The translations under genes and the position numbers were made by a program. Positions 1 to 64,000 of a stretch of DNA of 64,000 bases are shown here, one piece after another (the stretch's first letter is position 1; each line of letters opens with the position of its first letter). This stretch comes from Zeus faber (Eukaryota > Chordata > Actinopteri > Zeiformes > Zeidae): the NCBI GenBank assembly GCA_960531495.1, contig OY482864.1, forward strand, positions 8,973,644 through 9,037,643. Direction: 5' to 3'. The notes under the pieces were generated by a model, which was not told the DNA's origin, searched no databases, and saw only the letters and a program-made list of their open reading frames with translations.

Positions 1-430
1 GGGGACAACCCGCTGGTTTTTCAGACCATGGCTTTAATCATTCACTTTAAAATGAAAGGAAATTCACACTCTGTATTGTTCACTCGTATTCCTGTATCCA
101 AATTACTGCGTGGCGGTGTGGGTAACATGTACAAAAAAAGAGCCATGCAGGACTGACTAACAGTTTTACGCTTTTACTGCTAGCGAGGCAGATATCTTAG
201 TGTTAAGCACTCTGTGATTTACTTATACAATGTTGTTGGGCTTCGCCAGTTGGAAAAGCCTACCAAAAATAGGCCAAACTCGTAGTTGTCCCTCTCCATG
301 GAAGTCTTTAGTAAAAGGCGGTTTATGTGGTTTTTATTCACAACATAATCAAAACATACAATCAATCAAGGCATAGAAGGACAACTGTCCAACAAATCTT
401 TGCGGGTAACAATTCACACAATCCCAAACA

Positions 431-1957
431 CTACACCAAGCCCAAACCCCCTTTCCACCTCTCTAGGGCCGCGTGCTGTCCCCATCTCCCCACGTCTGCC
501 CTGATCCTCCCTCTCACCTCCCCCTCCACCCTCCTTATGACCCCCTCCACCCCACAGTCCCTCCCGAGCCTGATGAGGTCCTGCCTGGCCACCCACAATC
601 CCTTCTTGAAGAGGCTTATGAGCAGCCAGAGCAGGAAACCTTGCCTCCTGTTCCCCCCTCTGCCCACCCCCCTCTCCACACTGGTCCAGGTCAGGGTGAA
701 CCCTCTCCTTACCCTCCTTAGTAGCGCCCTCGCCCACACCACCCCTGCGAAAGGGCAGTCCCACATGACATGAGCGATGGTTTCCTCCTCCGAGCACGCG
801 ACTCGGGGGCACCCAGGGGATGTCGCCAAGTCCCGCCGGTACAAGGTGGTACGTACCGGCAGTGCTTTCTGGAGGCATGACCAGTTCAGGTCCCTGAGCC
901 CATTATGGGCTCCCGTGGGATCTCCTCCCGTAGGAGGAGATCCCACGGGAGAAGCCTTTCCGGGGACCACCGCAGGAGGAGCCGATGTCTTTTTCCCCGT
1001 CGCCGAAGGTGCCGCCGCACTTGGCGCCGAGACCGCCGCTCCTGGCACAGCCAGCGCCAAATCCGGAGGCCCCTGGGGCCGGCACACCGGGACGGGGGCC
1101 ACCGGCACCGGCACCGAAACCGTAGGCGGGTCAGCCGCGACTACCGCCGCGGAAGGAGGGGGCGCTGGCTCCGCAGCCGGTCGATCCGGCTCCCCCTTGG
1201 GGCCGCCTATCCCCCTCAGAGCGGCCGCGTAGGCCCTGCTGCACCCCTTGGCGAGGTGCTCAGGCGACCCGAAGATATGGCAGGCCCTTGGCATCAGACA
1301 CTCCCTTGCCTCATGCCCAAGGGCCTGACAGAACCTGCACCTCTGCTGGCCACATTCTCCCTCCGCGTGGCCGCTAGCCCTGCACCTACGGCAGAAAGCC
1401 GGCTGCCTCGAATAAAACAGGTAGCCCCGATCCGCCCCGATGTTGAAAAACGCCGGGGGGTGGGCCAAACCCCCCACCCCCGCCGCGTCCTGCCCCAGGA
1501 GGACCTGATACTGGCGCTTACCTGTCCAGATGCCGTTGCTGTCCCTCAGGCGCCTCGGGGACGTCAGCACCTCCGCGTACCTCCCCAGGAAGGCCGCCAC
1601 AGCCTGGTCCGACACGTACGGATTGTACATGTGGACCGTCACCACCCGAAAGTTCGGTCTGTCGAGGCTTTGCAGGTTGAAGAGGGAGACTGGCCTTGCT
1701 CCCGCTTGCCGCCGGCTCTCCTCCAAGGCCCTGTCACACACCTCCTGTCCCAGGAAGGTGACATCGAAGCTCCTCTCTGCGTTGTTGGTCTGCAGGCAGA
1801 GTAGGTCCTCCACCTTCAGCTTCAGGGCCCCAAGCAGGACAGCCCTCCCAAACAGCTCCCTGGTCATCATGGGCTCCTTCTCCTCCTTCCACTGGTACCG
1901 CAGCGTAGCCCTCAGCCCCGCCCTCGGGACCGACTGTGAGGCTCCAGCCTGCGCCAT
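431..1957 (-). CDS. In-frame ORF1-ORF2 fusion of deleted LINE copy 1
   Basis: An open frame of 508 codons from the MAQAG start, which has A at -3 and G at +4. Residues 1 to ~342 are ORF1, with the RRM-like region and CCHC knuckles. About eight residues encoded by the inverted-repeat junction follow, then the last ~159 residues of ORF2 including its C-x4-C-x7-H-x4-C motif. The endonuclease and reverse transcriptase are absent. In the third ORF1 knuckle the second Cys is Phe, and two residues are missing from the ORF2 tail (near 727). The product would combine two nucleic-acid-binding modules without enzymatic activity. Whether it is expressed is unknown; the frame may be open by chance after a recent deletion. 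Confidence 0.6.
   Translation of the reverse strand: MAQAGASQSVPRAGLRATLRYQWKEEKEPMMTRELFGRAVLLGALKLKVEDLLCLQTNNAERSFDVTFLGQEVCDRALEESRRQAGARPVSLFNLQSLDRPNFRVVTVHMYNPYVSDQAVAAFLGRYAEVLTSPRRLRDSNGIWTGKRQYQVLLGQDAAGVGGLAHPPAFFNIGADRGYLFYSRQPAFCRRCRASGHAEGECGQQRCRFCQALGHEARECLMPRACHIFGSPEHLAKGCSRAYAAALRGIGGPKGEPDRPAAEPAPPPSAAVVAADPPTVSVPVPVAPVPVCRPQGPPDLALAVPGAAVSAPSAAAPSATGKKTSAPPAVVPGKASPVGSPPTGGDPTGAHNGLRDLNWSCLQKALPVRTTLYRRDLATSPGCPRVACSEEETIAHVMWDCPFAGVVWARALLRRVRRGFTLTWTSVERGVGRGGNRRQGFLLWLLISLFKKGLWVARQDLIRLGRDCGVEGVIRRVEGEVRGRIRADVGRWGQHAALERWKGGLGLV
910..951. repeat. Perfect 19-bp inverted repeat at the deletion junction of LINE copy 1
   Basis: Bases 910-928 are the exact reverse complement of 933-951, separated by cgta. 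The right arm is native ORF1 sequence (same variant as copy 7, atcccacggg). The left arm is found in no other copy at this place. This looks like a fold-back or template-switch product formed when the internal deletion arose. Confidence 0.9.
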
Positions 1958-2061
1958 GTTGCAGCTGTGGTGTGTTGGCTCTCCAAAGGCGAAAAAGCTC
2001 CCTTCCACACGACACTTGACTCCCCAGGCAGGTTTCACCAATGATTTCTGAAGGTGTAATA

Positions 2062-2099
2062 CACCTTCATGATCACTGTCTCCCCTCCCGGGTAAGTAT
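2062..2099 (-). other. U1 snRNA-like 5' head of LINE copy 1
   Basis: Read on the minus strand, the element starts CG and then ATACTTACC, AGGGGAGA and TGATCATGAAGGTG, three blocks found in that order at the 5' end of vertebrate U1 snRNA. The spacing is the same except for a 2-nt shortening around U1 nt 22-26. Here the fold-back partner at 2042-2061 differs by one base (caatgat) from most copies. Confidence 0.8.
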
Positions 2100-2446
2100 C
2101 GTTAGTAAAAGGCGAAAGGCTTATTCGGGCCGAAGAGAGACCAGAGTAATGAATAAGATTGATGCAAATGATGGAAATGGGTGTTGGTGCTGTCGCCTAT
2201 CAGAATGACGGTCCTGCTTTTTGGCTAGGTGCAGAGCGACTGAAAGGTCTTACATTGACTAGCAGTCCACGCCACCCTTTAACCATCGATTCCAAATCAG
2301 AACAATGAATGGGTGTCACTTATTATGTACAGACAGACTGAGGGAAAGTTTCCCTGGGATTAAAACAGCAGCACTACTGTGACAGCCTGCTCCGCATTTG
2401 CCAGAAAAGTCTGAGACGTGGATGTATCATCAACATACTATTCCAC

Positions 2447-2518
2447 CTCCCCGTCGGGGAATTGAACCCCGGTCTCCTGCGTGACAAGCAGGGAAACTGA
2501 CCACAATACTAACGAGGA
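2447..2518 (-). tRNA. tRNA-Asp (GTC), variant B, unit 1
   Basis: Anticodon GTC. This is a B-type copy: A14 is T, so the U8-A14 tertiary pair is lost, and A24 is T, which mismatches T11 in the D stem. One further change converts C20 to T. Acceptor, anticodon and T stems are paired. It lies 332 bp upstream, in the same orientation, of the 5' target duplication of LINE copy 1. Function is doubtful. Confidence 0.7.
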
Positions 2519-3256
2519 TACGCCGGGTGGATATTCACAGAGCAAAGTTAAAAAATATCTTTTGTCACAAGGAAAACGTATCTGCAGACAGATGGTTACG
2601 GTAAGCCTAATTTAGCTGGACAAATGAAATGGGCCCATGTATGTCCTAGGCCAGGGAGGGGCGAATATTTTGGTTCAAGGGCCGGTTACAGTTTTGAAGA
2701 CCATGTGAGAGGCCACATTCAAGTTTATTCAAGTTTCCTTTCGGCTTTTTGGCTCATCAAATGAGGAAGAAGCTTCAAAATGGGACTTGACTGTAGGACA
2801 TGTTTTGAGCAGAAACTGGCACACAGAATTAAAATCGCTTTAGAGATACGACAACCGTAGAAAATGTAGGTGGAACGATTTAACTGGCTTGGGGACAACC
2901 CGCTGGTTTGCAGACCATGGCTTTAAACATTCACTTTAAAATTAAAGGAAATTCACACTCTGTATTGTTCACTCGTATTCCTGTATCCGATTACTGCGTG
3001 GAGGTGTGGGGTAACATGTACAAAAAAAGAGCCATGCAGGACTGACTAACAGTTTTACGCTTTTACTGCGAGCGAGGCAGATATCTTAGTGTTAAGCACT
3101 CTGTGATTTACTTATACAATGTTGTTGGGCTTCGCCAGTTGGAAAAGCCTACCAAAAATAGGCGAAACTCTTAGTTGTCCCTCTCCACGGAAGTCTTTAG
3201 TAAAAGGCGAAAGGCTTATTCGGGCTGAAGAGAAACCAGAGTAATTAATAAGATTG

Positions 3257-3264
3257 ATGCAAAT
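3257..3264 (-). promoter_or_regulatory. Octamer motif ATTTGCAT, one per unit
   Basis: The minus strand reads ATTTGCAT, the binding motif of POU/Oct-1 and a component of snRNA distal sequence elements. It recurs in almost all units; unit 22 has tgcatatg instead. In filled units it sits ~60 bp upstream of the first base of the LINE, for example 2162-2169 against the element end at 2101. A promoter role is inference from motif and position only. Confidence 0.3.
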
Positions 3265-3501
3265 GATGGAAATGGGTGTTGGTGCCGTCGCCTATCAGAA
3301 TGACGGTCCTGCTTTTTGGCTAGGTGCAGAGCGACTGAAAGGTCTTACATTGACTAGCAGTCCACGCCACCCTTTAACCATCGATTCCAAATCAGAACAA
3401 TGAATGGGTGTCACTTATTATGTACAGACAGACTGAGGGAAAGTTTTTTCCTGGGATTAAAACAGCAGCAATACTGTGACAGGCTGCTCCGCATTTTCCT
3501 G

Positions 3502-3505
3502 AAAA
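3502..3505 (-). terminator. Likely Pol III terminator of the unit 2 tRNA (T4)
   Basis: The first run of four T on the transcribed-sense strand lies 38 nt past the tRNA 3' end. Most units keep it, for example 4598-4601. The three GTT-anticodon units (10, 15, 25) have only T3 here (aggaaagt on the + strand), and their next T4 is ~80 nt downstream. Short T4 signals beyond a long trailer are usually weak, so readthrough is possible. Confidence 0.45.
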
Positions 3506-3543
3506 CCCTGAGACGTGGATGGATAATCAACATACTATCCCAC

Positions 3544-3615
3544 CTCCCCGTCGGGGAATTGAACCCCGGTCTCCTGCGTGACAAGCAGGGATACTGGCCA
3601 CTATACTAACGAGGA
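3544..3615 (-). tRNA. tRNA-Asp (GTC), reference A-type copy, unit 2
   Basis: Read on the minus strand this is a 72-nt nuclear tRNA-Asp. The acceptor stem TCCTCGT/ACGGGGA has one U4-G69 wobble. The D stem GTAT/GTAT keeps the G10-U25 wobble, the anticodon stem CCTGC/GCAGG has loop TTGTCAC with anticodon GTC, the variable loop is 4 nt, the T stem is CGGGG/CCCCG with loop TTCAATT, and the discriminator is G73. There is no intron and no encoded CCA, as expected for a eukaryotic nuclear gene. The A box (TTAGTATAGTGG) and B box (GGTTCAATTCC) form the internal Pol III promoter. C38, the DNMT2 target in tRNA-Asp, is present. It would supply Asp-tRNA for GAU/GAC codons. A candidate functional copy. Confidence 0.95.
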
Positions 3616-3623
3616 TACGCCGG

Positions 3624-3635
3624 GTGAATATTCAC
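3624..3635. promoter_or_regulatory. 12-bp palindrome just upstream of the tRNA
   Basis: gtgaatattcac is a perfect palindrome 9-20 bp upstream of the tRNA 5' end. It is kept in many units, while several have gagaatattcac or gagaacattcac, so it is not strictly conserved. Function is unknown; it could be chance. Confidence 0.3.
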
Positions 3636-3645
3636 AGAGCAAAGT

Positions 3646-3656
3646 TAAAAAATATC
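3646..3656 (-). promoter_or_regulatory. TATA-like AT-rich stretch upstream of the tRNA
   Basis: The minus strand reads ATATTTTTTAA, 31-41 bp upstream of the tRNA 5' end. It is conserved in nearly every unit and sits where upstream TATA-like elements assist Pol III initiation at some tRNA genes. It also contains a T6 run that could stop upstream Pol III readthrough. Assignment by position only. Confidence 0.35.
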
Positions 3657-3748
3657 TTTTGTCACAAGGAAAACGTATCTGCAGACAGATGGTTACGGTA
3701 AGCCTAATTTAGCTGGAGAAATGAAATGGGCCCATGTATGTCCTAGGC

Positions 3749-3820
3749 CAGGGATGGGCTAATATTTTGGTTCAAGGGCCGGTTACAGTTTTGAAGACCA
3801 TGTGAGAGGCCACATTCAAG
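3749..3820. mobile_element. Possible old hAT-like transposon end within the unit
   Basis: cagggatgggc, then ggttcaagggcc and gagaggccacattc, resembles the CAGGGRTGGGC...GGGCCAC terminal pattern of vertebrate hAT (Tip100/Charlie-type) elements. No matching opposite end or target duplication could be found. The same fragment lies in every unit, so it predates the array. Similarity is from memory and short. Confidence 0.25.
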
Positions 3821-4639
3821 TTTATTCAAGTTTCCTTTCGGCTTTTTGGCTCATCAAATGAGGAAGAAGCTTCAAAATGGGACTTGACTGTAGGACATGT
3901 TTTGAGCAGAAACTGGCACACAGAATTAAAATCGCTTTAGAGATACGACAACCGTAGAAAATGTAGGTGGAACGATTTAACTGGCTTGGGGACAACCCGC
4001 TGGTTTGCAGACCATGGCTTTAAACATTCACCTTAAAATTAAAGGAAATTCACACTCTGTATTGTTCACTCGTATTCCTGTATCCGATTACTGCGTGGAG
4101 GTGTGGGGTAACATGTACAAAAAAAGAGCCATGCAGGACTGACTAACAGTTTTACGCTTTTACTGTGAGCGAGGCAGATATCTTAGTGTTAAGCACTCTG
4201 TGATTTACTTATACAATGTTGTTGGGCTTCGCCAGTTGGAAAAGCCTACCAAAAATAGGCGAAACTCTTAGTTGTCCCTCTCCACGGAAGTCTTTAGTAA
4301 AAGGCGAAAGGCTTATTCGGGCTGAAGAGAGACCAGAGTAATGAATAAGATTGATGCAAATGATGGAAATGGGTGTTGGTGCTGTCGCCTATCAGAATGA
4401 CGGTCCTGCTTTTTGGCTAGGTGCAGAGCGACTGAAAGGTCTTACATTGACTAGCAGTCCACGCCACCCTTTAACCATCGATTCCAAATCAGAACAATGA
4501 ATGGGTGTCACTTATTATGTACAGACAGACTGAGGGAAAGTTTTCTCTGGGATTAAAACAGCAGCACTACTGTGACAGCCTGCTCCGCATTTCCCTGAAA
4601 AGCCTGAGACGTGGATGGATCATCAACATACTATTCCAC

Positions 4640-4711
4640 CTCCCCGTCGGGGAATTGAACCCCGGTCTCCTGCGTGACAAGCAGGGATACTGGCCACTAT
4701 ACTAACGAGGA
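4640..4711 (-). tRNA. tRNA-Asp (GTC), A-type, unit 3
   Basis: Identical to the unit 2 gene across the 72 nt, with T4 on the sense strand 38 nt downstream. All stems pair; a candidate functional copy. Confidence 0.93.
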
Positions 4712-5736
4712 TACGCCGGGTGAATATTCACAGAGCAAAGTTAAAAAATATCTTTTGTCACAAGGAAAACGTATCTGCAGACAGATGGTTACGGTAAGCC
4801 TAATTTAGCTGGACAAATGAAATGGGCCCATGTATGTCCTAGGCCAGGGAGGGGCGAATATTTTGGTTCAAGGGCCGGTTACAGTTTTGAAGACCATGTG
4901 AGAGGCCACATTCAAGTTTATTCATGTTTCCTTTCGGCTTTTTGGCTCATCAAATGAGGAAGAAGCTTCAAAATGGGACTTGACTGTAGGACATGTTTTG
5001 AGCAGAAACTGGCACACAGAATTAAAATCGCTTTAGAGATACGACAACCGTAGAAAATGTAGGTGGAACGATTTAACTGGCTTGGGGACAACCCGCTGGT
5101 TTGCAGACCATGGCTTTAAACATTCACTTTAAAATTAAAGGAAATTCACACTCTGTATTGTTCACTCGTATTCCTGTATCCGATTACTGCGTGGAGGTGT
5201 GGGGTAACATGTACAAAAAAAGAGCCATGCAGGACTGACTAACAGTTTTACGCTTTTACTGCGAGCGAGGCAGATATCTTAGTGTTAAGCACTCTGTGAT
5301 TTACTTATACAATGTTGTTGGGCTTCGCCAGTTGGAAAAGCCTACCAAAAATAGGCGAAACTCTTAGTTGTCCCTCTCCACGGAAGTCTTTAGTAAAAGG
5401 CGAAAGGCTTATTCGGGCTGAAGAGAAACCAGAGTAATTAATAAGATTGATGCAAATGATGGAAATGGGTGTTGGTGCCGTCGCCTATCAGAATGACGGT
5501 CCTGCTTTTTGGCTAGGTGCAGAGCGACTGAAAGGTCTTACATTGACTAGCAGTCCACGCCACCCTTTAACCATCGATTCCAAATCAGAACAATGAATGG
5601 GTGTCACTTATTATGTACAGACAGACTGAGGGAAAGTTTTTTCCTGGGATTAAAACAGCAGCAATAGTGTGACAGCCTGCTCCGCATTTCCCTGAAAACC
5701 CTGAGACGTGGATGGATAATCAACATACTATCCCAC

Positions 5737-5808
5737 CTCCCCGTCGGGGAATTGAACCCCGGTCTCCTGCGTGACAAGCAGGGATACTGGCCACTATACT
5801 AACGAGTA
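5737..5808 (-). tRNA. tRNA-Asp (GTC), acceptor-stem mismatch, unit 4
   Basis: A-type body, but C2 is A (cgagta on the + strand), opposing G71 and breaking the second acceptor pair. Anticodon, D arm and T arm are intact. Reduced processing or charging is likely. Confidence 0.82.
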
Positions 5809-6831
5809 TACGCCGGGAGAACATTCACAGAGCAAAGTTAAAAAATATCTTTTGTCACAAGGAAAACGTATCTGCAGACAGATGGTTACGGTAAGCCTAA
5901 TTTAGCTGGACAAATGAAATGGGCCCATGTATGTCCTAGGCCAGGGATGGGCTAATATTTTTGTTCAAGGGCCGGTTACAGTTTTGAAGACCATGTGAGA
6001 GGCCACATTCAAGTTTATTCAAGTTTCCTTTCGGCTTTTTGGCTCATCAAATGAGGAAGAAGCTTCAAAATGGGACTTGACTGTAGGACATGTTTTGAGC
6101 AGAAACTGGCACACAGAATTAAAATCGCTTTAGAGATACGACAACCGTACAAAATGTTGGTGGAACGATTTAACTGGCTTGGGGACAACCCGCTGGTTTG
6201 CAGACCATGGCTTTAAACATTCACTTTAAAATTAAAGGAAATTCACACTCTGTATTGTTCACTCGTATTCCTGTATCCGATTACTGCGTGGAGGTGTGGG
6301 GTAACATGTACAAAAAAGAGCCATGCAGGACTGACTAACAGTTTTACGCTTTTACTGCGAGCGAGGCAGATATCTTAGTGTTAAGCACTCTGTGATTTAC
6401 TTATACAATGTTGTTGGGCTTCGCCAGTTGGAAAAGCCTACCAAAAATAGGCGAAACTCTTAGTTGTCCCTCTCCACGGAAGTCTTTAGTAAAAGGCGAA
6501 AGGCTTATTCGGGCTGAAGAGAGACCAGAGTAATGAATAAGATTGATGCAAATGATGGAAATGGGTGTTGGTGCTGTCGCCTATCAGAATGACGGTCCTG
6601 CTTTTTGGCTAGGTGCAGAGCGACTGAAAGGTCTTACATTGACTAGCAGTCCACGCCACCCTTTAACCATCGATTCCAAATCAGAACAATGAATGGGTGT
6701 CACTTATTATGTACAGACAGACTGAGGGAAAGTTTTCCCTGGGATTAAAACAGCAGCACTACTGTGACAGCCTGCTCCGCATTTCCCTGAAAACCCTGAG
6801 ACGTGGATGGATCATCAACGTACTATTCCAG

Positions 6832-6903
6832 CTCCCCGTCGGGGAATTGAACCCCGGTCTCCTGCCTGACAAGCAGGGATACTGGCCACTATACTAACGA
6901 GGA
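6832..6903 (-). tRNA. tRNA-Asp (GTC) with C38 to G, unit 5
   Basis: A-type body with GTC anticodon. C38 in the anticodon loop is G (cctgcctgac on the + strand), removing the cytosine methylated by DNMT2 in tRNA-Asp and a known aspartate identity base. The base after G73 is C in place of G. Unit 8 is otherwise nearly identical but keeps C38, so the change is recent. Confidence 0.82.
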
Positions 6904-7928
6904 TACGCCGGGAGAATATTCACAGAGCAAAGTTAAAAAATATCTTTTGTCACAAGGAAAACGTATCTGCAGACAGATGGTTACGGTAAGCCTAATTTAG
7001 CTGGAGAAATGAAATGGGCCCATGTATGTCCTAGGCCAGGGATGGGCTAATATTTTGGTTCAAGGGCCGGTTACAGTTTTGAAGACCATGTGAGAGGCCA
7101 CATTCAAGTTTAATCAAGTTTCCTTTCGGCTTTTTGGCTCATCAAATGAGGAAGAAGCTTCAAAATGGGACTTGACTGTAGGACATGTTTTGAGCAGAAA
7201 CTGGCACACAGAATTAAAATCGCTTTAGAGATACGACAACCGTAGAAAATGTAGGTGGAACGATTTAACTGGCTTGGGGACAACCCGCTGGTTTGCAGAC
7301 CATGGCTTTAAACATTCACTTTAAAATTAAAGGAAATTCACACTCTGTATTGTTCACTCGTATTCCTGTATCCGATTACTGCGTGGAGGTGTGGGGTAAC
7401 ATGTACAAAAAAAGAGCCATGCAGGACTGACTAACAGTTTTACGCTTTTACTGCGAGCGAGGCAGATATCTTAGTGTTAAGCACTCTGTGATTTACTTAT
7501 ACAATGTTGTTGGGCTTCGCCAGTTGGAAAAGCCTACCAAAAATAGGCGAAACTCTTAGTTGTCCCTCTCCACGGAAGTCTTTAGTAAAAGGCGAAAGGC
7601 TTATTCAGGCTGAAGAGAAACCAGAGTAATTAATAAGATTGATGCAAATGATGGAAATGGGTGTTGGTGCCGTCGCCTATCAGAATGACGGTCCTGCTTT
7701 TTGGCTAGGTGCAGAGCGACTGAAAGGTCTTACATTGACTAGCAGTCCACGCCACCCTTTAACCATCGATTCCAAATCAGAACAATGAATGGGTGTCACT
7801 TATTATGTACAGACAGACTGAGGGAAAGTTTTTTCCTGGGATTAAAACAGCAGCAATAGTGTGACAGCCTGCTCCGCATTTCCCTGAAAACCCTGAGACG
7901 TGGATGGATAATCAACATACTATCCCAC

Positions 7929-8000
7929 CTCCCCGTCGGGGAATTGAACCCCGGTCTCCTGCGTGACAAGCAGGGATACTGGCCACTATACTAACGAGGA
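7929..8000 (-). tRNA. tRNA-Asp (GTC), A-type, unit 6
   Basis: Same 72 nt as the unit 2 gene; the spacer is nearly identical to unit 7. A candidate functional copy. Confidence 0.93.
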
Positions 8001-9025
8001 TACGCCGGGAGAACATTCACAGAGCAAAGTTAAAAAATATCTTTTGTCACAAGGAAAACGTATCTGCAGACAGATGGTTACGGTAAGCCTAATTTAGCTG
8101 GACAAATGAAATGGGCCCATGTATGTCCTAGGCCAGGGATGGGCTAATATTTTTGTTCAAGGGCCGGTTACAGTTTTGAAGACCATGTGAGAGGCCACAT
8201 TCAAGTTTATTCAAGTTTCCTTTCGGCTTTTTGGCTCATCAAATGAGGAAGAAGCTTCAAGATGGGACTTGACTGTAGGACATGTTTTGAGCAGAAACTG
8301 GCACACAGAATTAAAATCGCTTTAGAGATACGACAACCGTACAAAATGTAGGTGGAACGATTTAACTGGCTTGGGGACAACCCGCTGGTTTGCAGACCAT
8401 GGCTTTAAACATTCACTTTAAAATTAAAGGAAATTCACACTCTGTATTGTTCACTCGTATTCCTGTATCCGATTACTGCGTGGAGGTGTGGGGTAACATG
8501 TACAAAAAAAGAGCCATGCAGGACTGACTAACAGTTTTACGCTTTTACTGCGAGCGAGGCAGATATCTTAGTGTTAAGCACTCTGTGATTTACTTATACA
8601 ATGTTGTTGGGCTTCGCCAGTTGGAAAAGCCTACCAAAAATAGGCGAAACACTTAGTTGTCCCTCTCCACGGAAGTCTTTAGTAAAAGGCGAAAGGCTTA
8701 TTCAGGCTGAAGAGAAACCAGAGTAATTAATAAGATTGATGCAAATGATGGAAATGGGTGTTGGTGCCGTCGCCTATCAGAATGACGGTCCTGCTTTTTG
8801 GCTAGGTGCAGAGCGACTGAAAGGTCTTACATTGACTAGCAGTCCACGCCACCCTTTAACCATCGATTCCAAATCAGAACAATGAATGGGTGTCACTTAT
8901 TATGTACAGACAGACTGAGGGAAAGTTTTTTCCTGGGATTAAAACAGCAGCAATAGTGTGACAGCCTGCTCCGCATTTCCCTGAAAACCCTGAGACGTGG
9001 ATGGATAATCAACATACTATCCCAC

Positions 9026-9097
9026 CTCCCCGTCGGGGAATTGAACCCCGGTCTCCTGCGTGACAAGCAGGGATACTGGCCACTATACTAACGAGGA
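9026..9097 (-). tRNA. tRNA-Asp (GTC), A-type, unit 7
   Basis: Same 72 nt as the unit 2 gene; adjacent near-duplicate of unit 6. Confidence 0.93.
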
Positions 9098-10120
9098 TAC
9101 GCCGGGAGAACATTCACAGAGCAAAGTTAAAAAATATCTTTTGTCACAAGGAAAACGTATCTGCAGACAGATGGTTACGGTAAGCCTAATTTAGCTGGAC
9201 AAATGAAATGGGCCCATGTATGTCCTAGGCCAGGGATGGGCTAATATTTTTGTTCAAGGGCCGGTTACAGTTTTGAAGACCATGTGAGAGGCCACATTCA
9301 AGTTTATTCAAGTTTCCTTTCGGCTTTTTGGCTCATCAAATGAGGAAGAAGCTTCAAAATGGGACTTGACTGTAGGACATGTTTTGAGCAGAAACTGGCA
9401 CACAGAATTAAAATCGCTTTAGAGATACGACAACCGTACAAAATGTAGGTGGAACGATTTAACTGGCTTGGGGACAACCCGCTGGTTTGCAGACCATGGC
9501 TTTAAACATTCACTTTAAAATTAAAGGAAATTCACACTCTGTATTGTTCACTCGTATTCCTGTATCCGATTACTGCGTGGAGGTGTGGGGTAACATGTAC
9601 AAAAAAGAGCCATGCAGGACTGACTAACAGTTTTACGCTTTTACTGCGAGCGAGGCAGATATCTTAGTGTTAAGCACTCTGTGATTTACTTATACAATGT
9701 TGTTGGGCTTCGCCAGTTGGAAAAGCCTACCAAAAATAGGCGAAACTCTTAGTTGTCCCTCTCCACGGAAGTCTTTAGTAAAAGGCGAAAGGCTTATTCG
9801 GGCTGAAGAGAGACCAGAGTAATGAATAAGATTGATGCAAATGATGGAAATGGGTGTTGGTGCTGTCGCCTATCAGAATGACGGTCCTGCTTTTTGGCTA
9901 GGTGCAGAGCGACTGAAAGGTCTTACATTGACTAGCAGTCCACGCCACCCTTTAACCATCGATTCCAAATCAGAACAATGAATGGGTGTCACTTATTATG
10001 TACAGACAGACTGAGGGAAAGTTTTCCCTGGGATTAAAACAGCAGCACTACTGTGACAGCCTGCTCCGCATTTCCCTGAAAACCCTGAGACGTGGATGGA
10101 TCATCAACGTACTATTCCAG

Positions 10121-10192
10121 CTCCCCGTCGGGGAATTGAACCCCGGTCTCCTGCGTGACAAGCAGGGATACTGGCCACTATACTAACGAGGA
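10121..10192 (-). tRNA. tRNA-Asp (GTC), A-type, unit 8
   Basis: Same 72 nt as the unit 2 gene. The base following G73 is C, as in units 5, 17 and 18, marking a subfamily. Confidence 0.93.
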
Positions 10193-10993
10193 TACGCCGG
10201 GTGAATATTCACAGAGCAAAGTTAAAAAATATCTTTTGTCACAAGGAAAACGTATCTGCAGACAGATGGTTACGGTAAGCCTAATTTAGCTGGACAAATG
10301 AAATGGGCCCATGTATGTCCTAGGCCAGGGAGGGGCGAATATTTTGGTTCAAGGGCCGGTTACAGTTTTGAAGACCATGTGAGAGGCCACATTCAAGTTT
10401 ATTCAAGTTTCCTTTCGGCTTTTTGGCTCATCAAATGAGGAAGAAGCTTCAAAATGGGACTTGACTGTAGGACATGTTTTGAGCAGAAACTGGCACACAG
10501 AATTAAAATCGCTTTAGAGATACGACAACCGTAGAAAATGTAGGTGGAACGATTTAACTGGCTTGGGGACAACCCGCTGGTTTGCAGACCATGGCTTTAA
10601 ACATTCACTTTAAAATTAAAGGAAATTCACACTCTGTATTGTTCACTCGTATTCCTGTATCCGATTACTGCGTGGAGGTGTGGGGTAACATGTACAAAAA
10701 AAGAGCCATGCAGGACTGACTAACAGTTTTACGCTTTTACTGCGAGCGAGGCAGATATCTTAGTGTTAAGCACTCTGTGATTTACTTATACAATGTTGTT
10801 GGGCTTCGCCAGTTGGAAAAGCCTACCAAAAATAGGCGAAACTCTTAGTTGTCCCTCTCCACGGAAGTCTTTAGTAAAAGGCGGTTTATGTGGTTTTTAT
10901 TCACAACATAATCAAAACATACAATCAATCAAGGCATAGAAGGACAACTGTCCAACAAATCTTTGCGGGTAACAATTCACACAATCCCAAACA

Positions 10994-13900
10994 CTACACC
11001 AAGCCCAAACCCCCTTTCCACCTCTCTAGGGCCGCGTGCTGTCCCCATCTCCCCATGTCTGCCCTGATCCTCCCTCTCACCTCCCCCTCCACCCTCCTTA
11101 TGACCCCCTCCACCCCACAGTCCCTCCCGAGCCTGATGAGGTCCTGCCTGGCCACCCACAATCCCTTCTTGAAGAGGCTTATGAGCAGCCAGAGCAGGAA
11201 ACCTTCCCTCCTGTTCCCCCCTCTACCCACCCCCCTCTCCACACTGGTCCAGGTCAGGTTGAACCCTCTCCTCACCCTCCTTAGTAGCGCCCCCGCCCTC
11301 GCCCACACCACCCCTGCGAAAGGGCAGTCCCACATGACATGAGCGATGGTTTCCTCCTCCGAGCACGCGACTCGGGGGCACCCAGGGGATGTCGCCAAGT
11401 CCCGCCGGTACAAGGTGGTACGTACCGGCAGTGCTTTCTGGAGGCATGACCAGTTCAGGTCCTTGAGCCCATTATCCAGGCCGGGAGGCTGGACCGCCAG
11501 CCAGACTGCCGCCGGAATCCCTACGGCAGCCGGTGCGGTCACCCCCCGCCTCGTCTCGGCGTAGAGCCTCCTCTGGTCCAGCCCCAAACCCCCCTCCCAA
11601 GCCTGGGGGTGAGCCCGAAGCCACTTCGCCGCATGGCCATAGTGCCATGGCATCTGCTCTGACCGGGGCCCCAAGTTGCCCAAAGGCCCCATCACCCTCC
11701 TCGCCTGGTAGGAGAAATACAGCCGGAGGAAGTGTCCCGATGGGTGGACCACCGGAGAGGACAGCTCCCTCAACAAAAAGGATACAAAATAACCGTCCAG
11801 CTTTAGTGGGAGGTGAGGCACGCCCCTTCCGCCCTCCACGATCGGCGCGTACATCCGGGCCCTCGCCGCATACTCGCACCGGCCTCCCCACACGAATCCG
11901 AACACGAGCCGCGTGAGGGGCGCCCGCATGCTTGCCGGCATCGGGAAGACGTATGACAAGTACAGTAGGGACGGCAACACGTCTGCCTTCAAAACCAGCA
12001 CCTTGCCCGTAAGGGTCAGTGTCCTGGATTTCCAGAGGGCGACTTTCCTCTGGACAGCTTCTATTCGCCCGGTCCAATTTACCGTGGCGCTGTGGGCTGC
12101 CTCAAAATCCACCCCGAGTAATCTCAGGGGTCCTACGCAGAGCGGCAGCCCCCCTGGTGCGTCCGTCCTTCCCTTCCACCGCCCAAAGAACTTGACCGAG
12201 GTCTTCGCCAGATTTAGCTCGGCGCCAGACACTCGGCCAAACTCCTGGAAGATCTCCAAGGAGCGGAGCAGGCAGGCATCGCTGTCCAGCAGCAGGGTGG
12301 TGTCATCCGCATACTGGGACAGCTTTACCCTAAGGCCGCCGCTGCCTGGCACCAGCAGTCCCCTCACACCCGGGTCAACCCGAATGGCCGCCGCCAGGGG
12401 CTCCATGTAAAGGATGTAGAGCAGGGGTGAAAGCGGACACCCCTGTCTTACCCCTGCGTGCAACCCAAAAGGTTCCCCTAGGTGCCCGTTAACACAAACC
12501 GTGCTCCCCACGGCCGCGTACAACGTACGCAGCCACCCAACGAACAGCTTCCCTAAACCTACTCTCTCTAAGACTCTAAACATAAAGCCCCAGTGAACCC
12601 TATCGAAAGCTTTGGCCTGATCGAGGCCTACCACCATTAGGGGTAGCCCTCTATCTTCCACCCAAGCGATAGCGTCTCTGATGAGCTGGAGGTTCCACCT
12701 CACAGAGCGCCCAGCCACTCCACACGTCTGGTCCACATGGACCGCATCCGGGAGGACTGTGCGCAGACGGTCAGCGAGGACCTTAGCTAGAAGCTTGTAG
12801 TCCACACACAGCATGGTCAATGGCCGCCAGTTATTAAGGTCAGAGGCATCGCCCTTCTTGAAAGGAAGGGAGATCACCCCCCTAGCCATCGACCCTCCAA
12901 GAGCCCCCGCGCGGAGGACCTCGGTCAGCACCTCTAACACCACTGGACCGAGCGCACCCCAAAACTTGAGGTAGAACTCGGCCGGCAGGCCGTCGATGCC
13001 CGGGACCTTTCGCTTTCCCATCCTTCGAAGGGCACCCTCAAGCTCCTCCAGAGTGAGGGGGGTCTCCAAAGCTTCTGCCAGGTCAGGCGGCACCCGCCGG
13101 GCAACCCTCTCTAAGAAGGCTTCTTCCCGGGTCTCATCCACCACCCTTTCACAGAAGAAGGAGCGATAGTGGTCCGTGGCGACCCTCACCATTGCATCCG
13201 CTTCTGTCACCACCTGTCCCTGACTGTCCCTGACCCCCGTGAACACCTGCCGCGCCTTCTCGGTCCTAACCGAGCCGAAGAAAGCCGCCGAGCACGTCTC
13301 ATTGCTCTCTGCGAACTCCCGACGCGACCGCAGCAGGTACGCACGGGCCCTACTCTCATAGACTCCCCTAAGCTGCGCTTTAAGGGTGTCACAAGCCCGC
13401 TGGTCTACAGTGCCACCGAGGTTCCCCACGGCATACTCGAGCTCGAGGAGGCGTTGCAGGCGGAGCACCTCCCTCTTCGCCTGCTTCGCCTTCCTTTTGC
13501 TGTACCTGATGGCGTGGGCTTTAATCCTCTCCTTTGCCACTTCCCACCACTCTACCACTCCGGCACATAGAGGCCTGAGCCCCTCGAGACCCCGGAAAAC
13601 CCCGGCGAAGCTGGCATCGAACTCGTCCTCCTCGAGGATACTCGGATTTAACTTCCAGTACCCCAGACCGAAGACCGGGGCACAGGACCGGACCCGGAGG
13701 AGGACCCCATCGTGGTCCGAGAAAAAGACGGGGAGCACCCGCCCAGACAGCACGCCCAAGGACCTTGAAAGAAAGACATAGTCCAGCCTCCTCGCACTCC
13801 CCTGGGTGTTTCGCCATGTGGGACCATCCAGTCGCGGGGTGACCACCCTCCCCCCGTCCACCAGCCCGTGCCCCGCCATGAAACCCTTGACAAAAACCCC

Positions 13901-14356
13901 GCTCGTGTCCCTCCCTATATCTAAGTTAAAATCCCCCCCAATGATCACCTGTCTGTTGGTGGCCAGGTGTGGTCCCAGACCGGCCACCGTCTCCCTCCTC
14001 TCCCTCGTTCCCTGCGGCCCATAAAAAACAAAGACCCTCAAACAAAGACCCCTGTATGTGATGTCCGCTCCCAGCACCCTCCCCTGCTCCACAACATACA
14101 CCCCCTCTACCCTCACCCCCCTGTCCCCGAAAAGAATACCCACCCCTGAACTGTGAACCCCCCCCACACTCCAGACTGACCCCCCCTTGTCCCACTCCCT
14201 CGCAAAAATTCCCACGTCCCTCTCATCCCTCAAATGAACCTCTTGCAGAAAACAAATTGTGCACCCCAAACCCCCGACAAAATCAAAGACTGCCCTCCTC
14301 TTAACTGAGTTCCTCATCCACCGTGCATTGATTGTGACGACCCCCAGACAATTCAT
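10994..14356 (-). CDS. LINE ORF2 (endonuclease-reverse transcriptase), copy 2
   Basis: 1,120 codons, uninterrupted. All catalytic residues described for copy 5 are present. Private changes include G13 to W in the first endonuclease motif (NARG to NARW), next to metal-binding N10, and L498 to P just before FKKGD in the reverse transcriptase; either could impair activity. Its ORF1 partner is frameshifted, so mobility would need ORF1 protein in trans. Confidence 0.85.
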   Translation of the reverse strand: MNCLGVVTINARWMRNSVKRRAVFDFVGGLGCTICFLQEVHLRDERDVGIFAREWDKGGSVWSVGGVHSSGVGILFGDRGVRVEGVYVVEQGRVLGADITYRGLCLRVFVFYGPQGTRERRETVAGLGPHLATNRQVIIGGDFNLDIGRDTSGVFVKGFMAGHGLVDGGRVVTPRLDGPTWRNTQGSARRLDYVFLSRSLGVLSGRVLPVFFSDHDGVLLRVRSCAPVFGLGYWKLNPSILEEDEFDASFAGVFRGLEGLRPLCAGVVEWWEVAKERIKAHAIRYSKRKAKQAKREVLRLQRLLELEYAVGNLGGTVDQRACDTLKAQLRGVYESRARAYLLRSRREFAESNETCSAAFFGSVRTEKARQVFTGVRDSQGQVVTEADAMVRVATDHYRSFFCERVVDETREEAFLERVARRVPPDLAEALETPLTLEELEGALRRMGKRKVPGIDGLPAEFYLKFWGALGPVVLEVLTEVLRAGALGGSMARGVISLPFKKGDASDLNNWRPLTMLCVDYKLLAKVLADRLRTVLPDAVHVDQTCGVAGRSVRWNLQLIRDAIAWVEDRGLPLMVVGLDQAKAFDRVHWGFMFRVLERVGLGKLFVGWLRTLYAAVGSTVCVNGHLGEPFGLHAGVRQGCPLSPLLYILYMEPLAAAIRVDPGVRGLLVPGSGGLRVKLSQYADDTTLLLDSDACLLRSLEIFQEFGRVSGAELNLAKTSVKFFGRWKGRTDAPGGLPLCVGPLRLLGVDFEAAHSATVNWTGRIEAVQRKVALWKSRTLTLTGKVLVLKADVLPSLLYLSYVFPMPASMRAPLTRLVFGFVWGGRCEYAARARMYAPIVEGGRGVPHLPLKLDGYFVSFLLRELSSPVVHPSGHFLRLYFSYQARRVMGPLGNLGPRSEQMPWHYGHAAKWLRAHPQAWEGGLGLDQRRLYAETRRGVTAPAAVGIPAAVWLAVQPPGLDNGLKDLNWSCLQKALPVRTTLYRRDLATSPGCPRVACSEEETIAHVMWDCPFAGVVWARAGALLRRVRRGFNLTWTSVERGVGRGGNRREGFLLWLLISLFKKGLWVARQDLIRLGRDCGVEGVIRRVEGEVRGRIRADMGRWGQHAALERWKGGLGLV

Positions 14357-14460
14357 TTAACACAGGTGATGAAAACCAAAATCGTGCCCTGAAAATCCTC
14401 CGACCCAAAAAACGCAAAAAAGAACGATACCCCCATCTAAACACGGCAGCGACCCCACCA

Positions 14461-15976
14461 TCAGTCATACAGCCCCAACACCATGTCCTCCGGGCTCTCC
14501 TCCATAAGTTGACCCCAGGAATAGGGCATGTTGTTGGGGGAGGCAGGGGGACCCCATGACCCCCCCTGCCCGTCGTCCTCAAAAAGGGCGGGGCTTTCCT
14601 CCAGAGGGGGGTCTTCCCACCGACCTCCGCTGCCACTCCCTCCCTTTGGCCCGCCCTGTCCACGACACCCCCTGCCACTTCCCTCATCTTCTTGGGGGCC
14701 TCCTTGCCCAACTGGTGGTGGTCCCTCCTCTTCCTCTGGGTCGCGGCCTGGGGGCCTGGCCCGGCGGAATCTGCTGGCGGTGATACCTCGGGAGGGACCT
14801 GCGCAGGGGGAGGGAACGCCGCAGGAAGCCCTTCCACAGGTGGAGCCGCCTTCGGCTTGGCCACCACAGGGAGAGCCTCCCCAGGATCCGCCACAGGATG
14901 TGCGGCTGCCACAGGGGGAGCCGCCCCGGGGGCCGTGGCTGCGGCCGGAGCAGGAGGAGATCCCGCGGGAGAAGCCTTTCCGGGGACCACCGCAGGAGGA
15001 GCCGATGTCTTTTTCCCCGTCGCCGGAGGTGCCGCCGCACTTGGCGCCGAGACCGCCGCTCCTGGCACAGCCAGCGCCAAATCCGGAGGCCCCTGGGGCC
15101 GGCACACCGGGACGGGGGCCACCGGCACCGGCACCGAAACCGTAGGCGGGTCAGCCGCGACTACCGCCGCGGAAGGAGGGGGCGCTGACTCCGCAGCCGG
15201 TCGATCCGGCTCCCCCTTGGGGCCGCCTATGACCCTCAGAGCGGCCACGTAGGCCCTGCTGCACCCCTTGGCGAGGTGCTCAGGCGACCCGCAGATATGG
15301 CAGGCCCTTGGCATCGGACACTCCCTTGCCTCATGCCCAAGGGCCTGACAGAACCTGCACCTCTGCTGGCCACATTCTCCCTCCGCGTGGCCGCTAGCCC
15401 TGCACCTACGGCAGAAAGCCGGCTGCCTCGAATAAAACAGGTAGCCCCGATCCGCCCCGATGTTGAAAAACACCGGGGGGTGGGCCAAACCCCCCACCCC
15501 CGCCGCGTCCTGCCCCAGGAGGACCTGATACTGGCGCTTACCTGTCCAGATGCCGTTGCTGTCCCTCAGGCGCCTCGGGGACGTCAGCACCTCCGCGTAC
15601 CTCCCCAGGAAGGCCGCCACAGCCTGGTCCGACACGTCAAATTGTACATGTGGACCGTCACCACCCGAAAGTTCGGTCTGTCGAGGCTTTGCAGGTTGAA
15701 GAGGGAGACTGGCCTTGCTCCCGCTTGCCGCCGGCTCTCCTCCAGGGCCCTGTCACACACCTCCTGTCCCAGGAAGGTGACATCGAAGCTCCTCTCTGCG
15801 TTGTTGGTCTGCAGGCAGAGTAGGTCCTCCACCTTCAGCTTCAGGGCCCCAAGCAGGACAGCCCTCCCAAACAGCTCCCTGGTCATCATGGGCTCCTTCT
15901 CCTCCTTCCACTGGTACCGCAGCGTAGCCCTCAGCCCCGCCCTCGGGACCGACTGTGAGGTTCCAGCCTGCGCCAT
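14461..15976 (-). pseudogene. LINE ORF1, copy 2, two frameshifts
   Basis: The start (MAQAG) and stop align with the intact 505-codon ORF1, but the span is 2 nt short. Near 15636-15641 the sequence cgtcaaattg replaces cgtacggattg, shifting the frame after N112, inside the RRM-like region. Near 14606-14614 a G run is altered (six G then tc in place of eight G then c), shifting the frame again near the C-terminus. The zinc-knuckle part stays readable from a downstream ATG (MSDQAV). Confidence 0.88.
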
Positions 15977-16081
15977 GTTGCAGCTGTGGTGTGTTGGCTC
16001 TCCAAAGGCAAAAAAAGCTCCCTTCCACACGACACTTGACTCCCCAGGCAAATTTCAACAGTGATTTCTGAAGGTGTAATA

Positions 16082-16119
16082 CACCTTCATGATCACTGTC
16101 TCCCCTCCCGGGTAAGTAT
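16082..16119 (-). other. U1 snRNA-like 5' head of LINE copy 2
   Basis: Same three U1-matching blocks and 2-nt CG leader as the other copies. The fold-back partner (16062-16081) restores cagtgat, so the hairpin is complete. Confidence 0.8.
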
Positions 16120-16468
16120 CGTTAGTAAAAGGCGAAAGGCTTATTCGGGCTGAAGAGAAACCAGAGTAATTAATAAGATTGATGCAAATGATGGAAATGG
16201 GTGTTGGTGCCGTCGCCTATCAGAATGACGGTCCTGCTTTTTGGCTAGGTGCAGAGCGACTGAAAGGTCTTACATTGACTAGCAGTCCACGCCACCCTTT
16301 AACCATCGATTCCAAATCAGAACAATGAATGGGTGTCACTTATTATGTACAGACAGACTGAGGGAAAGTTTTTTCCTGGGATTAAAACAGCAGCAATACT
16401 GTGACAGACTGCTCCGCATTTTCCTGAAAACCCTGAGACGTGGATGGATAATCAACATACTATCCCAC

Positions 16469-16540
16469 CTCCCCGTCGGGGAATTGAACCCCGGTCTCCT
16501 GCGTGACAAGCAGGGATACTGGCCACTATACTAACGAGGA
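16469..16540 (-). tRNA. tRNA-Asp (GTC), A-type, unit 9
   Basis: Same 72 nt as the unit 2 gene. It lies 334 bp upstream of the 5' target duplication of LINE copy 2, in the same orientation. Confidence 0.93.
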
Positions 16541-16912
16541 TACGCCGGGTGAATATTCACAGAGCAAAGTTAAAAAATATCTTTTGTCACAAGGAAAACG
16601 TATCTGCAGACAGATGGTTACGGTAAGCCTAATTTAGCTGGACAAATGAAATGGGCCCATGTATGTCCTAGGCCAGGGATGGGCTAATATTTCTGTTCAA
16701 GGGCCGGCTACAGTTTTGAAGACCATGTGAGATGCCACATTCAAGTTTATTCAAGTTTCCTTTCGGCTTTTTGGCTCATCAAATGAGGAAGAAGCTTCAA
16801 AATGGCACTTGACTGTAGGACATGTTTTGAGCAGAAACTGGCACACAGAATTAAAATCGCTTTAGAGATACGACAACCGTACAAAATGTAGGTGGAACGA
16901 TTTAACTGGCTT

Positions 16913-18008
16913 GGGGACAACCCGCTGGTTTGCAGACCATGGCTTTAAACATTCACTTTAAAATTAAAGGAAATTCACACTCTGTATTGTTCACTCGTAT
17001 TCCTGTATCCGAATTACTGCGTGGAGGTGTGGGTAACATGTACAAAAAAAGAGCCATGCAGGACTGACTAAGAGTTTTACGCTTTTACTGCGAGCGAGGC
17101 AGATATCTTAGTGTTAAGCACTCTGTGATTTACTTATACAATGTTGTTGGGCTTCACCAGTTGGAAAAGCCTACCAAAAATTGGCGAAACTCTTAGTTGT
17201 CCCTCTCCACGGAAGTCTTTAGTAAAAGGCGAAAGGCTTATTCGGGCTGAAGAGAAACCAGAGTAATTAATAAGGTTGATGCAAATGATGGAAATGGGTG
17301 TTGGTGCCGTCGCCTATCAGAATGACGGTCCTCCTTTTTGGCTAGGTGCAGAGCGACTGAAAGGTCTTACATTGACTAGCAGTCCACGCCACCCTTTAAC
17401 CATCGATTCCAAATCAGAACAATGAATGGGTGTCACTTATTATGTACAGACAGACTGAGGGAAAGTTTTCTCTGGGATTAAAACAGCAGCACTACTGTGA
17501 CAGCCTGCTCCGCATTTGCCAGGAAAGTCTGAGACGTGGATGTATCATCAACATACTATTCCACCTCCCCGTCGGGGAATTGAACCCCGGTCTCCTGCGT
17601 AACAAGCAGGGAAACTGGCCACAATACTAACGAGGATACGCCGGGTGAATATTCACAGAGCAAAGTTAAAAAATATCTTTTGTCACAAGGAAAACGTATC
17701 TGCAGACAGATGGTTACGGTAAGCCTAATTTAGCTGGACAAATGAAATGGGCCCATGTATGTCCTAGGCCAGGGAGGGGCGAATATTTTGGTTCAAGGGC
17801 CGGTTATAGTTTTGAAGACCATGTGAGAGGCCACATTCAAGTTTATTCAAGTTTCCTTTCGGCTTTTTGGCTCATCAAATGAGGAAGAAGCTTCAAAATG
17901 GGACTTGACTGTAGGACATGTTTTGAGCAGAAACTGGCACACAGAATTAAAATCGCTTTAGAGATACGACAACCGTAGAAAATGTAGGTGGAACGATTTA
18001 ACTGGCTT
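16913..18008. repeat. Single LINE-free unit 10
   Basis: Spacer between LINE copies 2 and 3. It has small variants shared with units 12 and 19-25 (gggcttcaccag, aaaattggcg), so it belongs to a different spacer subfamily from its neighbour unit 9. Confidence 0.85.
17565..17636 (-). tRNA. tRNA-Asp body with anticodon GTT (Asn), B-type, unit 10
   Basis: C36 is T, turning GTC into GTT, which would read asparagine codons. The body is B-type (A14 to T, A24 to T, with the T11-T24 mismatch). The usual downstream T4 is reduced to T3. If charged with Asp it would misread Asn codons, but the missing A14 suggests a pseudogene. Confidence 0.65.
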
Positions 18009-18437
18009 GGGGACAACCCGCTGGTTTGCAGACCATGGCTTTAAACATTCACTTTAAAATTAAAGGAAATTCACACTCTGTATTGTTCACTCGTATTCCT
18101 GTATCCGATTACTGCGTGGAGGTGTGGGGTAACATGTACAAAAAAAGAGCCATGCAGGACTGACTAACAGTTTTACGCTTTTACTGCGAGCGAGGCAGAT
18201 ATCTTAGTGTTAAGCACTCTGTGATTTACTTATACAATGTTGTTGGGCTTCTCCAGTTGGAAAAGCCTACCAAAAATAGGCGAAACTCTTAGTTGTCCCT
18301 CTCCACGGAAGTCTTTAGTAAAAGGCGGTTTATGTGGTTTTTATTCACAACATAATCAAAACATACAATCAATCAAGGCATAGAAGGACAACTGTCCAAC
18401 AAATCTTTGCGGGTAACAATTCACACAATCCCAAACA

Positions 18438-21400
18438 CTACACCAAGCCCAAACCCCCTTTCCACCTCTCTAGGGCCGCGTGCCGTCCCCATCTCCCCAT
18501 GTCTGCCCTGATCCTCCCTCTCACCTCCCCCTCCACCCTCCTTATGACCCCCTCCACCCCACAGTCCCTCCCGAGCCTGATGAGGTCCTGCCTGGCCACC
18601 CACAATCCCTTCTTGAAGAGGCTTATGAGCAGCCAGAGCAGGAAACCTTCCCTCCTGTTCCCCCCTCTACCCACCCCCCTCTCCACACTGGTCCAGGTCA
18701 GGTTGAACCCTCTCCTCACCCTCCTTAGTAGCGCCCCCGCCCTCGCCCACACCACCCCTGCGAAAGGGCAGTCCCACATGACATGAGCGATGGTTTCCTC
18801 CTCCGAGCACGCGACTCGGGGGCACCCAGGGGATGTCGCCAAGTCCCGCCGGTACAAGGTGGTACGTACCGGCAGTGCTTTCTGGAGGCATGACCAGTTC
18901 AGGTCCTTGAGCCCATTATCCAGGCCGGGAGGCTGGACCGCCAGCCAGACTGCCGCCGGAATCCCTAGGGCAGCCGGTGCGGTCACCCCCCGCCTCGTCT
19001 CGGCGTAGAGCCTCCTCTGGTCCAGCCCCAAACCCCCCTCCCAAGCCTGGGGGTGAGCCCGAAGCCACTTCGCCGCATGGCCATAGTGCCATGGCATCTG
19101 CTCTGACCGGGGCCCCAAGTTGCCCAAAGGCCCCATCACCCTCCTCGCCTGGTAGGAGAAATACAGCCGGAGGAATTGTCCCGATGGGTGGACCACCGGA
19201 GAGGACAGCTCCCTCAACAAAAAGGATACAAAATAACCGTCCAGCTTTAGTGGGAGGTGAGGCACGCCCCTTCCGCCCTCCCCGATCGGCGCGTACATCC
19301 GGGCCCTCGCCGCATACTCGCACCGGCCTCCCCACACGAATCCGAACACGAGCCGCGTGAGGGGCGCCCGCATGCTTGCCGGCATCGGGAAGACGTATGA
19401 CAAGTACAGTAGGGACGGCAACACGTCTGCCTTCAAAACCAGCACCTTGCCCGTAAGGGTCAGTGTCCTGGATTTCCAGAGGGCGACTTTCCTCTGGACA
19501 GCTTCTATTCGCCCGGTCCAATTTACCGTGGCGCTGTGGGCTGCCTCAAAATCCACCCCGAGTAATCTCAGGGGTCCTACGCAGAGCGGCAGCCCCCCTG
19601 GTGCGTCCGTCCTTCCCTTCCACCGCCCAAAGAACTTGACCGAGGTCTTCGCCAGATTTAGCTCGGCGCCAGACACTCGGCCAAACTCCTGGAAGATCTC
19701 CAAGGAGCGGAGCAGGCAGGCATCGCTGTCCAGCAGCAGGGTGGTGTCATCCGCATACTGGGACAGCTTTACCCTAAGGCCGCCGCTGCCTGGCACCAGC
19801 AGTCCCCTCACACCCGGGTCAGCCCGAATGGCCGCCGCCAGGGGCTCCATGTAAAGGATGTAGAGCAGGGGTGAAAGCGGACACCCCTGTCTTACCCCTG
19901 CGTGCAACCCAAAAGGTTCCCCTAGGTGCCCGTTAACACAAACCGTGCTCCCCACGGCCGCGTACAACGTACGCAGCCACCCAACGAACAGCTTCCCTAA
20001 ACCTACTCTCTCTAAGACTCTAAACATAAAGCCCCAGTGAACCCTATCGAAAGCTTTGGCCTGATCGAGGCCTACCACCATTAGGGGTAGCCCTCTATCT
20101 TCCACCCAAGCGATAGCGTCTCTGATGAGCTGGAGGTTCCACCTCACAGAGCGCCCAGCCACTCCACACGTCTGGTCCACATGGACCGCATCCGGGAGGA
20201 CTGTGCGCAGACGGTCAGCGCGGAGCCCCCGCGCGGAGGACCTCGGTCAGCACCTCTAACACCACTGGACCGAGCGCACCCCAAAACTTGAGGTAGAACT
20301 CGGCCGGCAGGCCGTCGATGCCCGGGACCTTTCGCTTTCCCATCCTTCGAAGGGCACCCTCAAGCTCCTCCAGAGTGAGGGGGGTCTCCAAAGCTTCTGC
20401 CAGGTCAGGCGGCACCCGCCGGGCAACCCTCTCTAAGAAGGCTTCTTCCCGGGTCTCATCCACCACCCTTTCACAGAAGAAGGAGCGATAGTGGTCCGTG
20501 GCGACCCTCACCATTGCATCCGCTTCTGTCACCACCTGTCCCTGACTGTCCCTGACCCCCGTGAACACCTGCCGCGCCTTCTCGGTCCTAACCGAGCCGA
20601 AGAAAGCCGCCGAGCACGTCTCATTGCTCTCTGCGAACTCCCGACGCGACCGCAGCAGGTACGCACGGGCCCTACTCTCATAGACTCCCCTAAGCTGCGC
20701 TTTAAGGGTGTCACAAGCCCGCTGGTCTACAGTGCCACCGAGGTTCCCCACGGCATACTCGAGCTCGAGGAGGCGTTGCAGGCGGAGCACCTCCCTCTTC
20801 GCCTGCTTCGCCTTCCTTTTGCTGTACCTGATGGCGTGGGCTTTAATCCTCTCCTTTGCCACTTCCCACCACTCTACCACTCCGGCACATAGAGGCCTGA
20901 GCCCCTCGAGACCCCGGAAAACCCCGGCGAAGCTGGCATCGAACTCGTCCTCCTCGAGGATACTCGGATTTAACTTCCAGTACCCCAGACCGAAGACCGG
21001 GGCACAGGACCGGACCCGGAGGAGGACCCCATCGTGGTCCGAGAAAAAGACGGGGAGCACCCGCCCAGACAGCACGCCCAAGGACCTTGAAAGAAAGACA
21101 TAGTCCAGCCTCCTCGCACTCCCCTGGGTGTTTCGCCATGTGGGACCATCCAGTCGCGGGGTGACCACCCTCCCCCCGTCCACCAGCCCGTGCCCCGCCA
21201 TGAAACCCTTGACAAAAACCCCGCTCGTGTCCCTCCCTATATCTAAGTTAAAATCCCCCCCAATGATCACCTGTCTGTTGGTGGCCAGGTGTGGTCCCAG
21301 ACCGGCCACCGTCTCCCTCCTCTCCCTCGTTCCCTGCGGCCCATAAAAAACAAAGACCCTCAAACAAAGACCCCTGTATGTGATGTCCGCTCCCAGCACC

Positions 21401-21678
21401 CTCCCCTGCTCCACAACATACACCCCCTCTACCCTCACCCCCCTGTCCCCGAAAAGAATACCCACCCCTGAACTGTGAACCCCCCCCACACTCCAGACTG
21501 ACCCCCCCTTGTCCCACTCCCTCGCAAAAATTCCCACGTCCCTCTCATCCCTCAAATGAACCTCTTGCAGAAAACAAATTGTGCACCCCAAACCCCCAAC
21601 AAAATCAAAGACTGCCCTCCTCTTAACTGAGTTCCTCATCCCCCGTGCATTGATTGTGACGACCCCCAGACAATTCAT
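18438..21678 (-). pseudogene. LINE ORF2, copy 3, deletion in the reverse transcriptase
   Basis: Relative to intact copies, 125 bp are lost and replaced by cgg at 20221-20223, a net -122 bp that shifts the frame. The lost segment encodes the conserved stretch after FKKGD (the NNWRPL to ADRLR region). The endonuclease half (20215-21678) and the palm with YADD plus C-terminal CCHC (from 20180 downward) remain as separate open frames. Not functional as a reverse transcriptase. Confidence 0.93.
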
Positions 21679-21782
21679 TTAACACAGGTGATGAAAACCA
21701 AAATCGTGCCCTGAAAATCCTCCGACCCAAAAAACGCAAAAAAGAACGATACCCCCATCTAAACACGTCAGCGACCCCACCA

Positions 21783-23299
21783 TCAGTCATACAGCCCCAA
21801 CACCATGTCCTCCGGGCTCTCCTCCATAAGTTGACCCCAGGAATAGGGCATGTTGTTGGGGGAGGCAGGGGGACCCCATGACCCCCCCTGCCCGTCGTCC
21901 TCAAAAAGGGCGGGGCTTTCCTCCAGAGGGGGGGGCTTCCCACCGACCTCCGCTGCCACTCCCTCCCTTTGGCCCGCCCTGTCCACGACACCCCCTGCCA
22001 CTTCCCTCATCTTCTTGGGGGCCTCCTTGCCCAACTGGTGGTGGTCCCTCCTCTTCCTCTGGGTCGCGGCCTGGGGGCCTGGCCCGGCGGAATCTGCTGG
22101 CGGTGATGCCTCGGGAGGGACCTTCGCAGGGGGAGGGAACGCCGCAGGAAGCCCTTCCACAGGTGGAGCCGCCTTCGGCTTGGCCACCACAGGGAGAGCC
22201 TCCCCAGGATCCGCCACAGGAAGTGCGGCTGCCACAGGGGGAGCCGCCCCGGGGGCCGTGGCTGCGGCCGGAGCAGGAGGAGATCCCGCGGGAGAAGCCT
22301 TTCCGGGGACCACCGCAGGAGGAGCCGATGTCTTTTTCCCCGTCGCCGGAGGTGCCGCCGCACTTGGCGCCGAGACCGCCGCTCCTGGCACAGCCAGCGC
22401 CAAATCCGGAGGCCCCTGGGGCCGGCACACCGGGACGGGGGCCACCGGCACCGGCACCGAAACCGTAGGCGGGTCAGCCGCGACTACCGCCGCGGAAGGA
22501 GGGGGCGCTGACTCCGCAGCCGGTCGATCCGGCTCCCCCTTGGGGCCGCCTATGACCCTCAGAGCGGCCGCGTAGGCCCTGCTGCACCCCTTGGCGAGGT
22601 GCTCAGGCGACCCGCAGATATGGCAGGCCCTTGGCATCGGACACTCCCTTGCCTCATGCCCAAGGGCCTGACAGAACCTGCACCTCTGCTGGCCACATTC
22701 TCCCTCCGCGTGGCCGCTAGCCCTGCACCTACGGCAGAAAGCCGGCTGCCTCGAATAAAACAGGTAGCCCCGATCCGCCCCGATGTTGAAAAACGCCGGG
22801 GGGTGGGCCAAACCCCCCACCCCCGCCGCGTCCTGCCCCAGGAGGACCTGATACTGGCGCTTACCTGTCCAGATGCCGTTGCTGTCCCTCAGGCGCCTCG
22901 GGGACGTCAGCACCTCCGCGTACCTCCCCAGGAAGGCCGCCACAGCCTGGTCCGACACGTCAAATTGTACATGTGGACCGTCACCACCCGAAAGTTCGGT
23001 CTGTCGAGGCTTTGCAGGTTGAAGAGGGAGACTGGCCTTGCTCCCGCTTGCCGCCGGCTCTCCTCCAGGGCCCTGTCACACACCTCCTGTCCCAGGAAGG
23101 TGACATCGAAGCTCCTCTCTGCGTTGTTGGTCTGCAGGCAGAGTAGGTCCTCCACCTTCAGCTTCAGGGCCCCAAGCAGGACAGCCCTCCCAAACAGCTC
23201 CCTGGTCATCATGGGCTCCTTCTCCTCCTTCCACTGGTACCGCAGCGTAGCCCTCAGCCCCGCCCTCGGGACCGACTGTGAGGTTCCAGCCTGCGCCAT
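21783..23299 (-). pseudogene. LINE ORF1, copy 3, one frameshift
   Basis: One nucleotide short of the intact 505-codon frame. The lesion at 22959-22964 is the same cgtcaaattg change as in copy 2, after residue N112. Downstream, the zinc knuckles and the C-terminus to GLYD are open. Confidence 0.9.
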
Positions 23300-23404
23300 G
23301 TTGCAGCTGTGGTGTGTTGGCTCTCCAAAGGCAAAAAAAGCTCCCTTCCACACGACACTTGACTCCCCAGGCAGGTTTCAACAGTGATTTCTGAAGGTGT
23401 AATA

Positions 23405-23442
23405 CACCTTCATGATCACTGTCTCCCCTCCCGGGTAAGTAT
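23405..23442 (-). other. U1 snRNA-like 5' head of LINE copy 3
   Basis: Same sequence and CG leader as in copy 2; the fold-back partner lies at 23385-23404. Confidence 0.8.
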
Positions 23443-23791
23443 CGTTAGTAAAAGGCGAAAGATTTATACGATCTGAAGAGAAACAAGAGTAATTAATAAG
23501 ATTGATGCAAATGATGGAAATGGGTGTTGGTGCCGTCGCCTATCAGAATGACGGTCCTGCTTTTTGGCTAGGTGCAGAGCGACTGAAAGGTCTTACATTG
23601 ACTAGCAGTCCACGCCACCCTTTAACCATCGATTCCAAATCAGAACAATGAATGGGTGTCACTTATTATGTACAGACAGACTGAGGGAAAGTTTTTACCT
23701 GGGATTAAAACAGCAGCAATACTGTGACAGGCTGCTCCGCATTTTCCTGAAAACCCTGAGACGTGGATGGATAATCAACATACTATCCCAC

Positions 23792-23863
23792 CTCCCCGTC
23801 TGGGAATTGAACCCCGGTCTCCTGCGTGACAAGCAGGGATACTGGCCACTATACTAACGAGGA
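23792..23863 (-). tRNA. tRNA-Asp (GTC), T-stem mismatch, unit 11
   Basis: A-type body. C64 is A (gtctggg on the + strand), mismatching G50 in the T stem. The same change occurs in B-type unit 14, suggesting conversion or a recurrent event. Confidence 0.82.
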
Positions 23864-24235
23864 TACGCCGGGTGAATATTCACAGAGCAAAGTTAAAAAA
23901 TATCTTTTGTCACAAGGAAAACGTATCTGCAGACAGATGGTTACGGTAAGCCTAATTTAGCTGGACAAATGAAATGGGCCCATGTATGTCCTAGGCCAGG
24001 GATGGGCTAATATTTTGGTTCAAGGGCCGGTTACAGTTTTGAAGACCATGTGAGAGGCCACATTCAAGTTTATTCAAGTTTCCTTTCGGCTTTTTGGCTC
24101 ATCAAATGAGGAAGAAGCTTCAAAATGGGACTTGACTGTAGGACATGTTTTGAGCAGAAACTGGCACACAGAATTAAAATCGCTTTAGAGATACGACAAC
24201 CGTACAAAATGTAGGTGGAACGATTTAACTGGCTT

Positions 24236-25322
24236 GGGGACAACCCGCTGGTTTGCAGACCATGGCTTTAAACATTCACTTTAAAATTAAAGGAAATTCA
24301 CACTCTGTATTGTTCACTCGTATTCCTGTATCCGAATTACTGCGTGGAGGTGTGGGTAACATGTACAAAAAAAGAGCCATGCAGGACTGACTAACAGTTT
24401 TACGCTTTTACTGCGAGCGAGGCAGATATCTTAGTGTTAAGCACTCTGTGATTTACTTATACAATGTTGTTGGGCTTCACCAGTTGGAAAAGCCTACCAA
24501 AAATTGGCGAAACTCTTAGTTGTCCCTCTCCACGGAAGTCTTTAGTAAAAGGCGAAAGGCTTATTCGGGCTGAAGAGAAACCAGAGTAATTAATAAGATT
24601 GATGCAAATGATGGAAATGGGTGTTGGTGCCGTCGCCTATCAGAATGATGGTCCTGCTTTTTGGCTAGGTGCAGAGCGACTGAAAGGTCTTACATTGACT
24701 AGCAGTCCACGCCACCCTTTAACCATCGATTCCAAATCAGAACAATGAATGGGTGTCACTTATTATGTACAGACAGACTGAGGGAAAGTTTTCTCTGGGA
24801 TTAAAACAGCAGCACTACTGTGACAGCCTGCTCCGCATTTCCCTGAAACGTGGATGGATCATCAACATACTATTCCACCTCCCCGTCGGGGAATTGAACC
24901 CCGGTCTCCTGCGTGACAAGCAGGGATACTGGCCACTATACTAACGAGGATACGCCGGGTGAATATTCACAGAGCAAAGTTAAAAAATATCTTTTGTCAC
25001 AAGGAAAACGTATCTGCAGACAGATGGTTACGGTAAGCCTAATTTAGCTGGACAAATGAAATGGGCCCATGTATGTCCTAGGCCAGGGATGGGCTAATAT
25101 TTCTGTTCAAGGGCCGGTTACAGTTTTGAAGACCATGTGAGAGGCCACATTCAAGTTTATTCAAGTTTCCTTTCGGCTTTTTGGCTCATCAAATGAGGAA
25201 GAAGCTTCAAAATGGGACTTGACTGTAGGACATGTTTTGAGCAGAAACTGGCACACAGAATTAAAATCGCTTTAGAGATACGACAACCGTACAAAATGTA
25301 GGTGGAACGATTTAACTGGCTT
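24236..25322. repeat. Single LINE-free unit 12, shortened
   Basis: 1,087 bp. It lacks 9 bp just downstream of the tRNA (ccctgaaacgtgg in place of ccctgaaaaccctgagacgtgg), which removes the T4 terminator candidate. Confidence 0.85.
24879..24950 (-). tRNA. tRNA-Asp (GTC), A-type, unit 12
   Basis: Same 72 nt as the unit 2 gene. The trailer carries a 9-bp deletion that reduces the first T run to T3. Confidence 0.92.
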
Positions 25323-25751
25323 GGGGACAACCCGCTGGTTTGCAGACCATGGCTTTAAACATTCACTTTAAAATTAAAAGAAATTCACACTCTGTATTGT
25401 TCACTCGTATTCCTGTATCCGAATTACTGCGTGGAGGTGTGGGTAACATGTACAAAAAAAGAGCCATGCAGGACTGACTAACAGTTTTACGCTTTTACTG
25501 CGAGCGAGGCAGATATCTTAGTGTTAAGCACTCTGTGATTTACTTATACAATGTTGTTGGGCTTCACCAGTTGGAAAAGCCTACCAAAAATTGGCGAAAC
25601 TCTTAGTTGTCCCTCTCCACGGAAGTCTTTAGTAAAAGGCGGTTTATGTGGTTTTTATTCACAACATAATCAAAACATACAATCAATCAAGGCATAGAAG
25701 GACAACTGTCCAACAAATCTTTGCGGGTAACAATTCACACAATCCCAAACA

Positions 25752-28700
25752 CTACACCAAGCCCAAACCCCCTTTCCACCTCTCTAGGGCCGCGTGCTGT
25801 CCCCATCTCCCCATGTCTGCCCTGATCCTCCCTCTCACCTCCCCCTCCACCCTCCTTATGACCCCCTCCACCCCACAGTCCCTCCCGAGCCTGATGAGGT
25901 CCTGCCTGGCCACCCACAATACCTTCTTGAAGAGGCTTATGAGCAGCCAGAGCAGGAAACCTTCCCTCCTGTTCCCCCCTCTACCCACCCCCCTCTCCAC
26001 ACTGGTCCAGGTCAGGTTGAACCCTCTCCTCACCCTCCTTAGTAGCGCCCCCGCCCTCGCCCACACCACCCCTGCGAAAGGGCAGTCCCACATGACATGA
26101 GCGATGGTTTCCTCCTCCGAGCACGCGACTCGGGGGCACCCAGGGGATGTCGCCAAGTCCCGCCGGTACAAGGTGGTATGTACCGGCAGTGCTTTCTGGA
26201 GGCATGACCAGTTCAGGTCCTTGAGCCCATTATCCAGGCCGGGAGGCTGGACCGCCAGCCAGACTGCCGCCGGAATCCCTACGGCAGCCGGTGCGGTCAC
26301 CCCCCGCCTCGTCTCGGCGTAGAGCCTCCTCTGGTCCAGCCCCAAACCCCCCTCCCAAGCCTGGGGGTGAGCCCGAAGCCACTTCGCCGCATGGCCATAA
26401 TGCCATGGCATCTGCTCTGACCGGGGCCCCAAGTTGCCCAAAGGCCCCATCACCCTCCTCGCCTGGTAGGAGAAATACAGCCGGAGGAAGTGTCCCGATG
26501 GGTGGACCACCGGAGAGGACAGCTCCCTCAACAAAAAGGATACAAAATAACCGTCCAGCTTTAGTGGGAGGTGAGGCACGCCCCTTCCGCCCTCCCCGAT
26601 CGGCGCGTACATCCGGGCCCTCGCCGCATACTCGCACCGGCCTCCCCACACGAATCCGAACACGAGCCGCGTGAGGGGCGCCCGCATGCTTGCCGGCATC
26701 GGGAAGACGTATGACAAGTACAGTAGGGACGGCAACACGTCTGCCTTCAAAACCAGCACCTTGCCCGTAAGGGTCAGTGTCCTGGATTTCCAGAGGGCGA
26801 CTTTCCTCTGGACAGCTTCTATTCGCCCGGTCCAATTTACCGTGGCGCTGTGGGCTGCCTCAAAATCCACCCCGAGTAATCTCAGGGGTCCTACGCAGAG
26901 CGGCAGCCCCCCTGGTGCGTCCGTCCTTCCCTTCCACCGCCCAAAGAACTTGACCGAGGTCTTCGCCAGATTTAGCTCGGCGCCAGACACTCGGCCAAAC
27001 TCCTGGAAGATCTCCAAGGAGCGGAGCAGGCAGGCATCGCTGTCCAGCAGCAGGGTGGTGTCATCCGCATACTGGGACAGCTTTACCCTAAGGCCGCCGC
27101 TGCCTGGCACCAGCAGTCCCCTCACACCCGGGTCAGCCCGAATGGCCGCCGCCAGGGGCTCCATGTAAAGGATGTAGAGCAGGGGTGAAAGCGGACACCC
27201 CTGTCTTACCCCTGCGTGCAACCCAAAAGGTTCCCCTAGGTGCCCGTTAACACAAACCGTGCTCCCCACGGCCACGTACAACGTACGCAGCCACCCAACG
27301 AACAGCTTCCCTAAACCTACTCTCTCTAAGACTCTAAACATAAAGCCCCAGTGAACCCTATCGAAAGCTTTGGCCTGATCGAGGCCTACCACCATTAGGG
27401 GTAGCCCTCTATCTTCCACCCAAGCGATAGCGTCTCTGATGAGCTGGAGGTTCCACCTCACAGAGCGCCCAGCCACTCCACACGTCTGGTCCACATGGAC
27501 CGCATCCGGGAGGACTGTGCGCAGACGGTCAGCGAGGACCTTAGCTAGAAGCTTGTAGTCCACACACAGCATGGTCAATTGCCGCCAGTTATTAAGGTCA
27601 GAGGCATCGCCCTTCTTGAAAAGAAGGGAGATCACCCCCCTAGCCATCGACCCTCCAAGAGCCCCCGCGCGGAGGACCTCGGTCAGCACCTCTAACACCA
27701 CTGGACCGAGCGCACCCCAAAACTTGAGGTAGAACTCGGCCGGCAGGCCGTCGATGCCCGGGACCTTTCGCTTTCCCATCCTTCGAAGGGCACCCTCAAG
27801 CTCCTCCAGAGTGAGGGGAGTCTCCAAAGCTTCTGCCAGGTCAGGCGGCACCCGCCGGGCAACCCTCTCTAAGAAGGCTTCTTCCCGGGTCTCATCCACC
27901 ACCCTTTCACAGAAGAAGGAGCGATAGTGGTCCGTGGCGACCCTCACCATTGCATCCGCTTCTGTCACCACCTGTCCCTGACTGTCCCTGACCCCCGTGA
28001 ACACCTGCCGCGCCTTCTCGGTCCTAACCGAGCCGAAGAAAGCCGCCGAGCACGTCTCATTGCTCTCTGCGAACTCCCGACGCGACCGCAGCAGGTACGC
28101 ACGGGCCCTACTCTCATAGACTCCCCTAAGCTGCGCTTTAAGGGTGTCACAAGCCCGCTGGTCTACAGTGCCACCGAGGTTCCCCACGGCATACTCGAGC
28201 TCGAGGAGGCGTTGCAGGCGGAGCACCTCCCTCTTCGCCTGCTTCGCCTTCCTTTTGCTGTACCTGATGGCGTGGGCTTTAATCCTCTCCTTTGCCACTT
28301 CCCACCACTCTACCACTCCGGCACATAGAGGCCTGAGCCCCTCGAGACCCCGGAAAACCCCGGCGAAGCTGGCATCGAACTCGTCCTCCTCGAGGATACT
28401 CGGATTTAACTTCCAGTACCCCAGACCGAAGACCGGGGCACAGGACCGGACCCGGAGGAGGACCCCATCGTGGTCCGAGAAAAAGACGGGGAGCACCCGC
28501 CCAGACAGCACGCCCAAGGACCTTGAAAGAAAGACATAGTCCAGCCTCCTCGCACTCCCCTGGGTGTTTCGCCATGTGGGACCATCCAGTCGCGGGGTGA
28601 CCACCCTCCCCCCGTCCACCAGCCCGTGCCCCGCCATGAAACCCTTGACAAAAACCCTGCTCGTGTCCCTCCCTATATCTAAGTTAAAATCCCCCCCAAT

Positions 28701-29115
28701 GATCACCTGTCTGTTGGTGGCCAGGTGTGGTCCCAGACCGGCCACCGTCTCCCTCCTCTCCCTCGTTCCCTGCGGCCCATAAAAAACAAAGACCCTCAAA
28801 CAAAGACCCCTGTATGTGATGTCCGCTCCCAGCACCCTCCCCTGCTCCACAACATACACCCCCTCTACCCTCACCCCCCTGTCCCCGAAAAGAATACCCA
28901 CCCCTGAACTGTGAACCCCCCCCCACACTCCAGACTGACCCTCCCTTGTCCCACTCCCTCGCAAAAATTCCCACGTCCCTTTCATCCCTCAAATGAACCT
29001 CTTGCAGAAAACAAATTGTGCACCCCAAACCCCCAACAAAATCAAAGACTGCCCCCCTCTTAACTGAGTTCCTCATCCCCCGTGCATTGATTGTGACGAC
29101 CCCCAGACAATTCAT
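25752..29115 (-). pseudogene. LINE ORF2, copy 4, +1 frameshift in a C run
   Basis: One nucleotide longer than the intact ORF2. The C run at 28916-28924 has nine C where intact copies have eight, shifting the frame after residue ~65 of the endonuclease. All later motifs (YGP, GGDFN, SDH, YADD, CCHC) are intact in the second frame. Private missense changes include A614 to V (TLYAAV to TLYVAV). Confidence 0.88.
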
Positions 29116-29219
29116 TTAACACAGGTGATGAAAACCAAAATCGTGCCCTGAAAATCCTCCGACCCAAAAAACGCAAAAAAGAACGATACCCCCATCTAAA
29201 CACGGCAGCGACCCCACCA

Positions 29220-30737
29220 TCAGTCATACAGCCCCAACACCATGTCCTCCGGGCTCTCCTCCATAAGTTGACCCCAGGAATAGGGCATGTTGTTGGGGGA
29301 GGCAGGGGGACCCCATGACCCCCCCTGCCCGTCGTCCTCAAAAAGGGCGGGGCTTTCCTCCAGAGGGGGGGGCTTCCCACCGACCTCCGCTGCCACTCCC
29401 TCCCTTTGGCCCGCCCTGTCCACGACACCCCCTGCCACTTCCCTCATCTTCTTGGGGGCCTCCTTGCCCAACTGGTGGTGGTCCCTCCTCTTCCTCTGGG
29501 TCGCGGCCTGGGGGCCTGGCCGGGCGGAATCTGCTGGCGGTGATACCTCGGGAGGGACCTGCGCAGGGGGAGGGAACGCCGCAGGAAGCCCTTCCACAGG
29601 TGGAGCCGCCTTCGGCTTGGCCACCACAGGGAGAGCCTCCCCAGGATCCGCCACAGGATGTGCGGCTGCCACAGGGGGAGCCGCCCCGGGGGCCGTGGCT
29701 GCGGCCGGAGCAGGAGGAGATCCCGCGGGAGAAGCCTTTCCGGGGACCACCGCAGGAGCAGCCGATGTCTTTTTCCCCGTCGCCGGAGGTGCCGCCGCAC
29801 TTGGCGCCGAGACCGCCGCTCCTGGCACAGCCAGCGCCAAATCCGGAGGCCCCTGGGGCCGGCACACCGGGACGGGGGCCACCGGCACCGGCACCGAAAC
29901 CGTAGGCGGGTCAGCCGCGACTACCGCCGCGGAAGGAGGGGGCGCTGACTCCGCAGCCGGTCGATCCGGCTCCCCCTTGGGGCCGCCTATGACCCTCAGA
30001 GCGGCCACGTAGGCCCTGCTGCACCCCTTGGCGAGGTGCTCAGGCGACCCGCAGATATGGCAGGCCCTTGGCATCGGACACTCCCTTGCCTCATGCCCAA
30101 GGGCCTGACAGAACCTGCACCTCTGCTGGCCACAATCTCCCTCCGCGTGGCCGCTAGCCCTGCACCTACGGCAGAAAGCCGGCTGCCTCGAATAAAACAG
30201 GTAGCCCCGATCCGCCCCGATGTTGAAAAACGCCGGGGGGTGGGCCAAACCCCCCACCCCCGCCGCGTCCTGCCCCAGGAGGACCTGATACTGGCGCTTA
30301 CCTGTCCAGATGCCGTTGCTGTCCCTCAGGCGCCTCGGGGACGTCAGCACCTCCGCGTACCTCCCCAGGAAGGCCGCCACAGCCTGGTCCGACACGTACG
30401 GATTGTACATGTGGACCGTCACCACCCGAAAGTTCGGTCTGTCGAGGCTTTGCAGGTTGAAGAGGGAGACTGGCCTTGCTCCCGCTTGCCGCCGGCTCTC
30501 CTCCAGGGCCCTGTCACACACCTCCTGTCCCAGGAAGGTGACATCGAAGCTCCTCTCTGCGTTGTTGGTCTGCAGGCAGAGTAGGTCCTCCACCTTCAGC
30601 TTCAGGGCCCCAAGCAGGACAGCCCTCCCAAACAGCTCCCTGGTCATCATGGGCTCCTTCTCCTCCTTCCACTGGTACCGCAGCGTAGCCCTCAGCCCCG
30701 CCCTCGGGACCGACTGTGAGGTTCCAGCCTGCGCCAT
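29220..30737 (-). CDS. LINE ORF1, copy 4
   Basis: 505 codons, intact, from the ATG with strong context (A at -3, G at +4). The three CCHC knuckles are present, with E201 to D inside the first. Its ORF2 partner is frameshifted. Confidence 0.87.
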   Translation of the reverse strand: MAQAGTSQSVPRAGLRATLRYQWKEEKEPMMTRELFGRAVLLGALKLKVEDLLCLQTNNAERSFDVTFLGQEVCDRALEESRRQAGARPVSLFNLQSLDRPNFRVVTVHMYNPYVSDQAVAAFLGRYAEVLTSPRRLRDSNGIWTGKRQYQVLLGQDAAGVGGLAHPPAFFNIGADRGYLFYSRQPAFCRRCRASGHAEGDCGQQRCRFCQALGHEARECPMPRACHICGSPEHLAKGCSRAYVAALRVIGGPKGEPDRPAAESAPPPSAAVVAADPPTVSVPVPVAPVPVCRPQGPPDLALAVPGAAVSAPSAAAPPATGKKTSAAPAVVPGKASPAGSPPAPAAATAPGAAPPVAAAHPVADPGEALPVVAKPKAAPPVEGLPAAFPPPAQVPPEVSPPADSARPGPQAATQRKRRDHHQLGKEAPKKMREVAGGVVDRAGQREGVAAEVGGKPPPLEESPALFEDDGQGGSWGPPASPNNMPYSWGQLMEESPEDMVLGLYD

Positions 30738-30842
30738 GTTGCAGCTGTGGTGTGTTGGCTCTCCAAAGGCAAAAAAAGCTCCCTTCCACACGACACTTGA
30801 CTCCCCAGGCAGGTTTCAACAGTGATTTCTGAAGGTGTAATA

Positions 30843-30880
30843 CACCTTCATGATCACTGTCTCCCCTCCCGGGTAAGTAT
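30843..30880 (-). other. U1 snRNA-like 5' head of LINE copy 4
   Basis: Sequence as in copy 2, with the fold-back partner at 30823-30842. Confidence 0.8.
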
Positions 30881-31219
30881 CGTTAGTAAAAGGCGAAAGG
30901 CTTATTCGGGCTGAAGAGAAACCAGAGTAATTAATAAGATTGATGCAAATGATGGAAATGGGTGTTGGTGCCGTCGCCTATCAGAATGACGGTCCTGCTT
31001 TTTGGCTAGGTGCAGAGCGACTGAAAGGTCTTACATTGACTAGCAGTCCACGCCACCCTTTAACCATCGATTCCAAATCAGAACAATGAATGGGTGTCAC
31101 TTATTATGTACAGACAGACTGAGGGAAAGTTTTCTCTGGGATTAAAACAGCAGCACTACTGTGACAGCCTGCTCCGCATTTGCCTGAAAAGTGGATGGAT
31201 CATCAACATACTATTCCAC

Positions 31220-31291
31220 CTCCCCGTCGGGGAATTGAACCCCGGTCTCCTGCGTGACAAGCAGGGAAACTGGCCACAATACTAACGAGGA
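31220..31291 (-). tRNA. tRNA-Asp (GTC), variant B, unit 13
   Basis: B-type (A14 to T, A24 to T) with GTC anticodon. The 9-bp deletion in the trailer (gcctgaaaagtgg) is independent of that in unit 12, because T4 is retained here. Confidence 0.7.
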
Positions 31292-32316
31292 TACGCCGGG
31301 TGAATATTCACAGAGCAAAGTTAAAAAATATCTTTTGTCACAAGGAAAACGTATCTGCAGACAGATGGTTACGGTAAGCCTAATTTAGCTGGACAAATGA
31401 AATGGGCCCATGTATGTCCTAGGCCAGGGATGGGCGAATATTTTGGTTCAAGGGCCGGTTACAGTTTTGAAGACCATGTGAGAGGCCACATTCAAGTTTA
31501 TTCAAGTTTCCTTTCGGCTTTTTGGCTCATCAAATGAGGAAGAAGCTTCAAAATGGGACTTGACTGTAGGACATGTTTTGAGCAGAAACTGGCACACAGA
31601 ATAAAAATCGCTTTAGAGATACGACAACCGTACAAAATGTAGGTGGAACGATTTAACTGGCTTGGGGACAACCCGCTGGTTTGCAGACCATGGCTTTAAA
31701 CATTCACTTTAAAATGAAAGGAAATTCACACTCTGTATTGTTCACTCGTATTCCTGTATCCGAATAACTGCGTGGAGGTGTGGGGTAACATGTACAAAAA
31801 AAGAGCCATGCAGGACTGACTAACAGTTTTACGCTTTTACTGCGAGCGAGGCAGATATCTTAGTGTTAAGCACTCTGTGATTTACTTATACAATGTTGTT
31901 GGGCTTCGCCAGTTGGAAAAGCCTACCAAAAATTGGCGAAACTCTTAGTTGTCCCTCTCCACGGAAGTCTTTAGTAAAAGGCGAAAGGCTTATTCGGGCT
32001 GAAGAGAAACCAGAGTAATTAATAAGATTGATGCAAATGATGGAAATGGGTGTTGGATCCGTCGCCTATCAGAATGACGGTCCTGCTTTTTGGCTAGGTG
32101 CAGAGCGACTGAAAGGTCTTACATTGACTAGCAGTCCACGCCACCCTTTAACCATCGATTCCAAATCAGAACAATGAATGGGTGTCACTTATTATGTACA
32201 GACAGACTGAGGGAAAGTTTTCTCTGGGATTAAAACAGCAGCACTATTGTGACAGCCTGCTCCGCATTTGCCTGAAAAGTCTGAGACGTGGATGGATCAT
32301 CAACATACTATTCCAC

Positions 32317-32388
32317 CTCCCCGTCTGGGAATTGAACCCCGGTCTCCTGCGTGACAAGAAGGGAAACTGGCCACAATACTAACGAAGA
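32317..32388 (-). tRNA. tRNA-Asp (GTC), B-type with extra mismatches, unit 14
   Basis: Besides the B-type changes, G30 is T (mismatch with C40 in the anticodon stem), C3 is T (wobble with G70) and C64 is A (T-stem mismatch). With three weakened stems it is probably a pseudogene. Confidence 0.6.
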
Positions 32389-33414
32389 TACGCCGGGTGA
32401 ATATTCCCAGAGCAAAGTTAAAAAATATCTTTTGTCACAAGGAAAACCTATCTGCAGACAGATGGTTACGGTAAGCCTAATTTAGCTGGACAAATGAAAT
32501 GGGCCCATGTATGTCCTAGGCCAGGGATGGGCTAATATTTTGGTTCAAGGGCCGGTTACAGTTTTGAAGACCATGTGAGAGGCCACATTCAAGTTTATTC
32601 AAGTTTCCTTTCGGCTTTTTGGCTCATCAAATGAGGAAGAAGCTTCAAAATGGGACTTGACTGTAGGACATGTTTTGAGCAGAAACTGGCACACAGAATT
32701 AAAATCGCTTTAGAGATACGACAACCGTACAAAATGTAGGTGGAACGATTTAACTGGCTTGGGGACAACCCGCTGGTTTTTCAGACCATGGCTTTAATCA
32801 TTCACTTTAAAATGAAAGGAAATTCACACTCTGTATTGTTCACTCGTATTCCTGTATCCGAATTACTGCGTGGAGGTGTGGGGTAACATGTACAAAAAAA
32901 GAGCCATGCAGGACTGACTAACAGTTTTACGCTTTTACTGCGAGCGAGGCAGATATCTTAGTGTTAAGCACTCTGTGATTTACTTATACAATGTTGTTGG
33001 GCTTCACCAGTTGGAAAAGCCTACCAAAGATTGGCGAAACTCTTAGTTGTCCCTCTCCACGGAAGTCTTTAGTAAAAGGCGAAAGGCTTATTCGGGCTGA
33101 AGAGAAACCAGAGTAATTAATAAGATTGATGCAAATGATGGAAATGGGTGTTGGTGCCGTCGCCTATCAGAATGACGGTCCTGCTTTTTGGCTAGGTGCA
33201 GAGCGACTGAAAGGTCTTACATTGACTAGCAGTCCACGCCACCCTTTAACCATCGATTCCAAATCAGAACAATGAATGGGTGTCACTTATTATGTACAGA
33301 CAGACTGAGGGAAAGTTTTCTCTGGGATTAAAACAGCAGCACTACTGTGACAGCCTGCTCCGCATTTGCCAGGAAAGTCTGAGACGTGGATGTATCATCA
33401 ACATACTATTCCAC

Positions 33415-33486
33415 CTCCCCGTCGGGGAATTGAACCGCGGTCTCCTGCGTAACAAGCAGGGAAAAAGGCCACAATACTAACGAGGA
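33415..33486 (-). pseudogene. tRNA-Asp pseudogene, anticodon GTT, internal T5, unit 15
   Basis: B-type with C36 to T (GTT), G51 to C (T-stem mismatch, B box damaged), and A21 and G22 both T. The last two changes create TTTTT at tRNA positions 21-25, a Pol III stop signal inside the gene. No full-length tRNA is expected. Confidence 0.85.
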
Positions 33487-34511
33487 TACGCCGGGTGAAT
33501 ATTCACAGAGCAAAGTTAAAAAATATCTTTTGTCACAAGGAAAACGTATCTGCAGACAGATGGTTACGGTAAGCCTAATTTAGCTGGACAAATGAAATGG
33601 GCCCATGTATGTCCTAGGCCAGGGAGGGGCGAATATTTTGGTTCAAGGGCCGGTTACAGTTTTGAAGACCATGTGAGAGGCCACATTCAAGTTTATTCAA
33701 GTTTCCTTTCGGCTTTTTGGCTCATCAAATGAGGAAGAAGCTTCAAAATGGGACTTGACTGTAGGACATGTTTTGAGCAGAAACTGGCACACAGTATTAA
33801 AATCGCTTTAGAGATACGACAACCGTAGAAAATGTAGGTGGAACGATTTAACTGGCTTGGGGACAACCCGCTGGTTTGCAGACCATGGCTTTAAACATTC
33901 ACTTTAAAATTAAAGGAAATTCACACTCTGTATTGTTCACTCGTATTCCTGTATCCGATTACTGCGTGGAGGTGTGGGGTAACATGTACAAAAAAAGAGC
34001 CATGCAGGACTGACTAACAGTTTTACGCTTTTACTGTGAGCGAGGCAGATATCTTAGTGTTAAGCACTCTGTGATTTACTTATACAATGTTGTTGGGCTT
34101 CGCCAGTTGGAAAAGCCTACCAAAAATAGGCGAAACTCTTAGTTGTCCCTCTCCACGGAAGTCTTTAGTAAAAGGCGAAAGGCTTATTCGGGCTGAAGAG
34201 AAACCAGAGTAATTAATAAGATTGATGCAAATGATGGAAATGGGTGTTGGTGCCGTCGCCTATCAGAATGACGGTCCTGCTTTTTGGCTAGGTGCAGAGC
34301 GACTGAAAGGTCTTACATTGACTAGCAGTCCACGCCACCCTTTAACCATCGATTCCAAATCAGAACAATGAATGGGTGTCACTTATTATGTACAGACAGA
34401 CTGAGGGAAAGTTTTTTCCTGGGATTAAAACAGCAGCAATACTGTGACAGGCTGCTCCGCATTTTCCTGAAAACTCTGAGACGTGGATGGATAATCAACA
34501 TACTATCCCAC

Positions 34512-34583
34512 CTCCCCGTCGGGGAATTGAACCCCGGTCTCCTGCGTGACAAGCAGGGATACTGGCCACTATACTAACGAGGA
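34512..34583 (-). tRNA. tRNA-Asp (GTC), A-type, unit 16
   Basis: Same 72 nt as the unit 2 gene. The spacer 5' of it has gtgaagattcac, breaking the palindrome. Confidence 0.93.
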
Positions 34584-35384
34584 TACGCCGGGTGAAGATT
34601 CACAGAGCAAAGTTAAAAAATATCTTTTGTCACAAGGAAAACGTATCTGCAGACAGATGGTTACGGTAAGCCTAATTTAGCTGGACAAATGAAATGGGCC
34701 CATGTATGTCCTAGGCCAGGGATGGGCTAATATTTTGGTTCAAGGGCCGGTTACAGTTTTGAAGACCATGTGAGAGGCCACATTCAAGTTTATTCAAGTT
34801 TCCTTTCGGCTTTTTGGCTCATCAAATGAGGAAGAAGCTTCAAAATGGGACTTGACTGTAGGACATGTTTTGAGCAGAAACTGGCACACAGAATTAAAAT
34901 CGCTTTAGAGATACGACAACCGTACAAAATGTAGGTGGAACGATTTAACTGGCTTGGGGACAACCCGCTGGTTTGCAGACCATGGCTTTAAACATTCACT
35001 TTAAAATGAAAGGAAATTCACACTCTGTATTGTTCACTCGTATTCCTGTATCCGAATTACTGCGTGGAGGTGTGGGTAACATGTACAAAAAAAGAGCCAT
35101 GCAGGACTGACTAACAGTTTTACGCTTTTACTGCGAGCGAGGCAGATATCTTAGTGTTAAGCACTCTGTGATTTACTTATACAATGTTGTTGGGCTTCAC
35201 CAGTTGGAAAAGCCTACCAAAAATTGGCGAAACTCTTAGTTGTCCCTCTCCACGGAAGTCTTTAGTAAAAGGCGGTTTATGTGGTTTTTATTCACAACAT
35301 AATCAAAACATACAATCAATCAAGGCATAGAAGGACAACTGTCCAACAAATCTTTGCGGGTAACAATTCACACAATCCCAAACA

Positions 35385-38300
35385 CTACACCAAGCCCAAA
35401 CCCCCTTTCCACCTCTCTAGGGCCGCGTGCTGTCCCCATCTCCCCACGTCTGCCCTGATCCTCCCTCTCACCTCCCCCTCCACCCTCCTTATGACCCCCT
35501 CCACCCCACAGTCCCTCCCGAGCCTGATGAGGTCCTGCCTGGCCACCCACAATCCCTTCTTGAAGAGGCTTATGAGCAGCCAGAGCAGGAAACCTTCCCT
35601 CCTGTTCCCCCCTCTACCCACCCCCCTCTCCACACTGGTCCAGGTCAGGTTGAACCCTCTCCTCACCCTCCTTAGTAGCGCCCCCGCCCTCGCCCACACC
35701 ACCCCTGCGAAAGGGCAGTCCCACATGACATGAGCGATGGTTTCCTCCTCCGAGCACGCGACTCGGGGGCACCCAGGGGATGTCGCCAAGTCCCGCCGGT
35801 ACAAGGTGGTACGTACCGGCAGTGCTTTCTGGAGGCATGACCAGTTCAGGTCCTTGAGCCCATTATCCAGGCCGGGAGGCTGGACCGCCAGCCAGACTGC
35901 CGCCGGAATCCCTACGGCAGCCGGTGCGGTCACCCCCCGCCTCGTCTCGGCGTAGAGCCTCCTCTGGTCCAGCCCCAAACCCCCCTCCCAAGCCTGGGGG
36001 TGAGCCCGAAGCCACTTCGCCGCATGGCCATAGTGCCATGGCATCTGCTCTGACCGGGGCCCCAAGTTGCCCAAAGGCCCCATCACCCTCCTCGCCTGGT
36101 AGGAGAAATACAGCCGGAGGAAGTGTCCCGATGGGTGGACCACCGGAGAGGACAGCTCCCTCAACAAAAAGGATACAAAATAACCGTCCAGCTTTAGTGG
36201 GAGGTGAGGCACGCCCCTTCCGCCCTCCCCGATCGGCGCGTACATCCGGGCCCTCGCCGCATACTCGCACCGGCCTCCCCACACGAATCCGAACACGAGC
36301 CGCGTGAGGGGCGCCCGCATGCTTGCCGGCATCGGGAAGACGTATGACAAGTACAGTAGGGACGGCAACACGTCTGCCTTCAAAACCAGCACCTTGCCCG
36401 TAAGGGTCAGTGTCCTGGATTTCCAGAGGGCGACTTTCCTCTGGACAGCTTCTATTCGCCCGGTCCAATTTACCGTGGCGCTGTGGGCTGCCTCAAAATC
36501 CACCCCGAGTAATCTCAGGGGTCCTACGCAGAGCGGCAGCCCCCCTGGTGCGTCCGTCCTTCCCTTCCACCGCCCAAAGAACTTGACCGAGGTCTTCGCC
36601 AGATTTAGCTCGGCGCCAGACACTCGGCCAAACTCCTGGAAGATCTCCAAGGAGCGGAGCAGGCAGGCATCGCTGTCCAGCAGCAGGGTGGTGTCATCCG
36701 CATACTGGGACAGCTTTACCCTAAGGCCGCCGCTGCCTGGCACCAGCAGTCCCCTCACACCCGGGTCAGCCTGAATGGCCGCCGCCAGGGGCTCCATGTA
36801 AAGGATGTAGAGCAGGGGTGAAAGCGGACACCCCTGTCTTACCCCTGCGTGCAACCCAAAAGGTTCCCCTAGGTGCCCGTTAACACAAACCGTGCTCCCC
36901 ACGGCCGCGTACAACGTACGCAGCCACCCAACGAACAGCTTCCCTAAACCTACTCTCTCTAAGACTCTAAACATAAAGCCCCAGTGAACCCTATCGAAAG
37001 CTTTGGCCTGATCGAGGCCTACCACCATTAGGGGTAGCCCTCTATCTTCCACCCAAGCGATAGCGTCTCTGATGAGCTGGAGGTTCCACCTCACAGAGCG
37101 CCCAGCCACTCCACACGTCTGGTCCACATGGACCGCATCCGGGAGGACTGTGCGCAGACGGTCAGCGAGGACCTTAGCTAGAAGCTTATAGTCCACACAC
37201 AGCATGGTCAATGGCCGCCAGTTATTTAGGTCAGAGGCATCGCCCTTCTTGAAAAGAAGGGAGATCACCCCCCTAGCCATCGACCCTCCAAGAGCCCCCG
37301 CGCGGAGGACCTCGGTCAGCACCTCTAACACCACTGGACCGAGCGCACCCCAAAACTTGAGGTAGAACTCGGCCGGCAGGCCGTCGATGCCCGGGACCTT
37401 TCGCTTTCCCATCCTTCGAAGGGCACCCTCAAGCTCCTCCAGAGTGAGGGGGGTCTCCAAAGCTTCTGCCAGGTCAGGCGGCACCCGCCGGGCAACCCTC
37501 TCTAAGAAGGCTTCTTCCCGGGTCTCATCCACCACCCTTTCACAGAAGAAGGAGCGATAGTGGTCCGTGGCGACCCTCACCATTGCATCCGCTTCTGTCA
37601 CCACCTGTCCCTGACTGTCCCTGACCCCCGTGAACACCTGCCGCGCATTCTCGGTCCTAACCGAGCCGAAGAAAGCCGCCGAGCACGTCTCATTGCTCTC
37701 TGCGAACTCCCGACGCGACCGCAGCAGGTACGCACGGGCCCTACTCTCATAGACTCCCCTAAGCTGCGCTTTAAGGGTGTCACAAGCCCGCTGGTCTACA
37801 GTGCCACCGAGGTTCCCCACGGCATACTCGAGCTCGAGGAGGCGTTGCAGGCGGAGCACCTCCCTCTTCGCCTGCTTCGCCTTCCTTTTGCTGTACCTGA
37901 TGGCGTGGGCTTTAATCCTCTCCTTTGCCACTTCCCACCACTCTACCACTCCGGCACATAGAGGCCTGAGCCCCTCGAGACCCCGGAAAACCCCGGCGAA
38001 GCTGGCATCGAACTCGTCCTCCTCGAGGATACTCGGATTTAACTTCCAGTACCCCAGACCGAAGACCGGGGCACAGGACCGGACCCGGAGGAGGACCCCA
38101 TCGTGGTCCGAGAAAAAGACGGGGAGCACCCGCCCAGACAGCACGCCCAAGGACCTTGAAAGAAAGACATAGTCCAGCCTCCTCGCACTCCCCTGGGTGT
38201 TTCGCCATGTGGGACCATCCAGTCGCGGGGTGACCACCCTCCCCCCGTCCACCAGCCCGTGCCCCGCCATGAAACCCTTGACAAAAACCCCGCTCGTGTC

Positions 38301-38747
38301 CCTCCCTATATCTAAGTTAAAATCCCCCCCAATGATCACCTGTCTGTTGGTGGCCAGGTGTGGTCCCAGACCGGCCACCGTCTCCCTCCTCTCCCTCGTT
38401 CCCTGCGGCCCATAAAAAACAAAGACCCTCAAACAAAGACCCCTGTATGTGATGTCCGCTCCCAGCACCCTCCCCTGCTCCACAACATACACCCCCTCTA
38501 CCCTCACCCCCCTGTCCCCGAAAAGAATACCCACCCCTGAACTGTGAACCCCCCCCACACTCCAGACTGACCCCCCCTTGTCCCACTCCCTCGCAAAAAT
38601 TCCCACGTCCCTCTCATCCCTCAAATGAACCTCTTGCAGAAAACAAATTGTGCACCCCAAACCCCCAACAAAATCAAAGACTGCCCTCCTCTTAACTGAG
38701 TTCCTCATCCCCCGTGCATTGATTGTGACGACCCCCAGACAATTCAT
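35385..38747 (-). CDS. LINE ORF2 endonuclease-reverse transcriptase, copy 5 (intact)
   Basis: 1,120 aa from a true ATG (MNCLG). Residues 1-~220 form an AP-endonuclease-like domain: N10 in TINARG, E39 in LQEVHL, Y112 in YGP, D142/N144 in GGDFN, RRLDY at 189-193, and S213-D214-H215. GYWKLN (232-237) links to the reverse transcriptase: KVPGIDGLPAEFY (450-462), FKKGD (499-503), NNWRPL, the first catalytic Asp D579 in GLDQAKAFD, RQGCPLSP (637-644), and YADD with D684/D685. A C-x4-C-x7-H-x4-C motif (C993, C998, H1006, C1011) lies near the end, as in L1-type proteins. The role is to nick the tRNA-array target and prime reverse transcription of element RNA there. The endonuclease presumably sets the site specificity. 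Private K367 to N and R659 to Q changes lie outside these motifs. Confidence 0.93.
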   Translation of the reverse strand: MNCLGVVTINARGMRNSVKRRAVFDFVGGLGCTICFLQEVHLRDERDVGIFAREWDKGGSVWSVGGVHSSGVGILFGDRGVRVEGVYVVEQGRVLGADITYRGLCLRVFVFYGPQGTRERRETVAGLGPHLATNRQVIIGGDFNLDIGRDTSGVFVKGFMAGHGLVDGGRVVTPRLDGPTWRNTQGSARRLDYVFLSRSLGVLSGRVLPVFFSDHDGVLLRVRSCAPVFGLGYWKLNPSILEEDEFDASFAGVFRGLEGLRPLCAGVVEWWEVAKERIKAHAIRYSKRKAKQAKREVLRLQRLLELEYAVGNLGGTVDQRACDTLKAQLRGVYESRARAYLLRSRREFAESNETCSAAFFGSVRTENARQVFTGVRDSQGQVVTEADAMVRVATDHYRSFFCERVVDETREEAFLERVARRVPPDLAEALETPLTLEELEGALRRMGKRKVPGIDGLPAEFYLKFWGALGPVVLEVLTEVLRAGALGGSMARGVISLLFKKGDASDLNNWRPLTMLCVDYKLLAKVLADRLRTVLPDAVHVDQTCGVAGRSVRWNLQLIRDAIAWVEDRGLPLMVVGLDQAKAFDRVHWGFMFRVLERVGLGKLFVGWLRTLYAAVGSTVCVNGHLGEPFGLHAGVRQGCPLSPLLYILYMEPLAAAIQADPGVRGLLVPGSGGLRVKLSQYADDTTLLLDSDACLLRSLEIFQEFGRVSGAELNLAKTSVKFFGRWKGRTDAPGGLPLCVGPLRLLGVDFEAAHSATVNWTGRIEAVQRKVALWKSRTLTLTGKVLVLKADVLPSLLYLSYVFPMPASMRAPLTRLVFGFVWGGRCEYAARARMYAPIGEGGRGVPHLPLKLDGYFVSFLLRELSSPVVHPSGHFLRLYFSYQARRVMGPLGNLGPRSEQMPWHYGHAAKWLRAHPQAWEGGLGLDQRRLYAETRRGVTAPAAVGIPAAVWLAVQPPGLDNGLKDLNWSCLQKALPVRTTLYRRDLATSPGCPRVACSEEETIAHVMWDCPFAGVVWARAGALLRRVRRGFNLTWTSVERGVGRGGNRREGFLLWLLISLFKKGLWVARQDLIRLGRDCGVEGVIRRVEGEVRGRIRADVGRWGQHAALERWKGGLGLV

Positions 38748-38851
38748 TTAACACAGGTGATGAAAACCAAAATCGTGCCCTGAAAATCCTCCGACCCAAA
38801 AAACGCAAAAAAGAACGATACCCCCTTCTAAACACGGCAGCGACCCCACCA

Positions 38852-40369
38852 TCAGTCATACAGCCCCAACACCATGTCCTCCGGGCTCTCCTCCATAAGT
38901 TGACCCCAGGAATAGGGCATGTTGTTGGGGGAGGCAGGGGGACCCCATGACCCCCCCTGCCCGTCGTCCTCAAAAAGGGCGGGGCTTTCCTCCAGAGGGG
39001 GGGGCTTCCCACCGACCTCCGCTGCCACTCCCTCCCTTTGGCCCGCCCTGTCCACGACACCCCCTGCCACTTCCCTCATCTTCTTGGGGGCCTCCTTGCC
39101 CAACTGGTGGTGGTCCCTCCTCTTCCTCTGGGTCGCGGCCTGGGGGCCTGGCCCGGCGGAATCTGCTGGCGGTGCTACCTCGGGAGGGACCTGCGCAGGG
39201 GGAGGGAACGCCGCAGGAAGCCCTTCCACAGGTGGAGCCGCCTTCGGCTTGGCCACCACAGGGAGAGCCTCCCCAGGATCCGCCACAGGATGTGCGGCTG
39301 CCACAGGGGGAGCCGCCCCGGGGGCCGTGGCTGCGGCCGGAGCAGGAGGAGATCCCGCGGGAGAAGCCTTTCCGGGGACCACCGCAGGAGGAGCCGATGT
39401 CTTTTTCCCCGTCGCCGGAGGTGCCGCCGCACTTGGCGCCGAGACCGCCGCTCCTGGCACAGCCAGCGCCAAATCCGGAGGCCCCTGGGGCCGGCACACC
39501 GGGACGGGGGCCACCGGCACCGGCACCGAAACCGTAGGCGGGTCAGCCGCGACTACCGCCGCGGAAGGAGGGGGCGCTGACTCCGCAGCCGGTCGATCCG
39601 GCTCCCCCTTGGGGCCGCCTATGACCCTCAGAGCGGCAGCGTAGGCCCTGCTGCACCCCTTGGCGAGGTGCTCAGGCGACCCGCAGATATGGCAGGCCCT
39701 TGGCATCGGACACTCCCTTGCCTCATGCCCAAGGGCCTGACAGAACCTGCACCTCTGCTGGCCACATTCTCCCTCCGCGTGGCCGCTAGCCCTGCACCTA
39801 CGGCAGAAAGCCGGCTGCCTCGAATAAAACAGGTAGCCCCGATCCGCCCCGATGTTGAAAAACGCCGGGGGGTGGGCCAAACCCCCCACCCCCGCCGCGT
39901 CCTGCCCCAGGAGGACCTGATACTGGCGCTTACCTGTCCAGATGCCGTTGCTGTCCCTCAGGCGCCTCGGGGACGTCAGCACCTCCGCGTACCTCCCCAG
40001 GAAGGCCGCCACAGCCTGGTCCGACACGTACGGATTGTACATGTGGACCGTCACCACCCGAAAGTTCGGTCTGTCGAGGCTTTGCAGGTTGAAGAGGGAG
40101 ACTGGCCTTGCTCCCGCTTGCCGCCGGCTCTCCTCCAGGGCCCTGTCACACACCTCCTGTCCCAGGAAGGTGACATCGAAGCTCCTCTCTGCGTTGTTGG
40201 TCTGCAGGCAGAGTAGGTCCTCCACCTTCAGCTTCAGGGCCCCAAGCAGGACAGCCCTCCCAAACAGCTCCCTGGTCATCATGGGCTCCTTCTCCTCCTT
40301 CCATTGGTACCGCAGCGTAGCCCTCAGCCCCGCCCTCGGGACCGACTGTGAGGTTCCAGCCTGCGCCAT
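38852..40369 (-). CDS. LINE ORF1 RNA-binding protein, copy 5 (intact)
   Basis: 505 aa starting at MAQAG; the frame is open further upstream but contains no earlier ATG. Residues ~60-155 look RRM-like (FDVTFLG, RVVTVHMYNP, GIWTGKRQYQVLL). Three CCHC zinc knuckles follow: C189-C192-H197-C202, C207-C210-H215-C220 and C226-C229-H234-C239. Next come a Pro/Ala-rich region (~255-420), a basic patch (QRKRRDHH, KKMR) and an acidic tail ending GLYD. By analogy with Tx1-group ORF1 proteins it should coat element RNA and act as a chaperone in the ribonucleoprotein. It ends 104 nt before the ORF2 ATG. Confidence 0.9.
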   Translation of the reverse strand: MAQAGTSQSVPRAGLRATLRYQWKEEKEPMMTRELFGRAVLLGALKLKVEDLLCLQTNNAERSFDVTFLGQEVCDRALEESRRQAGARPVSLFNLQSLDRPNFRVVTVHMYNPYVSDQAVAAFLGRYAEVLTSPRRLRDSNGIWTGKRQYQVLLGQDAAGVGGLAHPPAFFNIGADRGYLFYSRQPAFCRRCRASGHAEGECGQQRCRFCQALGHEARECPMPRACHICGSPEHLAKGCSRAYAAALRVIGGPKGEPDRPAAESAPPPSAAVVAADPPTVSVPVPVAPVPVCRPQGPPDLALAVPGAAVSAPSAAAPPATGKKTSAPPAVVPGKASPAGSPPAPAAATAPGAAPPVAAAHPVADPGEALPVVAKPKAAPPVEGLPAAFPPPAQVPPEVAPPADSAGPGPQAATQRKRRDHHQLGKEAPKKMREVAGGVVDRAGQREGVAAEVGGKPPPLEESPALFEDDGQGGSWGPPASPNNMPYSWGQLMEESPEDMVLGLYD

Positions 40370-40474
40370 GTTGCAGCTGTGGTGTGTTGGCTCTCCAAAG
40401 GCAAAAAAAACTCCCTTCCACACGACACTTGACTCCCCAGGCAGGTTTCAACAGTGATTTCTGAAGGTGTAATA

Positions 40475-40512
40475 CACCTTCATGATCACTGTCTCCCCTC
40501 CCGGGTAAGTAT
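40475..40512 (-). other. U1 snRNA-like 5' head of LINE copy 5
   Basis: In sense order, U1 nt 1-9 (ATACTTACC), 14-21 (AGGGGAGA) and 27-40 (TGATCATGAAGGTG) are matched exactly. U10 is C, C13 is G, and U1 nt 22-26 are replaced by CAG. The stretch that pairs with 5' splice sites and the U1-70K loop sequence are thus kept. After the head, TACACCTTCA (40465-40474) is the exact complement of TGAAGGTGTA, with outer CAGTGAT/ATCACTG also pairing, so the RNA would form a ~40-nt hairpin in place of U1 stem-loop I. An 11-codon upstream ORF starts at the ATG within GATCATGAAGG. U1 sequence is from memory. Confidence 0.82.
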
Positions 40513-40860
40513 CGTTAGTAAAAGGCGAAAGGCTTATTCGGGCTGAAGAGAAACCAGAGTAATTAATAAGATTGATGCAAATGATGGAAATGGGTGTTGG
40601 TGCTGTCGCCTATCAGAATGACGGTCCTGCTTTTTGGCTAGGTGCAGAGCGACTGAAAGGTCTTACATTGACTAGCAGTCCACGCCACCCTTTAACCATC
40701 GATTCCAAATCAGAACAATGAATGGGTGTCACTTATTATGTACAGACAGACTGAGGGAAAGTTTTCCCTGGGATTAAAACAGCAGCACTACTGTGACAGC
40801 CTGCTCCGCATTTCCCTGAAAACCCTGAGACGTGGATGGATCATCAACATACTATTCCAG

Positions 40861-40932
40861 CTCCCCGTCGGGGAATTGAACCCCGGTCTCCTGCGTGACA
40901 AGCAGGGATACTGGCCACTATACTAACGAGGA
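40861..40932 (-). tRNA. tRNA-Asp (GTC), A-type, unit 17
   Basis: Same 72 nt as the unit 2 gene, with C after G73. It lies 333 bp upstream of the LINE copy 5 target duplication. Confidence 0.93.
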
Positions 40933-41956
40933 TACGCCGGGAGAATATTCACAGAGCAAAGTTAAAAAATATCTTTTGTCACAAGGAAAACGTATCTGCA
41001 GACAGATGGTTACGGTAAGCCTAATTTAGCTGGACAAATGAAATGGGCCCATGTATGTCCTAGGCCAGGGATGGGCTAATATTTTTGTTCAAGGGCCGGT
41101 TACAGTTTTGAAGACCATGTGAGAGGCCACATTCAAGTTTATTCAAGTTTCCTTTCGGCTTTTTGGCTCATCAAATGAGGAAGAAGCTTCAAAATGGGAC
41201 TTGACTGTAGGACATGTTTTGAGCAGAAACTGGCACACAGAATTAAAATCGCTTTAGAGATACGACAACCGTACAAAATGTAGGTGGAACGATTTAACTG
41301 GCTTGGGGACAACCCGCTGGTTTGCAGACCATGGCTTTAAACATTCACTTTAAAATTAAAGGAAATTCACACTCTGTATTGTTCACTCGTATTCCTGTAT
41401 CCGATTACTGCGTGGAGGTGTGGGGTAACATGTACAAAAAAAGAGCCATGCAGGACTGACTAACAGTTTTACGCTTTTACTGCGAGCGAGGCAGATATCT
41501 TAGTGTTAAGCACTCTGTGATTTACTTATACAATGTTGTTGGGCTTCGCCAGTTGGAAAAGCCTACCAAAAATAGGCGAAACTCTTAGTTGTCCCTCTCC
41601 ACGGAAGTCTTTAGTAAAAGGCGAAAGACTTATTCGGGCTGAAGAGAAACCAGAGTAATTAATAAGATTGATGCAAATGATGGAAATGGGTGTTGGTGCC
41701 GTCGCCTATCAGAATGACGGTCCTGCTTTTTGGCTAGGTGCAGAGCGACTGAAAGGTCTTACATTCACTAGCAGTCCACGCCACCCTTTAACCATCGATT
41801 CCAAATCAGAACAATGAATGGGTGTCACTTATTATGTACAGACAGACTGAGGGAAAGTTTTCTCTGGGATTAAAACAGCAGCACTACTGTGACAGCCTGC
41901 TCCGCATTTCCCTGAAAACCCTGAGACGTGGATGGATCATCAACATACTATTCCAG

Positions 41957-42028
41957 CTCCCCGTCGGGGAATTGAACCCCGGCCTCCTGCGTGACAAGCA
42001 GGGATACTGGCCACTATACTAACGAGGA
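41957..42028 (-). tRNA. tRNA-Asp (GTC), A-type, unit 18
   Basis: A-type; one change in the variable loop (A46 to G, ggcctc on the + strand), structurally mild. C follows G73. Confidence 0.92.
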
Positions 42029-43052
42029 TACGCCGGGTGAATATTCACAGAGCAAAGTTAAAAAATATCTTTTGTCACAAGGAAAACGTATCTGCAGACA
42101 GATGGTTACGGTAAGCCTAATTTAGCTGGACAAATGAAATGGGCCCATGTATGTCCTAGGCCAGGGATGGGCTAATATTTCTGTTCAAGGGCCGGTTACA
42201 GTTTTGAAGACCATGTGAGAGGCCACATTCAAGTTTATTCAAGTTTCCTTTCGGCTTTTTGGCTCATCAAATGAGGAAGAAGCTTCAAAATGGGACTTGA
42301 CTGTAGGACATGTTTTGAGCAGAAACTGGCACACAGAATTAAAATCGCTTTAGAGATACGACAACCGTACAAAATGTAGGTGGAACGATTTAACTGGCTT
42401 GGGGACAACCCGCTGGTTTGCAGACCATGGCTTTAAACATTCACTTTAAAATTAAAGGAAATTCACACTCTGTATTGTTCACTCGTATTCCTGTATCCGA
42501 ATTACTGCGTGGAGGTGTGGGTAACATGTACAAAAAAAGAGCCATGCAGGACTGACTAACAGTTTTACGCTTTTACTGCGAGCGAGGCAGATATCTTAGT
42601 GTTAAGCACTCTGTGATTTACTTATACAATGTTGTTGGGCTTCACCAGTTGGAAAAGCCTACCAAAAATTGGCGAAACTCTTAGTTGTCCCTCTCCACGG
42701 AAGTCTTTAGTAAAAGGCGAAAGGCTTATTCGGGCTGAAGAGAAACCAGAGTAATTAATAAGATTGATGCAAATGATGGAAATGGGTGTTGGTGCCGTCG
42801 CCTATCAGAATGACGGTCCTGCTTTTTGGCTAGGTGCAGAGCGACTGAAAGGTCTTACATTGACTAGCAGTCCACGCCACCCTTTAACCATCGATTCCAA
42901 ATCAGAACAATGAATGGGTGTCACTTATTATGTACAGACAGACTGAGGGAAAGTTTTCTCTGGGATTAAAACAGCAGCACTACTGTGACAGCCTGCTCCG
43001 CATTTGCCAGAAAAGTCTGAGACGTGGATGTATCATCAACATACTATTCCAC

Positions 43053-43124
43053 CTCCCCGTCGGGGAATTGAACCCCGGTCTCCTGCGTGACAAGCAGGGA
43101 AACTGGCCACAATACTAACGAGGA
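43053..43124 (-). tRNA. tRNA-Asp (GTC), variant B, unit 19
   Basis: B-type (A14 to T, A24 to T), GTC anticodon, other stems paired, T4 in the trailer. Confidence 0.7.
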
Positions 43125-44148
43125 TACGCCGGGTGAATATTCACAGAGCAAAGTTAAAAAATATCTTTTGTCACAAGGAAAACGTATCTGCAGACAGATG
43201 GTTACGGTAAGCCTTATTTAGCTGGACAAGTGAAATGGGCCCATGTATGTCCTAGGCCAGGGAGGGGCGAATATTTTGGTTCAAGGGCCGGTTACAGTTT
43301 TGAAGACCATGTGAGAGGCCACATTCAAGTTTATTCAAGTTTCCTTTCGGCTTTTTGGCTCATCAAATGAGGAAGAAGCTTCAAAATGGGACTTGACTGT
43401 AGGACATGTTTTGAGCAGAAACTGGCACACAGAATTAAAATCACTATAGAGATACGACAACCGTACAAAATGTAGGTGGAACGATTTAACTGGCTTGGGG
43501 ACAACCCGCTGGTTTGCAGACCATGGCTTTAAACATTCACTTTAAAATTAAAGGAAATTCACACTCTGTATTGTTCACTCGTATTCCTGTATCCGAATTA
43601 CTGCGTGGAGGTGTGGGTAACATGTACAAAAAAAGAGCCATGCAGGACTGACTAACAGTTTTACGCTTTTACTGCGAGCGAGGCAGATATCTTAGTGTTA
43701 AGCACTCTGTGATTTACTTATACAATGTTGTTGGGCTTCACCAGTTGGAAAACCCTACCAAAAATTGGCGAAACTCTTAGTTGTCCCTCTCCACGGAAGT
43801 CTTTAGTAAAAGGCGAAAGGCTTATTCGGGCTGAAGAGAAACCAGAGTAATTAATAAGATTGATGCAAATGATGGAAATGGGTGTTGGTGCCGTCGCCTA
43901 TCAGAATGATGGTCCTGCTTTTTGGCTAGGTGCAGAGCGACTGAAAGGTCTTACATTGACTAGCAGTCCACGCCACCCTTTAACCATCGATTCCAAATCA
44001 GAACAATGAATGGGTGTCACTTATTATGTACAGACAGACTGAGGGAAAGTTTTCTCTGGGATTAAAACAGCAGCACTACTGTGACAGCCTGCTCCGCATT
44101 TCCCTGAAAACCCTGAGACGTGGATGGATCATCAACATACTATTCCAC

Positions 44149-44220
44149 CTCCCCGTCGGGGAATTGAACCCCGGTCTCCTGCGTGACAAGCAGGGATACT
44201 GGCCACTATACTAACGAGGA
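44149..44220 (-). tRNA. tRNA-Asp (GTC), A-type, unit 20
   Basis: Same 72 nt as the unit 2 gene. A candidate functional copy. Confidence 0.93.
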
Positions 44221-45244
44221 TACGCCGGGTGAATATTCACAGAGCAAAGTTAAAAAATATCTTTTGTCACAAGTAAAACGTATCTGCAGACAGATGGTTA
44301 CGGTAAGCCTAATTTAGCTGGACAAATGAAATGGGCCCATGTATGTCCTAGGCCAGGGATGGGCTAATATTTCTGTTCAAGGGCCGGTTACAGTTTTGAA
44401 GACCATGTGAGAGGCCACATTCAAGTTTATTCAAGTTTCCTTTCGGCTTTTTGGCTCATCAAATGAGGAAGAAGCTTCAAAATGGGACTTGACTGTAGGA
44501 CATGTTTTGAGCAGAAACTGGCACACAGAATAAAAATCGCTTTAGAGATACGACAACCGTTCAAAATGTAGGTGGAACGATTTAACTGGCTTGGGGACAA
44601 CCCGCTGGTTTGCAGACCATGGCTTTAAACATTCACTTTAAAATTAAAGGAAATTCACACTCTGTATTGTTCACTCGTATTCCTGTATCCGAATTACTGC
44701 GTGGAGGTGTGGGTAACATGTACAAAAAAAGAGCCATGCAGGACTGACTAACAGTTTTACGCTTTTACTGCGAGCGAGGCAGATATCTTAGTGTTAAGCA
44801 CTCTGTGATTTACTTATACAATGTTGTTGGGCTTCACCAGTTGGAAAAGCCTACCAAAAATTGGCGAAACTCTTAGTTGTCCCTCTCCACGGAAGTCTTT
44901 AGTAAAAGGCGAAAGGCTTATTCGGGCTGAAGAGAAACCAGAGTAGTTAATAAGATTGATGCAAATGATGGAAATGGGTGTTGGTGCCGTCGCCTATCAG
45001 AATGACGGTCCTGCTTTTTGGCTAGGTGCAGAGCGACTGAAAGGTCTTACATTGACTAGCAGTCCACGCCACCCTTTAACCATCGATTCCAAATCAGAAC
45101 AATGAATGGGTGTCACTTATTATGTACAGACAGACTGAGGGAAAGTTTTCTCTGGGATTAAAACAGCAGCACTACTGTGACAGCCTGCTCCGCATTTGCC
45201 AGAAAAGTCTGAGACGTGGATGTATCATCAACATACTATTCCAC

Positions 45245-45316
45245 CTCCCCGTCGGGGAATTGAACCCCGGTCTCCTGCGTGACAAGCAGGGAAACTGGCC
45301 ACAATACTAACGAGGA
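45245..45316 (-). tRNA. tRNA-Asp (GTC), variant B, unit 21
   Basis: Same 72 nt as the unit 19 gene. Confidence 0.7.
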
Positions 45317-46340
45317 TACGCCGGGTGAATATTCACAGAGCAAAGTTGAAAAATATCTTTTGTCACAAGGAAAACGTATCTGCAGACAGATGGTTACGGT
45401 AAGCCTAATTTAGCTGGACAAATGAAATGGGCCCATGTATGTCCTAGGCCAGGGAGGGGCGAATATTTTGGTTCAAGGGCCGGTTACAGTTTTGAAGACC
45501 ATGTGAGAGGCCACATTCAAGTTTATTCAAGTTTCCTTTCGGCTTTTTGGCTCATCAAATGAGGAAGAAGCTTCAAAATGGGACTTGACTGTAGGACATG
45601 TTTTGAGCAGAAACTGGCACACAGAATTAAAATCGCTTTAGAGATACGACAACCGTACAAAATGTAGGTGGAACGATTTCACTGGCTTGGGGACAACCCG
45701 CTGGTTTTTCAGACCATGGCTTTAATCATTCACTTTAAAATGAAAGGAAATTCACTCTGTATTGTTCACTCGTATTCCTGTATCCGAATTACTGCGTGGA
45801 GGTGTGGGGTAACATGTACAAAAAAAGAGCCATGCAGGACTGACTAACAGTTTTACGCTTTTACTGCGAGCGAGGCAGATATCTTAGTGTTAAGCACTCT
45901 GTGATTTACTTATACAATGTTGTTGGACTTCGCCAGTTGGAAAAGCCTACCAAAAATGGGCGAAACTCTTAGTTGTCCCTCTCCACAGAAGTCTTTAGTA
46001 AAAGGCGAAAGGCTTATTCTGGCTGAAGAGAGACCAGAGTAATGAATAAGATTGATGCATATGATTGGAATGGGTGTTGGTGCTGTCGCCTACCAGAATG
46101 ACGGTCCTGCTTTTTGGCTAGGTGCAGAGCGACTGAAAGGTCTTACATTGACTAGCAGTCCACGCCACCCTTTAACCATCGATTCCAAATCAGAACAATG
46201 AATGGGTGTCACTTATTATGTACAGACAGACTGAGGGAAAGTTTTCTCTGGGATTAAAACAGCAGCACTACTGTGACAGCCTGCTCCGCATTTCCCTGAA
46301 AAGCCTGAGAGGTGGATGGATCATCAACATACTATTCCAC

Positions 46341-46412
46341 CTCCCCGTCGGGGAATTGAACCCCGGTCTCCTGCGTGACAAGCAGGGATACTGGCCACTA
46401 TACTAACGAGGA
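46341..46412 (-). tRNA. tRNA-Asp (GTC), A-type, unit 22
   Basis: Same 72 nt as the unit 2 gene. The 5' flank has tatgtcgg in place of tacgccgg, and the octamer motif of this unit is mutated (tgcatatg). Confidence 0.92.
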
Positions 46413-47436
46413 TATGTCGGGTGAATATTCACAGAGCAAAGTTAAAAAATATCTTTTGTCACAAGGAAAACGTATCTGCAGACAGATGGTTACGGTAAGC
46501 CTAATTTAGCTGGACAAATGAAATTGGCCCATGTATGTCCTAGGCCAGGGATGGGCTAATATTTCTGTTCATGGGCCGGTTACAGTTTTGAAGACCATGT
46601 GAGAGGCCACATTCAAGTTTATTCAAGTTTCCTTTCGGCTTTTTGGCTCATCAAATGAGGAAGAAGCTTCAAAATGTGACTTGACTGTAGGACATGTTTT
46701 GAGCAGAAACTGGCACACAGAATTAAAATCGCTTTAGAGATACGACAACCGTACAAAATGTAGGTGGAACGATTTAACTGGCTTGGGGACAACCCGCTGG
46801 TTTGCAGACCATGGCTTTAAACATTCACTTTAAAATTAAAGGAAATTCACACTCTGTATTGTTCACTCGTATTCCTGTATCCGAATTACTGCGTGGAGGT
46901 GTGGGTAACATGTACAAAAAAAGAGCCATGCAGGACTGACTAACAGTTTTACGCTTTTACTGCGAGCGAGGCAGATATCTTAGTGTTAAGCACTCTGTGA
47001 TTTACTTATACAATGTTGTTGGGCTTCACCAGTTGGAAAAGCCTACCAAAAATTGGCGAAACTCTTAGTTGTCCCTCTCCACGGAAGTCTTTAGTAAAAG
47101 GCGAAAGGCTTATTCGGGCTGAAGAGAAACCAGAGTAATTACTAAGATTGATGCAAATGATGGAAATGGGTGTTGGTGCCGTCGCCTATCAGAATGACGG
47201 TCCTGCTTTTTGGCTAGGTGCAGAGCGACTGAAAGGTCTTACATTGACTAGCAGTCCACGCCACCCTTTAACCATCGATTCCAAATCAGAACAATGAATG
47301 GGTGTCACTTATTCTGTACAGACAGACTGAGGGAAAGTTTTCTCTGGGATTAAAACAGCAGCACTACTGTGACAGCCTGCTCCGCATTTGCCAGAAAAGT
47401 CTGAGACGTGGATGTATCATCAACATACTATTCCAC

Positions 47437-47508
47437 CTCCCCGTCGGGGAATTGAACCCCGGTCTCCTGCGTGACAAGCAGGGAAACTGGCCACAATACT
47501 AACGAGGA
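47437..47508 (-). tRNA. tRNA-Asp (GTC), variant B, unit 23
   Basis: Same 72 nt as the unit 19 gene. Confidence 0.7.
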
Positions 47509-48308
47509 TACGCCGGGTGAATATTCACAGAGCAAAGTTAAAAAATATCTTTTGTCACAAGGAAAACGTATCTGCAGACAGATGGTTACGATAAGCCTTA
47601 TTTAGCTGGACAAATGAAATGGGCCCATGTATGTCCTAGGCCAGGGAGGGGCGAATATTTTGGTTCAAGGGCCGGTTACAGTTTTGAAGACCATGTGAGA
47701 GGCCACATTCAAGTTTATTCAAGTTTCCTTTCGGCTTTTTGGCTCATCAAATGAGGAAGAAGCTTCAAAATGGGACTTGACTGTAGGACATGTTTTGAGC
47801 AGAAACTGGCACACAGAATTAAAATCGCTTTAGAGATACGACAACCGTACAAAATGTAGGTGGAACGATTTAACTGGCTTGGGGACAACCCGCTGGTTTT
47901 TCAGACCATGGCTTTAATCATTCACGTTAAAATGAAAGGAAATTCACTCTGTATTGTTCACTCGTATTCCTGTATCCGAATTACTGCGTGGAGGTGTGGG
48001 GTAACATGTACAAAAAAAGAGCCATGCAGGACTGACTAACAGTTTTACGCTTTTACTGCAACGAGGCAGATATCTTAGTGTTAAGCACTCTGTGATTTAC
48101 TTATACAATGTTGTTGGGCTTCACCAGTTGGAAAAGCCTACCAAAAATTGGCGAAACTCTTAGTTGTCCCTCTCCACGGAAGTCTTTAGTAAAAGGCGGT
48201 TTATGTGGTTTTTATTCACAACATAATCAAAACATACAATCAATCAAGGCATAGAAGGACAACTGTCCAACAAATCTTTGCGGGTAACAATTCACACAAT
48301 CCCAAACA

Positions 48309-51300
48309 CTACACCAAGCCCAAACCCCCTTTCCACCTCTCTAGGGCCGCGTGCTGCCCCCATCTCCCCATGTCTGCCCTGATCCTCCCTCTCACCTCCC
48401 CCTCCACCCTCCTTATGACCCCCTCCACCCCACAGTCCCTCCCGAGCCTGATGAGGTCCTGCCTGGCCACCCACAATCCCTTCTTGAAGAGGCTTATGAG
48501 CAGCCAGAGCAGGAAACCTTCCCTCCTGTTCCCCCCTCTACCCACCCCCCTCTCCACACTGGTCCAGGTCAGGTTGAACCCTCTCCTCACCCTCCTTAGT
48601 AGCGCCCCCGCCCTCGCCCACACCACCCCTGCGAAAGGGCAGTCCCACATGACATGAGCGATGGTTTCCTCCTCCGAGCACGCGACTCGGGGGCACCCAG
48701 GGGATGTCGCCAAGTCCCGCCGGTACAAGGTGGTACGTACCGGCAGTGCTTTCTGGAGGCATGACCAGTTCAGGTCCTTGAGCCCATTATCCAGGCCGGG
48801 AGGCTGGACCGCCAGCCAGACTGCCGCCGGAATCCCTACGGCAGCCGGTGCGGTCACCCCCCGCCTCGTCTCGGCGTAGAGCCTCCTCTGGTCCAGCCCC
48901 AAACCCCCCTCCCAAGCCTGGGGGTGAGCCCGAAGCCACTTCGCCGCATGGCCATAGTGCCATGGCATCTGCTCTGACCGGGGCCCCAAGTTGCCCAAAG
49001 GCCCCATCACCCTCCTCGCCTGGTAGGAGAAATACAGCCGGAGGAAGTGTCCCGATGGGTGGACCACCGGAGAGGACAGCTCCCTCAACAAAAAGGATAC
49101 AAAATAACCGTCCAGCTTTAGTGGGAGGTGAGGCACGCCCCTTCCGCCCTCCCCGATCGGCGCGTACATCCGGGCCCTCGCCGCATACTCGCACCGGCCT
49201 CCCCACACGAATCCGAACACGAGCCGCGTGAGGGGCGCCCGCATGCTTGCCGGCATCGGGAAGACGTATGACAAGTACAGTAGGGACGGCAACACGTCTG
49301 CCTTCAAAACCAGCACCTTGCCCGTAAGGGTCAGTGTCCTGGATTTCCAGAGGGCGACTTTCCTCTGGACAGCTTCTATTCGCCCGGTCCAATTTACCGT
49401 GGCGCTGTGGGCTGCCTCAAAATCCACCCCGAGTAATCTCAGGGGTCCTACGCAGAGCGGCAGCCCCCCTGGTGCGTCCGTCCTTCCCTTCCACCGCCCA
49501 AAGAACTTGACCGAGGTCTTCGCCAGATTTAGCTCGGCGCCAGACACTCGGCCAAACTCCTGGAAGATCTCCAAGGAGCGGAGCAGGCAGGCATCGCTGT
49601 CCAGCAGCAGGGTGGTGTCATCCGCATACTGGGACAGCTTTACCCTAAGGCCGCCGCTGCCTGGCACCAGCAGTCCCCTCACACCCGGGTCAGCCCGAAT
49701 GGCCGCCGCCAGGGGCTCCATGTAAAGGATGTAGAGCAGGGGTGAAAGCGGACACCCCTGTCTTACCCCTGCGTGCAACCCAAAAGGTTCCCCTAGGTGC
49801 CCGTTAACACAAACCGTGCTCCCCACGGCCGCGTACAACGTACGCAGCCACCCAACGAACAGCTTCCCTAAACCTACTCTCTCTAAGACTCTAAACATAA
49901 AGCCCCAGTGAACCCTATCGAAAGCTTTGGCCTGATCGAGGCCTACCACCATTAGGGGTAGCCCTCTATCTTCCACCCAAGCGATAGCGTCTCTGATGAG
50001 CTGGAGGTTCCACCTCACAGAGCGCCCAGCCACTCCACACGTCTGGTCCACATGGACCGCATCCGGGAGGACTGTGCGCAGACGGTCAGCGAGGACCTTA
50101 GCTAGAAGCTTGTAGTCCACACACAGCATGGTCAATGGCCGCCAGTTATTAAGGTCAGAGGCATCGCCCTTCTTGAAAAGAAGGGAGATCACCCCCCTAG
50201 CCATCGACCCTCCAAGAGCCCCCGCGCGGAGGACCTCGGTCAGCACCTCTAACACCACTGGACCGAGCGCACCCCAAAACTTGAGGTAGAACTCGGCCGG
50301 CAGGCCGTCGATGCCCGGGACCTTTCGCTTTCCCATCCTTCGAAGGGCACCCTCAAGCTCCTCCAGAGTGAGGGGGGTCTCCAAAGCTTCTGCCAGGTCA
50401 GGCGGCACCCGCCGGGCAACCCTCTCTAAGAAGGCTTCTTCCCGGGTCTCATCCACCACCCTTTCACAGAAGAAGGAGCGATAGTGGTCCGTGGCGACCC
50501 TCACCATTGCATCCGCTTCTGTCACCACCTGTCCCTGACTGTCCCTGACCCCCGTGAACACCTGCCGCGCCTTCTCGGTCCTAACCGAGCCGAAGAAAGC
50601 CGCCGAGCACGTCTCATTGCTCTCTGCGAACTCCCGACGCGACCGCAGCAGGTACGCACGGGCCCTACTCTCATAGACTCCCCTAAGCTGCGCTTTAAGG
50701 GTGTCACAAGCCCGCTGGTCTACAGTGCCACCGAGGTTCCCCACGGCATACTCGAGCTCGAGGAGGCGTTGCAGGCGGAGCACCTCCCTCTTCGCCTGCT
50801 TCGCCTTCCTTTTGCTGTACCTGATGGCGTGGGCTTTAATCCTCTCCTTTGCCACTTCCCACCACTCTACCACTCCGGCACATAGAGGCCTGAGCCCCTC
50901 GAGACCCCGGAAAACCCCGGCGAAGCTGGCATCGAACTCGTCCTCCTCGAGGATACTCGGATTTAACTTCCAGTACCCCAGACCGAAGACCGGGGCACAG
51001 GACCGGACCCGGAGAAGGACCCCATCGTGGTCCGAGAAAAAGACGGGGAGCACCCGCCCAGACAGCACGCCCAAGGACCTTGAAAGAAAGACATAGTCCA
51101 GCCTCCTCGCACTCCCCTGGGTGTTTCGCCATGTGGGACCATCCAGTCGCGGGGTGACCACCCTCCCCCCGTCCACCAGCCCGTGCCCCGCCATGAAACC
51201 CTTGACAAAAACCCCGCTCGTGTCCCTCCCTATATCTAAGTTAAAATCCCCCCCAATGATCACCTGTCTGTTGGTGGCCAGGTGTGGTCCCAGACCGGCC

Positions 51301-51671
51301 ACCGTCTCCCTCCTCTCCCTCGTTCCCTGCGGCCCATAAAAAACAAAGACCCTCAAACAAAGACCCCTGTATGTGATGTCCGCTCCCAGCACCCTCCCCT
51401 GCTCCACAACATACACCCCCTCTACCCTCACCCCCCTGTCCCCGAAAAGAATACCCACCCCTGAACTGTGAACCCCCCCCACACTCCAGACTGACCCCCC
51501 CTTGTCCCACTCCCTCGCAAAAATTCCCACGTCCCTCTCATCCCTCAAATGAACCTCTTGCAGCAAACAAATTGTGCACCCCAAACCCCCAACAAAATCA
51601 AAGACTGCCCTCCTCTTAACTGAGTTCCTCATCCCCCGTGCATTGATTGTGACGACCCCCAGACAATTCAT
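48309..51671 (-). CDS. LINE ORF2, copy 6 (intact)
   Basis: 1,120 codons. All endonuclease and reverse transcriptase catalytic residues are as in copy 5, with NARG intact. The private change F36 to L lies three residues before metal-binding E39 (CLLQE in place of CFLQE). Together with its open ORF1 this is one of the best candidates for an active element. Confidence 0.92.
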   Translation of the reverse strand: MNCLGVVTINARGMRNSVKRRAVFDFVGGLGCTICLLQEVHLRDERDVGIFAREWDKGGSVWSVGGVHSSGVGILFGDRGVRVEGVYVVEQGRVLGADITYRGLCLRVFVFYGPQGTRERRETVAGLGPHLATNRQVIIGGDFNLDIGRDTSGVFVKGFMAGHGLVDGGRVVTPRLDGPTWRNTQGSARRLDYVFLSRSLGVLSGRVLPVFFSDHDGVLLRVRSCAPVFGLGYWKLNPSILEEDEFDASFAGVFRGLEGLRPLCAGVVEWWEVAKERIKAHAIRYSKRKAKQAKREVLRLQRLLELEYAVGNLGGTVDQRACDTLKAQLRGVYESRARAYLLRSRREFAESNETCSAAFFGSVRTEKARQVFTGVRDSQGQVVTEADAMVRVATDHYRSFFCERVVDETREEAFLERVARRVPPDLAEALETPLTLEELEGALRRMGKRKVPGIDGLPAEFYLKFWGALGPVVLEVLTEVLRAGALGGSMARGVISLLFKKGDASDLNNWRPLTMLCVDYKLLAKVLADRLRTVLPDAVHVDQTCGVAGRSVRWNLQLIRDAIAWVEDRGLPLMVVGLDQAKAFDRVHWGFMFRVLERVGLGKLFVGWLRTLYAAVGSTVCVNGHLGEPFGLHAGVRQGCPLSPLLYILYMEPLAAAIRADPGVRGLLVPGSGGLRVKLSQYADDTTLLLDSDACLLRSLEIFQEFGRVSGAELNLAKTSVKFFGRWKGRTDAPGGLPLCVGPLRLLGVDFEAAHSATVNWTGRIEAVQRKVALWKSRTLTLTGKVLVLKADVLPSLLYLSYVFPMPASMRAPLTRLVFGFVWGGRCEYAARARMYAPIGEGGRGVPHLPLKLDGYFVSFLLRELSSPVVHPSGHFLRLYFSYQARRVMGPLGNLGPRSEQMPWHYGHAAKWLRAHPQAWEGGLGLDQRRLYAETRRGVTAPAAVGIPAAVWLAVQPPGLDNGLKDLNWSCLQKALPVRTTLYRRDLATSPGCPRVACSEEETIAHVMWDCPFAGVVWARAGALLRRVRRGFNLTWTSVERGVGRGGNRREGFLLWLLISLFKKGLWVARQDLIRLGRDCGVEGVIRRVEGEVRGRIRADMGRWGQHAALERWKGGLGLV

Positions 51672-51775
51672 TTAACACAGGTGATGAAAACCAAAATCGT
51701 GCCCTGAAAATCCTCCGACCCAAAAAACGCAAAAAAGAACGATACCCCCATCTAAACACGGCAGCGACCCCACCA

Positions 51776-53293
51776 TCAGTCATACAGCCCCAACACCATG
51801 TCCTCCGGGCTCTCCTCCATAAGTTGACCCCAGGAATAGGGCATGTTGTTGGGGGAGGCAGGGGGACCCCATGACCCCCCCTGCCCGTCGTCCTCAAAAA
51901 GGGCGGGGCTTTCCTCCAGAGGGGGAGGCTTCCCACCGACCTCCGCTGCCACTCCCTCGCTTTGGCCCGCCCTGTCCACGACACCCCCTGCCACTTCCCT
52001 CATCTTCTTGGGGGCCTCCTTGCCCAACTGGTGGTGGTCCCTCCTCTTCCTCTGGGTCGCGGCCTGGGGGCCTGGCCCGGCGGAATCTGCTGGCGGTGAT
52101 ACCTCGGGAGGGACCTGCGCAGGGGGAGGGAACGCCGCAGGAAGCCCTTCCACAGGTGGAGCCGCCTTCGGCTTGGCCACCACAGGGAGAGCCTCCCCAG
52201 GATCCGCCACAGGATGTGCGGCTGCCACAGGGGGAGCCGCCCCGGGGGCCGTGGCTGCGGCCGGAGCAGGAGGAGATCCCGCGGGAGAAGCCTTTCCGGG
52301 GACCACCGCAGGAGGAGCCGATGTCTTTTTCCCCGTCGCCGGAGGTGCCGCCGCACTTGGCGCCGAGACCGCCGCTCCTGGCACAGCCAGCGCCAAATCC
52401 GGAGGCCCCTGGGGCCGGCACACCGGGACGGGGGCCACCGGCACCGGCACCGAAACCGTAGGCGGGTCAGCCGCGACTGCCGCCGCGGAAGGAGGGGGCG
52501 CTGACTCCGCAGCCGGTCGATCCGGCTCCCCCTTGGGGCCGCCTATGACCCTCAGAGCGGCCACGTAGGCCCTGCTGCACCCCTTGGCGAGGTGCTCAGG
52601 CGACCCGCAGATATGGCAGGCCCTTGGCATCGGACACTCCCTTGCCTCATGCCCAAGGGCCTGACAGAACCTGCACCTCTGCTGGCCACATTCTCCCTCC
52701 GCGTGGCCGCTAGCCCTGCACCTACGGCAGAAAGCCGGCTGCCTCGAATAAAACAGGTAGCCCCGATCCGCCCCGATGTTGAAAAACGCCGGGGGGTGGG
52801 CCAAACCCCCCACCCCCGCCGCGTCCTGCCCCAGGAGGACCTGATACTGGCGCTTACCTGTCCAGATGCCGTTGCTGTCCCTCAGGCGCCTCGGAGACGT
52901 CAGCACCTCCGCGTACCTCCCCAGGAAGGCCGCCACAGCCTGGTCCGACACGTACGGATTGTACATGTGGACCGTCACCACCCGAAAGTTCGGTCTGTCG
53001 AGGCTTTGCAGGTTGAAGAGGGAGACTGGCCTTGCTCCCGCTTGCCGCTGGCTCTCCTCCAGGGCCCTGTCACACACCTCCTGTCCCAGGAAGGTGACAT
53101 CGAAGCTCCTCTCTGCGTTGTTGGTCTGCAGGCAGAGTAGGTCCTCCACCTTCAGCTTCAGGGCCCCAAGCAGGACAGCCCTCCCAAACAGCTCCCTGGT
53201 CATCATGGGCTCCTTCTCCTCCTTCCACTGGTACCGCAGCGTAGCCCTCAGCCCCGCCCTCGGGACCGACTGTGAGGTTCCAGCCTGCGCCAT
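51776..53293 (-). CDS. LINE ORF1, copy 6 (intact)
   Basis: 505 codons, all three CCHC knuckles intact. Small private changes include R82 to Q and V272 to A, and R to S near the basic patch (GQSEGVA). Confidence 0.9.
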   Translation of the reverse strand: MAQAGTSQSVPRAGLRATLRYQWKEEKEPMMTRELFGRAVLLGALKLKVEDLLCLQTNNAERSFDVTFLGQEVCDRALEESQRQAGARPVSLFNLQSLDRPNFRVVTVHMYNPYVSDQAVAAFLGRYAEVLTSPRRLRDSNGIWTGKRQYQVLLGQDAAGVGGLAHPPAFFNIGADRGYLFYSRQPAFCRRCRASGHAEGECGQQRCRFCQALGHEARECPMPRACHICGSPEHLAKGCSRAYVAALRVIGGPKGEPDRPAAESAPPPSAAAVAADPPTVSVPVPVAPVPVCRPQGPPDLALAVPGAAVSAPSAAAPPATGKKTSAPPAVVPGKASPAGSPPAPAAATAPGAAPPVAAAHPVADPGEALPVVAKPKAAPPVEGLPAAFPPPAQVPPEVSPPADSAGPGPQAATQRKRRDHHQLGKEAPKKMREVAGGVVDRAGQSEGVAAEVGGKPPPLEESPALFEDDGQGGSWGPPASPNNMPYSWGQLMEESPEDMVLGLYD

Positions 53294-53398
53294 GTTGCAG
53301 CTGTGGTGTGTTGGCTCTCCAAATGCAAAAAAAGCTCCCTTCCACACGACACTTGACTCCCCAGGCAGGTTTCAACAGTGATTTCTGAAGGTGTAATA

Positions 53399-53436
53399 CA
53401 CCTTCATGATCACTGTCTCCCCTCCCGGGTAAGTAT
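53399..53436 (-). other. U1 snRNA-like 5' head of LINE copy 6
   Basis: Identical to the copy 5 head, with the complete fold-back partner at 53379-53398. Confidence 0.8.
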
Positions 53437-53785
53437 CGTTAGTAAAAGGCGAAAGGCTTATTCGGGCTGAAGAGAAACCAGAGCAATTAATAAGATTGAT
53501 GCAAATGATGGAAATGGGTGTTGGTGCCGTCGCCTATCAGAATGACGGTCCTGCTTTTTGGCTAGGTGCAGAGCGACTGAAAGGTCTTACATTGACTAGC
53601 AGTCCACGCCACCTTTTAACCATCGATTCCAAATCAGAACAATGAATGGGTGTCACTTATTATGTACAGACAGACTGAGGGAAAGTTTTTTCCTGGGATT
53701 AAAACAGCAGCAATACTGTGACAGCCTGCTCCGCATTTTCCTGAAAACCCTGAGACGTGGATGAATAATCAACATACTATCCCAC

Positions 53786-53857
53786 CTCCCCGTCGGGGAA
53801 TTGAACCCCGGTCTCCTGCGTGACAAGCAGGGATACTGGCCACTATACTAACGAGGA
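53786..53857 (-). tRNA. tRNA-Asp (GTC), A-type, unit 24
   Basis: Same 72 nt as the unit 2 gene. It lies upstream of LINE copy 6 in the same orientation. Confidence 0.93.
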
Positions 53858-54658
53858 TACGCCGGGTGAATATTCACAGAGCAAAGTTAAAAAATATCTT
53901 TTGTCACAAGGAAAACGTATCTGCAGACAGATGGTTACGGTAAGCCTAATTTAGCTGGACAAATGAAATGGGCCAATGTATGTCCTAGGCCAGGGATGGG
54001 CTAATATTTTGGTTCAAGGGCCGGTTACAGTTTTGAAGACCATGTGAGAGGCCACATTCAAGTTTATTCAAGTTTCCTTTCGGCTTTTTGGCTCATCAAA
54101 TGAGGAAGAAGCTTCAAAATGGGACTTGACTGTAGGACATGTTTTGAGCAGAAACTGGCACACAGAATTAAAATCGCTTTAGAGATACGACAACCGTACA
54201 AAATGTAGGTGGAACGATTTAACTGGCTTGGGGACAACCCGCTGGTTTGCAGACCATGGCTTTAAACATTCACTTTAAAATTAAAGGAAATTCACACTCT
54301 GTATTGTTCACTCGTATTCCTGTATCCGAATTACTGCGTGGAGGTGTGGGTAACATGTACAAAAAAAGAGCCATGCAGGACTGACTAACAGTTTTACGCT
54401 TTTACTGCGAGCGAGGCAGATATCTTAGTGTTAAGCACTCTGTGATTTACTTATACAATGTTGTTGGGCTTCACCAGTTGGAAAAGCCTACCAAAAATTG
54501 GCGAAACTCTTAGTTGTCCCTCTCCACGGAAGTCTTTAGTAAAAGGCGGTTTATGTGGTTTTTATTCACAACATAATCAAAACATACAATCAATCAAGGC
54601 ATAGAAGGACAACTGTCCAACAAATCTTTGCGGGTAACAATTCACACAATCCCAAACA

Positions 54659-57600
54659 CTACACCAAGCCCAAACCCCCTTTCCACCTCTCTAGGGCCGC
54701 GTGCTGTCCCCATCTCCCCACGTCTGCCCTGATCCTCCCTCTCACCTCCCCCTCCACCCTCCTTATGACCCCCTCCACCCCACAGTCCCTCCCGAGCCTG
54801 ATGAGGTCCTGCCTGGCCACCCAAAATCCCTTCTTGAAGAGGCTTATGAGCAGCCAGAGCAGGAAACCTTCCCTCCTGTTCCCCCCTCTACCCACCCCCC
54901 TCTCCACACTGGTCCAGGTCAGGTTGAACCCTCTCCTCACCCTCCTTAGTAGCGCCCCCGCCCTCGCCCACACCACCCCTGCGAAAGGGCAGTCCCACAT
55001 GACATGAGCGATGGTCTCCTCCTCCGAGCACGCGACTCGGGGGCACCCAGGGGATGTCGCCAAGTCCCGCCGGTACAAGGTGGTACGTACCGGCAGTGCT
55101 TTCTGGAGGCATGACCAGTTCAGGTCCTTGAGCCCATTATCCAGGCCGGGAGGCTGGACCGCCAGCCAGACTGCCGCCGGAATCCCTACGGCAGCCGGTG
55201 CGGTCACCCCCCGCCTCGTCTCGGCGTAGAGCCTCCTCTGGTCCAGCCCCAAACCCCCCTCCCAAGCCTGGGGGTGAGCCCGAAGCCACTTCGCCGCATG
55301 GCCATAGTGCCATGGCATCTGCTCTGACCGGGGCCCCAAGTTGCCCAAAGGCCCCATCACCCTCCTCGCCTGGTAGGAGAAATACAGCCGGAGGAAGTGT
55401 CCCGATGGGTGGACCACCGGAGAGGACAGCTCCCTCAACAAAAAGGATACAAAATAACCGTCCAGCTTTAGTGGGAGGTGAGGCACGCCCCTTCCGCCCT
55501 CCCCGATCGGCGCGTACATCCGGGCCCTCGCCGCATACTCGCACCGGCCTCCCCACACGAATCCGAACACGAGCCGCGTGAGGGGCGCCCGCATGCTTGC
55601 CGGCATCGGGAAGACGTATGACAAGTACAGTAGGGACGGCAACACGTCTGCCTTCAAAACCAGCACCTTGCCCGTAAGGGTCAGTGTCCTGGATTTCCAG
55701 AGGGCGACTTTCCTCTGGACAGCTTCTATTCGCCCGGTCCAATTTACCGTGGCGCTGTGGGCTGCCTCAAAATCCACCCCGAGTAATCTCAGGGGTCCTA
55801 CGCAGAGCGGCAGCCCCCCTGGTGCGTCCGTCCTTCCCTTCCACCGCCCAAAGAACTTGACCGAGGTCTTCGCCAGATTTAGCTCGGCGCCAGACACTCG
55901 GCCAAACTCCTGGAAGATCTCCAAGGAGCGGAGCAGGCAGGCATCGCTGTCCAGCAGCAGGGTGGTGTCATCCGCATACTGGGACAGCTTTACCCTAAGG
56001 CCGCCGCTGCCTGGCACCAGCAGTCCCCTCACACCCGGGTCAGCCCGAATGGCCGCCGCCAGGGGCTCCATGTAAAGGATGTAGAGCAGGGGTGAAAGCG
56101 GACACCCCTGTCTTACCCCTGCGTGCAACCCAAAAGGTTCCCCTAGGTGCCCGTTAACACAAACCGTGCTCCCCACGGCCGCGTACAACGTACGCAGCCA
56201 CCCAACGAACAGCTTCCCTAAACCTACTCTCTCTAAGACTCTAAACATAAAGCCCCAGTGAACCCTATCGAAAGCTTTGGCCTGATCGAGGCCTACCACC
56301 ATTAGGGGTAGCCCTCTATCTTCCACCCAAGCGATAGCGTCTCTGATGAGCTGGAGGTTCCACCTCACAGAGCGCCCAGCCACTCCACACGTCTGGTCCA
56401 CATGGACCGCATCCGGGGGGACTGTGCGCAGACGGTCAGCGAGGACCTTAGCTAGAAGCTTGTAGTCCACACACAGCATGGTCAATGGCCGCCAGTTATT
56501 AAGGTCAGAGGCATCGCCCTTCTTGAAAAGAAGGGAGATCACCCCCCTAGCCATCGACCCTCCAAGAGCCCCCGCGCGGAGGACCTCAGTCAGCACCTCT
56601 AGCACCACTGGACCGAGCGCACCCCAAAACTTGAGGTAGAACTCGGCCGGCAGGCCGTCGATGCCCGGGACCTTTCGCTTTCCCATCCTTCGAAGGGCAC
56701 CCTCAAGCTCCTCCAGAGTGAGGGGGGTCTCCAAAGCTTCTGCCAGGTCAGGCGGCACCCGCCGGGCAACCCTCTCTAAGAAGGCTTCTTCCCGGGTCTC
56801 ATCCACCACCCTTTCACAGAAGAAGGAGCGATAGTGGTCCGTGGCGACCCTCACCATTTCATCCGCTTCTGTCACCACCTGTCCCTGACTGTCCCTGACC
56901 CCCGTGAACACCTGCCGCGCCTTCTCGGTCCTAACCGAGCCGAAGAAAGCCGCCGAGCACGTCTCATTGCTCTCTGCGAACTCCCGACGCGACCGCAGCA
57001 GGTACGCACGGGCCCTACTCTCATAGACTCCCCTAAGCTGCGCTTTAAGGGTGTCACAAGCCCGCTGGTCTACAGTGCCACCGAGGTTCCCCACGGCATA
57101 CTCGAGCTCGAGGAGGCGTTGCAGGCGGAGCACCTCCCTCTTCGCCTGCTTCGCCTTCCTTTTGCTGTACCTGATGGCGTGGGCTTTAATCCTCTCCTTT
57201 GCCACTTCCCACCACTCTACCACTCCGGCACATAGAGGCCTGAGCCCCTCGAGACCCCGGAAAACCCCGGCGAAGCTGGCATCGAACTCGTCCTCCTCGA
57301 GGATACTCGGATTTAACTTCCAGTACCCCAGACCGAAGACCGGGGCACAGGACCGGACCCGGAGGAGGACCCCATCGTGGTCCGAGAAAAAGACGGGGAG
57401 CACCCGCCCAGACAGCACGCCCAAGGACCTTGAAAGAAAGACATAGTCCAGCCTCCTCGCACTCCCCTGGGTGTTTCGCCATGTGGGACCATCCAGTCGC
57501 GGGGTGACTACCCTCCCCCCGTCCACCAGCCCGTGCCCCGCCATGAAACCCTTGACAAAAACCCCGCTCGTGTCCCTCCCTATATCTAAGTTAAAATCCC

Positions 57601-58021
57601 CCCCAATGATCACCTGTCTGTTGGTGGCCAGGTGTGGTCCCAGACCGGCCACCGTCTCCCTCCTCTCCCTCGTTCCCTGCGGCCCATAAAAAACAAAGAC
57701 CCTCAAACAAAGACCCCTGTATGTGATGTCCGCTCCCAGCACCCTCCCCTGCTCCACAACATACACCCCCTCTACCCTCACCCCCCTGTCCCCGAAAAGA
57801 ATACCCACCCCTGAACTGTGAACCCCCCCCACACTCCAGACTGACCCCCCCTTGTCCCACTCCCTCGCAAAAATTCCCACGTCCCTCTCATCCCTCAAAT
57901 GAACCTCTTGCAGAAAACAAATTGTGCACCCCAAACCCCCAACAAAATCAAAGACTGCCCTCCTCTTAACTGAGTTCCTCATCCCCCGTGGATTGATTGT
58001 GACGACCCCCAGACAATTCAT
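54659..58021 (-). CDS. LINE ORF2, copy 7 (open, endonuclease motif altered)
   Basis: 1,120 codons. A11 to P changes the first endonuclease motif from TINARG to TINPRG, beside metal-binding N10, and may weaken nicking. Other private changes are A388 to E, L535 to P (RTVPPDA) and L1075 to F. YADD and the C-terminal CCHC are intact. Confidence 0.9.
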   Translation of the reverse strand: MNCLGVVTINPRGMRNSVKRRAVFDFVGGLGCTICFLQEVHLRDERDVGIFAREWDKGGSVWSVGGVHSSGVGILFGDRGVRVEGVYVVEQGRVLGADITYRGLCLRVFVFYGPQGTRERRETVAGLGPHLATNRQVIIGGDFNLDIGRDTSGVFVKGFMAGHGLVDGGRVVTPRLDGPTWRNTQGSARRLDYVFLSRSLGVLSGRVLPVFFSDHDGVLLRVRSCAPVFGLGYWKLNPSILEEDEFDASFAGVFRGLEGLRPLCAGVVEWWEVAKERIKAHAIRYSKRKAKQAKREVLRLQRLLELEYAVGNLGGTVDQRACDTLKAQLRGVYESRARAYLLRSRREFAESNETCSAAFFGSVRTEKARQVFTGVRDSQGQVVTEADEMVRVATDHYRSFFCERVVDETREEAFLERVARRVPPDLAEALETPLTLEELEGALRRMGKRKVPGIDGLPAEFYLKFWGALGPVVLEVLTEVLRAGALGGSMARGVISLLFKKGDASDLNNWRPLTMLCVDYKLLAKVLADRLRTVPPDAVHVDQTCGVAGRSVRWNLQLIRDAIAWVEDRGLPLMVVGLDQAKAFDRVHWGFMFRVLERVGLGKLFVGWLRTLYAAVGSTVCVNGHLGEPFGLHAGVRQGCPLSPLLYILYMEPLAAAIRADPGVRGLLVPGSGGLRVKLSQYADDTTLLLDSDACLLRSLEIFQEFGRVSGAELNLAKTSVKFFGRWKGRTDAPGGLPLCVGPLRLLGVDFEAAHSATVNWTGRIEAVQRKVALWKSRTLTLTGKVLVLKADVLPSLLYLSYVFPMPASMRAPLTRLVFGFVWGGRCEYAARARMYAPIGEGGRGVPHLPLKLDGYFVSFLLRELSSPVVHPSGHFLRLYFSYQARRVMGPLGNLGPRSEQMPWHYGHAAKWLRAHPQAWEGGLGLDQRRLYAETRRGVTAPAAVGIPAAVWLAVQPPGLDNGLKDLNWSCLQKALPVRTTLYRRDLATSPGCPRVACSEEETIAHVMWDCPFAGVVWARAGALLRRVRRGFNLTWTSVERGVGRGGNRREGFLLWLLISLFKKGFWVARQDLIRLGRDCGVEGVIRRVEGEVRGRIRADVGRWGQHAALERWKGGLGLV

Positions 58022-58125
58022 TTAACACAGGTGATGAAAACCAAAATCGTGCCCTGAAAATCCTCCGACCCAAAAAACGCAAAAAAGAACGATACCCGCA
58101 TCTAAACACGGCAGCGACCCCACCA

Positions 58126-59715
58126 TCAGTCATACAGCCCCAACACCATGTCCTCCGGGCTCTCCTCCATAAGTTGACCCCAGGAATAGGGCATGTTGTT
58201 GGGGGAGGCAGGGGGACCCCATGACCCCCCCTGCCCGTCGTCCTCAAAAAGGGCGGGGCTTTCCTCCAGAGGGGGGGGCTTCCCACTGACCTCCGCTGCC
58301 ACTCCCTCCCTTTGGCCCGCCCTGTCCACGACACCCCCTGCCACTTCCCTCATCTTCTTGGGGGCCTCCTTGCCCAACTGGTGGTGGTCCCTCCTCTTCC
58401 TCTGGGTCGCGGCCTGGGTGCCTGGCCCGGCGGAATCTGCTGGCGGTGATGCCTCTGGAGGGACCTTCGCAGGGGGAGGGAACGCCGCAGGAAGCCCTTC
58501 CACAGGTGGAGCCGCCTTCGGCTTGGCCACCACAGGGAGAGCCTCCCCAGGATCCGCCACAGGAAGTGCAGCTGCCACAGGGGGAGCCGCCGCAGGAGGA
58601 AATTCCGCCGGAGGGGGACCCTTGGGGGCCGCCGGCCCAGGGGCCCCCACAGGGGTTGCTGCCCCGGGGGCCGTGGCTGCGGCCGGAGCAGGAGGAGATC
58701 CCACGGGAGAAGCCTTTCCGGGGACCACCGCAGGAGGAGCCGATGTCTTTTTCCCCGTCGCCGGAGGTGCCGCCGCACTTGGCGCCGAGACCGCCGCTCC
58801 TGGCACAGCCAGCGCCAAATCCGGAGGCCCCTGGGGCCGGCACACCGGGACGGGGGCCACCGGCACCGGCACCGAAACCGTAGGCGGGTCAGCCGCGACT
58901 ACCGCCGCGGAAGGAGGGGGCGCTGGCTCCGCAGCCGGTCGATCCGGCTCCCCCTTGGGGCCGCCTATGCCCCTCAGAGCGGCCGCGTAGGCCCTGCTGC
59001 ACCCCTTGGCGAGGTGCTCAGGCGACCCGCAGATATGGCAGGCCCTTGGCATCGGACACTCCCTTGCCTCATGCCCAAGGGCCTGACAGAACCTGCACCT
59101 CTGCTGGCCACATTCTCCCTCCGCGTGGCCGCTAGCCCTGCACCTACGGCAGAAAGCCGGCTGCCTCGAATAAAACAGGTAGCCCCGATCCGCCCCGATG
59201 TTGAAAAACGCCGGGGGGTGGGCCAAACCCCCCACCCCCGCCGCGTCCTGCCCCAGGAGGACCTGATACTGGCGCTTACCTGTCCAGATGCCGTTGCTGT
59301 CCCTCAGGCGCCTCGGGGACGTCAGCACCTCCGCGTACCTCCCCAGGAAGGCCGCCACAGCCTGGTCCGACACGTACGGATTGTACATGTGGACCGTCAC
59401 CACCCGAAAGTTCGGTCTGTCGAGGCTTTGCAGGTTGAAGAGGGAGACTGGCCTTGCTCCCGCTTGCCGCCGGCTCTCCTCCAGGGCCCTGTCACACACC
59501 TCCTGTCCCAGGAAGGTGACATCGAAGCTCCTCTCTGCGTTGTTGGTCTGCAGGCAGAGTAGGTCCTCCACCTTCAGCTTCAGGGCCCCAAGCAGGACAG
59601 CCCTCCCAAACAGCTCCCTGGTCATCATGGGCTCCTTCTCCTCCTTCCACTGGTACCGCAGCGTAGCCCTCAGCCCCGCCCTCGGGACCGACTGTGAGGT
59701 TCCAGCCTGCGCCAT
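58126..59715 (-). CDS. LINE ORF1, copy 7 (intact, 529 aa)
   Basis: 24 residues longer than in the other copies because of an in-frame Pro/Ala/Gly-rich segment (including TPVGAPGPAAPKGPP) in the linker after the zinc knuckles. All CCHC knuckles are intact. Shares GIGG and AEPAP with copy 1 and AALPVADP and AKVPPEAS with copy 3. Whether the segment is an insertion here or a loss elsewhere cannot be decided from these copies. Confidence 0.9.
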   Translation of the reverse strand: MAQAGTSQSVPRAGLRATLRYQWKEEKEPMMTRELFGRAVLLGALKLKVEDLLCLQTNNAERSFDVTFLGQEVCDRALEESRRQAGARPVSLFNLQSLDRPNFRVVTVHMYNPYVSDQAVAAFLGRYAEVLTSPRRLRDSNGIWTGKRQYQVLLGQDAAGVGGLAHPPAFFNIGADRGYLFYSRQPAFCRRCRASGHAEGECGQQRCRFCQALGHEARECPMPRACHICGSPEHLAKGCSRAYAAALRGIGGPKGEPDRPAAEPAPPPSAAVVAADPPTVSVPVPVAPVPVCRPQGPPDLALAVPGAAVSAPSAAAPPATGKKTSAPPAVVPGKASPVGSPPAPAAATAPGAATPVGAPGPAAPKGPPPAEFPPAAAPPVAAALPVADPGEALPVVAKPKAAPPVEGLPAAFPPPAKVPPEASPPADSAGPGTQAATQRKRRDHHQLGKEAPKKMREVAGGVVDRAGQREGVAAEVSGKPPPLEESPALFEDDGQGGSWGPPASPNNMPYSWGQLMEESPEDMVLGLYD

Positions 59716-59820
59716 GTTGCAGCTGTGGTGTGTTGGCTCTCCAAAGGCAAAAAAAGCTCCCTTCCACACAACACTTGACTCCCCAGGCAGGTTTCAACAA
59801 TGATTTCTGAAGGTGTAATA

Positions 59821-59858
59821 CACCTTCATGATCACTGTCTCCCCTCCCGGGTAAGTAT
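59821..59858 (-). other. U1 snRNA-like 5' head of LINE copy 7
   Basis: Head identical to copy 5. The outer fold-back arm has caatgat in place of cagtgat, a variant shared with copy 1, again linking these two. Confidence 0.8.
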
Positions 59859-60206
59859 CGTTAGTAAAAGGCGAAAGGCTTATTCGGGCTGAAGAGAAAC
59901 CAGAGTAATTAATAAGATTGATGCAAATGATGGAAATGGGTGTTGGTGCCGTCGCCTATCAGAATGACGGTCCTGCTTTTTGGCTAGGTGCAGAGCGACT
60001 GAAAGGTCTTACATTGACTAGCAGTCCACGCCACCCTTTAACCATCGATTCCAAATCAGAACAATGAATGGGTGTCACTTATTATGTACAGACAGACTGA
60101 GGGAAAGTTTTCTCTGGGATTAAAACAGCAGCACTACTGTGACAGCCTGCTCCGCATTTGCCAGGAAAGTCTGAGACGTGGATGTATCATCAACATACTA
60201 TTCCAC

Positions 60207-60278
60207 CTCCCCGTCGGGGAATTGAACCCCGGTCTCCTGCGTAACAAGCAGGGAAACTGGCCACAATACTAACGAGGA
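60207..60278 (-). tRNA. tRNA-Asp body with anticodon GTT (Asn), B-type, unit 25
   Basis: Same 72 nt as the unit 10 gene, including C36 to T, with the downstream T run reduced to T3. Confidence 0.65.
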
Positions 60279-61303
60279 TACGCCGGGTGAATATTCACAG
60301 AGCAAAGTTAAAAAATATCTTTTGTCACAAGGAAAACGTATCTGCAGACAGATGGTTACGGTAAGCCTAATTTAGCTGGACAAATGAAATGGGCCCATGT
60401 ATGTCCTAGGCCAGGGAGGGGCGAATATTTTGGTTCAAGGGCCGGTTACAGTTTTGAAGACCATGTGAGAGGCCACATTCAAGTTTATTCAAGTTTCCTT
60501 TCGGCTTTTTGGCTCATCAAATGAGGAAGAAGCTTCAAAATGGGACTTGACTGTAGGACATGTTTTGAGCAGAAACTGGCACACAGAATTAAAATCGCTT
60601 TAGAGATACGACAACCGTAGAAAATGTAGGTGGAACGATTTAACTGGCTTGGGGACAACCCGCTGGTTTGCAGACCATGGCTTTAAACATTCACTTTAAA
60701 ATTAAAGGAAATTCACACTCTGTATTGTTCACTCGTATTCCTGTATCCGATTACTGCGTGGAGGTGTGGGGTAACATGTACAAAAAAAGAGCCATGCAGG
60801 ACTGACTAACAGTTTTACGCTTTTACTGCGAGCGAGGCAGATATCTTAGTGTTAAGCACTCTGTGATTTACTTATACAATGTTGTTGGGCTTCGCCAGTT
60901 GGAAAAGCCTACCAAAAATTGGCGAAACTCTTAGTTGTCCCTCTCCACGGAAGTCTTTAGTAAAAGGCGAAAGGCTTATTCGGGCTGAAGAGAAACCAGA
61001 GTAATTAATAAGATTGATGCAAATGATGGAAATGGGTGTTGGTGCCGTCGCCTATCAGAATGACGGTCCTGCTTTTTGGCTAGGTGCAGAGCGACTGAAA
61101 GGTCTTACATTGACTAGCAGTCCACGCCACCCTTTAACCATCGATTCCAAATCAGAACAATGAATGGGTGTCACTTATTATGTACAGACAGACTGAGGGA
61201 AAGTTTTTTCCTGGGATTAAAACAGCAGCAATACTGTGACAGGCTGCTCCGCATTTTCCTGAAAACCCTGAGACGTGGATGGATAATCAACATACTATGC
61301 CAC

Positions 61304-61375
61304 CTCCTCGTCGGGGAATTGAACCCGGGTCTCCTGCGTGACAAGCAGGGATACTGGCCACTATACTAACGAGGA
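61304..61375 (-). tRNA. tRNA-Asp (GTC), A-type with two changes, unit 26
   Basis: G69 is A, converting the U4-G69 wobble of the acceptor stem into a U-A pair. G50 is C, mismatching C64 in the T stem. Anticodon GTC is kept. Confidence 0.82.
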
Positions 61376-62399
61376 TACGCCGGGTGAATATTCACAGAGC
61401 AAAGTTAAAAAATATCTTTTGTCACAAGGAAAACGTATCTGCAGACAGATGGTTACGGTAAGCCTAATTTAGCTGGACAAATGAAATGGGGCCATGTATG
61501 TCCTAGGCCAGGGATGGGCTAATATTTTGGTTCAAGGGCCGGTTACAGTTTTGAAGACCATGTGAGAGGCCACATTCAAGTTTATTCAAGTTTCCTTTCG
61601 GCTTTTTGGCTCATCAAATGAGGAAGAAGCTTCAAAATGGGACTTGACTGTAGGACATGTTTTGAGCAGAAACTGGCACACAGAATTAAAATCGCTTTAG
61701 AGATACGACAACCGTAGAAAATGTAGGTGGAACGATTTAACTGGCTTGGGGACAACCCGCTGGTTTGCAGACCATGGCTTTAAACATTCACTTTAAAATG
61801 AAAGGAAATTCACACTCTGTATTGTTCACTCGTATTCCTGTATCCGGTTACTGCGTGGAGGTGTGGGGTAACATGTACAAAAAAAGAGCCATGCAGGACT
61901 GACTAACAGTTTTACGCTTTTACTGCGAGCGAGGCAGATATCTTAGTGTTAAGCACTCTGTGATTTACTTATACAATGTTGTTGGGCTTCACCAGTTGGA
62001 AAAGCCTACCAAAAATTGGCGAAACTCTTAGTTGTCCCTCTCCACGGAAGTCTTTAGTAAAAGGCGAAAGGCTTATTCGGGCTGAAGAGAAACCAGAGCA
62101 ATTAATAAGATTGATGCAAATGATGGAAATGGGTGTTGGTGCCGTCGCCTATCAGAATGACGGTCCTGCTTTTTGGCTAGGTGCAGAGCGACTGAAAGGT
62201 CTTACATTGACTAGCAGTCCACGACACCCTTTAACCATCGATTCCAAATCAGAACAATGAATGGGTGTCACTTATTCTGTACAGACAGACTGAGGGAAAG
62301 TTTTCTCTGGGATTAAAACAGCAGCACTACTGTGACAGCCTGCTCCGCATTTGCCAGAAAAGTCTGAGACGTGGATGTATCATCAACATACTATTCCAC

Positions 62400-62471
62400 C
62401 TCCCCGTCGGGGAATTGAACCCCGGTCTCCTGCGTGACAAGCAGGGAAACTGGCCACAATACTAACGAGGA
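62400..62471 (-). tRNA. tRNA-Asp (GTC), variant B, unit 27
   Basis: Same 72 nt as the unit 19 gene. Confidence 0.7.
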
Positions 62472-63496
62472 TACGCCGGGTGAATATTCACAGAGCAAAG
62501 TTAAAAAATATCTTTTGTCACAAGGAAAACGTATCTGCAGACAGATGGTTACGGTAAGCCTAATTTAGCTGGACAAATGAAATGGGCCCATGTATGTCCT
62601 AGGCCAGGGATGGGCGAATATTTTGGTTCAAGGGCCGGTTACAGTTTTGAAGACCATGTGAGAGGCCACATTCAAGTTTATTCAAGTTTCCTTTCGGCTT
62701 TTTGGCTCATCAAATGAGGAAGAAGCTTCAAAATGGGACTTGACTGTAGGACATGTTTTGAGCAGAAACTGGCACACAGAATAAAAATCGCTTTAGAGAT
62801 ACGACAACCGTACAAAATGTAGGTGGAACGATTTAACTGGCTTGGGGACAACCCGCTGGTTTGCAGACCATGGCTTTAAACATTCACTTTAAAATGAAAG
62901 GAAATTCACACTCTGTATTGTTCACTCGTATTCCTGTATCCGAATTACTGCGTGGAGGTGTGGGGTAACATGTACAAAAAAAGAGCCATGCAGGACTGAC
63001 TAACAGTTTTACGCTTTTACTGCGAGCGAGGCAGATATCTTAGTGTTAAGCACTCTGTGATTTACTTATACAATGTTGTTGGGCTTCACCAGTTGGAAAA
63101 GCCTACCAAAAATTGGCGAAACTCTTAGTTGTCCCTCTCCACGGAAGTCTTTAGTAAAAGGCGAAAGGCTTATTCGGGCTGAAGAGAAACCAGAGTAATT
63201 AATAAGATTGATGCAAATGATGGAAATGGGTGTTGGATCCGTCGCCTATCAGAATGACGGTCCTGCTTTTTGGCTAGGTGCAGAGCGACTGAAAGGTCTT
63301 ACATTGACTAGCAGTCCACGCCACCCTTTAACCATCGATTCCAAATCAGAACAATGAATGGGTGTCACTTATTATGTACAGAGAGACTGAGGGAAAGTTT
63401 TCTCTGGGATTAAAACAGCAGCACTACTGTGACAGCCTGCTCCGCATTTGCCTGAAAAGTCTGAGACGTGGATGGATCATCAACATACTATTCCAC

Positions 63497-63568
63497 CTCC
63501 CCGTCGGGGAATTGAACCCCGGTCTCCTGCGTGACAAGAAGGGAAACTGGCCACAATACTAACGAAGA
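63497..63568 (-). tRNA. tRNA-Asp (GTC), B-type with extra mismatches, unit 28
   Basis: B-type plus G30 to T (anticodon-stem mismatch) and C3 to T, both shared with unit 14. The T stem is intact here, unlike unit 14. Confidence 0.63.
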
Positions 63569-64000
63569 TACGCCGGGTGAATATTCACAGAGCAAAGTTA
63601 AAAAATATCTTTTGTCACAAGGAAAACCTATCTGCAGACAGATGGTTACGGTAAGCCTAATTTAGCTGGACAAATGAAATGGGCCCATGTATGTCCTAGG
63701 CCAGGGATGGGCTAATATTTTGGTTCAAGGGCCGGTTACAGTTTTGAAGACCATGTGAGAGGCCACATTCAAGTTTATTCAAGTTTCCTTTCGGCTTTTT
63801 GGCTCATCAAATGAGGAAGAAGCTTCAAAATGGGACTTGACTGTAGGACATGTTTTGAGCAGAAACTGGCACACAGAATTAAAATCGCTTTAGAGATACG
63901 ACAACCGTACAAAATGTAGGTGGAACGATTTAACTGGCTTGGGGACAACCCGCTGGTTTTTCAGACCATGGCTTTAATCATTCACTTTAAAATGAAAGGA

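Follow-up and report, generated by a model that had tools for sequence, protein, structure and literature searches.

Results

The window analysed here, a stretch of 64,000 nt (C20:8973644-9037643) of the 803-Mb genome of Zeus faber, holds a tandem array in which the minus strand of each unit of about 1,096 bp carries one U5 snRNA gene together with one tRNA-Asp(GTC) gene. It contains 21 uninterrupted U5 genes, exemplified by the target gene that an Rfam scan placed at 41542..41658 (minus strand), and seven U5 genes that are split by copies of one and the same LINE, all in the same orientation. All seven copies lie between ...GCCTTTTACTAA and GCCTTTTACTAAAGACTTCC within loop 1 of U5, and GCCTTTTACTAA was found on both flanks of every copy. 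One copy of 5241 bp spans 35274..40514 (minus strand); upstream of it lies the U5 5′ half ending in ...GCCTTTTACTAA (40515..40560, minus strand), and downstream of it the 3′ copy of the target, GCCTTTTACTAA, at 35262..35273 (minus strand), followed by the U5 3′ half. The other copies, also on the minus strand, are located at 320..2101 (head at 2062-2099), 10883..16121 (head at 16082-16119), 18327..23444 (L035; head at 23405-23442), 25641..30882 (head at 30843-30880), 48198..53438 (head at 53399-53436), and 54548..59860 (head at 59821-59858). Six of the seven are near full length (5118-5313 bp) and differ from each other by 0.33-0.69%, and the copy at 320..2101 is internally deleted (1782 bp).

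ORF1 of the LINE (505 aa; 38852..40369, minus strand) contains ZCCHC3-type RNA-binding domains (RBD_ZCCHC3, 4.6e-29 and 3.4e-17) and a zinc-knuckle match just below the cut-off (zf-CCHC, 19.9 bits against 20.8), and ORF2 (1120 aa; 35385..38747, minus strand) contains an APE-type endonuclease (Exo_endo_phos, 1.1e-12), a reverse transcriptase (RVT_1, 1.7e-31), and a zf-RVT domain (3.4e-7). A search of the genome with ORF2 returned at least 42 matches (the best 41 of 8995 candidates were scored). Among the matches listed, 20 on C20 cover residues 1-1120, and 19 of these 20 are without a stop, suggesting that the family is young. A 241-aa open frame antisense to ORF1 (window 38919-39644, plus strand) was also noted, which is probably a composition effect of the proline/alanine-rich ORF1.

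A sequence-only reading of this DNA had claimed that each of the seven LINE copies starts with a U1 snRNA-like head and that the match begins at U1 nt 1. The results confirmed that every copy opens with CG followed by a 38-nt head; the seven heads are identical to each other over 38 nt, and the plus strand of the window contains no head. Alignment to the host's own U1 gene (L002/L006, from the same genome) also bore out the starting point of the match. The head at 40475..40512 (minus strand) corresponds to U1 nt 1-40 with a 2-nt deletion, with 35 identities, 3 mismatches, and one 2-nt gap. Its score of 54 is beyond chance, the maxima reached by dinucleotide shuffles of U1 being 25 (n = 300) and 27 (n = 2000). 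The Rfam U1 model gave 8.2 and 11.5 bits on the window copy and 32.7 bits on a copy of the subfamily D described below (cut-off 69.5); the scores are low because the likeness is limited to the U1 5′ end, and U1 sequence beyond nt ~46-53 was not found in the element.

Three subfamilies with this head were distinguished in the genome. Subfamily A, to which the window copies belong, comprises 33 copies by junction pattern, all within the U5 array at C20:8.43-9.08 Mb. B-type junctions number 15 and lie on other contigs; the four that were read (L091-L094) are in U5-like genes and have an in-frame TAG early in ORF1. The two D copies, L100 and L101 (C20:9.12 Mb), reside beside the array in strongly diverged U5-like genes whose loop 1 is altered to TCCTTTTCC[A/G]. 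In ungapped comparison with U1 nt 1-46, the B heads showed 42/46 identities in three copies and 41/46 in the fourth, and the head of L100 equals host U1 nt 1-46 at 46/46 positions. L101 has the U1 start, then a deletion shortly after nt 40. The head scores of A, B, and D were 54, 72, and 95, with maxima of 27, 27, and 32 in 2000 shuffles. Because B and D match U1 better than the window copies do, we conclude that the head is U1 by descent, and the window copies appear to carry the most altered version among those seen. In L100, nt 46 is followed by ACTT and then by CCAGGGC, which equals U1 nt 47-53, implying that the captured piece may be slightly longer than 46 nt. Compared with A, the D copy with the perfect head is alike in ORF1 (3-5/157 differences) and differs in the 5′ UTR (15-19/97); an A-like ORF1 combined with a divergent 5′ UTR and a perfect head could be explained if subfamilies had recombined, if U1 had been captured a second time, or if selection in D had preserved identity to U1.

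Comparison of the junctions showed that the place of the CG leader (40513..40514, minus strand) is taken in U5 itself by AG. Of the 33 A junctions, 32 have CG and one has AG, and the four B copies read also have AG. Since AG represents the next letters of U5 (ACTAAAG), the best reading of CG is that a letter of the target has changed. The occurrence of AG in B, in one A copy, and in U5 further suggested that in the ancestral joint U5 ...ACTAAAG was followed directly by U1 nt 1.

Among the ORF2 matches listed, the nearest relative is a family on C1 with 84% identity (82% in one partial match), and the sequence comparison of the U5 element within the Keno/Tx1 group covered this family. The family (L095-L097, C1:1.77-2.24 Mb) is inserted in U2 snRNA genes, as read from three 5′ junctions and one 3′ junction, and its 15 listed ORF2 matches contain no stop. 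Its 3′ target is TCTGTTCTTATCAGTTTAAT, the sequence given as the 3′ target of Keno in the accessible part of PMC6136364. Its 5′ end is not U1-like, and its 5′ UTR shares with that of A only an 8-nt local match, located in the hairpin tail described below; the ORF1 ATG is at nt 146 of the 5′ end in the U5 element and at nt 69 in the U2-inserted family. The U2-inserted family has two head variants with one segment in common, which is complementary to a portion of the 5′ half of U2. Thus, the U1 head seems to belong to the U5-inserting lineage as far as the families seen here show. The better match of other copies to U1 and the lack of the head in the U2-inserted family together indicate that the head was gained by capture, as the sequence-only reading had proposed for a U1 5′ end.

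The upstream flanks were read for 30 of the 33 A copies. Three of them, L035, L040, and L041, carry a foreign U5 5′ half, TCTTGTTTCTCTTCAGATCG[T/C]ATAAATC. In L035, the window copy at 18327..23444, this half occupies 23445..23490 (minus strand) and is of the type of a second U5 cluster at C20:15.67 Mb. Immediately before the U5 start, all three have sequence of the array type, as does the 3′ flank of L035; the swapped stretch begins inside ACTCT at the start of U5 and continues as far as the LINE. Allowing up to 2 mismatches, the foreign half was found 11 times in the genome, 8 times in the second cluster (C20:15.67-15.72 Mb) and 3 times in the array; the half of L041 is one letter off the type of the second cluster, and its exact form was not found elsewhere in the genome. 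The second cluster itself holds A-like LINE copies, L102 and L103 (C20:15.69 and 15.70 Mb), which have no U1 head; a SINE-like sequence that ends in AAATGTAAATGT takes the place of their 5′ end. Private point variants were seen in a few other LINE-bearing units of the array. As three of 30 insertions carry a foreign U5 half, the element RNA probably starts at the U5 start, with the U1 piece internal. The simplest reading is that this RNA would carry the U5 5′ half and could write it into a new site.

Folding predicted a long hairpin from the leader to AAGTGTCG (40423..40514, minus strand), in which the U1 head forms the 5′ arm. For A, the 92 nt made up of leader, U1 piece, and ~50 following nt reached a predicted -47.3 kcal/mol; 87 nt of it gave -43.3 kcal/mol (z -6.7, 0/200 shuffles), and the B fold gave -29.7 (z -2.9, 1/200 shuffles). 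When the U5 half was added, the A fold was still remarkable (0/200), and the B fold was unremarkable (14/200). Placing the host U1 head on A's tail gave -39.1 against -47.3 for A's own head, and nearly all of this loss of ~8 kcal/mol came from the 2-nt deletion and the adjoining letter, while U1's letter at nt 13 folds as well as or better than A's. In the fold, the leader's CG is matched by the CG that closes AAGTGTCG, and restoring the ancestral A made the fold 1 kcal/mol weaker. On balance, A's departures from U1 appear to strengthen the predicted fold. A's tail pairs better with its own head than with host U1 or with B's head, and B's tail likewise prefers its own head; the array-type U5 half is a further partner of B's tail, at a level exceeding shuffles (2/500). 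Pairing of the tail with host U1 was reached by 0/500 shuffles in A and was weak in B (37/500).

The A structure was scored on nine distinct rows, which represent only three clades. In these rows, 91.6% of the cells are paired (1/500 shuffles), 7 cells show a double change (0/500), and the covariation score was reached by 0/500 shuffles; the numbers of pairs with a double change (3; 89/500) and of further pair types (405/500) did not exceed shuffles. The head is invariant in 29 A copies, compared with 6 variable sites in the next 45 nt. This invariance is weak evidence, because 14% of 38-nt stretches are invariant too, in a count that includes a noisy region. No head-tail complementarity was detected in copy D (225/400 shuffles); as D has the perfect U1 head, the hairpin may postdate the capture.

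Discussion

SINEs with snRNA-derived 5′ heads were reportedly described by Kojima in 2015. Such SINEs are short and non-coding, and the U5 element was ruled out as one of them by its length of 5.2 kb and by its ORF1 (505 aa) and ORF2 (1120 aa). With its APE endonuclease and reverse transcriptase, ORF1 RNA-binding domains, and strict multicopy RNA-gene target, the element shows the traits of Keno/Tx1 LINEs. Keno, of the Tx1 type, likewise combines APE endonuclease and reverse transcriptase with a site in tandem snRNA genes, but its target is U2, which in this genome is occupied by the separate set on C1, whereas the U5 element targets U5 loop 1 and has a U1-derived head. As of 2015, the snRNA-targeted LINEs reported were Keno and Utopia, both in U2 (PMC4640811, accessible part). 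Like the U5 element, Utopia is a LINE of snRNA genes, yet it is of the RLE type with a restriction-like endonuclease, and the accessible part of the same source mentions no U1 head for it. LINE-1 chimeras with U1-U6 resemble the U5 element in having snRNA at the LINE 5′ end, and according to the accessible part of PMC13174262 the LINE-1/U6 chimeras usually do not propagate further. In contrast, the head described here recurs at 33 A junctions, at 15 B-type junctions, of which four were read, and in D, B and D being the older copies; a one-off, non-propagating snRNA/LINE chimera was thereby ruled out. R2 of the 28S genes is co-transcribed with 28S (PMC12192640, accessible part). R2 RNA self-cleaves, unlike anything found for the U5 element, and an Rfam scan of the window found no self-cleaving ribozyme family at the gathering cut-off. 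Dada elements target U1, U6, and tRNA genes (PMC3706591; for U1 and U6 also PMC8869645; accessible parts of both) and thus share with the U5 element a small-RNA-gene target; they carry short repeats matching the target gene (PMC3706591, accessible part), and unlike the U5 element they are DNA transposons with a transposase.

Our literature search, which covered only a minority of subscription papers, returned neither a LINE targeted to U5 nor one in which a U1 head is fixed. The element described here, which propagates itself in U5 genes and has fixed such a head, adds a target to the snRNA-targeted LINEs. It also preserves, through the foreign U5 halves, natural traces of a possible mode of transcription of such elements and, in itself, of a possible change of target, and the expression of LINEs inside snRNA genes becomes a simple question of mapping 5′ ends.

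The best reading of the head is that the 5′ half of U1 would have been captured as RNA, by 5′ transduction or by a template jump, and may then have been kept as a structure. We propose that the first ~46 nt of U1 were captured at the LINE 5′ end before A and B split. Read through from the U5 promoter, the LINE would yield an RNA composed of the U5 5′ half, the U1 piece, and the LINE, and the snRNA halves borne by this RNA could be copied into new insertions. In A and B, a terminal hairpin would retain the U1 piece as its 5′ arm, and identity to U1 would no longer be held. This combination, namely a Keno-related LINE of U5 genes that captured a U1 piece, is read through from U5, copies snRNA halves, and keeps a hairpin in A and B, is the account that we regard as reasonably probable. 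The U1 half would most simply have entered when a LINE was read through from a U1 gene and inserted into U5, i.e., by 5′ transduction. Such a route would draw only on the behaviour suggested by the foreign halves, and the head of the U2 family, which pairs moderately with the U2 half, would be a fitting parallel.

The alternative entry, a template jump, has a substantial but lesser chance of being right. Here the reverse transcriptase, copying LINE RNA at the U5 nick, would have jumped to U1 snRNA and reached its 5′ end, and the head would have been an inherited passenger ever since. A match whose first letter is U1 nt 1 and which sits right at the U5 junction (1-2 nt of overlap) agrees with this, as do the LINE-1 chimeras with U1-U6 that are reported in the accessible part of PMC13174262. 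It is also in line with the searches of host U1 genes, in which no U1-gene-inserted relative was found. Among genome copies with nt 21-40 intact (exact matches), none is interrupted after nt 40; the lone candidate for a U1 gene interrupted after nt 46 was rejected, as it turned out to be LINE copy D inside a U5-like gene; and the 30 U1 genes fetched from the array on C7 all continue through U1. A U1-targeted ancestor is thus unseen. On the other side, the captured piece stops within U1 (at nt 46, perhaps 53), unlike the U6 of U6/LINE-1 chimeras, which is typically full length (PMC13174262, accessible part). That the head is a mere passenger is further opposed by the tails of A and B, for which their own heads are better pairing partners than host U1, and weakly by the invariance of the head next to a variable stretch.

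Rather more tentatively, the 5′ transduction route can be extended to a general one. LINEs might move among snRNA genes, be expressed by read-through, and each time carry along the half of the previous gene. On this view, the head would date back, as a fossil, to a stage in U1 genes that lay between the U2- and U5-inserting relatives, and U1 snRNA might have refreshed it in some lineages (D); the relatives would share the requirement for a hairpin that closes near nt 1-3 of the snRNA. If so, the hairpin of the U2 family would consist of the U2 half and the head, and that of A and B of the U1 piece and the tail. The U2 half and the head of the U2 family appear to pair only moderately: joint folding was reached by 5/500, 4/400, and 5/400 shuffles and the duplex by 21/500, and other combinations scored alike (A's U1 head, 3/500; U5 half, 16/400). 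Copy D, whose tail showed no pairing with U1, counts against a U1-complementary tail as the ancestral state.

The read-through from U5 assumed in our preferred account leans on the foreign U5 halves, which could also have arisen by gene conversion between U5 genes in DNA and would then have no bearing on the transcript. Short conversion tracts do occur, and the numbers are small: the foreign half was found in 3/30 LINE-bearing and 0/39 LINE-free units read (p = 0.08), and L040 and L041, whose upstream flanks differ at 9/1405 positions, L040 being rearranged inside the LINE, may represent one event. We nevertheless consider gene conversion unlikely. All three array matches of the foreign half lie at LINE junctions, and the genome pattern search (up to 2 mismatches) found none in LINE-free array units, although these are several times commoner (237 pattern matches on the array's strand, with all of the 100 listed on C20). 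Moreover, the swap stretches from within ACTCT at the U5 start right up to the LINE, and L035 and L041 share the LINE type but not the flank, being mutual nearest by LINE sequence (3/1479) and not by upstream flank (26/1395). When units with cluster-type letters in the half (4 copies) or a broken linkage between promoter and half (2 further copies) were counted together, the difference was 6/30 LINE-bearing versus 0/39 LINE-free (one-sided Fisher 0.005), by a criterion chosen after the data had been seen.

With the RNA probably starting at U5, it is improbable that the head works as U1, be it as a source of cap or promoter or as a binding site for U1-70K or another U1 protein. In its favor, D keeps U1 nt 1-46 unchanged despite its divergent 5′ UTR, and GATCATGAAG, the U1-70K loop motif, is kept in all 30 A copies read. 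However, L101 is broken by a deletion, as apparently is L100, and we found no evidence of promoter or U1-mimic action by the head. The sequence-only reading was right in that the head is U1-derived, starts at nt 1, and was captured; the roles it suggested are mostly unsupported. U1 promoter elements lie upstream of nt 1, and the foreign halves upstream of the head point to a start at U5 +1, which speaks against a source of promoter or cap. The suggested recruitment of U1-70K fares little better, since 8 of the 10 loop letters, though kept, are paired in the predicted fold of A, about half are paired in B, and most are paired in D. As for the suppression of premature polyadenylation (telescripting), the element RNA would bear U1 sense sequence and not a U1-complementary site. 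Selection for a 5′ hairpin, judged from the predicted folds, would fit better than a head used as U1.

It is very improbable that the head stands in for the 3′ strand of U5 stem I that was lost and thereby lets the U5 half and the U1 piece together fold like U5: the Rfam U5 model gave 22.5 bits (A) and 28.7 bits (B copy L092), both below the cut-off of 40, and one half with host U1 1-25 reached 2/300, but most combinations of half and head were no better than shuffles and the longer A 1-82 gained nearly nil (297/300), so that shuffle tests largely refuted this function. A chance or convergent likeness to U1, which the shortness of the head (38 nt) alone would favor, can be dismissed, as the head scores exceed the maxima of 2000 shuffles and the D head is identical to U1 at 46/46 positions.

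Other features of the U1 sequences were also noted. The U1 array of the host (C7:28.98-29.35 Mb) has units of ~2,980 bp with some longer intervals (8.2 and ~9.5 kb), and in two of its members, L083 and L087, the match to the unit ends ~1.3 kb upstream of U1. Read in antisense (window 40504-40512, plus strand), each LINE head gives GGTAAGTAT, which in antisense transcripts would be a strong 5′ splice-site sequence.
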